Origin: Sternotherus odoratus
Lineage: Eukaryota; Chordata; Testudines; Kinosternidae
Direction: 5' to 3'
Assembly (NCBI GenBank): GCA_032164245.1
Contig: JAVMKO010000195.1
Span: 62,001 to 126,000 of the forward strand
DNA: 64,000 nt
Below the pieces are notes generated by a model. That model saw nothing but the letters and a program-made list of their open reading frames with translations. It was not told where the DNA came from and did not search any database. The position numbers were made by a program, and so were the translations under genes. This document shows, piece by piece, positions 1 to 64,000 of the stretch (the stretch's first letter is position 1; every line of letters starts with the position of its first letter).

Positions 1-1160
1 TCTGGGAGCATCTGGAGTGGTCATGGCGCATCCCCAAGACTCCTGTCCCTGACCAGACGGGGGTCTTCACGATTGGGTTCCCCATCCGGGGACCGGAGAC
101 GGAGGAGAGTGGAGCAGAGTCCAAGAGAGAAATTGGACTGTGAGAGGCGGCAAGTGCCTGGAAGTGCTGCAGGAGAAGCAGCAGTGTGGACTGGGAATGG
201 TGATGCCAAGGGACCCAAGGGACTTCCGAAGGGTGAGTGGGGATAGACCCCTGGATGCCAGTTCCGCAGGGAGCCTCATTACTAAATTGGGGTCCCTGGG
301 TAAGGGATGGGGGGAAGGGATCACTGCTGGTGAGCAGGCTGGCAATTCGAACCAGGGGAACCCTGCGGACAAGCCCTGGTGTCTAGTTCCCCGCTGGGTC
401 CCAAGGCTGAGGACGCCATTCGCCAGATGGGTGGGGTGGTGGACAGACTCCCACCCCTGTCCCTGACCTGTATGTCTGTGTGGAGTCCCCTGGGTTCAAG
501 TCGTGTGGACACCCAAAGGGAGCAGAGGGAAGTGGTGAATGGGGAGACAGTCCTGGGGTGGCAAGGCCCTGGGACGGGGAGAAGTGGTGTTGGGCCCCGA
601 TGGTGCAGTGTCACCGGATGCTGGGGGGCGGTGTGACCTGGGTGAGGGTCACAGGGAGAAAGATATTCGCCCTGCCTAGAGCCCAGACCCCTGTGCAGAC
701 ACAGGAGGGGTCAGGCTGGCAGGTTGTTGGGGGTCTCCAGGTATCGGCTGGGAGATCCTGTTGGGGGGTGACTGTGTCTCTGTGGGGCAGGATGCAAACC
801 CTGCTCCTGTAACAGCCGAGGGTTTGAATTTGAATCCAGGGAACCAATCGGCTGAGAGGAAGATGGTCATTGAAATGCAACTGACCTGACTGGCAGATGG
901 GAGCAGAATTCCTGCCTGTTAGCAGAGCCCTGGGGTGGGACAGAGAGATGTTCCCCTCCCCCCTGCACACCGGAGAGGAGTCTGTTTCTGGCTTTGACGC
1001 TGTGATCAGAGCAGTGAGTTCACAGCCTGACTCCACTGGGACAGGCAGGGCAGAGAGACTGCTGGGCAAGGGAAGTGAGTGCTCGGCCGGGGGGGGGAAT
1101 CTGTCTCCACCGAGGCAGACACCCGGGTAGATACGCTGCTGACCAACCACAGCAGAGAAG
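1..1160. other. No gene recognised
   Basis: GC-rich sequence without a supported exon. Open frames on both strands overlap one another, have no splice context and no recognisable domain. It may include the far 5' part of the repeat that follows. Confidence 0.4.
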
Positions 1161-1164
1161 TGTG

Positions 1165-1824
1165 AGCAAGCAGGCAACGCCCTCTCCCCTCTCTGCAGGT
1201 GTCCATACCTGAAGCTGTAACTTGACCCCAGGTGGGAAAGGGAGGTCACCTGACCCGGCTGAGCCAGGGGGGAGGAGGGGCTGGAGAAAGGTTTTGGAGT
1301 CTGAAGTTGGCTGGAGCCGGGCAGGGAAGGCAGAGGAGCGATCTTGCTCTCTGGCCCCCCAAGATGGATCCAGCTGAGGGCTCACGCTCGCTGTATGGTC
1401 TGTGATTAGAAGTCATCGAATAAACCTGGGGGAGAAGCAGGAGCCCAGAATCTGGGTCTCATTCTCCTGGCACCCCAGAAAGGCCTGACTGAGGGGCCCT
1501 GTTGAGACTGAGAAGCTGTGAGTTGGATGGTTCCTGACATCTCAAATAAACCGTCTATTCTGCTGGCTGGCTGAGAGTCACGTCTGACTGTGGATTTGGG
1601 GTGCAGAACCCATGGGCTCCCCCAGGACCCCGTCCAGGCGGGCTTGCTGGGGGAAGCACACGGAGGGGCAGAAGGTGCTGAATGCTCTGAGGTCAGACCC
1701 AGGAAGGTGGAAGTGGGGACCCCTGAAGCTCCTGGCCTGGGACACAGGCTGTGTACGGAGAAGGGGCCCTTCACCCGGAGTCCGGTCTGGCTTCCTAGGG
1801 ACCATCGCCCGGGCGCTCCATGAC
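1165..1824 (+). repeat. Solo-LTR-like repeat, AATAAA-sense copy 1
   Basis: Member of a family found at least eleven times in the window. In this orientation it carries the shared block around 1560-1800 (mirrored in antisense copies), AATAAA-containing stretches near 1420 and 1545, and ends near 1824 in a CCATGACA-type terminus. It belongs to a longer subfamily with an extra block of about 110 bp (1430-1545), also present in the copies at 40980 and 56637. The 5' end is diverged. Confidence 0.7.
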
Positions 1825-1829
1825 AGAGG

Positions 1830-3228
1830 GCCCTGCCCCGTCCCTCCTTTCCTCGCTCCCGTGGGTGGAGCGGAAATCAACACAGAGTGATTGCTGGAGT
1901 TTCTCTCTCTGCCTGTGTCCTCTCCTCTGGCCACGCAGCCCGGGAGGCAGGGCCGGGCGGGGAGCCAGGAACTCGGGGCGGGTTTGTTCTCCACGGCCTC
2001 TTTGCAAGGAAACGGCTCTTGGGGTTCCCTGAAGTTTTGCCTGGAAGGCTGCGAGTCCCCCGGCGCTGGTCCTGCCTTTCTCCCAGGTCAGTTGGGGGGG
2101 CCGGCGGCCTCGTTCTGTCCCGCACGGTCCTCGGCCAACTCTACGAACCAGCCCCAGGCCCAGCGGTTCCCCGGGTCTGCGCTGAGCCAGCGGGTGTCCT
2201 CCCCCAGCCCCCGTCGATCCCATGGGCCCTGCTCCCCTGGCTTCCCCGCAGGCTCTGTGCCACCCCCGGCCAGCCAAGCCCCAGGAATTCCCCTGTCTGG
2301 GTGGGACGGGGGGCCAGCAAGGGGGGGGGGAGGGCCCTGTACCCCCCCCTTCCCACGATTCACAGAGACTCTCAGCCAGCGGGAAAACAGACGGTTTATT
2401 AGACGCCAGGGACACAGTCCAGAGCAGAGCTTGTGAGCACGAAGAGGCCCCTCAGTCGGGTCCTGCCGGGGGGGCAGGGAGAATAAACCCCAGACCTGGG
2501 GAGCTCCCTCCTCTTCCCCAGCCAGCTCCAAACTGAACTGTTCCCGGGCAGGAGGCGTCACCTGGCCCCAACCCCCTCCCCGCTGCTATCCCACCCCCAA
2601 TGCAACAGTCCCAGTAAAACTCCCTGCAGCGTCCCCAGGTCATCCCCCCCCCCCCCCGGCGCATCTCACGGGTCGGGGGCGTCTCCCCTGCCTGACCGGG
2701 CTGGAGTTTTGTTCCCCTGTGTCCCCCTCGGGCCGGGGGAGGTTTGGGGAAGCCCAGGCCGGTCGGGGGAGGGGGTGGTCCTGGCGGGGTCCAGGCAGCT
2801 GGGTTCCCACCCTGCCGGGCTGGCTCGCTCAGCTTCACGCAGTTTTTCTACTCTTGACTTAAATCGCTTATTGCAATGGGTGGTTGCGCGATAGCAGAAG
2901 TTTTGGGCAGCATAAACGTTCGTGTCCAAGTTCAAAGTTCGCAGCTTCCGGAAGGTGTAACATCCAACCACGTCCGTCCCGCCCCAGAGACTCAATCCAG
3001 TGGCCGGCGGGTCGGGACGGACGTGTTCTGTGAGCTCGGGACGAGCTGCCCGACTCTGATCACTTGCACTTCCGGCCCCGAGCTCGCTGCACCGCCAGGA
3101 CGCCCTGGGCCGGATCCGCCAGCTGCTGGCGGGATTCTCCGGCCAGGGCCGTGTGGGAGGCTGGGCCGGCTGGGCTGAGCGGTTCTGAGCCTCCGTGCGC
3201 TGGGAAGAGCCGCTCCCCGCCCGTGGAG
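1830..3228. other. Intergenic/5' flank of the first B7-like gene
   Basis: GC-rich DNA. A stretch from about 2354 to 2500 resembles a diverged antisense piece of the LTR-like family (the Ser-Gln-Pro/GGTTTATT portion). The last 150 bases before the ATG at 3229 are GC-rich and could be 5' UTR or promoter, but no TATA box or initiator is obvious. Confidence 0.35.
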
Positions 3229-6200
3229 ATGCTGCAGCTGGCTTGCTGGCTAGCGCTGCTGGGATGTGTCGCTGCAGGACTGGGTGAGTCCCCGCGGGGA
3301 GCCACGGGATCCTTTCTCGGGCACTGGGGGAGGGGGGCGGGGCTGGCTAACGATGTCGTCAGGCCCCACAGCTGGGCTGCCTCCTGTGTAGGGACTCCAT
3401 GAACTGCTGATCTGGTGCCCAACACAGAAACTCCCTCAGGAGCTGCCACCCGATAGGCCAAGGCTACTCCTGCCTCAGTTTCCCTGTCTAAACAGCTTAG
3501 GACCTCAGTACCCTGCCCGGTCTGAGCCACGTTCCCTAACAGCTGTGGGCTTTCCTGGAAACAGGCAGGAGGTATTCTTACCTCTGGCACTCAGATGCTC
3601 AACTCCCAATGGGGTCAAACCCTGAATAAATCTGTTTTGTCCTGTATAAAGCTTATCCAGGGCAAACCTATAGATTGTTCGCCCTCTAGAACAATGATAG
3701 AGAGAGATGCACAGCTGTTTGCCCCCCCCCCCCAGGTACCAACACGTACTCCAAGTTAACTAATAAATAAAAAGTGATTTAATAAAGACAGGAAATAGGA
3801 TTTAAGTAGTTCCAAGTAGTAACAGACAGAACAAAGTGAATTCTGTTCTATTTTATTTGGTAATACGCAAATCTAACACTATTACAGCAAAAAGCGGGGT
3901 TTCTCAAACTGGGGGTCGCGACCCCCTGCCGCCGCCGAAAAGCCGCCAAATTGATTAGTTCTGCATTCAGCGGCTTTTCGGTGAACATATCGACTGCTCT
4001 TGGAAGTGCTTGCCTTGTCCGCCGAAAATAGCTGCCGGATGTGGAAGTATTCAATTCAGTAGCTTTTTGGCGGACAGAGAAGGGCCGCGCCACCGGAGAG
4101 GAAAAAAGGGGCGCGGTCTTAGCAAGTTTCAGAACTGCTGGTAAAAAGCCTCCCCCTCAGTGAATTCCTTCTTTCAGACTAATCTCCCTGTTAGCCTGGG
4201 TCCAGCAATCACTCACACCCCCCTGCAGTCACAGTCCTCTGGTCCAGTTTCTTCCAGGAATCCTTGTGGGGTGGAGGGCTGAGAGCCAGCTGAGAACAAA
4301 ATGGAGAGGTCTCTCCCGGGTTTATATAGACTTCCTCCGGTGGGTGGAGAGCCCCTCCTCCTTCCTATGCAGAGTCCACATGGCCTCTCAGAGCACATGG
4401 CTCAGTTGCAGGTTTGAACCAGACTCCCCTCACCACCAGCCAGCCTGCATTCCTCAGGAAGCTCGGGTGTGGACCGGCCTCTACAAAGTCCATTGTTGGC
4501 TTGATTGGTTCTCAATTGGGATTCACTGAGAATAGTTTTTTCTCAGAGAGCTGCTCAGCTGCTTTCCAAAGTCCACAACCAACCAACCAAGCACATAGTC
4601 AATATTCATAACTCTGAATACAAACCAGACACGTACATACCAATAGGATGAACAGACCCAGTGGATCGTTACCTTCACAGAGATGTTACATGGCACGGGT
4701 AGCAAAACCATATTCCAGTAATGTCATATATATAGTGTGACAGAGTCAGACCAGAAGGGTATAGGAGAGTGCTGGAAGGCAGGTATATCAGCCTCAGGAT
4801 GCGCAGGGGTCTGTTCCCTCTATAGCCAAACAAAGGCTACTCCAGGCCAATCAAGACACCTGGGGCCAATTAAGAAGGTTCTAGAAGGCAGCAGAAACAG
4901 CTAGCCTGATTGGGACACCTGAAGCCAATCAGGGGCTGGCTGAAACCAGTTAAAAACCCTCCCATTTGGTCAGGTGGGGGTGGGTGTCAGGAGTTTGAGA
5001 GGCATTGGAGCAGAGAGCAGTTTGGAGGAGTTGGAACAAAGAGCAGTTTGGAAGGAGGCCCTGAGGTAAGGGTGAAGTGGAGTGTGAAGAAGCAGGACTG
5101 CTGTGGGGAAGTAGCCCAGGGAATTGTATTGTGCTTGGTGGTTAAAAGGTCAGCCATCATAGCTGACACTATTAGGGCCCGGGCTCCCCCCTTCCTACCT
5201 TCCCCAATTAATCACCGAGACTGGGGAGGCAACAGAGACTGCCCAGAAGGATAATTTCTCCTCACTGGCTTATGATGAAAACGGCTCAATAGACTGTGAC
5301 CTTGTCTCTAAAGAGAGAAGGGCTACGTGGATGGTCACAGTGTTGCAAAAACTGCTTTTACCTTTGGAGCTTTAATCCCAATATACTCTCAAAGGACAGG
5401 CGTGACGCAGTAGGTTTCTGGAAAACAAGATTTATTGCAAGCAATAGGAGTCAGAGGGGTTATCACCCAAACAACTGGCTCAGCTCCATGCAAGGCTGAG
5501 GCCTTTCTTATACTCAGGTGTGAATAAGGGAGGGGGGCTTTCAATACACTTACACAGGTGAGAACACTTAATGACTATCACATCCATTGTTCGGTATTAA
5601 TCCATACCATTTACCGGTACATGTCTGGTAAACAGGAGGTCCAGGTCCCTTAGGGGTACTCAGACACTGTGACGCCTTGCCCAGCTGTGGCAGGGTAAAC
5701 ATGAGTTTAAGGTACATGCAGGACAGGGGTCAGGAGTGCATAGATCAGGGTGAGACTATGTTCTAAGGCTGTTTTTAAAATCATACTACACAACATTCAT
5801 AATACAGTTGTTTCTAAATTGCATTATTCCAACAACAGTGAGTCTCTGAGGCTAGTGAAATCCGCCGAGAAACGCAGGACCCACAAGTACAGACTTGGAG
5901 CTTCGTCACAATATGTATAGGCACCCCCTCCCCCCCCATAAAGCCTTATGGGGCGCACCGTCACAGCACCTCTCCACCTCCTAGTGCGGGAATCCTCAGA
6001 GGCCCCAGGAGGTAGGGCCGGGTGCGGTCCCATGGGATTCCCGAGAGCCATGTGTTGTGGGTCCCTCCGCTTTGATCCCCTCCCCTGTCCCCACCCTGCC
6101 AAGCCCCCCCCAGGGACAATATACCCCCCCCCCCCATTTGAGTCCTAGAGCTGTTCACAGGGCGTTTGGCTTGGGCGCTGCGGTGCTGAGATCTGCCAGG

Positions 6201-8917
6201 TTCTCGGATCTGAACCCCGGAGTCTTCCCGTCTGAGTGTCCTTCTCCCGCTGGCGGCAGCAGTAGGCTGTTACCCATGTGTGTGGATCCTTTGCCAGAGG
6301 GTTCCCTGAGCGCCTGGGGGGCCCAGGCTTCTGCACGTCTGTGTGTCTGTGTGTGGGGGGTTGACCAGGAGGGTCCCCCGGGCACCTGGAGACCCGGTAA
6401 CCCCCCCTCCTTGTCTCACCTGCAGACACCGCCCCTCTGGCGAGCGACAGCCCCCAGCTCCACCACCGGGCCGGGCAGGACGTCACGCTGGAGTGCAGGG
6501 CCCGAGCCCCCCCGGACGCCGAGCGGCTGCCCCACCTGCGCGTGTACTGGCACCTCCTGCGGGAGCTGGAGGGGGGCTCCGTGGTGCACAGCTACCACGG
6601 GGGGGCCGACCAGCTGGGAGACCAGGCCGAGGAGTTCAGGGGCCGGACGCGGCTCCTGCTGCAGGGGATCCGCCAGGGGGTGGCGGTGCTGAGCCTGGCC
6701 GGCGTGCGCCCCTCGGACAGCGGCACCTACCGGTGCTTCATCATGGACGGCCGGGAGGCTGAGCATGTGGACGTCGTGGACGTCGTCCTCCACGTGGCCG
6801 GTACCCGCGGCCCCCGGGCCTGGCTCACACGACCCGCGGCGGGGGGGGGGGGTTTCCTGAGCTCGCTGGCTGGGCGGGTTTCTGACCCTTTCACCCTTCC
6901 CGGGGCGCTTCCCTCACCCGCCAGTGGCTCGACCCCCCGGCGTGGGTTGTGGGAACCGAAGCTGCCCCCCCCCTCGCCCGGAGAGACGCAGCCCCCGCCT
7001 GGGAGCCGGCGCCAACACGGCCGGGAAACCGCCCCGGCTCCGAGATCGAAACGCGTCGCCCCGGCGAGCGCCTCGATTGCAGCCCAATCTTCCGGCGGGG
7101 GCGAGTCCCGTGCCCCCGGGGAGCCGGCCGGCCGGACCCTCGTTCGGGCGCACAGCGGGTTGGAGCCCCGTGTCTCGTGGTGTGAGATGTCGTGACTGGG
7201 GGGCTGTCGATATGCCTCAGCCCTTTGCGGGGTTAGGGGGCCTGTGAGGGAGTGGGACTGTTCTTAATGGTCTCTCGGGAGACTGTGTGCCTCAGTTTCC
7301 CCTGTGCATTTCGTGTCTCTGGGTGGTGGGATCAGGGCTGAGATGGTTTCTCACTCCATCACCCCCCCTTTTCTCTCCTTCCCCAGCCCCGTTCGAGCCC
7401 CCCCAGCTCACCATGCTCTCCCAGGCTGGGGGGCGGGTGGACCTGCAGTGCCGCTCCGCGGGGGGGTACCCCGAAGCCGAGATCACGTGGCATGATGGGA
7501 ACGGGACCCGGCTGGGCCCGGCGGAGCTGCAGAGAGGCAGCCGGGGGGCCTTGGAGGTGCAGAGCAGCCTGTCGCTGGCGCCCCGCCCCGGGGGGTCCAT
7601 CTGCTGTGCCCTGTACCACCCGCCCCTGCAGCAGAACATGAGCGTCTGCCAGACCCTCTCAGGTGAGTGGGGCCGGGACGCTCCCCACAGTCCCCGGGGC
7701 GGGCGGGAGCCCCCTCCCCCCGCGCCACTCGGGGGCCCTGCCGCTGGGGACACCCCCTCAAGAGTGGTCCGAGCGGTAGAGCGCGGGGGGCTGTGCCCAT
7801 CACCGGGGCATCTGGGCTCTGGAGGCTGGATCCGGAGAAAGGGGCACGTCCGCGGGCTGGGACCGGGGTCTGCAGGCCGGCCGGGGGCCCCCGAGTCGCA
7901 GCCCGTGACAGCCCCCCTCCCTCCCCCCCAGCGCTGGAGGCCGGGATGCGGGTGTCGGAGCAGCACGTGCCCGGGTGGGCAATTACTCTCGTGACGCTGG
8001 TACTCGCGACCCTCGTGTGCGCGGTGCTGATCCACCGGGTGCTGCCGCTCATCCCCCCCGAAGGTGAGTGACGGCCGGGGGGGTGGGGGGGTGGCAGGCG
8101 GGGTCGGCGCCGCGGGACCCCCGCGTTGAGTGGAGCCGTCTCCCAGCCGGGTCCCGTGGGAGCCTGGCCCAGACCCTCCGGCTCCGACGGGTTGAAACCG
8201 TCTCGTCTCCAGCCGCCATCGGTCCGTGGCCAGTCGCCCCCCACGTCCTGGGGCCCTTTGGCTCCCCCCAGAGCGACCAGACCCCCCTGAGCGGCGACTC
8301 CGTGCCTGTGATGGGCTCTGTTCCCTGGGCCTGACGCCTCTAGCCCAGGCTAGGCCCCGGCTGGCAAAGTGTCGCTCACCCGGTTCAGCTCGGCCCCCCG
8401 AGGCCTCAGGCGCCGCCCAAGTGACTTAGGCGCCTCGTGTTTTATTGCGAGGCCCAGGGCTCGCTCCGGGTCTGTCTCAGGGGCAACCCGGCCACCTCAG
8501 AGCCTTTAATAACAACACTGCAGCCTAGCGCTTTCCATCCCTAGCGCTCCGTGTCAGCCCCTCGTCCCACAGGTGGGGAAACCGAGTCACGGAGGGGTGT
8601 CCCAGTTCAGTGCTCGACCCACTAGGCCAGGCTGCTTCTCCACTTGCTCAGCTCCACCGCTGGTAGCTGTGTGTGTGTGTGTGGGGGGGAGGGGAAACGC
8701 CCCCCAGCCCCCACCCCAAACCCTAACATTGAATTTTTAGAAGTGAAAGTTACCGTGGAAGGGACTGTGTTCTCCGGGTGGGAAAATCTCGTTGCCGAAA
8801 TTGTTTGCGGGTCAGTGGGACCCCGGCCAGGCTAACGCTGCCCCCTCCCGCCCCCCATCAGGGTTTGACATTGGATGGCGATCGGCGCCCAACTGCCAGG
8901 GCTGGATCTCTGTCTAG
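3229..8917 (+). CDS. B7-family type I membrane protein (V-set, C-set, TM), copy A
   Basis: Five inferred exons: 3229-3283 (signal, ends phase 1), 6426-6800 (V-set), 7387-7662 (C-set), 7932-8063 (TM) and a tentative last exon 8862-8917. All junctions are GT-AG and phase 1; the sum is 297 codons plus stop. The signal peptide is MLQLACWLALLGCVAAG. The V domain has Cys in TLEC and YRC and the B7-type stretch VVHSYHGGADQL. The C domain has GGYPEAEITWHDGNGT and the paired-cysteine element ICCALYH followed by NMSVC. These resemble ICOSLG (IGCC...LLQQNLTV) and other B7 proteins (PD-L1, CD276, HHLA2). The TM is about WAITLVTLVLATLVCAVLI. Family membership is firm, the orthologue is not. If intron 4 is retained, translation stops at 8069-8071 after PPEGE. 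Confidence 0.8.
3413..4735 (+). repeat. Dispersed LTR-like repeat (shared with 43211-44410) in intron 1
   Basis: Long stretches match the region at 43211-44000: the poly-C tract followed by an ACTAACATGTA/AATAAGTAAAAAGTGATTT-type block, and the CCAGCAATCACTCAC stretch. Between about 3893 and 4110 it is interrupted by a TTCTCAAACTGGGGGTCGCG segment typical of hAT-derived MITEs. No coding potential was recognised. Confidence 0.6.
4735..5700 (+). repeat. Second LTR-like repeat, TGTGACAGAGTCAGACC type
   Basis: Begins TGTGACAGAGTCAGACC and contains phrases typical of a chelonian LTR promoter region (CCAATCAGGGGCTGGCTG, then GTTAAAAACCCTCCC). The end is not resolved. A diverged relative may lie at 50870-51600. 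This is inferred from composition and phrasing; no library comparison was possible. Confidence 0.4.
8862..8917 (+). other. Tentative terminal coding exon of B7-like copy A
   Basis: A pyrimidine-rich acceptor ends at 8861. Entry in phase 1 gives an 18-residue tail, GFDIGWRSAPNCQGWISV, then TAG at 8915-8917. It is chosen because it follows the TM exon in phase and has a good acceptor. No conserved signalling motif is visible, and other tail exons further downstream are possible. Confidence 0.4.
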
Positions 8918-9978
8918 ACGGACTCCCCCGAAGTGGAGATGACCTAGCGCTAGGTCTGCACATCCCCCCCCATCCCCACAACCGGCTCAGACTGCAACGA
9001 GGAAGAAGGTCCCAGCGCTCCACCAGAAACCTCTGAAGAGGGGCTTTCTTCTTGTCTCCTTGTTTTTTCCACTGGTTTGCATGTCGAGGGGTGGGGGTGG
9101 GACTCAGTTTCCCTGGGGGTTACCAGTTTAGTGGGAGGGGGGGAGAGGGAGTTTGTTGTTACGTTATTGTTTCCAATGGAATGGCGACCCCAGCTGTTGT
9201 AGGATCAGCCGCAATCTGAATCCTATGTAGACCTGTATGCTCAAAAGTCTGTTACACCCCCCCCCCAACCTCTGAAGTCTCTTTCCCCCACTCCTCCCTC
9301 CTGGAGTGCTTGGGAGATGAATGGGCTGTTTACACAGCTAGAAGACAGAAGAGCTCCCCAGGCGGACAAGGGGTCTGGGACTCTAACTGGGTGAGATCTC
9401 TGACGGCCGGGCACTAGCTGAGGGGGGCTCTGAGTTACTACAGAGATTTCTGTCCCGGGTCCGGGTCTAGCTGATCACTGTGTTTGGGGTCGGGAAGGAA
9501 TTTCCCCCCAGCTCAGACTGGCTCAGGCCCTGGGGGTTTTGCTTCCCCTGGGGCCCAGGTCTCTGGGTGGTCTGAACTAGAGTCTGTGTCGGATTCTCTG
9601 TCACTGGGGGTCTGTAACCCACGATGTGGGGATGTCAGTGACTCAGCCAGAGGTTCAGGGCCCCACCCAGAGATAGAAGTCAAGCCAGGCGGGGGCTGCG
9701 GCTGCCCGTGGTGGCAGGTTTGGCTCTGGCCGGGCTGGAAGAGGCCAGCTCTGTCCCGTGGGACGCTCTGGCCAACGCTCGCCTCGGTGGGGCCGCGCTC
9801 CCCTGAAAACTTTCCCCCTTTCCTGGGAGGAACTGACACCTGTCTGGGGTTCGGGCCTGCGGGCAGGGCCAGGTGTGTTTCCCTGGGAGCAGGGAACCGG
9901 TCACAGCGCTCACACGGCTCTTCCCGCGGCTGGGTGAGTTGGGGCAGGGGACGGGGGGCAGAGTTGGGTGTTGGGGGT
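8918..9978. other. Intergenic with CR1 3' fragment
   Basis: No exon seen. At about 9440-9660 the phrase GGGTCGGGAAGGAATTTCCC followed by CAGGCCCTGGGGGTTTTGC is typical of the 3' UTR of sauropsid CR1 elements. Confidence 0.4.
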
Positions 9979-11030
9979 GTCACGTTACTGAAATAATTTG
10001 GGATCCTATAGATCATTGGTGCAACCAGGGTCCTATAGTGGCACCAAATCTTATGTACAGGGGGTCATAATGGGTGTCTACGACCAGGTTATAGATTGCT
10101 GATTATGAAGATGCCATTGGTCTGTGTGTATCAATTTTGTAGTTGAAGTGATGAATATTGGCTCTGGACTGTCTGTCTGTCTTTCCAAATATTGTGCTCT
10201 GCTGGGGGGGACATTCCAGAACACTGGGCATCAGCTTTGCTTGAGCTGCCTGATGGCCCATTAAGAACCATCAATTACACAATGAACTTTGTCCACACCC
10301 GAGCTTCTCCAGGAATGTGACCTGCCTGGTCAGAAACTGAATCGTGGAGAGTCTGGTAACTGGACCCTGTGACTATGAACCTCCATTTTGCAATTGGACT
10401 CTTCATAAGGAGGAGGAGGGGGGTCTTCGCCCACAAGAGGAAGTCTATAAAACCTGAGAGACGCGTCCTCCATTTTGTCTTCTACCTCCAGCCTTCAGCC
10501 TGCCTTGTTTCCTGGATGGAAACTTGGCTACACAGGGGAACTCTGGCCAAAGGTGCTGACCCATCCCTGCAGGGGATGCTTTCCAGAGACTGTGATTTGA
10601 ACCTGCAGTTTATTCTACCTTTGCTGTAAGCCTGAACCAAGAGATTTGCCATCACTGCATGTAATTGATTTCTTTTAACCATTCTTAACCCTCACCTAGA
10701 CCTTTCTCCTTGATTTGTATATTGACCTGGGTCTGGGGCCTGATTCTTTGGAATTGGGGAGAACCGTTTTCTTTATTTGGGGGATTGGTTTTCAGAACCA
10801 TTGATCCCCAGGACAGGTGGCTGCTGCTGGTGATACTGGGAAGCTGGAGTGTCTAAGGGAATTGCTTGTGTGACTTGTGGTTAGCCAGTGGGGTGAGACC
10901 AAAGTCTTTTCTGTTTGGCTGGTTTGGTGCCTTAGTGTGGAAAAACCCCAGCTTTGGGCTGTAGTTGCCCCTTTGGAAGCAATCTGTCCTGATCTGACAC
11001 TCGCAGTTGGATCCCACCAGGAACAGCCCC
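9979..11030 (+). repeat. TGTCACGTTACTGAAAT repeat, copy 1
   Basis: An LTR-like dispersed repeat beginning TGTCACGTTACTGAAATAAT. Its first 200 bp recur at 11882-12085 and at 55482-55570 plus 56363-56570, where the third copy is split by a MITE. The end coordinate is approximate. Confidence 0.5.
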
Positions 11031-11881
11031 GTCGCAGGGGGGATCGAGACCCCAAGGCCAGCAGGGCCCGTGGTGCCCGTCCTGTCTGAGCTCCCGCAGG
11101 ACCCGGGCCAAGGAATCTCCCCAGCGATTCCTGCCCGGCCCCATGGCGCCCGGCTGAGCTAGAACGGCGCTTCCCGGGCCAGCGAGGGAGGGAGCCCCAG
11201 CCCCAGGGAGCTGGTCCCTGGCCAGTCCCCGCCCCATTGAGCATTGGACCCTTCTCCCTCGTGTGAACGCCCCCGGCTCCCAGAAATCTCCCCTTCTCCC
11301 TCGTGTGAACGCGTCCAGCGCTGGCTCCCAGCCGGGACCTGGCTCTGCCGCTGTCGGCTGGGGGAGGCGCCCCCGGCTCCCAGAAATCTCCCCACGTAGC
11401 CACTGCTAGACCCAGAACGAGTCAAGTCTTCCCCTCCCTCCCGGCCCCATGGACCCGGCTCCTTCAGCCTCGCGTGCCAGGCGGGTTTTCTACCCTCGCC
11501 TCCCTCTTCTGGCTCTGCCCTGAGCCCCGTCCACTTGGTCGCTCCCCCCTTGAGCTGTGCGGACGCCGGAGGCAGGATCCAGCACTGGGCTCCCTGGTGC
11601 CATAGGTAGACGCGACATCCCCTCCCTGGTCCTGCTGGTTATGCCCCCAGGATCCTGTCCCCCCTTTTATCCACCCCTGGCAGGGGAGCTCATGCCAAGG
11701 GGGGGAGGGGTGTCTGTCTGTCCGGGCCCTGCTGAGAGGGGACGTGTCTCTCCGGTGCAGATCTCCGGTCCGGGGACAGGCCGTGGGGCCCTGGGGCGGA
11801 GCTGGGCCGAAGGAGAGGGAGGAGGGTCTCGGTTCTGGAGCTGTCGTGTGAACAGCTGGAGGAGAAGATCCAGGAGCCATC
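11031..11881. other. No gene recognised
   Basis: GC-rich. It contains a short internal duplication (TTCTCCCTCGTGTGAACG at about 11250 and 11296, flanked by CCCCGGCTCCCAGAAATCTC at about 11269 and 11369). No exon is supported. Confidence 0.35.
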
Positions 11882-12085
11882 TGTCACGTTACTGAAATTA
11901 TCTGGGATCCTATAGATCATTGGTGCAACCAAGGTCCTGTAGGGCACCAGGTCTTATGTACAGGGGGGTCATGACAGGTGTCTGTGACCAGGTTATGGGG
12001 GGCTGAGTATGAATATGCCATTGATATGGGTGTTTTTGGAACTAAAGTTATGAATATTGGCTCTGGACTGTCTGTATTTCAAAGT
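11882..12085 (+). repeat. TGTCACGTTACTGAAAT repeat, copy 2 (truncated)
   Basis: Matches the first 200 bp of the repeat at 9979 (TCCTATAGATCATTGGTGCAACC...), then diverges. Confidence 0.55.
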
Positions 12086-14002
12086 GATGCTTCTGGGTGA
12101 AATCCCAGACAAGCTGCTGTTAGCTCAGCAGGCCGGACCCCGGGGTGGGGGGTTGTACAGCCCGGGCTGCTTGAACCCTGTTCTGAGACGTGAACCCCCC
12201 AGGTAAATCCGATCACACTGGGCCAGGCAGCTCCCGAGTCCCACGCCGGGCCGGGAGCCTGGGGGGGAAACGCCCTGCGCCCCCGGGGAGGTGAGTCGGA
12301 ATTCAAAGCCCCCCACTGCGACCCCCAGGCCATGAACTCGTCACCCCGGCCGAGCCCCCCGCCCTGGCCTGGGCACGCAGTCCCCGGCCCTGCTCTGCCC
12401 CCGGGACGTGTCCCCCGGCGTGGTTTGGGCCCGGCGGCAGGTCTCTGATGTCAGAAGCGAGGTTCTTGTATCCGGCCCTGACCACGCAGGGTGGAAAGTC
12501 GTATCTTCGCTCTTTCTGCGGGGCCCCTTCCTGTGCCTGGCCCCTCGCCTGCCTCTGCCCCAGGCCTGCGCCGGCCCCAGCTCTCGCTCGCCAGCGCGGC
12601 TCCGTCCGCCGTGAGGACACGGGGCCCGGGAGATGGAGACTGAGCAGGGCCTTGCTGCCAGGCACTACAGGGAGCACCCAGGGTGGTTCAGCCTGAGAAC
12701 TGACCCCGAAGCCCCAGTGAGGGGGCAGGTGCCAGTCAGAGATGAGACCGTAGGGCCCTGACCCCTGCGGGTCGTTCCCGATCTCCACGTTGCTTTCCCG
12801 ACGCCTGCCAAGCACAGAGTCACCCAAGGCCCCCGTGATCATCTGGTCCGACCCCCTGTGCGGCACAGGCTGGAGTCCCGCCCCCAGTCACCCAGAGCAG
12901 AGTGTCTGGCAAAGCAGCCAGTCCCGGTTTACACACGGTCAGGGCTGGAGAATCTTCACAGCCCTGGGGAATTGTTCCAGGGGATAGTCACTGTCCCTGG
13001 TAAACATGTGTCTTATTGTCTGCCTGAATGGGTCCAATCCTATATCCTTCCCCTGGCTCTTCCCCCACCCCTCTCCAATGGATCGACAGCCTGCGGGCAC
13101 CAGAGCGGGACCCGGGATCCCGGCAGCGGCCGCACCAGAGACAAAAGAACCTCTCGGCTCCTGCTCGACATTCCCAGAGTCACATCTGTCTCGGCTAGCA
13201 GGGCCCAGTTTATCCACCCACCTCAGCCTCCTGCGCTGCATAACCCAGGCCAGAGACCCTCCCGCAGTGAGACCTGCCTCCAGCCCAGATCAGCTGGCTG
13301 AGCTGCTACTAGCTGTTAACTGAGGCATCAGATGAGTCAGCTCCTTGTCTCCAAGCAATCGGGTCAGGCTCTCTGCAGACTCAGGTGTTCCCCTCAGCAG
13401 CTGACACCAAACGGAGAGACAGGGACAAGGAGTGAGAGTAACTATGACGGCAGAATGGAGACAAGTGCTGCAGGTTGCAGTTGTGTAGATTCTACTCCCC
13501 CGCCGCCGTATAACTGGCTAGAAAATGAAAATGCACAAAAGCAAACGCCAAAACCTTTTGCTGAGGCCAGCTGTTCACCGGGCCGCTGCGCTCCATCCCA
13601 GAGCCGACTGCGCTTCTCTGCAGGGATCTGACAAATCCGTTTGCCACCGAAATACTCAGAGTTTGCACTTTTACAGACAATCTTTAGGTGGGCAAAAATA
13701 CAAATACATACAGTAGAACCCCACTGATCTGAGCCCCCATTATCCGGTCCACCGTTCTCACCCAACCACCAAGGCTGAGGGCGACGGGAGCTCGGGGGGG
13801 GGGGGGGGACGGGGGGTCAGCCCCAGCCCCAGCCCCAGCCCCAGCCCCTCCCCCAGCCGGTGTCAGTTAATACAGAGAGCCAGATAAAGGGGCACAGATC
13901 AATGGGGTTTGCTGTATATCAAGATCCTCTTGTGTCCAACTGGGGTCTGTCTGTGTATCGTGGCCAGGGAAGCTGAAGTTCCACCTTTCACTTTAACTGC
14001 AG
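12086..14002. other. Intergenic; CR1 3' fragment and simple repeats
   Basis: At about 12830-12900 the phrase ATCATCTGGTCCGACCCCCTGT resembles the antisense 3' end of a CR1 LINE. At about 13790-13855 there is a poly-G run followed by about five tandem CCCCAG units. No exon is supported. Confidence 0.4.
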
Positions 14003-14673
14003 TGTCACGGAGCGCCGGGACGAGGGTCTGGAACTTGCTCCCTAGGAAGCCAGTTGGGACTTTGAGGGAAAACGTCCCCTCTCCATACACAGCCTGTCTG
14101 TAAGGCTAGGAGCTTAGCAGTCCCCATTTACACCTTCCTGGGTCTGACCTCGGAGCATTCAGCACCTTCTGCCCCTCCGTGTGCTTCCCCCAGCAAGCCC
14201 GCCTGGGCGGGGTCCTGGGGGAGCCCATGGATTCTGCACCCCAAATCCACAGTCAAACGTGACTCTCAGCCAGCCAGTAAAACAGAGGTTTATTCGTCGA
14301 CAGGTACATGGTCTAACACCGAGCTTGTAGGCACCTGAACCCCTCAGCTGGATCCATTTTGGGGGCCCAAGGGAGGCCAGACCCTGCCTGGGCCTGCCTC
14401 CCTTCTGCCCACCCAGCTTCAGACTCCAAAACCTCTCTCCAGCCAGCTGCAAACTCCAAACCGAAACTCCCTCTCTCCTGCCCCTCCTCCCCCCTGGCTC
14501 AGCCAGGTCAGGTGACCTCCCTCCCCCACTTGGAGTCAGATTACAGCTTCAGGTATGGACACCTGCAGAGAGGCTGTGGTTTGCATCAGCTACACATCCT
14601 TATCCCTTCACATAGACGCTCAAGAAATGCATAGGGGAAACTGAGGCACACACAGTATTCCTACTCCGTCACA
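14003..14673 (-). repeat. Solo-LTR-like repeat, antisense copy, with target-site duplication
   Basis: Runs from TGTCACGGAG to CTCCGTCACA on the + strand, so the AATAAA-sense strand is minus. It is flanked by a perfect 5-bp duplication TGCAG (13998-14002 and 14674-14678), as expected for LTR-element integration. It lies just upstream of the inhibitory NKp30-like gene. Confidence 0.8.
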
Positions 14674-15175
14674 TGCAGAAAAAGGGGGATTTTTATGATT
14701 TTTTAATCAGAAAATGTGGGTTGTTTTTATCATGGAAAACTAGGATCCCTGCTGTGCACATCCCCTTCCACAGCACGGTGGGATTGTTAGGAACACAGGC
14801 CAATCCGAAATACAAGGTTTTGTTAACGTTAATGATGATGGTGAGAAATGCCTCTAAGAACGTAAAGTCCCGTGCGGTTCTGCTGTTAAGAGCAGCGGTG
14901 CTCCAGCCCAGAACTGGCTGCCTCTCAGAGCTGAGTACTCCGGACACAGGCTGGTCTGCACAGCCCGTAAAGCAGGTTGAAGAGGTGATGGAAATGGCAA
15001 GGATTATACCCAGCCTCGCCCTCCCCTGGGTCTGGGCTGTGGCTGGTGTCGTCGCTTCATTTGGGGGTGTTGCTTTCAAGGCTCCTCCCAGTACAAAACA
15101 CAGCCCCAAAGCTGCCAGCCCCTGGAGCGGCTGAGTGGGACTCACAGCAGCTGCTCTGCAGCAGCCCTGGCTGAG

Positions 15176-18100
15176 ATGTGGGTCCTAGTGAGTGTGTCCC
15201 TCCTGCAGCTCACGCTCCCGGGCAGCGCCCCGGACAGGGGTAAGTCAATGGGGAGTCACCGGTCAGTTAGCACGGTTACGCCTAACGGTTCCCCTGTGCA
15301 TTGTGAACGCACAGCATCCCTACAGCGGCCAAGGGGTAATTAATGATAGGGCAGCGTGTGTGTGTGTGTGTGTGTAATTGTGCGTGCGTGTGTGTGTGCA
15401 CGTGTGTGTGCACGTGTGTGTGTAATTGTGCACGTGTGCGTGTGAGACCCTGCCGCTGCCCCGGCTGCAGGGAGACTACAGGTTGAAGGGCCAGCGCACA
15501 GAAGTATTGACCGTCCTAGAGGTTCCCTTCTCCTCCCTGCAGGCGGGTGTCTGAGGCGGATCGGTGGGTTCTCCGTGCTGCAGCAGCCCCCGCGGGCGGT
15601 GAAGGAAACCGGAGCCGCTGTAGAGATGAACTGCACCCTGGCACTGCCCCGGGGACGCCCCAGGCCCAGCAGCGTCCTCGTGACCTGGCACAGGGGGCTC
15701 AGAGGGGACGGCCTGACGGGCGCGGGGAAGCTCTCCGAGCTGGAGGAGCTGCGAGGCCGGGTGGAGACGGGCTGGCTGGAGAACGTCTCTGCCAGCACCC
15801 TGCAGATCCACAGCCTGCAGCACAACGACTCGGCCCTCTACCTGTGCCTCTTCGTCGTCTTCCCCTCGGCCCAGCCCTGCGTCCTCCAGGGGAACGGGAC
15901 CCGCCTGACGGTGACAGGTACGGGGGGTCACACCTCTGGGTGCACCACACAGCAGGGGCTGCGGGAAGAGGGGAATCAGAGCAGGGGTTAGATACCCTGA
16001 GTTGGGTCTGTAGACAGAGACCTTCATGCTGCAGCCAGACTCGCTCTGTGCATGTCCTGCCTCTGCCCAGGGCCACGTTCCGGCCGGCTGGGCCCGTCCA
16101 GCCTCCCACACGGCCCTGGGCACAGAATCCCTCGCCACCGAAGAGCCGGACGGGGCCCTGCGTGGGTCCGTGTGCCCGAAGGGGAGGAGACCCGGGCACA
16201 TGACAGTTGCCAGAGAGAGAACCGCCGCTCTCCCCAAAACCGCCTGCTTGTCCTTGACAATCCTTTCCAAATGAATCTCCCCGGGGAGATTTCCGCTGAA
16301 GGGGAAGTCAGAGACGTGCCAAGCCCCTGGAAAGGAGGGGCTGTGATGGAACGGCCCAGCCAGCCTTAGCCCTGGCGGTCTGTCTACCGCAGGGCAGCAG
16401 CGGGGCGTCTGCCAGTCCAATCAACAGCAGTAGCTAGGCCCAGATCCGCGGAGGTACTTGGCACTTCGCTGCCTTTGACTTCACTGGAGGTTAGGAGCCT
16501 AAACACCCTGGTGGCTCTGGGCCCACGTCCGCAGCGACTGCACGAAGCCTCGGGCACGGCTGCCTGTTCGGGGGAAGCTCTGCCTGGGGGCAGGTTTGGG
16601 GCTTTTCTTTACTGGTGATTCATTGTCCTCTCTTGGTTTGTTCTGCGATTGGGCTGTCTCAGGGTGGCTGCTTGGTAGCGCTGGAGGGACCGTTCCACAG
16701 CATCTCCTCAAGGCGTCAGGCCGGATCCGGCTGGTCTCTGGACGTGTGTCCCACAGCCGGCTCCCCTCGGTCGAACGCTTTGTCCCCAGCTCCCCCAGGC
16801 TTTGTTCTGCCCTGGGTGGCCCCTCGCTGTGTGCGCCGGCTCTAGGGAGACAGACGACGCAGGGTACTGTGAGTCTAAATCAGCCGGAGCGATTGCGCAC
16901 ATTTCGAGGGGCCTTTCTTCCCAGCGCAGTTAACACTGAGTGGGCACTTCCCTTTTCTCTCTCAGGTTTCTCCATGCCGGGAAACACGACCCAGCCCGGC
17001 CCACCTCACAGCGCGCTGGCCAGCTGGGGGCTTCTTCCCCTGGGCCTGGGAGCCCTGGGGAGTCTAGCGGGCGCCTTCCTGCTGTGTCTGCACAGGAAGA
17101 GGACAGGTGAGGCTCTAGCTCTGTGACCCGGGGAGCCCGAAGCTGCCCAGGCTAGATGAAGGAAAAGGTGCGTTTGGAAAAGCAGGGGGCTGATGTGACT
17201 TGAACCCCCACTCCGCATGGTAATGCCACCCCTGGCTGTGCTGGAACCCAGCAGCTCCCTCCATCAGGTCGTGGTTCCTAACGCGGGTGAGCTGGGGAAG
17301 TACTGAACCTCGCGGATTGCAGTAACACTGAGAGCCAGCCTGAGCTCCGTCCGCACAGCTCTTCGGAGAGTGCTGGGGGGTCGCTCCCCCGGGCTCCAGA
17401 CTGTGTAGACAGGCCCTGCCCCACAGAGGTGCAGGCGAAAAGCCAGGCTGAGGCAAGACATGTTCGCTAACCCCGACTGAACCAGAACCTGTTCTCTGGA
17501 GTGTTGCACGTTAACCCTTTTACCGTGATTTAGCAGGTCAAAGTGACGGGGGGCAGGCAGATTTCTAGGCTACTGCGTGCTCAGCTAACCTGACGGTAAA
17601 GGAGTTAACTGCAAAGGCACAAATGTCAAGGGGCGAGTCAGTGTTCGCCCAAAAAGCGCCGGTTTGTCGTCTAGACACAAGCCTGGAGAATTGGGAGTTT
17701 GGGGTTTTATAAAAGCCATTTCAGAACTGAGTGGGTGTGAAAAATAGTGTTTTTCCCTAGGGAAGTGTCCGAGCCTTTAAACTGCTCAGCTCACCTCACG
17801 TGGCTTAAGGCACAAGACTCTCAAACTTGCCTGAATCCTGCTAAGCGTCCGCTTTGAACAGATTTTCATTTTTGAATTGTTGGGTGAACTTTCAGAACAG
17901 CTGCTGCTATTAGCACGTCAGCCAAGTTAGGTACCTGCGTTTGGCCAGGCAGAGCGGCCCGGCTTTGGATTTTCTTTTTTCGTCGCCCAAGGTCACTTTC
18001 CGTTTGTCCACAAACAGGGCGAGCTCCCAGAGCGCTGCACCCATCGCCTCTTGCTGGGGCAGGTCACTCCGCGGGTCACGGCCTTCGCTTGATGGAGGTG

Positions 18101-18531
18101 AGTTGAGTCCACGAATTCGGGCAGGTTTGTCGCTGTCACTGTCAGCGTGCAATACACCCGCTGCACTGTTACAAGTTTGCAGTGCCCAGCACGTGGGTAT
18201 TGCTGGCGCCTGTTACAAGCCGGTTACATGGCTGCAGAACCGTATCCCACGGTGGCCTAGCTTCAGCCTTTCCCCGTCTAATTTCCTTGCGCTGCAGGAG
18301 TCTCCGAGTGAGGGAGAAGAGGTCACGTATGCAGAGCTGAGAATCCAGCCACGGAGCGAGAGGAGAGCGATGAGGGTGAATTCCCGAATGACGGCAGGAG
18401 AGATCACATACACCGATCGCAGCATCCAGCCACAGAGCAGAACAACGAGAGCAAGTTCCCCAGCAACGTCTCCCTCCAACACGGACTACGCTGCGGTTAG
18501 CAAGGGCAGAGCAGACAGCATTCTGTACTGA
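15176..18531 (+). CDS. NCR3-like: NKp30-like receptor with inhibitory (ITIM/ITSM) tail
   Basis: Five inferred exons: 15176-15239 (signal), 15543-15917 (V domain), 16966-17106 (stalk and TM), 18146-18192 (linker), 18298-18531 (tail). Together they give 286 codons plus stop in one frame. The V domain spans about residues 22-146 with Cys in MNCTL and YLCLF, VTWHRG, and a J-like end GNGTRLTVTG, which closely resembles NKp30 (GNGTRLVVE). It has four N-glycosylation sequons. The TM (about 167-188) has no charged residue, unlike mammalian NKp30. The tail has VTYAEL (Tyr220, canonical ITIM), ITYTDR (Tyr247, not canonical) and TDYAAV (Tyr273, fits the TxYxxV ITSM pattern). An inhibitory role through SHP phosphatases is inferred. 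The 47-nt linker exon uses a weak donor (CAC|GTGGGT), which is the least certain junction. A GT microsatellite lies in intron 1. Confidence 0.8.
15353..15450. repeat. GT/GC microsatellite
   Basis: Interrupted GT/GC dinucleotide tract of about 100 bp in intron 1 of the inhibitory NKp30-like gene. Confidence 0.8.
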
Positions 18532-19407
18532 GCCAAGGGGCATTTCCGTAGGGCAGCTACACCAAGCGCTGTCTCTCCGGCTTTTAGCAAAGAGAGGACA
18601 GGATAGCTGTGTAGACAGTCATCTTAGTGCCCAGTTCCTCCGCAGGGTGCTTGTCTGCCCCACGCAGGTTTGATGACAAGCCCAGGGACAGGAAAACTCG
18701 GTGTAACTAGGTTGCAAAATCCTGTTTGTCGGTAGGTGTTCAGGCCAGCGGGGCCCATTGTTCCCAGGCAGTCTGACCTCCTGCCTAGCCCAGGTCAGAG
18801 AATCTCACCCCGCGAGTCCGGCATGGGAGGGAATTACTCTTCCCCACTACACAAGCGGGGCTGCGCCTAAGTGGTTTAGGAGCACAGATCCATGCGCTGA
18901 AGTCATTTACTGTGTCTAAATTGAAATTTTTCTTGGGAAAATCTTGATTCTGCCGAAAAAATGTCGATTTTCCAACAAGAAATGTCAAAATGCAAATCGT
19001 CATCTATGAATCAACATTTCAGAACAAAGTGACACTTTCTGTTTTGACATAAAATCTCCTTTACTTTTGGTTTTAAAAAAGCAAAATGAAAAGTTATGTT
19101 AAGACAAAAAACAAAAAATGTTGCTTGGCTTTGAAATATCATGTTGAAGTGACAATTTCTGTTTCATTTCTGTCAAAACATTTTTCATGTCAACATTTCG
19201 GATTTGAAATTTTGGGGGACTTTTCATGCCATAGTTCAACAGTTCGATTTTCTGTTCCAACCAAGTGCCCCATGGGCTGAAAAATTCCATTTCCTGAGCT
19301 GTTCTAGCAGTTCCCATGGCCTGTAAAAACCTTCCCTTTGCTCCTAGTTGGAGTTATTTAGGATTTTCTTCCTGTTTTGATGGAACCTCGTCATTCCTGT
19401 GTAACTG

Positions 19408-19413
19408 AATAAA
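19408..19413 (+). terminator. Candidate polyadenylation signal
   Basis: AATAAA about 880 bp after the stop of the inhibitory NKp30-like gene. It sits at the end of a T-rich repeat-like stretch (18900-19310), so its assignment to that gene is tentative. Confidence 0.3.
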
Positions 19414-19875
19414 CCCAGCATTTCCCAGCACAAGGCCTGGCTGATCGATCTATTCATAGCGTGGCTGGTTGGAGAGACCCTGCTTAGCAGGGCCGTATTT
19501 GCTCTCCCATCCTACTGGAAGGTGCAGTATGTGACTCAGCGCCTCGTGAGTTTTATCCACTTTGTCTGTCCTCGAGTGCTGACAGCGCATCACAGATGAA
19601 TCGCCACTGAAATGAACCATGATTCCCTAGGAGGAGAGGATGGAATAGGCAGGGCACTGCAGCCACCCTAGAGCCAAGCAGATCTGATCAGAGTCTTGGA
19701 ATTCATTATCCTGTTCACACTGCCACAGCAGATTAGCACCATGGGGGAGTTACTGGAGCAGGGATGGGGTATAATTGGCTTTTTGCTCTTTGGTTGACAT
19801 CTACCCAGAGACCCCGTCACTGATTTGTGATCCGCGTTTAAGGTTCGGTTAGTGTCTATCTGCATGAATGCCATA

Positions 19876-21300
19876 TGCCCTGAAGCACTTAGAAGAGAGG
19901 AAAGAGATCAGGAACAGTCGGCATGGATTCACCAAGGGCAAGTCATGCCTGACTAACCTAATTGCCTTCTATGATGAGATAACTGGCTCTGTGGATGAGG
20001 GGAAAGCAGTGATGTGTTGTTCCTTGACTTTAGCAAAGCTTTTGATACGGCCTCCCACAATATTCTTGCCAGCAAGTTAAAGAAGTCTGGGCTGGATGAA
20101 TGGACCATAAGGTGGATAGAAAGCTGGCTGGATCGTCGGGCTCAACGGGTAGTGATCAATGGCTCCATGTCTAGTTGGCAGCCGGGATTGAGCGGAGTGC
20201 CCCAAGGGTCGGTCCTGGGGCCGGTTTTATCCAATATCTTTATCAATGATCTGGAGGATGGTGTGGACTGCACCCTCAGCAAGTTCACAGATGACACTAA
20301 ACTGGGAGGAGTGGTAGATACACTGGAGGGTAGGGATAGGATACAGAGGGGTGGGGGTGTGGCGTGGGGGGTGGGGAGGAGTGGTAGATACACTGGAGGG
20401 TAGGGATAGGATACAGAGGGGTGGGGGTGTGGCAGGGGGTGGAGGTGGGGGTGGGGAGGAGGGTAGGGAGAGGATACAGAGGGACCTAGACAAATTAGAG
20501 GACTGGACCAAAATAAATTTGATGAGGTTCAACAAGGAGAAGTGCAGAATCCTGCCCTTAGGATGGAAGAATCCCATGCACTGCTACAGACTAGGGACCG
20601 AATGGCTAGGCAGCAGTTCTGCAGAAAAGGACCTAGGGGTTACAGTGGATGAGAAGCTGGATATGAGTCAACAGTGTGTCCTTGTTGCCAAGAAGGCTAA
20701 TGGCATTTTGGGCTGTAGAAGTAGGGGCATTGCCAGCAGATCAAGGGACGTGATTGTTCCCCTCTATTCGACATCGGTGAGGCCTCATCTGGAGTACTGT
20801 GTCCAGTTCTGGGGCCCACACTACAAGAAGGATGTGAAAAAATTGGAAAGAGTCCAGAGAAGGGCAACAAAAATGATCAGGGGCCTGGAGCACATGACTT
20901 ATGAGGAGAGGCTGAGAGAACTGGGATTGTTTAGTCTACAGAAGAGAAGACTGAGGGGGGATTTGATAGCTGCTTTCAACTACCTGAAAGGGGGTTCTAA
21001 GGAGGATGGATCTAGACTGTCCTCAGTGGTAGCAGATGACTGAACAAGGAGTGAGGGTCTCAGGTTGCAGTGGGGGAGGTCTAGATTGGATATTAGGAAA
21101 AACTTTTTCCCTAGGAGGGTGGTGAAGCATTGGAATGGGTTACCTAGGGAGGTGGTAGAATCTCCTTCCTTAGAGGTTTTTAAGGTGAGGCTTGACAAAG
21201 CCCTGGCTGGGGTGATTTAGTTGGGGATTGGTCCTGCTTTGAGCAGGGGTTGGACTAGAACCTCCTGAGGTCCCTTCCAATCCTGATATTCTGTGATATT
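19876..21300 (+). mobile_element. CR1 LINE, 5'-truncated, frameshifted
   Basis: Reverse transcriptase segments occur in three overlapping frames: [37 protein letters not shown] and FTDDTKLGG (FADD-box region, Ala to Thr), then [15 protein letters not shown] and [13 protein letters not shown]. The 3' UTR ends in a typical CR1 tail (GGTCCCTTCCAATCCTGATA then TTCTGTGATATT). Frameshifts and an internal tandem duplication at about 20305-20470 make it inactive. Confidence 0.9.
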
Positions 21301-22799
21301 GACCTAGCTCTGCTCAGTAGGGACCTCACTGGGGTGGGCATATGTAAAATAAAGGAAATATATTTACAAATCACCTTGCTCTAACCTGGGCCTCCAGTAG
21401 AGCCAGAAGAAAATATTTCACTGAAAATTTTTCCTACTGGAAAATCTAGTTTTGTCAAACTTAATTTTTTTCCTGGGAAACGTCAATTTCAACAAACAGT
21501 TTTGATTTTTCCAAGTGCCATTTCACTAGGAAACTGCCTGTGTTGATTTAGAAAGTTTTATTTCACATGGACATTTCTGCTTCAAAGGTCCCGTCACTCG
21601 AAATGTCTGTTCCAAGCCGAAGGGCCTAGTTTGAATCCCCAGTTCAGAACCAAACATTTCATTTCAGCATTTCCAGATCACAACTGTCCAGAAATGTTTG
21701 CTTCATGACACTTCCTGATAGTTTGATTTTCATCCCGATTTGGGGATTTGTTGAAATAGCCACAGGCTGGAAATTCCCTCTTCTGACCATCTCTATTGGA
21801 AATACTTCAATGACAATTGTGTAGTGATCGCATGTCACTGCTGAGCCTGGTTACAGTCCTTAGCTGGGCACTGACATACCTGAACATATTTTGGTCTAAA
21901 GTTACACTTCAAAGAACTGTGAGTTTCTTGAGTTGACATTGCTCGGTTTGGGGACAGTTACCACATCCCAGCAAGATTTGTTTCTACTTCAGTTACTACA
22001 ACATGCTAGTACATCATCTCAGCCTTAACTCCAGATTAGCGGGACTTTTTATTTCGGGAACTCTGCAGTTCTGTACTTTCCGTACCTTGCATGTTTTTAA
22101 TGGCGGCTTTTCGAAGAATTAGAACAGCCAGGCATGGCACTGAATTGACAGTTGAAATCAAATGTATTTGTTTGATGCCCACTGTTAAAAATACAGACTT
22201 TCTTATCAATTTACAAAAATAAAATCAGGACAAATCCATATAAAATTCAGAGCCATCCAAGAGCCGTTCCCGGCTGTGGCTGGGAGGTCTCCCCCCGAAG
22301 CAGAAGCAGAGGCAGAAGCAGGGCTACATGGCAGGAGCTGGCCCTCATGTGAATGGCAAAGGCTGTCGAAGGGCCCAGAGGAGATCACCGAGGTGAGTGC
22401 CGCTCTGACTGTCGGAGAGGAGCAAGAACGGAAAGGCGGAAGGCAGCTGAGAAGCAAGGGCAGAGGGATAGTCACACAGCCTCTCCCTGCCCCCGTCAGA
22501 AGTACGGGACAAGAGGGGTTTGCAAAGGAGAGCTCTTTGATGCTGGCATGAAGCGGGGGAGTGAGGGGCAGGAGCTGAGCTGGAAGATGCTCCGATTCCC
22601 ACGCACGATCTGCTGCCCCCGGGCATGTTCTGCGCTGGCCGCTGGGCCGGACTTTGCTCTGGCTGTTCTTCTGAGTCCTGGTCCATGAAGTGGTTTCTCC
22701 AGCTTCACTCGGGGGTCCCTGTAACGCAGTGAGAATTCATGCTCAAGGGCAGGCCCCCGGCCCCGCTGTTACCTGTCTGGAGTTACACTGGTCCTGGAG
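21301..22799. other. AT-rich intergenic DNA between the convergent NKp30-like genes
   Basis: Contains diverged repeat-like phrases (AAAATTTTTCC, GAAACGTCAATTTC). On the minus strand AATAAA at 22048-22053 could serve the activating NKp30-like gene, but this is weak. No other exon was recognised apart from a relict tail exon at 22650-22718. Confidence 0.35.
22650..22718 (-). pseudogene. Relict of the ITIM tail exon in the activating NKp30-like gene
   Basis: On the minus strand an acceptor TTACAG ends at 22719. It is followed by codons reading GPPSEAGETTSWTRTQ, which align with ESPSEGEEVTYAELRI of the inhibitory gene, both in phase 0 after a short linker exon. Ser-Trp replaces the ITIM Tyr-Ala, and the reading frame already stops in the preceding exon. 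Homology rests on a short match, so it is tentative. Confidence 0.4.
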
Positions 22800-25700
22800 T
22801 TACTCTGCCCCCGCAGGTGTCACTGGAATGGAAGCGCAGGGAGCTGCCCTGACCTTTGACTGCTTCACAACGGTAGCTGCATGATGGGCTTAGTTCCTGC
22901 CTCTCACCTCCCCTCATCCTGCGCAGGCAGAGCACCACGGCAGCCGTGAGAACGATCCCTGCTCCCAGCGCCAGCAGCCGGATGGTCCAGTGATGCTCAG
23001 GCAGCTCCCTGTGCTCTGAGCTGATCTGGGTCGTGTTCCTCCGAGCAGAGAACCCTACGAGAGGAAAGGGGAACCCCCGGATCAGCAGGTGGTGGTGTTG
23101 AAATGTCCTGACGTGCCCTAGGAACACAGGCCCAGAAGAGACACTGGGGGTCGAAAACCTGCCCTGTCAGCACGGCTCCGGTTCAGCACAGCACGGAGAC
23201 GTGCTTCACATTCACACCCGCTTTGACCTGAGCGGGACGGAGACACGGGCCTGGGGGGTTCCTGCCTGTGTGTGCAAAAGCTGCACCCTGCTTGTGCTGT
23301 TGCCTGGGATTCAATGGGCACAATCGATTGAACCAATTAACTTCCTCACGTGGATCCAGCCCTTTGGTGCGGTGCCCTTCACCCCTCTGAGCGCCCTGAG
23401 ATGGGTTTGGCTGCAGTGCATTCTGCAGCGCCGGCCGCTAACCCGATTTCAGAGTGCCCAGGGAGGGGGCTCCCCGACGCACCCACATTTCAATAATGGT
23501 GGAGTTTGAGTTGAAAGAGCAGTTCCTAGTGTACCCAGCGCCTCGGGGCTCCGCCGATGGCGGCTTAAACCCCTTGCAGTACCAGGCCACCAGTGGGCTG
23601 CGTTAGCTCCTTAACCCCCTGCTCTGATTCCCCTCTTCCCGGCAGCCCCCGCTGTGTGGTGCACCCAGAGGTGTGACCCCCCGTACCTGTCACCGTCAGG
23701 CGGGTCCCGTTCCCCTGGAGGACGCAGGGCTGGGCCGAGGGGAAGACGACGAAGAGGCACAGGTAGAGGGCCGAGTCGTTGTGCTGCAGGCTGTGGATCT
23801 GCAGGGTGCTGGCAGAGACGTTCTCCAGCCAGCCCGTCTCCACCCGGCCTCGCAGCTCCTCCAGCTCGGAGAGCTTCCCCGCGCCCGTCAGGCCGTCCCC
23901 TCTGAGCCCCCTGTGCCAGGTCACGAGGACGCTGCTGGGCCTGGGGCGTCCCCGGGGCAGTGCCAGGGTGCAGTTCATCTCTACAGCGGCTCCGGTTTCC
24001 TTCACCGCCCGCGGGGGCTGCTGCAGCACGGAGAACCCACCGATCCGCCTCAGACACCCGCCTGCAGGGAGGAGAGAAAGGGAGAATCACCCCCTCCTGC
24101 CCTGCAACACACGCCACCATCATCCCTGAACAGATACCGTGAGAAGCAGCAGTTCAAGCCGGAAGTCCCTGGGTGGTCTCTTGGGACACTGCCCCCTCCC
24201 ACCCTAAAATCCTGTAGTTCTCACCGCTGCGGCAGCTTCCAGAGGGGGATTTCCCAGGAGGCTGTGAGGTCTCTTCTCTACATGTCTGACCCCGAGAGCC
24301 CAGACCCCAGGTTCTGAGGGGCCTGGCAGCCATGACATCCCCTGGGTTGCAGTTCAGCAGCCAGTAAGACTAGAACCTGTCTTCTTGTGGGATAATCTAG
24401 CAATCATCATATCGGGACAGTTTTTAGCCCCTGCGAAGCCCCTTCTCTGCTGGAGAAGTGTGTGACACTACAGCCCATATTACCAGGGCAATATCATTAC
24501 GATGTGAGGTGTGAGTGGGGAAGTGATGCTTGGCTGACTATGATTATCCTGTTTGGGGGCGTGTATCATTTTGGAATCTGGAGTTATGAGTATTGAGTAT
24601 GGAGCTGCACTTAGATGTGTTTGCTCCTGGATAACACCCACAAGATGCTGAAATAAACTGGTTAGTCTCTAAGGTGCTACAGGTATTCCTCGTTTTATTT
24701 ACCCACAAGGTAGTTTCCAGCCCGTCTAGCCAGCACATTGTGAAGGGGCTGCCCAAGCTGAAAGGCCCGTCAGCAAAGACAATGGGCCATGGGGCAATTT
24801 ATCCCCACCGGCTGTGCTTTCCTGTGGATGCTTCAGCCACTATATGGGTACTGGCTGCCATGAATCATCAAAGCAGGCAAGGACACGGGACTAGGTCATG
24901 TGATACTGGACTCCATTTTGGTGCTTGTATTTTTCCCACAAAATGTGCCGGGGGCTTTGTTTGGGACAATGAAGTTCTTCCCCGCCACTTGGAAGAAGCC
25001 AAAAAAGGGGGAAGTGACATCACTGTGCCTCACTCCCCCTACAACACAACCCCTGCAAACACCTGAGGAACAAAGACTGAACTGGGGGAGGGGGGCCCAG
25101 GTGGGACAGAAGAAAAGCTGTAGCCTGCTTGTGCTGGCTAACAAGGTGAGACACTGCTTGATTCAAACCCTGTCTAGTTTAGAAGGCTGAATTTTTGTTT
25201 TATTTCTTAGGTAATCTGCTTTGGTCTCGACGCTCACTACTTCCAATCACTTAAAATCTCTGTCTGTAGTTAATAAACCTGTTTGATTTTTTTTGCTAGA
25301 AGTGCTTGGGGAATCTGATCAGGAACAAAGACTGGTCCTCTCCACTTTGAGGGGGCCGGATTGAGTAACAAACCTGTACTGGTTGAGCTTCTGAGCAGGG
25401 CAAGATGGGACAGTTCTGGGGTCCCAGGCGGTGGAACTGGGGAGTGAGCTGGCAGGAATCTCTTGGAACCGCGGCTGGGCGGGTCCCTGCCTGGGTGAAG
25501 GTCTGTGTGAGAGCAGGGCCGGGGCCGTCGGCAGCTAGTCACAGCCTCACCGTGTGAGAGGGGCCCAGACTGGTGTCCCAGCTCCGGTCGCACCCCAGGG
25601 AAGTGCATCACAAAGTGACATTAACAAGTATTTACATTGCAGTAAAAGGTAGAATCATGAGAAATACAAACCCAGCCACAGAATACTCCTCGCCAGGCCA

Positions 25701-27854
25701 GTCTCACAGCAGTGAAATAAAGTGACTGGCTCTTACGGACTAGGAGCTTCCAGCGTTCAGAACGTACATGCATATAGCACAAAGACCAGCCTCCCACCCC
25801 CGCAAAGTCCAACGGCTCGAAGACAGGATGCAATGATTGGAGGTTGACACTGGGCAAACTCAGACCGGAACTAAGACGCACATTTTTAACAGTGATGGTA
25901 ATTAACCACTGGAACGATTTCCCCCGGGCGTGGTGCATTCTCCAGCACTGGCAAGTTTTAAATCAGGATTGGATGTCTCCCTGCGAGATCTGCTGTAGGA
26001 GTGACTTTGGGGGCAGGTCTCTGGCCCTGTTAGGCAGGGGGTCAGGCTAGATGATCACGCGGTTCCCGTCTGGCTGTGGAGTCTATGAATTGCCCCTAGC
26101 AAAGTACGTGCAACATTTACTAAGAGAGGGTGGAGCAGTCTGCACTCGGTGCCCTGATCTGCAAGAAGGGATTTTCGGAAGGCCACCCGCTGGCACTCCA
26201 CCACTGCCACAATCTAACTCCTCACTCAGGGGTTGTGCAGCACCTGGTACCATCAGGTCTTGACCCAGGACTGCTAGGCACTGCACAGTACAACATAGAC
26301 TGGCTCTCAGCACTTTTACCAGCCTGTTGGCAGGTTTCCTAAAAATTGCCGGTGTAGACATGGTCCCAAGGCATTGCTTAGGCAGCTGTTTGCCAGCAGG
26401 GCCTCCTGTGCCCGTCCAGCCCCATGGACTCTCACCCAACAATTCCTGCATCTGGAACAGAGCGACCAGGTGAGCCAGGGTGCAGCTTTCAGAGCGAGAC
26501 ACCCCATTGCGATTTACAGCCTCCAGGGGACGGAGAATCAGGGGTGCTCCACTTGCCTTCCTGTCCCAACGATTCTGGGATCGTGGCTATTTAACACCCA
26601 AGAGCCTTTTCCAAAGGTTTCTTTTCTCTGTCTAGTGCTGGGGGAGACTTTCCAAAGACATTGGTGCATTCAGGAGCGAGAGACCCGCTGAAAGCGTACG
26701 TGTTACAAAGAGTGGGTGTCGCAACAGCTTAGGGGCAGGCTGGCAACCCTCACTTCATGAACGTCTGGCTAGGGCAAGCGAGACCTACCAAAACCTGCCT
26801 TTTATTAACAAGAATCTGAACAAAGAGCCAGAAAAAGGCCGCGAAGAAATAAACGTGACAATAGGAAGCTGTTCTGGAATGTACGACGTTCTCAATGTGC
26901 GGATACATCTTACTACCCGCTCTCCATTTGTCCACTGGGCCAGAATGAGCTCCGAGGTATGTACCATTGCACTCTACATGCTCAGACCCAGAGAAGAGTG
27001 CGTGGCCTCACTGATCTCTAAGCACTGGGGCAGGACTGATTTCAGCCATGGCTTATCAACAGCCTTCAGCCTCCTTACGGATGAGACTTACAGTCTTCCT
27101 CAATTGCTGCTCCTGTCACTCCAAACTCTTCTCACAGAAAGTTCCTCTGAAGATTTTAGAGGAGGTTTCCCAGCTGCGTGGTCTGTCCTTACTGAGTCCC
27201 TGAGTCCTCCTTGTAACACACCAAACACAATGGAAACTCACTTCTCCATCTTTTCAACGGGGATCGGCAAACTGAGCGCAGCTCACAACATGCAGAAGAA
27301 ACATCCAAGGAGCGCGAGTTTGGAGTGGGAAGGAGATGAGAAATCAGCAGCATCTTCCAATGGGACACAGCGTGTGGCACTGTCGTTCTCTAGTTCATTC
27401 TCGGGACTGTTATTGGCTATCCCAATGGAGAGAGAGTAAAACCCGCTCATAAGCCCTCTACGCTGTCACCCATAGTTAAGAGAAGGCACATCAGGAACAA
27501 CCTGTGTGCGCAAAGAGATGGAGTGGATTGTCTGAGAGGTTTTAGAGTTAACTTTTAAACTCTAAATGAATGCTTCTTGTTCAGTGAGTAAACACTGCAC
27601 ACCTCTCCATCTCTGCGCGGAAAAGAAACAAGCAGGTTATTTGGTTCTTTTCACGGCCACTGAAAGCAGCACACGCAAATCCTGTGTCTTATACTGGCAC
27701 CCTTACTGCAGTGCCTGGCATAACTATATACACATCAGGCATACAAATGCTGACCAAGTCCTGGCGTACCAATAAGCGTCTCATACTTACTGCTCTCCTG
27801 GGAACTGGCTGAGACTGCGAGCAGGAGGACGGAGAAACACAGGCGGGTTTGCAT
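22800..27854 (-). CDS. NCR3-like: NKp30-like receptor, short-tailed activating type
   Basis: Minus-strand exons: 27854-27791 (signal, MQTRLCFSVLLLAVSASS), 24061-23687 (V domain), 23054-22908 (stalk and TM), then 22822-22800 ending in TAA inside a 50-nt exon (donor at 22772). They sum to 202 codons plus stop; all junctions are GT-AG and phase 1. The V exon (residues about 22-146) reads the same as that of the inhibitory gene. The TM is about WTIRLLALGAGIVLTAAVVL, with Arg172 near its N-terminal end, like the Arg in the NKp30 TM that pairs with FcR-gamma or CD3-zeta. The cytoplasmic part is only about 12 residues (RRMRGVTPAGAE) with no tyrosine. Activating signalling through an adaptor is inferred. 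The weakest point is the 3.7-kb gap to the signal exon, although phase and exon length (64 nt) match the sister gene. Confidence 0.78.
24440..25300. repeat. Unclassified dispersed repeats in intron 1
   Basis: Within intron 1 of the minus-strand receptor gene. It includes GTTAGTCTCTAAGGTGCTAC at about 24660, a phrase typical of the 3' part of a turtle SINE, and AATAAACCTGTTTGATTTTT at about 25272, a repeat-type end. Confidence 0.4.
25845..26096 (+). mobile_element. CR1 LINE 3' fragment
   Basis: Diverged 3' end including TTAACCACTGGAACGATTTC, the region that encodes the RT C-terminus in CR1, and a 3' UTR phrase GTCAGGCTAGATGATCACG followed by an octamer-type end (GAGTCTATGAATT). Confidence 0.6.
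26100..27790. other. Intron DNA, no exon recognised
   Basis: Intron 1 of the activating NKp30-like gene. A 194-codon frame on the + strand (26855-27439) has no domain, no splice support and odd composition, and is treated as chance. Confidence 0.4.
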
Positions 27855-27963
27855 CTCAGCACACCTGGCTGCGGGAGTGTGCTGTGAGATCTCTCAGGAT
27901 GTGCTGGTTGTAGGAGGATGGGGCTGTCTGTTTTGATCTGAGGGAGGAGCTGTAGAAACCAGG

Positions 27964-28627
27964 TGTCACGGAGTGCCCGGGCGATGGTCTGGAACTGCTC
28001 CCTAGGAGGCCAGACCGGACTCCAGGTGAAGGGCCCCTTCTCCGTACACAGCCTGTTTCCAAGGCCAGGAGCTTCAGGGGTCCCCACTTCCACCTTCCTG
28101 GGTCTGACCTCGGAGCATTCAGCACCTTCTGCCCCTCCGTGTGCTTCCCCCAGCAAGCCCGCCTGGGCGGGGTCCTGGGGGAGCCCATGGGTTCTGCACC
28201 CCAAATCCACAGTCAAACGTGACTCTCAGCCAGCCAGTAAAACAGGTTTATTCGATGACAGGTACATGGTCTAACACCAAGTTTGTAGACCCCCGAAGCC
28301 CTCAGCTGGATCCATTTTGGGGGCCCAAGGGAGGCCAGACCCTGCCTGGGCCTGCCTCCCTTCTGCCCACCCAGCTTCAGATTCTAAAACCCTCTCTCCA
28401 GCCAACTGCAAACCTGAAAACTTACCCTCCAGCCCCTTCTCCCCCCTGGCTCAGCCAGGTCAGGTGACCTCCAGCCCCCACTTGGGGTCAGATTACAGCT
28501 TCTGGTATGGACACCTGCAGAGGGACTGTGCTTTGCATCAGCTACACATTCCTATCCCTTCACATAGACGCTCAAGAAATGCATAGGGGAAACTGAGGCA
28601 CACACACCGTATTCCTACTTCGTCACA
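27964..28627 (-). repeat. Solo-LTR-like repeat, antisense copy upstream of the activating receptor
   Basis: Bounded by TGTCACGGAG and CTTCGTCACA. Flanks CCAGG (27959-27963) and CCAGC (28628-28632) are a 4/5 match to a target-site duplication. Its AATAAA-sense strand is the same as the receptor gene, about 110 bp upstream of its ATG, so it could supply promoter sequence (inference). Confidence 0.75.
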
Positions 28628-28681
28628 CCAGCCCAGCCCGCAAAGCGTGCTCTGGGCTCCGCAGAACGGGTCCGTCTAACC

Positions 28682-28872
28682 CAGGCCTGCACAGCTCAGA
28701 AAGCAGCAAGGGCCATATTATAGCAAAAAAACCAGCTAAAAAAGCCCCACCACCATCTGCTTCCCCACCCCCCACCGCTTGGCTTGCCCCACCCCTACTC
28801 ACCCCCCCACGACTGCACAGTGATCCCGTGCGGGCCGCGTTTGGCCCCCGGGCCGCATGTTGTGCCGGCCTT
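28682..28872. mobile_element. hAT-type MITE
   Basis: Imperfect terminal inverted repeats (CAGGCCTGCACAGC / GTTGTGCCGGCCTT) with near-perfect 8-bp target duplications GTCTAACC (28674-28681) and GTCTAACA (28873-28880). The internal GGGCCGC...GGCC phrasing is typical of nonautonomous hAT elements. Confidence 0.65.
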
Positions 28873-28889
28873 GTCTAACACCTTCTGTC

Positions 28890-29340
28890 TGTTTCTAACC
28901 TGCAGCTTCACCATGGTGAGACCGGTCCTGGAATGCTGCGTCCAGTTCTGGGGTCCTGCTGAACAACGGGAGAGGGTGCAGAGAAGAGCCACAACAGTTA
29001 CTCGAGGCCTGGAGGAAATGCCTGAGCTCCATCTGTTTATTTTATCCAGACGAGGGGGTGAGTTGATTGCAGTGTGTAAGCACGTCCAAGGGGAGAAAAT
29101 ACCAGCTACCAAGGCTCTCCGCTCTAGCAGAGAGAGGCAGAGCACAAGTCAATGCCCGGCGCAGGACGGATACATTCACATGAGAAACCCGGTGCCAGTG
29201 GTGATTAACCACAGGAACAGACTCCCCAGGGAGTGCTGGACTCGCCATCTCTCCGATGACTTTGTGAAGATGTTTCCGTCAAACACACGTTATTTGGTTC
29301 AGTACAGGGAACGGGGTGGGATGCTCCAGGCCTGAGTTAG
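28890..29340 (+). mobile_element. CR1 LINE fragment, diverged
   Basis: Retains VRPVLECCVQFWGPA and [18 protein letters not shown], the C-terminal portion of a CR1 reverse transcriptase, with deletions and stops. It is directly downstream of the MITE at 28682. Confidence 0.7.
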
Positions 29341-30231
29341 ACACACGAGAGTTAGAATAAACCCCCTGACAGAGTGCAGCAGCTTCTTCATGTGGTCAAA
29401 AGCTCACCGCTGACATCAGAGACAAACCACGGAGCAAAAGGCCGTTCTCCGACAGAGTCCCTGCAGGAAGGAGGAGATCAGACAGCACAGTAACAGCTGG
29501 GTGGAAAGAGGGGCGGCTGGCAGAACTGTGTTGATCTTTTGTGCCTGTGGCTTTAAGCGTTTGTCCTATTCTTCTACTGAGCGTCTCTGCAGCCGTTCAG
29601 CAAGGATTCACCAGGAAATCAACAGCCAGAGCCTGGCTACAGGATCCTTTGCTGATTAGAAATGAGAACCAAGTCTGGCTGGTTACGTTTGCTGGTGGAT
29701 TCTGCGGAAGGTGTCCTCGTTTACTCCTCCTCCACCAGATCCGTCTAGCCACGCGAGGTGGTGAGAGTCCCTCGGGAGTCCCGCCAGCCATCGCTCACCC
29801 TCCCAGCCCAGCCTCTCCCGAGCGATGTCCTGGTTTGAGTGCGGGGTCCCTGGCCTGCCAGCTCAGCACCAGCAGCTGAACTTCATTCGAAAAAATGTAG
29901 CTCTTGGATTATCCCCCGGACATGATGGATCTGAAGAATGAACTAAAATGATGCTGTCCCGGACTCAGAGGCCCCGTGCGGTCCCTGGGGGGGAACCCCC
30001 TTCACGACAGCCCTTCTGGGGGGTCCGCTCTCTCCCTTCACCTCCTGGAGCTGCCCCTCTCTGAGCCTTAGCACCCCTGTCTCTGCCATGGGCCCCCTCA
30101 GGGAGTCCCCTCGCCTGGGACCCCCCGGGGCCTCCACTCCTCCCTGTTCTCTACCCCGGAGTGACCCTCAGCCAGCGTCACACGGGAGGTTTATTGAGCC
30201 TTGAACCCAGCACAGGAAATTCTCCGGACCC
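29341..30231. other. No gene recognised
   Basis: A signal-peptide-like frame near 29541 starts from GTG and has no following domain. The region from 29940 to 30200 is GC-rich and may be a diverged LTR-like end (GGTTTATTGAGC at about 30188). Confidence 0.35.
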
Positions 30232-30760
30232 TCAGGCCTGCCCCCCCTCAGCCCAGCACATCCCCGTCTCCCTGCACCCGGGGGGGCTCTGCCCGGCCCC
30301 CCTCAGCCCGGCACATCCCCGTCTCCCTGCACCCGGGGGGGCTCTGCCCGGCCCCCCTCAGCCCGGCACATCCCCGTCTCCCTGCACCCGGGGGGGCTCT
30401 GCCCGGCCCCCCTCAGCCCAGCACATCCCTGTCTCCCTGCACCCGGGGGGGGGGCTCTGCCTGGCCCCCCTCACCCGGCACCTCCCCGTCTCCCTGCACC
30501 CGGGGGGGGGGCTCTGCCTGGCCCCCCTCAGCCCAGCACATCCCCGTCTCCCTGCACCCGGGGGGGCTCTGCCTGGCCCCCCTCACCCGGCACATCCCCG
30601 TCTCCCTGCACCCGGGGGGGCTCTGCCTGGCCCCCCTCACCCGGCACATCCCCGTCTCCCTGCACCCGGGGGGGGCTCTGCTCGGCCCCCCTCAGCCGGC
30701 ACCTCCCCGTCTCCCTGCACCCGGGGGGGCTCTGCCTGGCCCCCCTCTCCAGCCCTGAGC
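30232..30760. repeat. GC-rich minisatellite, about nine units of about 52-60 bp
   Basis: Tandem units built on CACATCCCCGTCTCCCTGCA followed by CCCGGGGGGGCTCTGCC. Units differ in G-run length and in ACATCC/ACCTCC. Open frames across it on both strands (for example 30161-30964) are products of the repeat and not genes. Confidence 0.9.
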
Positions 30761-30886
30761 CCTCCTGCTCCCCGCTGGGCAGCTGAGATCCCTGGCCCTC
30801 AAACCCGCCTCTGTCCATTGTCTTCTCTCCAGGCAAACAGGGGCACCTGGGTTCCCCCTCCCGTCTTCTGTCCTCTGGTCCCCCCC

Positions 30887-31442
30887 TGTGATGGAGTAGA
30901 AATGCTCTTTACTGTTTCCTTTGACTCTGGTGTGAAGGTGGCCAGACCTGAAGCTGTAATTTGACCCCGGGGGGGGGGGGGAAGGGAGGTCACCTGGCCT
31001 GCCTGGGGAAGGAAAGACAGAAAGGAATGCAGGGGAGGGGCGGAGGAGGAAGTCAGTTGGAAGCTAGCTGGGGTCTGGCAGGGAAGGGCAGAGAAAGCTC
31101 AGGCTGGCTGCCTAGCTCTCTGGCCCCCAAGATGGATCCAGCTGAGGGGTCACGCTCGCTGTATGGTCTGGGTTAGATCAGGTACTGGTCATCGAATAAA
31201 CCTCTGTTGTACTGGCTGGCTGAGAGTCACGTCTGACTGTGGATTTGGGGTGCAGAACCCATGGGCTCCCCCAGGACCCCGCCCAGGCGGGCTTGCTGGG
31301 GGAAGCACATGGAGGGGCAGAAGGTGCTGAATGCTCCGAGGTCAGACCCAGGAAGGTGGAAGTGGGGACCCGTGAAACTCCTAGCCTTGAAAACAGGCTG
31401 TGTACGGAGGGGGGACACTTCCCTGAAGTCCTGACTGGCTTC
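30887..31442 (+). repeat. Solo-LTR-like repeat, sense copy, 3'-truncated
   Basis: Starts TGTGATGGAGTAG and includes AATAAACCTCTGTTGTACTG at about 31195. It ends abruptly in CTGGCTTC, where an antisense copy begins at 31443, forming a head-to-head junction. Confidence 0.75.
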
Positions 31443-31531
31443 TGTCACGGAGTGCCCGGGCGATGGTCTGGAACCACTCCCTAGGAAGCCAGACAGGACT
31501 TCGGGTGAAGGGCCCCTTCTCTGTATACAGC
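31443..31531 (-). repeat. Solo-LTR-like repeat, antisense fragment
   Basis: About 90 bp from TGTCACGGAG onward, directly abutting the truncated sense copy. It may mark one edge of an element whose other LTR is the copy at 32096. The unrelated DNA between (31532-32095) shows no coding motif. Confidence 0.6.
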
Positions 31532-32095
31532 ATTCCCAGATTCTCCTTCAACCCCGTCCTGGATCAGGAATCTTGCAACTGTCTCCGAGGGGCCAAATCC
31601 TCCAGCTTCTCCTAGCTTCACGATTAACCTGTGCTTCGCAAAGCACAGGGTCACGAAGTCTCATCACTTCGCTCTGGACTCACAGGCCTGTGTGCTCTTT
31701 GCCCCACAGTGTCCAGGGGGAATCCCCCTTGTGTGCCAGCTCTTTCCAGGTCACCGCCTCTTTGCCAGGGTTGAGCGTCTGCTCCTTCGCCCCTGGGACC
31801 GCTCACTGCAAACCCCAGGGGTACCCTGATACTGCAAAAATCCTTCTCCTCCTAGGAGCAAGCCACATGCGTCTCCGCCCCTGACTGCTCCTTGCAGTTT
31901 TCAGAGGGACCCTGGATCCACAACCGTCCTTCTCTCTGGTCACACACTCTCAGGGGTTAAGCTGCAGCTTTTCCACCCCCTGTAACTGGCATTCTCTGGG
32001 CCTTCAACATGCCTGCTCCCCAGCGATCCCACAGTCACTTACTGCGGGGTGCGCGGTCCACGGGGTGCCGTACATCCCACCACTGTGCTACCAGT

Positions 32096-32732
32096 TGTCA
32101 CGGAGCGCCCGGGCGATGGTCTGGAACCGCTCCCTAGGAAGCCAGACAGAACTTCGGGTGAAGGGTCTCTTCGTATACAGCCTGTTTCCAAGGCCAGGAG
32201 CTTCAGGGGTCCCCACTTCCACCTTCCTGGGTCTGACCTCGGAGCATTCAGCACATTCTGCCCCTCCGTGTGCTTCCCCCAGTGAGCCTGCCTGGGCGGG
32301 GTCCTGGGGGAGCCCATGGGTTCTGCACCCCAAATCCACAGTCAAATGTGACTCTCAGCCAGCCAGTAAAACAGGTTTATTCGATGACTTCTATTTGGTC
32401 TAACCCAGACCATACAGCGAGCGTGAGCCCTCAGCTGGATCCATCTTGGGGCCAGAGAGCGAGATAGCTCCTCTGCCCTTCCCTGCCTGGCTCCAGCTAA
32501 AACCAGACTGACTACCCCCCTCCAGCCCCTCCTTCCCTTTTCTTTGTTTGTTTTCCCGGGCTGGAGATATCACCTGACCTTTCTCCAACACCTGGGGTCA
32601 GATTACAGCATCAGGGATGCCTCCTTGAGAGGGGAGAGGGCGTCGCCTCCTTGCTTCCAGTGTCAGCCCCTATTCCTTAAGATCTGCATAGGGGAAACTG
32701 AGGCACACACACAGTACTCCCACTTCGTCACA
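32096..32732 (-). repeat. Solo-LTR-like repeat, antisense copy
   Basis: Complete-looking copy, TGTCACGGAG to CTTCGTCACA. It is followed at once by a 45-bp sense-orientation end (to about 32777: CCAGACCATCGCCCGGGC then ATGCCATGACA), another inverted junction. Confidence 0.75.
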
Positions 32733-33312
32733 GCTTCCTAGGGAGCGATTCCAGACCATCGCCCGGGCATGCCATGACAGGAGGGAAGTGGCATATCTTG
32801 ACTTTAGTAAGGTGTTAGGACCGGAAGACATTGTGACGGGCAAGCACTAGGAAGTGCAGTTACGCTTCTAAGTCAACTCCAGGAGAGTGCATAATGATGC
32901 TATGAGAATGATGCTATCTGTGTGTTTGGGAACAGTTCCCAGACTGTTCCCAGCTGTGTGAGTGTTTACCCCATCTGTGTGAGAATGAATGTGTGGGAAA
33001 CTAAATGGGGAAACTAAGGCAGGTCTGTGTAACCAACAAGTGCTGACCAATCAGTTGTTGCTTGCAAATGAGACATGAGTATGTATGAGATGCAAACGTG
33101 TGAGTGTATTTAAGCCCACTCCCGTATTTGCTAGTGGGCTCTTCCAACCTGGCAATGGCTCTGAAGTGCTAGGTAACCCTTTCTGCGGTCGCGCTGATCA
33201 GAATCGGGCCCCTCAGCGCCTATTTGAGGGACCGAGGCCTTCCAATAAACTCATCTACTTTCTACAACCACGTGTGTGTGCCTTGTCTCGCAAAATCCAA
33301 AGTACCTCACAA

Positions 33313-34428
33313 CAGTAAGGCTTTTGATACTCTTGTATGACCTGCTCATAAACAAACTAGGGAAATACAATCTAGATGGAGCTACTATAAGGTGTGTGCA
33401 TAACTGGTTGGAAAACCGGCCCCAGAGAGTAGTTATGAGCAGTTCACAGTCACACTGGAAGGGCAGAATGAGTGGGGTCCTGCAGGGATCAGTTCTGGGT
33501 CTGGTTCTGTTCAATATCTTCATCAATGATTTAGATAATGGCATAGAGAGTGCACTGATGAAGTCTGTGGACAATATGGAGCTGGGAGGGGTGGCACGTG
33601 CTTCGGAGGACAGGATTAAAATTCAAACTGATCTGGACAAACTGGAGAAATGGTCTGAAGTCAATAGGCTGAAACTCAATAAGGACAAATGCGATGTCCT
33701 CCACTTAGGAAGGAACAATCAGTTTCACACACACGCAATGGGAAATGACGGCCTAGGAAGGAGAACTGCGGAAAGGGATCTGGGGATCAGGGTGATAACA
33801 AGCTAAATAGGAGTCAACAGTGTAACGCTGTTGCAAAAAAAGCAAACGTCATTCCGGGCTGTATTAGCAGGAGTGTTGTAAACAAGACACGAGAAGTAAT
33901 TCTTCCGCTCTGCTCCACACTGATTAGGCCTCAACTGGAGTATTGTGTCCAGTCCTGGGCACCACATTTCAGGAAAGATGTGGAGACATTGGAGAAAGTC
34001 CAGAGAAGAGCAACAAACATGATTAAAGGTCTAGAAAACATGAGGGAAGATTGAAAACACTGGGTTCGTTTAGTTTGGAAAAGAGAAAACTGAGAGGGGA
34101 CATGATAGTTTTCAAGTAGGTAAAAGGTTGTTACCAGAAGGAGGGAGAAGAATTGTTCTTAACCTCTGAGGTTAGGACAAGAAGCCAGTAAGGGAGGTTG
34201 ATGTTGGACATTAAGAACAACTTCCTAACTGTCAGGGTGGTTAAGCCCTGGAACAAACAGCAGAGGGAGGTTGTGGAATCGCCATCCTTGGGGATTTTTA
34301 AGAGCAGGTTAGACAAACACCTGTCAGGGATAGTCTATAATACTTAGTTCTGCCCTGAGTGCAGGGGCCTGGACGAGATGACCTCTCGAGGTCCCTTCCA
34401 GTCCTGTGATTCTATGATTGTATGATAG
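33313..34428 (+). mobile_element. CR1 LINE, 5'-truncated, inactive
   Basis: RT pieces NWLENRPQRVVM, GSVLGLVLFNIFINDLDNG, LDKLEKWSEVNRLKLNKDKC and ERDLGIRV, then a frameshifted C-terminal part. In the FADD region the sequence reads VDNME, so the catalytic motif is lost. The 3' end is TCTATGATTGTATGAT, a CR1-type octamer repeat. Confidence 0.85.
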
Positions 34429-34750
34429 TTTCCATATAGCAAAAATGTGTTACAGATCTGGTGGGGAATTGGCATGTTTGTGTGAGCGCATACATGACAA
34501 AGAGATCAGCAGGCAAAGGGTTTATATAAAATACCTGTAGTCTAAAGGTTACAAGGTAGTTTCACTTTTACATTTTGTCAGTGATTAGCTATAAGGGCGT
34601 AGGAAATAAAGTGTTTGAATTCAAAGCAGTTCTCCATGTTCGGGAACAGGATCTGCTGCTCTGTCTCCTCGGGTCCCTGCAATCTGCAGGTAAGTCACTC
34701 GTTCCTATTTGGACCATGGAAGAGATGTGGAGATGGAAATTCAAGATGAG

Positions 34751-35220
34751 TGGGGTGACCAGATTTCCCAAATGGAAAATGAGACATTGCCTGGGGCTGG
34801 CCCGAACCACTCACCAAAGCCCCCTCACTTCCTGTGGGACTGGCCTGAGCCGCTTGCTTTGGACCCTCTTCTCTGTGCAGGGTTGGCCTGAGCCACTGAC
34901 CTGAGCCCTGCCACCTGCCCCCTTCCCCCCCCCCCGCCACCGGCGCGAAGCTGGGGTCGCTGCTGGTCTGAGCCCTGCCTCCCCTGTCACTCTCCCACGC
35001 GAGGCTGGCATTGCTGCTCGGCCCCCCTCATGTTCCTCCACGCCGCACCCCACTGTTTTTTACAAAAGTGGGCACTTGTCCCGTTGGCTCTTCCAAACTG
35101 ATCAAGTCGGCCAGAGCAAACAGGAGAAACGCCCGTTTTGCCAAAAAAAGAATCAGAATGGCCGGGACAGGGCTTAAAAAAGGGGCTGTCCTGGCCAGAG
35201 TGGGAGGTACGGTCACCCTA
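34751..35220. mobile_element. hAT-type MITE, GGGTGACC family
   Basis: Ends TGGGGTGACCAGATTTCCC and GGGAGGTACGGTCACCCTA form imperfect inverted repeats. Flanks AAGATGAG (34743-34750) and AAGACGAG (35221-35228) match 7 of 8 as a target duplication. About 470 bp, no transposase frame. Confidence 0.7.
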
Positions 35221-35691
35221 AAGACGAGAAGTTTCAGCGTTGAGGTACTTTGCTGGCTCAGTCTCAAAGATGGTTCTCTTCTTTCTCTCCCTTCAGTAAC
35301 TTCCGGTGTTTTATTGACATAACCCCCTCTCCTCTGTTCCCAAACCCCATGTACAAGTGGTACGGTTGGGTGGTTGAGTATCCAGAGTTCAGAAATGCCA
35401 GTGTTAATGTTACCTGCTCTGCCTCGGTGTATGAGCATTGCTCCAATGCAGGCCGTGGCTCCTCTGACTTGCCCTGGCGTAGCTGTATTTCCTCTCCATT
35501 CCCTTCCTGCTCCAGGGCTGAAAGTGTCCGGAACTGAGAGCTAAGGACATGATCCTAGTAACGCAGCCCGAGTTCAGCATGTGATCCTAAGGGAGAGCAG
35601 GGGGCTCCCCACACTGGGGTACGAGGTCTGTGGAATGGAGCAGGCTGCACTGTCCCTCATCAAACAGTATTCTAGAAAGGGGGATCTGAGC

Positions 35692-35973
35692 CAGTGGTTC
35701 TCAGCCAGGGGTACGTGTTTATACTGCTCTGTATACTATGTAGTGTGTATATATATATATGCTGTACAATATTTCTATTCCAATGTATTTATTTTAGAAT
35801 TATATGGTAAAATGAGAAAGTCAGCAACTGTTTGGTAACAGTGTGTGTGACACTTTTGTATTTTTATGTCCGATTTTGTAGGCAAGTAGTTAAGTGAGGT
35901 GAAACTTGGGGTACGCAAGACCAGTCAGCCTCCTGAAAGGGGGACAGTCATCTGGAAAGATCGAGAGCCACTG
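35692..35973. mobile_element. hAT-type MITE, CAGTGGTTCTCA family
   Basis: Inverted ends CAGTGGTTCTC and GAGAGCCACTG, 282 bp, AT-rich interior with a TATA dinucleotide run. Target duplications ATCTGAGC (35684-35691) and AGCTGAGC (35974-35981) match 7 of 8. Confidence 0.75.
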
Positions 35974-35981
35974 AGCTGAGC

Positions 35982-36934
35982 AATCTGAACAGTAACAGGC
36001 ACGGTTACAAATGATCAGCTGTGAATATTATTTAAGGTTATTTGTCCCCTCCTTGCAGATCATGAATGAAGATGTTAAATAAGAAGAGATACTGAACCCT
36101 GCAGTTCCCGCTAGACATTCCCCCTCAGTATTTAGTCATTGATCATTATCCTGTTTTGAAGGCTGGTGAGTTTTTGAGGCAATATTTGCCACAGCTCCTA
36201 ACTACCTGTTCTCATAAGTAATGAGCTCTCCTCTGCACCAGTGGGTGAAAGTACACTGTCACTGCAGGACATAAAAGGTCTTATCTAGACAAGGAGAGTA
36301 ATTAACCTTAGCACTTTGCCCTCTACTTGCCAGATAGCTACATCTTTGTGCTGTTTTAAAATGATTTAATAACAGTGAAATAGAAGTTGGATTGTAAAGT
36401 CAGACTGTATCCGTGCTCCATAAGAACTAACGTGAATGGGAAGAAAATCTTTTCTATTACAAACTTGGATGTAGTTTACTGTCTAACGCTGTGTGGCGCT
36501 GAGACCTCTGACGACACAGATAATGCAGCCAAAACTAGCAAGTGTGGCTAGTGTAACCTGGCACAGCCCCACTGAGATCAGTGACAGCCCGGGATCTGGC
36601 GCTGTGACATCATCCCTCTTTCTCTGTTAGGGGGATTATTCCTGTCTGCTTTAGACTTTGATCCTGGCACCTAAAAATGGGCTAATTTCCCTATCAATAA
36701 AAGAACAAAATGGGTTTCTTTAAGGTCCTTGGCTCTGAGTGTGTGGAAATCAGCGCTGTATCTAGAAGACAAGACAGGCCAAGGTGGCCCAAAGGCAGCA
36801 GGACAGAAGTGCACCGGCAGGTAGGAAGGGTGGTGCTGGGAAATGAGCTGGAGGCTGAAGAGGGGAGGTGGGCAGGAAGCAAAGGGGAATTGTCTGGGGA
36901 GGCAGCATCTGACTGGGGTGGAGCAATTGGGGGC
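35982..36934. other. No gene recognised
   Basis: Unremarkable intergenic DNA upstream of an LTR-like copy. No exon, RNA gene or clear repeat was recognised. Confidence 0.35.
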
Positions 36935-37616
36935 TGTGACGAAGTAGGAATACTGTGTGTGTGTGCCTCAGTTTCCCCTATGCATTTCTTAAGTGTCTAT
37001 GTGAAGGAATAGGGGCTGACACTGGAAGCAAGGAGGCAGCGCCCTCTCCCCTCTCAAGGTGTGCATCCCTGATGCTGTAATCTGACCCCAAGTGGGGGAG
37101 GGAGGTCAGCTGAACCTGTTGGAGAGAGGCCAGGTGATACCTCCTGCCCAGGAGACAAAGGGAAGCAGAGGAGGGGGGGGGGAGGGAGGTTGTTAGTCTG
37201 GGTCTGGCTGGGAAGAGGCAGAGAGCTTACAGGCAAGCTGTTCTAGCTCTCTGGCCCCCCAAATGGATCCAGCGGAGGGCTCACACTCGCTGCATGGTCT
37301 GGGTTAGACCAGATAAAGGTCATCAAATAAACTTCTGTTTCACTGGCTGTCTAAGAGTCACGTGTGACTGTGGATTTGGGGTGCAGAACCCATGGGCTCC
37401 CCCAGGACCCCGCCCAGGCGGGCTTGCTGGGGGAAGCACACGGAGGGGCAGAAGGTGCTGAATGCTCCGAGGTCAGACCCAGGAAGGTGGAAGTGGGGAC
37501 CCCTGAAGCTCCTGGCCTTGGAAACAGGCTGTGTACGGAGAAGGGGCCCTTCACCCGGAGTCCGGTCTGGCTTCCTAGGAAGTGGTTCCAGACCATCGCC
37601 CGGGCGCTCCGTGACA
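36935..37616 (+). repeat. Solo-LTR-like repeat, sense copy with perfect target duplication
   Basis: The best-defined copy: TGTGACGAAGTAGG to CGCTCCGTGACA, 682 bp, with AATAAA near 37326. Perfect 5-bp duplication GGGGC on both sides (36930-36934 and 37617-37621). It sits about 220 bp upstream of the second B7-like gene in the same orientation and could provide promoter sequence (inference). Confidence 0.85.
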
Positions 37617-37836
37617 GGGGCAACTGCTGGGGGAGAGTGGGAATGGAAGGACCTGAGCATGAAGTACTGCAGATAATACTTAGTCCTGCCTCAGTGTAGG
37701 GGGCTGGACCATACGACCTATGTTGCTACAGTTGCCCAGTGTAATTGGCTGAGGGTTCTTGTCCAGTGCTGTAAGGGTTAATGTGTCTCTTTTAGGAATA
37801 CAGCAAGGGCTCCGGGCACCCTGTGCCCTCCTCCAG

Positions 37837-40800
37837 ATGTTCCGATTGGTCTGCTTTCCTGTGCTGCTGGGATGTGTCATTGCAGGATCAGGTGAGTTAC
37901 AACCCACGGGGCTGTGCTATATGACAGAGTGATTACTGGTGGGGAAGTAAAGTCAAACCCACGGCTGTGTGGAGTTATTAACACCACGTTCTCCTTCTCC
38001 CAGAGCTAAGTGACAAATCAAACATCCACTCCAGAGCGGGGGAGGACGTCACCCTCAGCTGCAGATTCAAGCTGTCCTCAGACTTTGTGCTGAACAGACT
38101 CCGGATCCACTGGCACATCTTCCGGGACGAGGAGGGCTCCGTGGTGCACAGCTACTACGATGGGGCCGACCGGCTGGAGGACCAGGAGGTGGAGTTCAAG
38201 GGTCGGACGAAGCTCTTTCTCCAAGAGCTCGGTGAGGGGGTGGCGTCCCTGAACCTCACCCGGGTCCGGCCGTCAGACAGCGGGGAATACAGGTGCATCA
38301 TAGTGAACAGCCAGGATGTGGTCATTGGGAGCGTCATCCTCCATGTATCAGGTAAACGGATCATGCTCTGCCCAGCGAGTACAGCAAACTGGAGGTGGGT
38401 TAGCTAGGTCTGCAGGGTGCTCTGGGCCCCATGTGTGAGAGGAGCGTGAGCTCTGCAGAAAGAGCTTCCATCACCCCTTCTCCAGGGCCGTGGGACGGCA
38501 CCCCGGCTGCTCCTCAGGGGCCGGTGGGGTGAGCCGGTCCGTTTTGCTGTCTGGATGCAATGCAGGCAGCAGGCAAGGCTCGGAGGGTTAAGGAGGATAC
38601 CGCTGCTGAGCCCTGCAGTGAACTGGGCTCTCTTGGCTGCTCAGGGATCTGTGCCCACAAAGGCTAACCAGAGCTCTTGCTTTTCAGCACCCTATGATCT
38701 GCCCCAGATCATGGTCCTTTCCTGGGAGGAGGGCGAGATGACCCTGCAGTGCAAGTCCAGCGGGGGCTATCCCAAGGCCGAAATAACCTGGCACGATGGG
38801 AACGGAAACCAGCTGAACCAGTCGGAGCCGGCAGAACTTCATCGGAGCAGCGAGGGGGTGTTCCAGGTGCAGAGCCACCTGGTGGTGACCGGCCCTGAGG
38901 ACAAGACCTTCTGCTGCTCTCTGATCCATGCCCCCTTTAACCAGAACCTGAGCGTCTGTGAGCGAGTTACAGGTAACAGTGACAAGCCTCGGCCAGCGCT
39001 GGGGTGCACTCTCCCTGATACACAGGGGAGACCGAGCACCGCAGACATGCAGCCAGCTCTGGGGTGGAAGGTAGTAGCTGTTCTGCAGCGGACACCAAGG
39101 CAGGGAAGGGTTTCATTTGGGCAAACCCTCAAGCTCTGGCTTGTCTGAACATTGCCAGGGGGCAGTTGTGGCAGGAACTTTAACCTCGGTCCCAGCACCT
39201 TGGGGTTTGCGGGCTGCGTCTGGAAGGAAAAGCCAGGATGCAGTGAGCGCCTGGGACTCCGGTTTTCTCTTTGGTGAGCTGAGCTGACGCTGCCAGGAGT
39301 CAAGGCCAGCTTGCTGGGAGAAGAGGCGTTTTTACACTTTGACACCGATTGGAGCCATTCCCTCTCCCGTGCGGGTCAGGGACTCCAGGCTCATTCTGGA
39401 GAGAGATAGAGTCCTCCCCCCCGTCGCTATCTGAGGCCACGTCTCCGCTGCGGGGACTAGTGACATCGCCAGGGCGCTGGAGCTCGGTCGGAGTAGCCCT
39501 GTCGTGCAGATGCAGCCTGTGCGGATGTCAGGGGGTTTTCTGTCGCTGGAGGAGTTCCACCTCCCCAAGCGACGGCAGCCAGGTTGAGAGACGCATTCTT
39601 CTGTCAGCCCTACACTGGGGGGAGCTTGGCATAACAGCAGCACTCAGGGCTGTGCGTTTTCACACCCCTGAGTGCCAAAGCTGTGCTGAGTCAATTTAAC
39701 ATGTCGGCCAGGCCTGAATGACTTATCCACTGGCAGGAGACCCAGTCCTCAAAGTCTTTCCAGTACCATTGCAAAGTGATCCCATATGCCTAGTATCTGA
39801 CCACAGTCTATCTCCTGAGCCCTCAATCGCCTACTTTTAACCTCTCCAAACGCAGCCTTGATGAAGGAGAACGAGTCTGAGGCAGAGAACTCTGGCCACA
39901 GCAACGCTTGGATTTTTGCCATCGTAGGCGTGGTAGTAACGGTTGTGGTAGGTGTTGGATTCTATATGTACCGGAGAAGAAGACGGAGCTCTCGGAAAGG
40001 TAACAGCATTGGAGAACTAATCCATACTACGTCTTTCCTCTTTTTCCCAGGGGACCCATTTGTCTGGATAACAAACTATGGAGTAGGCCGCTCAGTGATG
40101 AGCAGCTGGGGCACCCAAATGCTCCCCTCCATGTAAACTTAGGAGCAACATCACCCGCCAGGAGATATTTGTGAGGGCTGGAATTAATAATGTGTCTAGA
40201 AAGTGGGGAGGGTGAGAGGATTCTTACTAATGGATCTGCTGCTAGACCAATTTACCAATAGGACAAAGTCTTCTTCTCATACATGATCCATCCATCAGTC
40301 TGGAAATGGATCACTGGGAACTAGTGAGCAGGGAAGCCACCTGTTCTTTTTCAGAAGATACTCAGAGGCTTCCCGCTGCAGCCAGGTGACCCCACTGGGG
40401 ACCAGTCCCTTAGTGTGTCCTTCAAAGAGGAGTTGCAGGCAGGTTCCTGTACCTCATATTTCTAGGATAGTCAGTCAGGTAATTTCCCTGAAACAGAGTC
40501 ATTTCAATAAGATGCTACCTGTTGGAAATATTGTAACTGACAGAGTCTGGAGTTAGAACAGGCAAACACAAGAAATGAGCTGTGAAGCGTTCTTTGCAGA
40601 AGGATGTAGCACAGTCTGACTGTACCATGCAATAAAGGGTTACCACGTTCTGGCTCAGGGTTATGCTCTTAATTTCAGCTACTCCTGTATGCTACAGCGC
40701 AGAAAACGAAGTTCACCTGCAGACAGACGACAACGGTAAATACCCAGAGCTGAATTCTGTGATGACTCCTTCACATGAAGGTGTCACATGTGACACGCGG

Positions 40801-41877
40801 TGCAGCAATGGGTCACCACGCTCTGGCTCAGGTTTGTGTTCTTGGTTTCAGCTCCAGGTGAACAGCACAGTGAAGAGACGGCTGTCCTGCTGGAGCGCGA
40901 GCACACAGGCAAGTATTTGACACTGAATTCTGAGACTCGTTCTTTCTGTGGAGATGAAATAGCACAGGGAACACACGGTTGTCACGGAGCGCCCGGGCGA
41001 TGGTCTGGAACCGCTCCCTAGGAAGCCAGACCGGACTTCGGGTGAAGGGCCCCTTCTCCGTACACAGCCTGTTTCCCAGGCCAGGAGCTTCAGGGGTCCC
41101 CACTTCCACCTTCCTGGGTCTGACCTCGGAGCATTCAGCACCTTCTGCCCCTCCGTGTGCTTCCCCCAGCGAACCCGCCCGGGCGGGGTCCTGGGGGAGC
41201 CCATGGGTTCTGCACCCCAAATCCACAGTCAGACGTGACCCAGCCAGCAGAATAGACGGTTTATTTGAGATGTCAGGAACCATCCAACTCACAGCTTCTC
41301 AGTCTCAACAGGGCCCATCCAGTCAGTCAGGTCTTTCTGGGGTGCTAGGAGAATGAGGCCCAGATTCTTGGCTCCTGCTTCTTCCCCAGGTTTATTCGAT
41401 GACTTCCATCTGGTCTAACACAGACCATGCAGCGAGAGAGCATGAGCCCTCAGCTGGATCCATCTTGGGGCTAGAGAGCGAGTTGGCTTCTCTCCCTCTT
41501 CCCAGCTAGACCCAGACACCCTGACCACTCCCCCACCTCCAGTCCCTCTGTCCTTTGTCTGGTTTCCCGGGCTTCAGGTATCACCTGACCTCCCTCCAAC
41601 AGATTCAGCTGACCTCCCTCCCCCACCTGGGGTCAGGTTACAGCTTCAGGGATGCACACCTTGAGAGGGGAGGGCGTTGCCTCCTTGCTTCCAGCGTCAG
41701 CCCCTATCCCTTCACATAGACACTTAAGAAATGCATAGGGGAAACTGAGGCACACACACACAGTACTCCCACTTCCGGTGCAGACCACACTCTGGCTCAG
41801 CGTTTTGTTCTTGGTTTCAGCTCCGTGTGAACAGCACGGTGAAGAGGATGAGGTTTCCCTGGAGAATGAGGTTGAAG
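37837..41877 (+). CDS. B7-family type I membrane protein, copy B, with repeated mini-exon tail
   Basis: Exons: 37837-37891 (signal MFRLVCFPVLLGCVIAGS), 38004-38351 (V-set), 38688-38972 (C-set), 39856-39999 (TM and basic anchor), then three 57-nt exons 40679-40735, 40852-40908 and 41821-41877. Every junction is phase 1. The V domain has TLSC/YRC and VVHSYYDGADRLEDQ; the C domain has GGYPKAEITWHDGNGN and FCCSLIH...NLSVC, near-twin motifs of copy A. The TM is about AWIFAIVGVVVTVVVGVGFYMY, followed by RRRRR. The mini-exons encode acidic peptides such as ENEVHLQTD, ETAVLLERE and DEVSLENEVE. No stop follows in phase in this span, so the gene must continue. The next phase-1-compatible exon seen is the GTPase exon at 46046. 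The second mini-exon uses a GC donor (CAG|GCAAGT). Confidence 0.8.
40679..40735 (+). other. 57-nt mini-exon A
   Basis: Acceptor TTTCAG before it and donor GTAAAT after it; phase 1 on both sides. It encodes ATPVCYSAENEVHLQTDDN plus a split Gly. The upstream intron phrase (TTCTGGCTCAGG) recurs before mini-exons B and C, which shows tandem duplication of exon plus flank. Confidence 0.75.
40852..40908 (+). other. 57-nt mini-exon B, GC donor
   Basis: Acceptor GGTTTCAG, donor GCAAGT preceded by CAG, phase 1 on both sides. It encodes APGEQHSEETAVLLEREHT plus a split Gly. GC-AG introns are functional when the rest of the donor is strong, as here. Confidence 0.7.
40980..41776 (-). repeat. Solo-LTR-like repeat inserted between mini-exons B and C
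   Basis: Antisense copy of the longer subfamily from TGTCACGGAG to CTCCCACTTC; the last few terminal bases are missing. It lies wholly within the intron between the second and third mini-exons, so it came after the exon duplication or interrupted one duplicated unit. Confidence 0.8.
41821..41877 (+). other. 57-nt mini-exon C
   Basis: Acceptor TTGGTTTCAG, donor GTAAGA, phase 1 on both sides. It encodes APCEQHGEEDEVSLENEVE plus a split Gly. Joined to the GTPase exon it would read SLENEVEGKGKSLQDFL without a frame break. Confidence 0.75.
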
Positions 41878-43210
41878 GTAAGAGCCCCACTGCTGGATTC
41901 TACTCATTTCTGGGAGAGGGACCAGCCTCAAGCTGCCCAGTGAGCTGTCTACTGGTCCCTGTTTGAACCTTGATCTGATCGTATCCGGTGAGTGGAAATG
42001 TTCAGTACTCACAGGTGCAAGGAACTAAGGAGGGGAGTCCGGACAATCTTTCTCAAAAAGAAGAAAAGGGACAATAGAGCCCCAGTCAGGTCTGGCGTCC
42101 CTTCCTCTGACCTGGCTCCCAATGCGATGTATCCCAGCCTCGTGGCAGGCCTGGGTAGAGAAAACGGACACTTTTGAGCATGGTTTTATACTCGGCTAGC
42201 ACATGCCCACTGAAGGGACTCAGAAGTAGTTTTTTCAACAGCTTAGTACCATCTTTCTTTCTTTCTCCACCAAACCAAGTAGTTGGTGCTTGTCTAGGCT
42301 AAGATTAGATTTCAAACTCCAGACGTTTACCGTCGCCATGTTTGGTTTGGGTTCTTTAAGTGATAAAACACAATTTTAACAATGGGGAAAAGCAAACATT
42401 TCCCTCACTCCTCCATCGCTGAAAAATGGCTGAAGAGAGTTTGCTCAAACTTCCTATAAAATTCACCTTCAGGACAGAGACCAAGGACAGTTTCAGCCCC
42501 ACAGATGGATGAAGGGTTCAGGAAGTTATGAGATGATGAAAACGGGGGTTTAGAAGTGGGGCTGTTTTGTATCCTTACTGGCAGCAGATGGACACCACTG
42601 TGTACCCAGCTGTGCTTCTGTTAAGCACTCCACAAAGGTGATTTTTTTTCACTCCTCAGTAAAGATCTTTTTAACTTGAAATGATTTACACTGACTTGTA
42701 TCAACCATTCTGCTGCCCACTGTTTTCTCTGGTCTTGACAACCTACATAATTTTGGGTCATCCAGGAATTTTGCCACCTCCCTGCTCATGAATGTGTTAT
42801 TTTAAACCTCTATATAAACAGCAAGTTCAGACTGCAGATGACTACACACACGCCAGTGGTTTGAAATGAAGGCAGTAAAGCGTTAAGCGTTAACTGTTCA
42901 TATCTGATCTGTTCGGATAAAGAGAGGTTGCTTCTCTGTCCGGTCATACACTTGGGAGCCCTTGTGGAAGACGTGTCTGTAGGAGGGTGTGCGGTGCCCT
43001 CTTGTGGCACATCCTTTCCTTCATCCTAAATGTAAGGTGGTGTTACACTCGACCCATAACAGCACGGTTTGGTTAACGCAACCCCCAGTGCCACCCAGGC
43101 ATTGGTGCCAAGGTCCAAAGACAGGGTCAATGAGCGTCAGGGGATCCATGTTTGGTGCTGATGGCATGACAACAAGGCTTGGTGCCAGTGGGGGGTTGGG
43201 ACCAGAGAAG
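41878..43210. other. Intron or intergenic DNA, no exon recognised
   Basis: Lies between mini-exon C and the LTR-like repeat at 43211. No fourth mini-exon was found on reading. No other domain or repeat was recognised. Confidence 0.35.
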
Positions 43211-44410
43211 CAGCAGCTGGGGGTGGTGATTGTGATGGGTTGGATCATAGAAACCCCCTGAGGAGCTGCCAACTGATGTGCCAAGACTACTCCTGCCCCT
43301 GCTTTCCTGCCCTGGCAGCTTGGGACTCCAGAGATCCTCTCTGTTTTAAGTCAGACCCCGCTAGCCTGCTGCAAACCCAGCCCCAGGTCTGCGCCATGTC
43401 CCCCAGCAGCTGTGGGCTGCAGGTTAGGAAGTGTTCCTGCCTCTAGCACTCAGCTGCTCCAAACCCCAACTAAATCCGTGTGACCCTGTGTAAAGCGTGT
43501 ACAGGGCAAACTCATAGATCGTTCGCCCCCATAACACTGCTCGAGAGAGACACCCAGCTGTTCCCCCCCCCCCATACTAACATGTATTCCAGGTGAATTA
43601 ATAAGTAAAAAGTGATTTTAATGAGTACAGAAAGTAGGATTTCAGTGGTTCCAAGTAGTAACAGAGAACAAAGTGAATTACCAAATAACATAAAATAGAA
43701 TACGCAGATCTATCTCTAATACACTAATAAAACTGAATACAGACAAGATCTCACCCTCAAAGATGTTTCCTTTTGCAGACTAGACTCCCTCTAGTCTGGG
43801 TCCAGCAATCACTCACCCCCCTGTAGCCACTGGCCTTTGTTGCAGTTTCTTTCGGGTATCCTTGGGGGTGGAGAGGCTATCTCTTAAAGCCAGCTGAAGA
43901 CAAAAATGGAGGGGTCTCTCTGGGGTTTAAATAGGGTTACCATATTTCAACAATCAAAAAAGGGGATGGGGTGCGCCCTAGCCCTGCCCCCACCCCATCC
44001 ACTCACTCCCACTTCCCGCAACCCTCAGAACCTCCAACCCCACCCCGCTCCTTTCCCTTCTGGGTGGATACCCCTCCCTCTCCCCCTGTGGAGAATCCAG
44101 TCACAAAATGGAGTTCTGCAGTCACATGGGCACGTCACATGTCCTTGCATGACTCAGGACTTGCAGGAAGCAGCCATTACCCACATGCTACTTTGAACGT
44201 CCTCAGGTAGACTTCTCATGTGGATAGGAGCCTCCCCAAACCCATTGTCCCTTAAGTGCTTCTTGGCAGGGCACTTAACTTGCACATTCCTTTCCCAACA
44301 ATGGTACATGCATACAAATAGGATGAACATAACCAGTAGACCACCACTTTTACAGAGAGATGTTATATGGCATATGTCACAAAAACATATTCCAGTTGTA
44401 TCATAGATGC
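43211..44410 (+). repeat. Dispersed LTR-like repeat, TGTGATGGGTTGGATCA type
   Basis: Begins near GTGATGGGTTGGATCATAGA and shares long blocks with 3413-4735. It contains a MITE-like phrase (AGGGTTACCATATTTCAACA) near 43925. Confidence 0.6.
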
Positions 44411-46045
44411 CTTTATAATCATCTCCCCATAAAGTCTGCTGAGTCTGGGGTGTGAAAGCTTTGCACACTGCACAGTGAGCTGGGGAGCGAGTCTCCCTTG
44501 GGCAGAGGACACAGTGGCTCTGCATGTCCAGTTCTGGGTGGGAGGCTGGTCACAATGCACAGCTGTGTGGGGTTCTTGGCCCAGCATGGCTCTGTAAAGG
44601 GGGGGGGGATTCCTAGGTGTACCCTGACGTAAACTGTTAACAACTATAAAACTAACAGCACACAAAGCTATTGTGGGATAACATGAACAGAGCAGTGGGT
44701 CTCTGGGGTGATGGAGCAGGACTGACTTGGCTGGGAGATGCACTTGCTTAGACAGCCTTGGGCCCTGAGTGTTTGATTGCCCCCTTCTGCGGGAAGAAGC
44801 CAAACGGACACGGGGACTGCGGTGGAGAGAACGACACCGGAGAAAACCGGGGTCTGCTTTTATTACATGCAAACAACATTAGGAAGCATACATGACAGTG
44901 ATGGATAATTCTGTTTACCTCCATTCTCATTGGTGGTAAGGACCCCCACACCTCTCCTTCCCGGGAGGGGGGGATATGGCTGTGAGCCCTCGTTTTTCCA
45001 TGTGTGTCAGCGCTTCCAGGGGAAGGCTGTACATATTAGGGCTTTCCGTTGTGATAGGAAACCTTGGCAGCAATCCGGGTTCAAGGAGAGAATCACTGTG
45101 TGGCGTGCCAGCACATATGTTTCTCTTCACCCTTCTATGGACATGACTTTGAAGCTTGGCATGTGATCTCAAAAGTGAGAACTCCAGAGGCCTGTGAAGA
45201 ACCAACAAATCTTATTCTCTGAACTCCTCCCAGTTTCATTACCCTTCCTGTAACTAGGCCAGGTCACCCTTTTGCTCTCCCTGGTGTTAGGTTACACAAG
45301 CTGAGCACTCAAAGTTAGGGGATGCCAGATTGCCAGTTGCTTCACTTCACTCTGCTCTGGGCTTTCACTCTGTGCATGATGGAACGAGGCTGGGGGTCTG
45401 TGGAGAACAGACCGGGGTCCTGTAATTAAAGGCTGTATCACAATGCATACAAGGGGGCTGGATGAAAGTCGCATGGGCTCAACTTTGCAACTCACATAGC
45501 ACTTCTAATGTGGTTTGTAATGTAATTGTGCAGACAGTATGCGCTGTATGGGGTACATGACATTGATATATGTGGGTCAAGTTGTATAAAATAAAGAATT
45601 TTACAAAGGTCAGTTAGGGCTCCTACGTGCCCTTTGTAATAATATGGGGATTGCCTCATAGGGGCAGAACCAGGTGTCTGGAAAGATCAGGTGGAGGCTG
45701 GACAAGTATTTTACAGAGGCAGAATGGAACGAGGCCAAGGGGAGGACGTGAGAGCTTTGGATTAAACAGAAACTGTGGACAGGTGGGGTATAACTCTCAG
45801 GCATGAAGTTGCTGTAGGGGGCAGAACTGAATTTCCATTGAGGAGATCAGCAGATTCCTTTGATTCAGTGGGAGCTAGAAATGAGAGCAGGAGGAGAAAG
45901 CATTGTCACACTGGGAGCCAGGGTCATCAATAGCTTTAGTAAAAGCCAGGACAGAGCGGAGTGTACCGAGAGAAGTACACGGGTGGAGAGAGGGGCACAC
46001 AGAGAGAATGCAAACATCACCATATGTATGTATTGCTTTTTGCAG
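44411..46045. other. DNA upstream of the GTPase exon
   Basis: Ends in the acceptor TTGCTTTTTGCAG at 46045. The frame of the GTPase exon stays open back to 45961, but that part is intronic in composition and has no ATG start. A separate first exon or promoter for the GTPase could lie here but is not evident. Confidence 0.35.
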
Positions 46046-49000
46046 GAAAAGGGAAATCGCTCCAGGACTTCCTAGTGTGCCTGGGACTGGAGAGACACCA
46101 AAGCAGAAAACTCTCGCTGAACGACATCCTGGAAATTAACACGGAGTCGTTAGAAGACAGCAACCCTCGGACGTTAGGGGAGATCCCGTGGCATTTCCTC
46201 AGGAAGGTCATGGCTGTGAACGGGATGGCCAGACGCACAAGGCTGGGACCTGCTGCACCAGGTGACAATGGGATCAGCAAGGATGAGGAGGAACTCTTTG
46301 CTGTTATTCCTCCTATAAGCCCAGCCCCCAGCATGTGTGTGAACCCCCTGGATGTTCTCTGCGCCGTTCTGTGCTGCTCAGACACGTTCCTGCGGCAGGA
46401 GATCCTGCTGAAGATGTCCATGTGCCAGTTCGCCCTCCCCCTGCTGCTGCCTGCCCTGGACACCCCCACGTGCACGTTCCTGCTGTGGGCCATGCGGGAC
46501 ATCGTGAGGAAGTGGAGGCCGCTCTCCTTGCGAGAGACCCGGGGCTTCAGGGAGGAGAGCCTGGTACTCACGTCAGTGCCAACCTTTTCCTTCGTGCGGC
46601 TGGGGAGATGCAGCTTGTCCAAGTCCAAAATCCTTAACAAGGTCCTCAGCCCCCCCCAGCAGCAGCATGATTTCTTCATCCACCGGGACATGGAGTCTGG
46701 GAACGTCCCTCGGGAAATCACAGAGGGGTTGGTAGAGATCTCCTGGTATTTCCCCAGCGGGAGGGAGAGTTCGGATCCTTTCCAGGAGCCCATCGCGGTT
46801 ACTAACCTGCAAGGAGACATTGAGTCACACCAGCTGCAGTTCCGCTTTCTGGCAGAGGTCTCCTCAGCTGTGTTCATATTCGCTGACTACATCAGTGAGA
46901 GAAAATACGAACTCCTATCATCACTGCAGGGCTTGAGAACAAAATTCTGCTTCATTCTCAACCCCAGAATTACTAGAACCAGTAAAACTCAGGGATTCCT
47001 TAATAAACTGGCCCCACTGCGCAAGCTAAACCCATCCCAAGTGCTTGTGAAGGATAACACTGCAAATGGTTCAGACTTTGTGACAAGGCTGCAGGACACC
47101 TTAGCACAGCTGATGAAGCAGCCCCAGAGAGCAATGAGCATAGAGGACATGGCTGTGACAGCGCGTGAACTAGGATGTCAGGTAGACGAGGACTGTGAGG
47201 AATGTGAGGAAGCGAGAAAGAGAGCAGATGAAATCACTGGGGAAATAGAGGATGTTGTCAAGTACAAGGGCAGAGCACTGACGCTCCAAGGGGTTCCCTG
47301 GAAATGCCTGGCTGAGGTAGAAAGAGAACTCTGTCAAATGAAGCAGCAAGGGGAAACCCCCACAGAGATCTATAAATCGCAGCTGAGACGGAAATTGCTG
47401 GAGTTACGGAGCCAGCAGAATGGGCGTGATCTCACGGGCGGGATGGGGACATTTAAGGAATCACTAGAACAGCAGTGTCCAGTGAAAACACAGTACTTCC
47501 TGAAATGGATGAAATTCAGGTTGGATCACATTGCTAGGGAGAATCTTTCCAAACTGCGGGCTCAGTATAAGGAGACATGCAGGACTCCAGGCTATAGCCC
47601 CGAGCAGCTAGCAAAACTTGATGAATTAATTGCGGCCAGTTCCTTAGGGGTGGAGCATTTCATGCGGGAGTTGGGGCAGTTTTATGAGGCAGAACACTCC
47701 GTGTGTAAGGACAGCGAAATAGCCCAGAGCCAAAGGCGGTTCACCCATCTCCCAGGCATAGCCGCTGACCTGATGCTGAGCGGATTCGCTCTAGAGATCA
47801 TCGATGGAGACGCGTCCCACGTCCCTCTGCAGTGGGTGACAGATGTTCTGACTCAGCTCCATGCCAAGCTGGGGGGAAGGTCCAGGTTGCTGGTTCTGTC
47901 AGTGCTGGGAGTGCAGAGCACCGGCAAATCCACCCTGCTGAACTCCATGTTCGGCCTGCAGCTGGCAGTGAGCAGCGGCCGATGTACGCGAGGAGCCTTC
48001 ATGACGCTCATTAAAGTAGCAGAGAACTTTCAGCCGGAGCTGGGCTGTGACTTTATCCTGGTGATAGACGCAGAAGGTCTGAGAGCCCCTCAGCTGGCCA
48101 AGCTGGAGGACAGTTATGAACATGACAATGAGCTGGCCACACTGGTGATTGGGTTAAGCGACATAACGATCGTTAACATGGCCATGGAGAACACCAGCGA
48201 AATGAAGGACATTCTGCAAATCGTGGTCCATGCCTTCCTCAGGATGAAGGAAATAGGGCACAAGCCCAACTGTCAGTTTGTGCATCAGAACGTCAGTGAC
48301 GTGTCTGCCCACGAACAAAACATGAGGGACAGGAATCATTTCCTGGAGAATCTCAATGAAATGACCAACGCCGCAGCGAGGATGGAAAAACTAAACAGGG
48401 ATCTGACTTTTTCGGATATTATGGAGTATGATCCAGAAAAACACAACTGGTACATCCCTGGGCTGTGGCAGGGAGTCCCGCCCATGGCCCCAGTGAACCT
48501 GGGGTACAGTGAGAGCGTTTGTGAGCTAAAGAAATACTTGGTTGAATTTATGAGAAGCCGGACACCTAACAGAAAACCCAGGGACATCTCCCAGTTTATC
48601 AAGTGGGTGAGGAGTCTGTGGAACGCTGTGAAATACGAGAACTTCATCTTCAGCTTCAGAAACAGCCTGGTAGCTGAGGTCTATAACCAGCTGTCTCTGA
48701 GGTATTCGGAGTGGGAGTGGGAGCTCCGCAAGGAGATGCACCTCTGGGTATGTGGCCGAGAAATGGCAATTTGGAACCAGCCACCCGATGAACTAAATAA
48801 ACTAGATTCTGGAAACTTAAAACAGGAGGCCCAGGAAAAAGTGCAGCAAGGTGAGGAGAAGATTTTGTTTTGTTTACAGAGATACTTTGAAAGTGGAGCT
48901 AGAAACCAACACCTGATAGAAAAGTACAGAGAAGATTTTATCAGAAGAACAAAGAGCCTCAAGGCAGAACTGGAACGTTATTCAGTCAGCAAGTGTGAAG

Positions 49001-50739
49001 AAGCAATTCTTATTAAAAAAAGCTGGCATAAGATAGACAATATCCAGGCCGAGTACATGAGAATGACGGAAAAGAAAGTTGTCAGCCTTCTGGAAGATTG
49101 CAAGAGAAGAAAACGTAAACTTGAGACGGAGGAACTGGAGGTAGAATTTGAAGCGATGTGGAAGGAAGCAGTGTCTGAGTTAAAGCTCATCAGTTTAAAG
49201 AAACGCCAAGTTCCCCAAGATCTAGAATTCCAGCTGAGAAAGGACCTAGAGAATCAAGGGAGCACAGTCAGGCGGAAACTTCAGGAAGCAGGAAATCTGT
49301 GCAGCTACAGGATGAAATCTTTCACTGTGGACAATGAGTATTTGGATTTAACATGTTTCAGGGGCATGAGAGAATCGTTCACACAGGAATACCGGGACAA
49401 AGCAGAGGAACTTGCTCGTTCTTTAATGGACGAGTGCCATCGTTCTATCAAAGAGAAGGTGGGTTCCAGAGCGGACTATGATGAGACCTATGGCAGAGAA
49501 CTGCTGCAGATGATCAATGAGAGGCTTCAGCAGAAGGAGGTGCTAAACCTTCACATTAATGTTTCTTTTGAAATTGACCTGAAACTTTGTATTTTGGGGG
49601 AGGCAGCTCATGAATTTCAGAAGATGCATGAAAACTTTATCAAAGAAAACGATCCTCAGGAACGGCTGGAGAAACTGAAATCTCAGTATTTGTCCACATT
49701 TATAAACCTTTACCTGGAAAAGGATCCCTGCCAGCAGATAGCCTGGGATTTCTGTGAGCACTGTCTCAAACCTGCCCTGGCAGAACACGTTAACAAAAGA
49801 CTGGGAATCAGAATAGTCGATGGTACCAATGGTTACCACAGCCGGGCCTCCTTCCAGTTCTCTGTGCTACAGAAGCTGCTGGAGGAGATGGACTTTGACA
49901 ACTACATGAAATACATTAACGACTATGAAAGTTTTGTCAAAGCAGTGATATGGAGAGACATTTCAGATCACTATGGAAAGAGAGAAAGTGTGGAAGCTCT
50001 TGAAGCACAGATCCTGTCCACCATCATCAAGAAAGTCAGAGGATCTCTAGAGATGTCAGCAGATAAGGGAACTAGCACAGTCTCTGACTTTGTAGCAAAC
50101 CTTTGCAGGCTGTTACAGGAAGACCTAGTCCTCTCCAGAGACAGTTTGGAAATGACCCTCTTCCAATTTACAGTCAGAGCCGATTTCAGCCAGTTTTCTG
50201 CTGACATTCAGGACTCTCTGTCTGAGCTAGAGCTGAACTTGGCATCAGAATTTAAAGCTGTGAAGATAGAGGAGAAACTCTCCACGCTCCCGGTGAAGCC
50301 CCAGGACGAGCTCTTCAAGAAAGTGTTTGGCTGTGGGAAGCAGTGTCCGTTCTGCGGAGTCCCCTGTGAAGCAGAAGGCTCGACTCACAAGGTGCACTTT
50401 GCACCAATACATCGGCCCCGGGGACTGAGGCGAGGCAAGAATCACCTCACAAAAACACTTGACTATTCGTTATGCTCCTCTGATGTGGTCTCTAATGCTT
50501 TGTTTAGCAATTTGGATACAAAAGGGAAACTGGTTCCCTTCAGAGATTACCGCCAGCATTACCCAGATTGGCTCATTCAGCCAGACCCCAGCGCAGAGGC
50601 TTCTGATTATTGGAAGTTTGTTTTTAAAGAGTTTGCCATCAAGCATAAGGCTAAGCCAGCCGATCTCCCAGAAGACTGGTGGAAAATAACCAAGGAGCAG
50701 GCCCTGGAGAGCATTAAGGGCATGTATAGTATGCAATAA
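46046..50739 (+). CDS. URGCP-like: URGCP/VLIG-like very large GTPase (single giant exon)
   Basis: One uninterrupted exon of 4694 nt coding about 1564 residues and ending TAA. It is entered in phase 1 after a good acceptor. The start aligns with the GKSLQDFL...LGLE...KLSL motif of URGCP and VLIG; the next 500 residues closely resemble URGCP (NPLDVLCAVLCCSD, MSMCQFALPLLLP, EISWYFPSGRE, SSAVFIFADYIS). The G domain has G1 GVQSTGKST (near exon residue 630), G3 DAEG, and HQNVSDV at the G4 position. A long helical region follows, and the C-terminus has CPFCGVPC...HRP as in VLIG. It is longer than mammalian URGCP (about 930) and shorter than VLIG-1 (about 2400), lacking the VLIG N-terminal half. VLIG family members are interferon-induced cytosolic/nuclear GTPases. 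The initiation exon is not within this exon; see the fusion hypothesis with the B7-like gene upstream. Confidence 0.88.
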
Positions 50740-51837
50740 GCCAACACAGACAGAGTGTTCTTCCAAACACATTGGCGACTCACTATTATGCATGCAGCAA
50801 TGTGGTGAGTAACATGGAGGGTGGACCATATGAAGTAATATTGCAAGTGCAAAGGGGCTTGATACCACAATCTGTCTATTGCTGTTTGTGTCTGTATGTA
50901 GCAGGGTGCTGGCCAGAAACTGCTGAGCCAGAACCCTGCTCCCTCCAAACACAACAAGAGAAAAGCCTCTGCTAGCACCTTCCCTAGCAGAGAAGGTAAT
51001 TAGCCAGCAGGGTGTGGCCCTGGACTGAAGAGGACTTAATGAAAACCACCTGGCAGCCTACCAGGCAAGGTATAAGCCTGGCAGGCAGGCAGGAAGGAAG
51101 TCGGGGGAGGGAGGGAACAGGAAATAGAGTTGGAGAAGGTGGCTGTGCCTGAGCTAGCTGTTCCCCCAGGGCAGCCAAGCCCAGAGGTTTGTACTCTTGT
51201 AAATAGGTGGTAGGTTTTGCACTGAAGGGAAATAAAGGACACGGTTGCTAGCACCAAAGGGCTCCTGCCTGATTTTTGAGCAGGGCGAGCAAGAAGCGCG
51301 CTTACACTGTACGAGGGTCAGTAGGTCCGCCGAGCCCCTGGGGGCCTTGGGGAGCTACTGCCTCCCTAAAAGGCCTTGGTCATACCTTCCAGTTAGTGTC
51401 GGGAGATGCTGGCAAGAGTCTGTGATGAGTCCCTTGGGCGGGGGAGCGCCAGCGAGAGTGCCAGCGAGAGTCAGGGGTACACCTCACAGGCAAGGGGGCA
51501 CCAGCAGGAGTCAGGGTATTCTGCCGTGGGCAGCTCCGGCTCCCCCTCAACATCCACCTCTGGCAGGCCCTCACTGCTGGGCTCTGCTGGGCTGACAGGT
51601 CAGGTAACCCCAGTCCTTCCTCCAGGCTAGGATTTCCCTGGTCCAGGGCCTCCCCTGACTTGGCAGCAGGGTGTGGAGGGAGCAGCCAGCGTCTGCTCCT
51701 CTCTCCCTCTCTGGTGCTGCCCTGACTGAGCTAAGAGCCCCACCCTTTATACTTCCTGTTCCACCCCTCCTATTCCTGGGGGTGGAGCCAGCTTGGTCTG
51801 ACCCCACCCACTCAGCCTGAGAGTAAATAAAGTGTAA
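50740..51837 (+). repeat. 3' flank of the GTPase gene with LTR-like repeat
   Basis: Repeat-like from about 50880 (GTATGTAGCAGGGTGCTGGCC). AATAAA at 51231-51236 is a possible polyadenylation signal for the GTPase transcript, though it probably belongs to the repeat. Open frames here have no domain. Confidence 0.4.
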
Positions 51838-53848
51838 GAATGTAATAAGAAAAGCTAAAATGGAGTTTGAAGAACAGCTAGCCAAAAACTCAAAAGGTAA
51901 TAACAAAATGTTTTTTAAATATGTCAGAAGCAGGAAGCCTGCTAAACAACCAGTGGGGCCCCTGGATGACAGAGATACAAAAGGAGCACTTAAAGATGAC
52001 AGAGTCATTGCAGAAAAACTAAATGAATTCTTTGCTTCAGTCTTCACGGCTGAGGACGTTAGGGAGACTCCTAAACCTGAGCTGTCTTTTGTAGGTGACG
52101 AATCTGAGGTATTGTCACAAATTGAAGTATCAGTAGAGGAGGTTCTGGAACTCATTGATAAACTTAACTGTAACAAGTCACCGGGACCAGATGGCATTCA
52201 CCCAAGAGTTCTTAAAGAACTCAAATGTGAAATTGCGGCACTATTAACGAGGGTTTGTAACCTATCCTTTAAATCGGCTACTGTGCCCAGTGACTGGAAG
52301 ATAGCTAATGTAACGCCAATATTTAAAAAGGGCTCTAGAGGTGATCCTGGCAATTACAGACCAGTTAGTCTAACGTCCGTACCGGGAAAATTAGTTGAAA
52401 CAATAGTAAAGAATAAAATTGTCAGACACATAGAAGAGCATAAATTGTTGGGCAAAAGTCAACATGGTTTCTGCAAAGGGAAATCGTGTCTTACTAATCT
52501 ATTAGAGTTCTTTGAAGGGGTCAGCAAACATGTGGACAAGGGGGATCCGGTGGACATAGTGTACTTAGATTTCCAGAAAGCCTTTGACAAGGTCCCTCAC
52601 CAAAGGCTCTTACGTAAAGTAAGCTGCCACGGGATAAGAGGGAAGATCTTCTCATGGATTGAAAACTGGTTAAAAGACAGGGAACAAAGGGTAGGAATAA
52701 ATGGAACTTTTTCAGAATGGAGAGGGGTAACTAGTGGTGTTCCCCAAGGGTCAGTCCTGGGACCGATCCTATTCAACATATTTATAAATGATTTGGAGGA
52801 AGGGGTAAACAGTGATGTGGCAAAGTTTGCAGATGATACTAAACTGCTCAAAGTAGTAAGGACCAAAGCAGACTGTGAAGAACTTCAAAAAGATCTCACT
52901 AAACTAAGTGATTGGGCAACAAAATGGCAAATGAAATTTAATGTGGATAAATGTAAAGTAATGCACATTGGAAAAAATAACCCCAACTATACATACAATA
53001 TGATGGGGGCTAATTTAGCTACAACCAATCAGGAAAAAGACCTGGGAATCATTGTGGATAGTTCTCTGAAGGCATCCACGCAGTGTGCAGCGGCAGTCAA
53101 AAAAGCAAACAGGATGTTAGGAATCATTAAAAAAGGGATAGAGAATAAGTCGGAGAATATCTTATTGCCCTTATACAAATCCATGGTGCGCCCACATCTA
53201 GAGTACTGCGTACAAATGTGGTCTCCTCATCTCAAAAAGGATATACTGGCACTAGAAAAGGTTCAGAGAAGGGCAACTAAAATGATTAGGGGTTTGGAAC
53301 GGGTCCCATATGAAGAGAGATTAAAGAGGCTAGGACTTTTTAGCTTGGAAAAGAGGAGACTAAGGGGGGATATGATAGAGGTATATAAAATTATGAGTGG
53401 TGTGGAGGAAGTAAATAAGGAAAAATTATTTACTTGTTCCCAAAATAGAAGAACTAGGGGCCACTCAATGAAATTGGCGTGCAGCAGGTTTAAAACAAAT
53501 AAAAGGAAGTTCTTCTTCACACAGCGCACAGTCAACCTGTGGAACTCCTTACCTGAGGAGGCTGTGAAGACTAGGACTATAACAGGGTTTAAAAGAGAGC
53601 TGGATAAATTCATGGAGGCTAAGTCCATAAATGGCTATTAGCCGGGATGGGTAATGAATGGTGTCCCTAGTCTCTGTCTGTCAGAGGGGGGTGATGGATG
53701 GCAGGAGAGAGATCGCTCGATCATACCTGTTAGGTTCACTCACTCCGGGGCACCTGGCATTGGCCACTGTCGGTAGACAGGATGCTGGGCTAGATGGACC
53801 TTTGGTCTGACCCAGTATGGCCGTTCTTATGTTCTTATGAGAGAGTGG
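51838..53848 (+). mobile_element. CR1-type LINE with intact reverse transcriptase ORF
   Basis: An unbroken frame of 593 codons (51860-53641). It contains the endonuclease-RT linker (FFKYVRSRK), RT motifs [81 protein letters not shown] and the catalytic KFADDTKL, then [25 protein letters not shown] and a C-terminal FKRELDKFME. The 3' UTR ends GGTCTGACCCAGTATGGCCG then TTCTTATG repeats, a CR1 3' tail common in turtles. The endonuclease domain is missing (5' truncation), so it is not autonomous here, but the intact ORF suggests recent insertion. Confidence 0.92.
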
Positions 53849-54639
53849 ATCCTTCCCCTCTGGCTCGGGGGGAGGCCAGCCCTGGTTCCATACAGTGTCC
53901 TATGAAATGAAATCATTTTGACTAGGGCTGGCAGAAAAGAAAGGTGAAAATACTGCTGTCCTTTGAGCAATAGTCACAATCAGGACCTTTCAGGGTGGTT
54001 TCCATTCGGAGGAGAAGTCAGTGAGACAGAGTCAATACGTGCACACAATCTCTTTCCGTCATCAGCAGTAGGAACCAGCCCTGTCCCATGTACCCACTCA
54101 TCCCAGGGTCATGGTGTTTTAGGGCTGGTCTACACTTAAACATTAGATCAACCCAGCTGCATTGCTCAGAGCTGTGAAAAATTCACACCCCTGAATTGGG
54201 TAGTTAATCCGACACTCCCCAGTGTAGACATGGCTAGGTCCGTGTGTGAGTATGTTTGGGAAGGGGTGTCACTGTTGAAATCCCTGTGCCAGCAGTGGGC
54301 CCGGAGAGGTGTGTCATGGGGTCAGAGGGTGATGCTCTGAGACTGCTCCTCCCGGGGACAGTCAGGACACCGGGGTTCTCAGGGAGGGGTGGCCAATGTC
54401 AGAGCACAGGTGTCTGGGAGCCAGGACTCCTGGGTTCTGTCCCAACTTTGGGAGGGGAGTGGGGTCTGGTGGGTTAGAGCAGGGGGGGCTGGGAGCCAGG
54501 ACTCCTGGGTTCTCCCGGCTCGAGGGAGCGGGGGTGGGGAATGGGGTTTAGTGATGAGAGTGGACGGACTGTACCACACCCCAACTCTGGTGAAGCCTCC
54601 TCTCTGTGAGCGACTGTCTCCAGGGCAAGAATCTCACCC
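53849..54639. other. No gene recognised
   Basis: Intergenic. It contains two near-identical phrases (GGGAGCCAGGACTCCTGGGT at about 54417 and 54490) of a local duplication. Confidence 0.35.
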
Positions 54640-55229
54640 AGATTCCACCTTCCTGGGTCTGACCTCGGAGCATTCAGAACCTTCTGCCCCTCCGTGTGCT
54701 TCCCCCAGCAAGCCCGCCTGGGCGGGGTCCTGGGGGAGCCCATGGGTTCTGCACCCCAAATCCACAGTCAGACGTGACTCTCAACCAGCCGGGGAAACAG
54801 GAGGTTTATTAGATGACATGAACAGGGTTTCAAACAGAGCTTGTAGGTACAGAGAACAGGACCCCTCAGCTGCGTCCATCTTGGGGAGCAGGGAGGCCAG
54901 ACAACAACATCTGCGCCTCACTCCACGTCCCCAGCCAGCTCCCAAACTGACTAACTTTCCAGCCTTTCCTCTGGGCTTTGTCCCTTTCCGGAGCCAGGAG
55001 TCACCTGATCCCTTTATTCTCCAACACCTTCAGCTGGCGCCTTGCAGAGGGGAGGGGCCAAGGCCATCAGTTGCCAGGCTGGCCCTTTGCTCTGCAACAA
55101 TTACACACCCTTATCCCAGTCCTAGAGACTTAAGAAATGCACAGGGGAAACTGAGGCACTCACACAGAATTCAGAGAGAACATTAAGACAAGGTGTCCCT
55201 AGGAGCCATGGGGAGGGAGTGTCCGTCAC
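54640..55229 (-). repeat. Solo-LTR-like repeat, antisense, truncated start
   Basis: Begins within the family block TTCCACCTTCCTGGGTCTGA and ends near GTGTCCGTCACA. The first 150 bp of the canonical element are missing. Confidence 0.7.
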
Positions 55230-55481
55230 AGCCCCATCTCTGTCAGGCCACTGGGGGATTGTGGGGTGTTATGTGGGAGTCATGGGGAACCCCTAGCAAG
55301 GTGCAGGAAACCCACCATGCCAGTGGGGTCGCATAGCAATGTGACAACATGGGAATTTTCTGGACTAGTGTATTGCTATGAATCCTCTGCATGCCTCAAT
55401 TTCCCACTATACTTTGCCCTGCTACCTGGTGGGTGTAAAAGGGTTAAAACTCCTCTCAGGACAGAGCTGGGGTCTGTGATG

Positions 55482-56570
55482 ATATTGAAATAATGTGGGA
55501 TCATATAGATCATTGTTGTAACCAAGATCCTGTACTGGCCCCAAATCTTATGTAAAGGGGTCATATGAGGCAGGGGTCTCAAACTCAAATGACCGCATGA
55601 GGACTAGTGCACTGGACCGAGGGCTGCATCACTGACGCCCCCCCTCGCTGCTCCCACTCCACCCCTTCCATGAGGTCCCGCCCCTGCCCCGCCTCCTCCT
55701 CTGAGCACACAGCTTCCCGCTCCCTCCTGGAAAGCGCTAGGCACCCCCAACAGCTGTTTGGCAAACAAAGCAAGAGCAATATAGGAAATCCAGAGCTGGA
55801 AACACAAGCAAACAAATCGAATTGAACAAGAAATTACCAGCCTCAGATGATTCAAGATTTTTTCAAATATAATATGCTGATAAATCTGACAAATTTCAGC
55901 CCATCTCAGCCTAATATCAATTATAATTTTATAAAGTCTCCCTCTCCCAAACTGAGCCTCATAGCCCTGTTCCCCATCCCCACCCACCCCCGTAAGCCAG
56001 CTCCCTGTGCCCCATCCCCGAATCTCCACCCACTCACCCCTATTACCCAGCTCCCTGTTCCCCGAATCTGAGGCCAGGCTCCCCGCCGCCCTCCCGCCTC
56101 TCTCTGCGGGAGACTTACCGCTCCTGGCTGCCACTGCAGAGGGCTCCTGGGAAGCACCGCTCCAGCTTGTTCTTGTTCATTGAAGCCGTAGCAGCTGCGC
56201 CTGGAAGCTGGGGCTCGGCAGCCGCCCAGCCAGGCAGCTTCTGACCCATCCCTCCCGGAAACTGCTATGGGAGGGCATCAGGGAGCTTGGCGGGCCGCAG
56301 GGAAGGGCTTTGCGGGCTGCATACGGCCCATGGGCCGCACATTTGAGACCCCTGCTATAAGGTGTCTACGACCAGGTTATGGTTTGCTGATTATGACTAT
56401 GCCATTGGTATGTGTGGATCATTTTGTATGTGACGTTATGAATATTGGTTCTTCTGTCTGTAGCTCAAAGTTATGTTCTGCAGCTGGGTAACATTCCAGA
56501 CCACTTGGTTTTAGCTCTCCCTAGCTGGCTTGATGGCCCATTAAGAACCATCAGCTAGACAATGGACCCA
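55482..56570 (+). repeat. TGTCACGTTACTGAAAT-type repeat, copy 3, split by MITE
   Basis: Left part 55482-55570 (GATATTGAAATAATGTGGG...) and right part 56363-56570 (GTGTCTACGACCAGGTTATG...) join to match the repeat at 9979. The gap is filled by the element at 55571-56354. Confidence 0.7.
55571..56354. mobile_element. hAT-type element nested in an older repeat
   Basis: Ends CAGGGGTCTCAAACTC and CACATTTGAGACCCCTG are inverted repeats. Flanking octamers ATATGAGG and CTATAAGG match 6 of 8. No transposase ORF. The interior has the GGGCCGCA phrasing of nonautonomous hAT elements. Confidence 0.75.
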
Positions 56571-56636
56571 TTAAGGGAAGGCGGAGGTAGCCTGTGTCTT
56601 AGCGAGGGGCCATTCTTGTGTTCCACAGCTGGGGGC

Positions 56637-57416
56637 TGTCACGGAGCGCCCGGGTGATGGTCTGGAACCGCTCCCTAGGAAGCCAGACTGGACTCCGGGT
56701 GGAGGGCCCCTTCTCCGTACACAGCCTGTGTCCCAGGCCAGGAGCTTCAGGGGTACCCACTTCCACCCTCCTGGGGTCTGACCTCGGAGCATTCAGCACC
56801 TTCTGCCCCTCCGTGTGCTTCCCCCAGCAAGCCCGCCTGGGCGGGGTCCTGGGGGAGCCCATGGGTTCTGCACCCCAAATCCACAGTCAAACGTGACTCT
56901 CAGCCAGCCAGCAGAATAGACGGTTTATTTGAGATGTCAGGAACCATCCACTTCACAGCTTTTTAGTCCAAACAGGGTCCATTCAGTCAGCCTTTCTGGG
57001 AAGCCAGGAGGTGAGCCCCAGATTCTGGGCTCCTGCTTCTTTCCCAGGTTTACTCGATGACTTCCATCTGGTCCAGCACAGACCATGCAGCGAAAGAGCG
57101 TGAGCCCTCCGCTGGATCCATCGAAGAGGAGAGAAGCCAGAGAGCCAAATGGCTTCTCTCCCTCTCCCAGCTCGACCCAGACCCAGACTGACTACTCCCT
57201 CTAGCCACTTCCTGCTCCTTTGTTCCTTTCCCGGGCTTCAGGTGTTACGTGACCTCCCTCCCCCACCTGGGGTCAGGTTACAGCTTCCAGGGATGCACAG
57301 AGGGGAGGGCGTTGCCTCCTTGCTTCCAGCATTAGCCCCTATCCCTTCACATAGACACTTAAGAAATGCATAGGGGAAACTGAGGCACACACACACAGTA
57401 CTCCCACTTCGTCACA
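56637..57416 (-). repeat. Solo-LTR-like repeat, long subfamily, perfect target duplication
   Basis: TGTCACGGAG to CTTCGTCACA, 780 bp, flanked by GGGGC on both sides (56632-56636 and 57417-57421). It carries the extra block shared with the copies at 1165 and 40980. Confidence 0.85.
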
Positions 57417-58560
57417 GGGGCCTAGCACCGATCCTGTAGGTCTGGGACAGGCAGACGTGGGGGGACCCTAGCAGGACCCCCACTCTATCAGCAGGGTGCC
57501 ATAGGGTGTGTGGAACCAGACAGGGTGCCGGATACATGGCATGTGGGGTGGTTTCTGTGAGTGCAGGGCCTGGAGGGGTCTGTCCCTGGGGTGGGTGCAG
57601 GGGAGCCATTGCCTGCAGCACCCTCCCCCCCCCCCCCGGCGTCTGAGGGTAGAAGGAGGGAGGAAGGAACAATTGCCCCGACTCCTCCAGGCTGGCTGGG
57701 GTGGAAGCACTGGGGGGTAGTGCCCCAGATTCCCCACATGAGGGGAGCATTGGACGGCTTCAGCCTGCACAGCCCTCTGTCCCACAGACGGGCGAATGGA
57801 TGGCTTAGGGTTACTATATTTCAGGTTCCCCAAGAAAGGGCACTGCGGGGGGAAGACAGAGGAGCTGTAGGGGGACCTGGGGACTAGGGGAGGGGGCTAT
57901 ACCTGTGGGCAGAGCCTGCCACGGAGCCCACCCTTTGTGGGGCTTCCCTTGTGGCCCCCAGCTGGTAACCCCTGACCCCGGTGGTCAAAGCTCCCCACTA
58001 GCCTTCCCCCCCCCAGCGCTCAGGCCGGGTCGGGGCGTCCCACGTGGCACCGAGACACCCCGGCCACGGCTGACCACGTGGCTCCGGACACGGCCTGGCC
58101 CGGCGCTCACGCCCAGCCTCTCCGGGGCCAGGCTGCCCAGCTGGGAGGGGCGTCGAGGGAACCCGGCCCCGGTGCAGACACCGGGAGCCGTGGGGCCGGG
58201 ATCTGAGCCTGGTCTCGGACATCCAGTGCCCAGCGGCCCCACGGCCCGGGACTGAACCGTGGCCTGGGGGTCGGACCCCCGGCGGGGGGCAGCGGCTGAT
58301 GGAACGGACTGACGGGTTCACAGGGCGGCCGGGGTCCTGGCAGGACTCCCGGTCGGACTCACCGGTGCCCCAGACCCCACGTGAGGGGACGTCGGGGCCG
58401 CTCCGGCCGGCAGAGCCCCCCTGTCCCACGGGGCCGGCTGAGGTAATGGGGTGAACGGCCCCACCCCCTCCCGGTACCCCGCCCCCGACGGCCTCAGCCG
58501 CCCCTCCCCCGCTCCCCTCAGCCGCTCTGGAACCAACTGCCACAGACCCCTCCGGGTCCC
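57417..58560. other. GC-rich intergenic DNA, no gene recognised
   Basis: Contains a poly-C run near 57628. Overlapping open frames on both strands follow from high GC content. No exon is supported. Confidence 0.4.
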
Positions 58561-58569
58561 GCCCTGCCC

Positions 58570-58760
58570 CCCCTGACCACCATGGAACCTTCCAGGCCCC
58601 GACCTCCCCCCTCGACCACCATGGAATCTTCCGGGCCCCGACCTCCCCCCTCGACCACCATGGAATCTTCTGACCTCGACTTCCCCCCTGCTCGACCACC
58701 ATGGACCCTTCCGAGCCCCAATATCCCCCCCTTGGCCACCATGGAACCTTCCAGGGCCGG
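58570..58760. repeat. Minisatellite, about five units of about 38-41 bp
   Basis: Units built on GACCACCATGGAATCTTCC followed by a GCCCCGACCTCCCCCCTC-type block. They give repeated Pro/Ser/Met peptides in shadow frames (for example TTMESSGPRPPPS), which are not taken as coding. Confidence 0.8.
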
Positions 58761-59329
58761 AGGTTCCCTCTGGAACTGCCGGGGGGGGACACCCCATGTT
58801 GCCCCAGGGAGGGGCCGGCTGGGCCCCGTGAGACACTCCTGCCCTGGGGCACAGTGGGGTGGAGTGGGGGGGAGGGGCGCCTGGCTCCTGCCCCCACAGG
58901 GCTTGTGCCACCCCAGCAAGGCCCCGTCCTGCCCCTGGGTCAGCGGGAGCCCAGGGCTACGGGTCCCGTCGCAGCTCATTGTACCCAGGGCCTGGCCAGA
59001 CGGGCCCCACCTCACACGGACCCCCTGACCCGACAGTCCGGGGAGCCGCCAGAGACTGACCCAAACGGGGACGGGCCGCTCGGCAGCCAGCGCGGGGGCA
59101 GGGCTGGCACAGACCCAGGCCTGGGTGTGTGTGGATCAGTTCATACCCCAGGCTGGGGGGATCAGGATAGACCCAGGCCAGGAATGGGGGGGGGGGGGAG
59201 GCGCGGTGCAGACATAGGCTGACCATATTTCCTTTAGACAAAAATGGGACATTGGGATGGCAAAAAACGGGACAGGGTGTGTGTGTGGGGGCATGGCCCC
59301 ACCTGGGCCCCCCAGCGCTGGGCGGGGGG

Positions 59330-59860
59330 AGGCAAAGGGGGGTCGGAGGGGATGGATGGAGGAATAAGCAGAACAGAGATGAGGGAGAGAGAGATGGGGG
59401 GATGGGGGATGAAGAGGATGGAGGGAGAGAGAGAGAAGGGGGGATGAGGGATGAAGATGATGGCGGGGACGGAGGGAGAGAAGACACGAAGGTGAGAAGG
59501 GAGAGGATGGATGGATGAGAGAAGAGATGGGGGTAGGGAGCAGGGGGGATGGAGGAGGCAAGGGACAGCGAGAAGGAGGGATGGAGAGAAGGGAGATGGA
59601 AGAGGAGGCAGTGGACGGAGGGAGAGAGAGAAGGGAGGAAGGGAGGGATGGAGAAGGGGGATAGAGAGAAGGAAGAGAGGGATGGAGGGATAGAGAGAAG
59701 GGAGGAAGGAAGGGATGGAGGGATGGAGAAGGGGATAGAGAGAAGGGATGGAGGGAGCGAGAGGAGGCAGCGGACGGAGGGAGAGAGCAGGGAGGAAGGG
59801 AGGGATGGAGAAGGGGGATGGAGAGGAGGGAAGGAGGAATAGAGAGGAGGAGGCGGCAGC
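59330..59860. repeat. Polypurine (G/A) tract
   Basis: About 500 bp of AGAGAGAAGGGAGGAAGGGAGGGATGGAG-like purine-rich DNA on the + strand, inside the MITE. It yields long Arg/Glu/Gly and Pro/Ser/Leu shadow frames on the two strands. Confidence 0.85.
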
Positions 59861-59936
59861 GGGCAGCGGGCTGGAGGAGGCGGCAGATCGGAGCTGTCCG
59901 GAGCCGCAGCCGGGGGCCGAGCGCGCCGGCGGGGGG

Positions 59937-60016
59937 GCTGCCGGCCGGGTTTTATGACTCATAATCACATAAATTCAGTTATGTGATTATGAGTCATAAA
60001 ACGTCCGGCCGGCAGC
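59937..60016. repeat. Near-perfect palindrome with AP-1/NF-E2-like sites
   Basis: Arms 59950-59972 and 59979-60001 are exact reverse complements (23 bp) around a 6-base loop ATTCAG. They are extended outward by matching GCTGCCGGCCGG arms with a few unpaired bases. Each 23-bp arm holds ATGACTCAT, the core of AP-1/NF-E2 sites. Confidence 0.85.
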
Positions 60017-60521
60017 GGGCTGAAGCTGACGGCGGAGCAGAGCGGTCTGGAGCCGCAGCTGGGGGCCGAGCGCACCGGCGGTGGCGGTGGGGGGCGGACG
60101 TTTTATGACTCCACGTTTTATGAGTCCTGCCCCAAAAACGGGACAAAATTGATATTTTGGACAAAAAGACGGGACGGTTCAAAAACATGAAAAAAACGGG
60201 ACTGTCCCGTTCAAAACGGGACGTATGGTCAGCCTATGCAGACAGAGAGGCACAGACCCGGCCCCGGAGAGGTGGGGAGGTGGGGGTGGGGGGGGTGGAT
60301 CAGCTGATACCGGAGGCCGGGTGCGGTGGGGTCCCTGTCAGCCAATGATCAATACAACCCTTATCTCCGGGGTCCAGCCGTGGCTGGGCCGCGCCCTCCC
60401 GCCCGTTACGGGGCCGTTTGCTGCTGCCCCCGATAGCGCTGCCCCCCCGGCCGCGTGCGGGTCCCGGGTCCTGCAGTCTGAGCCCGACGCCCCGCGGAGC
60501 AGACACAGCGCCAGCGTCGCC

Positions 60522-62530
60522 ATGAGTCGCTCCCTGCTGACCCTCCTCCTCCTCCTCGTCCACCCCGGGGGCTGCGGTGAGTGGCCGGGAGCCCGCCGCG
60601 GACACGGGGCGCCCTGAGGGGCTCACACATCCCCCAGGGCAGGGGGGGAGGGCTCAACTGGGGGGTCCGGGAGACCCCCATCGCCAGGCTCCCTGACTGG
60701 GCCCGGAGCTGGAGGGAGCATGGCAGAGACAATCACCCCCCGATCCCCGGTGGTGGCAGGGGGACCCCACGGCTTTACTGGGGCGGCTGCTCCCTGGCTG
60801 AGCGGCTGCCAGTGTCACCCCCAGACCGGTCCCCACGTCACCCCCAGACCGGTCCCCGCGTCACCCCCAGACCGGTCCCCGCGTCACCCCCTCCCCGGCC
60901 GCTGACCCTCCCCCGCTGTGTGTGCCCGGTGCAGCCGGCAAGCTGGCGGTGGAGACGGACCCGTCCCCAGTGCGCGCCCGGGTGGGGGATGACGTGGTGC
61001 TGAAGTGCCAGTTCTCGGTGGCCCGGCCCCCCGTGGACCTGAGCCAGCTGGTGGTGCAGTGGTTCCACCGGGGCGGGCAGCTGGTGGAGTTCGACGAGGT
61101 GGTGAGCGGGAGCCGGCCCGGCGCCAGCCTGAGCCTGGAGGGGCTGCGGAGCGGGAACGCGGCGCTCTCCCTGAGCAATGTGACCCTGGCGAGCGCAGGC
61201 AACTACCGCTGCTACGTCACCTACGCCCCCGACGTGCGCATCAAACAGGTCGTCCTCCACGTCGAGGGTAAGGCGGGGGGCCTGCTATGGGGAGTGCCGG
61301 GGGGCCTGCTATGGGGAGTGCCGGGGGCCCGCCGGGGGGCCTGCTATGGGGAGTGCCGGGGGCCCGCCGGGGGACCTGCTATGGGGAGTGCCGGGGGGCC
61401 TGCTATGGGGAGTGCCGGGGGGCCTGCTATGGGGAGTGCCGGGGGCCCGCCGGGGGGCCTGCTATGGGGAGTGCCGGGGGCCTGCCGGGGGGCCTGCTAT
61501 GGGGAGTGCCGGGGGCCTGCCGGGGGGCCTGCTATGGGGAGTGCCGGGGGCCTGCCGGGCGGCCTGCTATGGGGAGTGCCGGGGGCCTGCCGGGGGGCCT
61601 GCTATGGGGAGTGCCGGGGGCCTGCCGGGGGGCCTGCTATGGGGAGTGCCGGGGGCCTGCCGGGGGGCCTGCTATGGGGAGTGCTGGGGGCCTGCCGGGG
61701 GGCCTGCTATGGGGAGTGCTGGGGGCCTGCCGGGCGGCCTGCTATGGGGAGTGCTGGGGGCCTGCCGGGGGGCCTGCTATGGGGAGTGCTGGGGGCCTGC
61801 TGGGGGGCCTGCTATGGGGAGTGCTGGGGGCCTGCCGGGCGGCCTGCTATGGGGAGTGCTGGGGGCCTGCCGGGGGGCCTGCTATGGGGAGTGCCGGGGG
61901 TCATGCCATGGGGCCTGCCACAGAATAGCCAATAGAGCTGGGAGCTCCCACTCACAGCCACTGCTCCCGCCCCTCTCCCTACACAGCCAGTGCTCCCGCC
62001 CCATTTCCCGCCCCCCCCCAGACAGAGCTCCCGCCCCTCCCCCCAGCACCCGCTGCTGGGCGAGGCTGGACTGGAGGAGCTGGGGGCTCCCCCCAGAGCC
62101 AGTGCCCCCCCCCAGCGCCCCCTGCTGGGCGAGGCTGGACTGGAGGAGCTGGGGGCTCCCCCCAGAGCCAGTGCCCCCCCGAGCGCCCCCTGCTGGGCGA
62201 GGCTGGACTGGAGGAGCTGGGGGCTCCCCCCACAGCCAGTGCCCCCCCAGCGCCCCCTGCTGGGCGAGGCGGGGGCTGCACCCCAGCGGTGCCTGTCCCG
62301 CGGATGGAGGATCTGCAGGGCAGACGTGCGCCGGTCGTGGTGACGGGTCCCCCGGTTTGTGCCCTGCAGACCCCTCGCAGCCGCCCACGGAGGAGCCGGA
62401 GGCCGGGGCCCCCCACGCCTGCGACCCCGACCCCCTGGTGCTGAAGAAGCTGGACCAGGTGCTGAGCGTCCTGCAGCAGATCAGCCGCAAGCTGGACCCG
62501 GCGGGCGCCCGGGCTGGGGGGGAGGCCTGA
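60522..62530 (+). CDS. Secreted single V-set B7-H6-like protein
   Basis: Exons 60522-60576 (signal MSRSLLTLLLLLVHPGGC), 60935-61267 (V domain) and 62370-62530 (tail, TGA). All junctions are GT-AG and phase 1; the protein has 182 residues. V-domain features are VVLKCQFSV, VVQWFHRGG, RPGASLSLEGLRSGNAALSL and AGNYRCYVTYAP. The RPGA...LKSGDASLRL...AGEYRC pattern of human B7-H6 (NCR3LG1) is the best match I recall, but other B7 V domains are possible. There is no C-set exon and no TM. The tail is acidic/proline-rich, then has one Cys (147) and an amphipathic helix (LVLKKLDQVLSVLQQISRKL), suggesting a secreted multimer (inference). Intron 2 is filled with minisatellites. The 55-nt signal exon length is shared with both B7-like genes in the window. 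Confidence 0.78.
61277..61912. repeat. 35-bp minisatellite in intron 2 of the B7-H6-like gene
   Basis: About 18-20 units of a 35-bp motif containing GGCCTGCTATGGGGAGTGCC, with CCG/CTG and CCC/CCT variants. 35 is not a multiple of three, so each frame cycles through three unit peptides (GPAMGSAGG, GLLWGVPGA, GACYGECRG). No unit has a stop, so all + frames stay open. Confidence 0.92.
62045..62275. repeat. Minisatellite, about four units of about 62-68 bp
   Basis: Units contain GCTGGGCGAGGCTGGACTGG and AGGAGCTGGGGGCTCCCCCC; the last is partial. Located in intron 2, just upstream of the terminal exon of the B7-H6-like gene. Confidence 0.85.
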
Positions 62531-62879
62531 GAACGGCCCCGACTCCAGGGGGCGCCCGGGCTGGGGGGGGTGATCGCGGCGCTGTGAGGGCATCTATGGG
62601 GCCAGCTGGGGGGGTGGGTATGGAGAGAGCAGCAGGGGAGGGGACGAGGCAGGGAGCTGATGGAATAGGATCAGGATGGGGGGGGGGCTGATCATTGGGG
62701 GAGGGGCAGGGGGCTTTGCTTGGTGCCGCCCATGGGGCAGTGGAGCAGGGGGCTGTGCACTGGGGGGGATGATGTGGGGGGCCGTGCACCCCTGTATTCA
62801 CCCCCCACTTTATACAGCACAGGCCTTGGGAGGGGCCGACGCAGACAGGCTGAAATTGGGTCTCCATCACCGGGACGAG

Positions 62880-62985
62880 GAAGGGGGCTGTGCATTGGGG
62901 GTGCTGTGCATTGGGGGTGCTGTGCATTGGGGTGCTGTGCATTGGGGTGCTGTGGGGGTGCTGTGCATTGGGGTGCTGTGAGGGC
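62880..62985. repeat. Short tandem repeat TGTGCATTGGGGGTGC
   Basis: About six units of 16-18 bp, in the probable 3' UTR of the B7-H6-like gene. Confidence 0.8.
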
Positions 62986-63083
62986 TGTGTACTGGGGGGA
63001 TGGGGAGGGAAGGGGGTTCAGCTTTAGGGTGGTCCCATTGGGTGGCTCTGGGACGCAGGTCCCAGCGTGTGAGCTGTTGTGTG

Positions 63084-63089
63084 AATAAA
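63084..63089 (+). terminator. Polyadenylation signal of the B7-H6-like gene
   Basis: AATAAA about 555 bp after the stop, followed within 40 bp by GT-rich DNA (CAGTCTGTGTCCTTGTCTGTG), as expected of a downstream element. Confidence 0.6.
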
Positions 63090-63475
63090 GCCACTGGTGA
63101 TGCACAGTCTGTGTCCTTGTCTGTGATTTGGGGAGGGGGTGACCCCACAGCTGGGCCCCCATCCCGGCCCCACACTCTCTGTGCCTGGGGCGGTGCACAG
63201 GCCCCCCGGGAGGGGAACGGGGGCTGTCCCATCCCAGGGTGTGCAGGGCCCAGCCCCCCTCCCTGACGGGACGATGCCCTGGACGGAGGAGAGGGGGTGC
63301 CATGTCCTCTCCCCAGGGGAGAGGAGCCCAGAGCCGGGTGGGGGGTGAAAAACCCCCAGGCTGGGGTCTCCCCACTGACAGCAGGTCTGGGGCAGGGAAC
63401 CGCCCCCCATCCCTGCCTGGGATAGCCCCACACAGGTGCCACGGGAAAGGGACACAGGTGTCCTGGGGTAGCTGG

Positions 63476-64000
63476 TGTCACGGGGTCCCCGGGGAGATGG
63501 TCTGGAACCGCTCCCTAGGAAGCCAGTCAGGACTCCGGGTGAAGGGCCCCTTCTCCGTACACAGCCTGTTTCCCAGGCCAGGAGCTTCAGGGGTCCCCAC
63601 TTCCACCTTCCTGGGTCTGACCTCGGAGCATTCAGCACCTTCTGCCCCTCCGTGTGCTTCCCCCAGTGAGTGCAGGTGGGATCCTGGGGGACCCCGTGGG
63701 TCTGCACCCCAACTCCACAGTCAGACGTGACTCTCAGCCAGCCAGTAACACAGAGGTTTATTCAATGACAGGAACATGATCTAAGACAGAGCTTGTAGGT
63801 ACAGTGAACGCGACCCCTCAGCCAGATCCATTTTGGGGGGCAGTGAGCCAGACACCCCGTCTGCCCTTCATGCCATGCCCCCGCCAGCCCCAGGCTCACC
63901 CTCCAGCCCCTCCTCCCCTTTTCCTTTGTCTCTTTCCCGGCCCGGAGGTCACCTGATCCCTTTGTTCTCACCTTTACCTAACACCTGGCCGGGGAGGGGA
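63476..64000 (-). repeat. Solo-LTR-like repeat, antisense, runs off the window
   Basis: Starts TGTCACGGGGTCCCC and follows the family consensus to the end of the window. Confidence 0.8.

Follow-up and report, generated by a model that had tools for sequence, protein, structure and literature searches.

The paired receptors PILR-alpha and PILR-beta are single-V proteins with an ITIM tail or a charged transmembrane (TM) segment, PILR-beta having a TM lysine and using the adaptor DAP12. NKp30 (NCR3) is, to our knowledge, a single gene in mammals, without an ITIM. It has been termed a VJ gene (PMC10751288, partial text), it binds B7-H6, a B7 molecule, and its TM arginine, like that of NKp46, interacts with TCR-zeta and/or FcR-gamma (PMC5371597, partial text). 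In human and rat, NCR3 sits between AIF1 and LST1 (PMC2375005, partial text). In the CEACAMs of Xenopus, the ligand-binding exon is homogenised along with its splice sites, and the flanking introns are poorly conserved (PMC5112662, partial text). In primates, gene conversion keeps a region of the ectodomains of SIGLEC11 and SIGLEC16 alike, and the activating partner is coupled to an adaptor (PMC5701461, partial text).

The window analyzed here is a 64-kb stretch of DNA from the turtle Sternotherus odoratus (GCA_032164245.1, contig JAVMKO010000195.1, positions 62,001 to 126,000), which contains no Ns. Exon models confirmed the presence of two convergent single-V receptor genes, gene 1 (inhibitory type) on the + strand and gene 2 (activating type) on the - strand, as proposed in a preliminary description of this DNA. 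Coordinates are those of the window, and splice-site percentages give the rank of a site among those of the window (for donors, among GTs).

15176..15239, + strand: gene 1 exon 1, with the start codon, coding for the signal peptide MWVLVSVSLLQLTLPGSAPDR; 64 nt in phase 1, its donor GGG/gtaagt in the top 0.5% of GTs
15529..15965, + strand: first arm of the identical inverted tract, comprising the V exon, the 14 nt preceding it and the 48 nt following it; 437 nt, 100%
15543..15917, + strand: gene 1 exon 2, V domain ending in GNGTRLTVT; 375 nt, phase 1-1
16966..17106, + strand: gene 1 exon 3, encoding a short stalk and an uncharged TM bordered by HRKRT on the inner side; 141 nt, with the acceptor in the top 0.0% and the donor in the top 0.1%
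18018..18097, + strand: gene 1 candidate exon 4, frame-setting; 80 nt, open, length 2 mod 3, acceptor top 7.3%, donor GAG/gtgagt top 0.1%
18298..18531, + strand: gene 1 exon 5, ITIM exon with VTYAEL (ITIM), TDYAAV (ITSM-type) and, between them, ITYTDR; acceptor in the top 2.2%, reading frame open as far as the stop codon at 18529-18531
27791..27854, - strand: gene 2 exon 1, with the start codon, coding for the signal peptide MQTRLCFSVLLLAVSASSQES; 64 nt in phase 1, its donor in the top 4.2%
23639..24075, - strand: identical inverted tract, arm 2; 437 nt, 100%, the introns just outside aligning no better than 200 shuffles
23687..24061, - strand: gene 2 exon 2, V domain, the same as that of gene 1 (375/375 nt)
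22908..23054, - strand: gene 2 exon 3, encoding a stalk and an arginine-containing TM (WTIRLLALGAGIVL) bordered by RRMRG on the inner side; 147 nt, with the acceptor in the top 0.1% and the donor in the top 0.4%
22773..22822, - strand: gene 2 candidate 50-nt exon with an early stop, giving the tail RRMRGVTPAGAE; acceptor top 3.7%, donor top 3.0%
22618..22718, - strand: gene 2 possible decayed ITIM exon behind an acceptor in the top 2.2%; splicing to the TM exon would give the tail RRMRGGTPE

Comparison of the V exons (15543-15917 on the + strand and 24061-23687 on the - strand) revealed identity at every one of the 375 nt. The exons lie within an inverted repeat (15529-15965 and 23639-24075) of 437 nt with 100% complementarity and 7673 nt between the arms; allowing gaps extended the alignment to 460 columns at 99.57%, with one gap and one mismatch. 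The preliminary description had both exons encoding the same 125 residues. The identity holds, but the count of shared residues is 124, since each exon contributes 124 whole codons plus one split codon, whose residue is Gly in the + chain and Ser in the - chain because the upstream exon ends in G and A, respectively. The domain scored 30 bits against the Pfam V-set model (cut-off, 26), and its structure predicted without an alignment had a mean pLDDT of 42. A tblastn search of the window detected no third V copy, the best E value beyond the two full matches being 0.043, in a CD276-like V domain.

Outside this tract the two genes diverge. The TM exons are identical at 96 of 136 aligned nt (71%), a score equaled by 0 of 1000 shuffles, and the signal exons at 38 of 64 nt (59%), again with 0 of 1000 shuffles as good once 21 nt upstream were included. 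The TM and signal exons are those of older paralogues. Over the 400 bases that precede each start codon, the alignment scored 32, against a maximum of 28 in 200 shuffles, which is in line with an old paralogy of the two genes. The introns beside the identical tract (186 nt and about 200 nt) did not outscore the best among 200 shuffles. The absence of any difference over 437 nt next to exons that are approximately 60 to 70% identical indicates that the identity of the V exons is not due to chance. Homogenization is confined to the binding exon, the tract consisting of the V exon plus 14 and 48 nt. The GC content is 0.70 in the V exon (0.90 at third positions), 0.62 in the adjacent intron and 0.56 in the window; the high value of the V exon fits repeated conversion but was not used as evidence, because the adjacent intron is also at 0.62.

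Two described systems come close to this arrangement. The ceacam301/303 and 350/351 genes of Xenopus are similar in that exon and splice sites are homogenized and the ITIM genes lie in opposite orientation to their activating partners (PMC5112662, partial text). Unlike the turtle genes, they encode CEACAM N domains, the activating partners have their own ITAM or ITAM-like motif, and putative pairs share 80-93% of V-domain residues, in comparison to 375/375 nt in the turtle. SIGLEC11 and SIGLEC16 are likewise an inhibitory and an activating gene in opposite orientation, ~9 kb apart, but they are head-to-head and encode multi-domain sialic-acid lectins, and the region kept alike covers ~2 to 3 kb and several exons (PMC5701461, partial text). 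In the turtle, a near-identical binding domain was found in linked genes, one of which, gene 2, combines, in its spliced models, a short tail with a basic TM residue. The signature of paired inhibitory and activating receptors claimed for this locus is well supported by the gene anatomy and by these two precedents.

The TM segment of gene 1, WGLLPLGLGALGSLAGAFLLCL, is uncharged, with a best 19-residue hydropathy of 1.95, and both tail motifs attributed to this gene, VTYAEL and TDYAAV, are present, with ITYTDR between them in addition. Among the 539 stop-free six-frame segments of at least 60 residues, three, including that of gene 1, combine a motif of the ITIM type with one of the ITSM type within 90 residues, so that the motifs alone say little. 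A chain in which the TM exon is joined straight to the ITIM exon could not be retained: the TM exon ends in phase 1, the ITIM frame starts at the first base of 18298-18531, and the direct product is out of frame, reading ...RKRTGVSE before a stop. Because of this stop, the ITIM tail requires either the candidate exon or the acceptor at 18146, a weak site (score, 0.2) that is in frame, would extend the ITIM exon and is open to the natural stop. Three acceptors with a score above 0 (17534, 17537 and 18146) would link the TM exon to the ITIM frame without an intermediate exon; the first two run into stops after no more than about a dozen residues and were rejected. The inhibitory tail may instead be brought into frame by a putative intermediate exon, the best candidate of which ends at 18097 and could also use acceptors at 18063 or 17949.

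The TM segment of gene 2, WTIRLLALGAGIVLTAAVVLCL, contains one arginine and no lysine, bearing out the description of a WTIRLLALG motif. A tail of about 12 residues had also been described; this corresponds to RRMRGVTPAGAE if the 50-nt exon (22822-22773) is used, but the tail is reduced to nine residues (RRMRGGTPE) if that exon is skipped. Reading through the TM-exon donor would give a tail of 46 residues, in which no ITIM or ITSM pattern was seen by eye. The possible decayed ITIM exon was considered as proof that gene 2 descends from an inhibitory gene, and is kept as a weak lead only, since the tests conflict: an anchored alignment was matched by 1 of 1000 shuffles, the site ranked 191 of 3955 CAG sites when intron bases were left out, and the ITIM exon, when aligned locally to the gene 2 region without an anchor, was placed elsewhere (a score reached by 12 of 500 shuffles). 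Homology between the 50-nt exon of gene 2 and the 80-nt exon of gene 1 found no support, 208 of 1000 shuffles scoring as well.

We consider it probable that these genes are paired receptors, that is, old paralogues in opposite orientation that share their V exon through recent interlocus gene conversion, gene 1 being predicted to inhibit and gene 2 to activate. Conversion, rather than another route to identity, would have transferred the V exon together with its splice sites from one paralogue to the other in the recent past. Ligand binding by gene 1 would lead to phosphorylation of VTYAEL and TDYAAV and to recruitment of the SH2 phosphatases SHP-1/2, provided that splicing restores the frame. 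In gene 2, the TM arginine, located near the outer membrane face, would pair with an acidic residue in an FcR-gamma- or CD3-zeta-type ITAM adaptor. Should both chains be produced, one identical V domain, presumably with a common ligand, serves both stop and go signals in the same animal, and exon-limited conversion in oppositely oriented pairs emerges as a recurrent way of keeping twins matched. The perfect identity of 437 nt between otherwise diverged genes could also be produced by overwriting of one V exon by the other during assembly or polishing. We regard such an artefact as very unlikely, since each copy is embedded in its own unrelated introns in the correct splice phase, the gap and the mismatch occur where the tract ends on its 3' side and the older homology seems to run on for ~20 bases, and exon-limited conversion has been published for another family (PMC5112662, partial text). 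It is also improbable, although slightly less so, that only one of the genes works, gene 1 being a decoy with the short tail HRKRTGVSE in place of the ITIM tail, or gene 2 a decaying copy. The early stop after direct splicing of gene 1, the weak acceptor of exon 4 and the weakly supported tail exons of gene 2 are compatible with this explanation; against it, the ITIM exon has an open frame of 77 codons that contains three tyrosine motifs spaced apart, the donor at 18097 ranks in the top 0.1% with in-frame acceptors present, and the signal, V and TM exons of gene 2 are intact.

As judged from alignment scores, the domain appears NKp30- or PILR-like. Human PILRA scored 35.0 bits (21/89 identities, the match ending before the J-like strand) and NKp30 33.5 bits (33/116 identities, the match spanning the entire domain); when a panel of 24 V domains was used, 23 of which were reported by phmmer, the values were 16.7 and 16.6 bits. 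In global alignments NKp30 led with a z score of 11.2, a slim advantage over Ig V lambda (10.9), TCR V beta (10.5) and PILRA (10.3). A PDB search with the domain returned only antibody fragments and TCR chains among the best 60 of 181 matches. AIF1, the mammalian neighbor of NCR3, was not found in the 64-kb window by tblastn with one human query, although the synteny of mammals may not extend to reptiles. These results are in keeping with a genuine pair belonging to a PILR-like or unnamed reptilian single-V lineage, with the NKp30 likeness reflecting only a general V domain with a J-like strand, and we give this possibility somewhat less than an even chance. The GNGTRL J-like strand, the greater extent of the NKp30 match and the arginine in gene 2 where PILR-beta has lysine speak against it. 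NKp30 shares with the turtle genes a single V domain ending in GNGTRL, with identities spread over the whole domain, and its TM arginine recurs in gene 2, but it differs in being one mammalian gene without an ITIM. PILRA and PILRB are single-V paired receptors whose V domain scores like NKp30 against that of the turtle, but they lack the GNGTRL strand, and the arginine of gene 2 stands in place of the DAP12-type lysine of PILR-beta. Gene 1 was not filed as an NKp30 orthologue because it has no TM arginine. The NKp30-like label given in the preliminary description thus retains the GNGTRL end and the arginine of gene 2 in its favor, and loses ground to the similar PILRA scores and the uncharged TM of gene 1; NKp30 membership of the pair is only weakly suggested.

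The same description held that an inhibitory partner of NKp30 would be new. No inhibitory paralogue appeared among the literature matches listed, a scope that leaves the Xenopus NKp30 work of Flajnik and Ohta outside, but the human splice form NKp30c has been described as inhibitory (PMC5371597, partial text). Among the matches listed, the literature likewise contained nothing useful on PILR outside mammals. Should the V domain turn out to descend from NKp30, then in one lineage NKp30 either used to be a paired system or developed into one, a finding that would bear on the origin of an activating natural cytotoxicity receptor.

The pair is flanked by two CD276 (B7-H3)-like genes, with Ig domains at ~6.4-7.7 kb and 38.0-38.9 kb, and it is best read as an instance of an already known kind, paired receptors. 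A bolder proposal, in which the genes form a reptilian inhibitory and activating pair of the NKp30 lineage with one binding face and with the two flanking CD276-like genes encoding the ligands, appears improbable to us. If true, receptors and ligands would be inherited together as one cluster, and the locus would supply candidate receptors for the B7-H3 branch. Another B7-type V domain is located at 60937-61269. It had been taken by eye for B7-H6, an assignment that we rejected, since a PDB search gave the best matches with CD276 and PD-L1 and ranked B7-H6 lower, at 29.5 bits.

The window contains two short, convergent receptor genes, gene 1 being predicted to be of the inhibitory type and gene 2 of the activating type. 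Their V domains had Pfam V-set scores of 30.0 and 30.9 bits, both above the cut-off of 26.

Exons of the receptor genes (from the exon reading unless indicated)
15176-15239, plus strand, gene 1 signal exon
15543-15917, plus strand, gene 1 V exon
16966-17106, plus strand, gene 1 stalk and transmembrane (TM) exon
18018-18097, plus strand, gene 1 candidate extra exon, open and in frame
18298-18531, plus strand, gene 1 tail exon (ITIM exon)
27854-27791, minus strand, gene 2 signal exon
24061-23687, minus strand, gene 2 V exon
23054-22908, minus strand, gene 2 TM exon
22822-22773, minus strand, gene 2 tail, first option, a 50-nt exon giving RRMRGVTPAGAE
from 22718, minus strand, gene 2 tail, second option, a stretch giving RRMRGGTPE

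The two V exons were the same at 375 of 375 nt and lay within one 437-nt inverted repeat detected by a repeat finder (arms 15529-15965 and 23639-24075; 100% identity), the gapped version of which covered 460 columns at 99.57% with one mismatch and one gap. This tract comprises the V exon and its splice sites, with 14 bases before the exon and 48 bases after it. The absence of differences at 437 sites places an upper 95% bound of ~0.7% on its divergence (rule of three). The TM exons shared 96 of 136 aligned bases and the signal exons 38 of 64 bases, with 0 of 1,000 shuffles as good in each comparison (21 upstream bases were added for the signal exon test). Likeness of the intron stretches adjoining the tract (186 nt of intron 1; ~200 nt of intron 2) did not exceed the best of 200 shuffles. 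The identical tract, set against diverged TM and signal exons and adjoining intron stretches that do not align, together with the divergence bound, indicates at the sequence level that genes 1 and 2 are old paralogues with one recently homogenised V exon. Likewise, conversion is described as maintaining the likeness of primate SIGLEC11 and SIGLEC16 (PMC5701461).

The preliminary description, which reported identical V exons combined with opposed TM and tail features, was sound in this respect. The TM segment of gene 1, WGLLPLGLGALGSLAGAFLLCL, is uncharged and is followed by HRKR and then by VTYAEL, ITYTDR, and TDYAAV, whereas that of gene 2, WTIRLLALGAGIVLTAAVVLCL, has an arginine as its fourth residue. 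Judged by eye, an ungapped alignment of the two segments runs from W to CL and sets R against L. Reading gene 2 through its TM-exon donor would yield a tail of 46 residues. VTYAEL and TDYAAV were present in gene 1 as described, but direct joining of the TM and ITIM exons was out of frame: the TM exon breaks off after the first base of a codon, while the frame of the ITIM exon opens with that exon's own first base, and a stop therefore follows HRKRTGVSE. Six candidate exons between them were open and in frame under loose splice-score limits, the length required of such an exon in 16966-18298 being 2 mod 3. The best three end at donor 18097, which ranks within the top 0.1% of the window's GTs, and their acceptors are moderately strong (that at 18018 ranks within the top 7.3%). 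Joining all five exons, including 18018-18097, gave an open chain of 297 residues. A weak acceptor at 18146 would likewise keep the tail open and in frame without an extra exon. The candidate exon may act as a switch, its inclusion turning the ITIM tail on and its skipping turning it off. ITIM-type motifs occurred in 37 of 539 segments of the window, ITSM-type motifs in 4, and both within 90 residues in 3, including gene 1; the tail motifs are therefore unremarkable on their own.

Genes 1 and 2 are likely to be paired inhibitory and activating receptors. One binding face would deliver opposed signals, via SH2 phosphatases for gene 1 and an ITAM adaptor for gene 2. Receptors that pair with FcR-gamma or CD3-zeta typically carry a TM arginine near the outer face. 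In NKp30 and NKp46, the TM arginine is reported to interact with TCR-zeta and/or FcR-gamma (PMC5371597). The purpose usually proposed for pairing is that the activating twin counters pathogens exploiting the inhibitory twin (PMC5701461, PMC5112662). The mechanism proposed for the gene pair is of a known kind; its place is new.

The claim of novelty made in the preliminary description depends on the NKp30 label, for which support is weak. BLASTP matched the V domain to human NKp30 (33.5 bits, 33/116 identities) over the full domain including the GNGTRL strand; human PILRA scored about the same (35.0 bits, 21/89 identities), with GNGTRL outside the match. A phmmer panel of 24 V domains, 23 of which were reported, gave 16.7 bits for PILRA, 16.6 for NKp30, and 12.1 for Ig V lambda. 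Global alignment z scores placed NKp30 first (11.2), followed by V lambda (10.9), TCR V beta (10.5), and PILRA (10.3). A PDB search returned 181 matches, the best 60 of which were antibody fragments or TCR chains. Because NKp30 and PILRA score alike, with Ig and TCR V domains close to them in the global alignment, the evidence allows the V domain to be called NKp30/PILR-like, with a strand resembling J, and no more than that. NKp30 has been termed a VJ gene of the MHC (PMC10751288). A survey of the CD28 family describes cd28hl3 and PD-1 homologues with ITIM/ITSM (PMC11599192); by eye, the V domain did not match the cd28hl3 CDR3 signature reported in that survey, and human PD-1 was low in the phmmer panel (4.2 bits). 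Mammalian NCR3 is placed between AIF1 and LST1 (PMC2375005). A 2006 survey detected neither NCR3 in the then-current frog genome nor orthologues of these class III genes in chicken (PMC1654159). AIF1 was not found in the window with one human query. Flajnik and Ohta have reportedly worked on Xenopus NKp30 since that survey.

The receptor pair is flanked by two CD276-like genes, and a B7-type gene lies further along.

B7-related genes
6401-8071, plus strand, first CD276 (B7-H3)-like gene; V ~6446-6799, C2-type ~7401-7661, TM segment by eye
37982-40136, plus strand, second CD276 (B7-H3)-like gene; V ~38009-38353, C2-type ~38687-38944, TM segment by eye
60522-62530, plus strand, gene with signal peptide and B7-type V at 60937-61269

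The V domains of the CD276-like genes are 52-54% identical to each other, the second having CD276 as its top PDB match (84.8 bits over two matched stretches), and both C domains match a CD276 Ig-C query. Since ligand-type and receptor-type genes are linked, the CD276-like proteins would be the first ligand candidates to try, a guess from position. In the PDB search, the V domain at 60937-61269 matched CD276 and PD-L1 best and B7-H6 at 29.5 bits. A possible last exon (62370-62530) has KKLDQVLSVLQQISRKLD close to its end, and no TM segment was seen by eye in 60522-62530; the product is perhaps a secreted B7-like protein. A minisatellite (61295-61918; 17 copies of a ~35-base unit) lies inside a presumed intron of this gene.

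Elsewhere in the window, a very large GTPase of URGCP/GVIN type is encoded by a single open frame of 1,598 codons (45943-50739, plus strand), which scores 653 bits with Pfam URGCP_GTPase. A LINE ORF of 604 codons (51827-53641, plus strand) is reverse transcriptase-like and CR1-like by eye; more LINE pieces were seen by eye at 19999-21043 and 33249-34054. A tandem array at 30236-30747 has ~9 copies of a 55-base unit.
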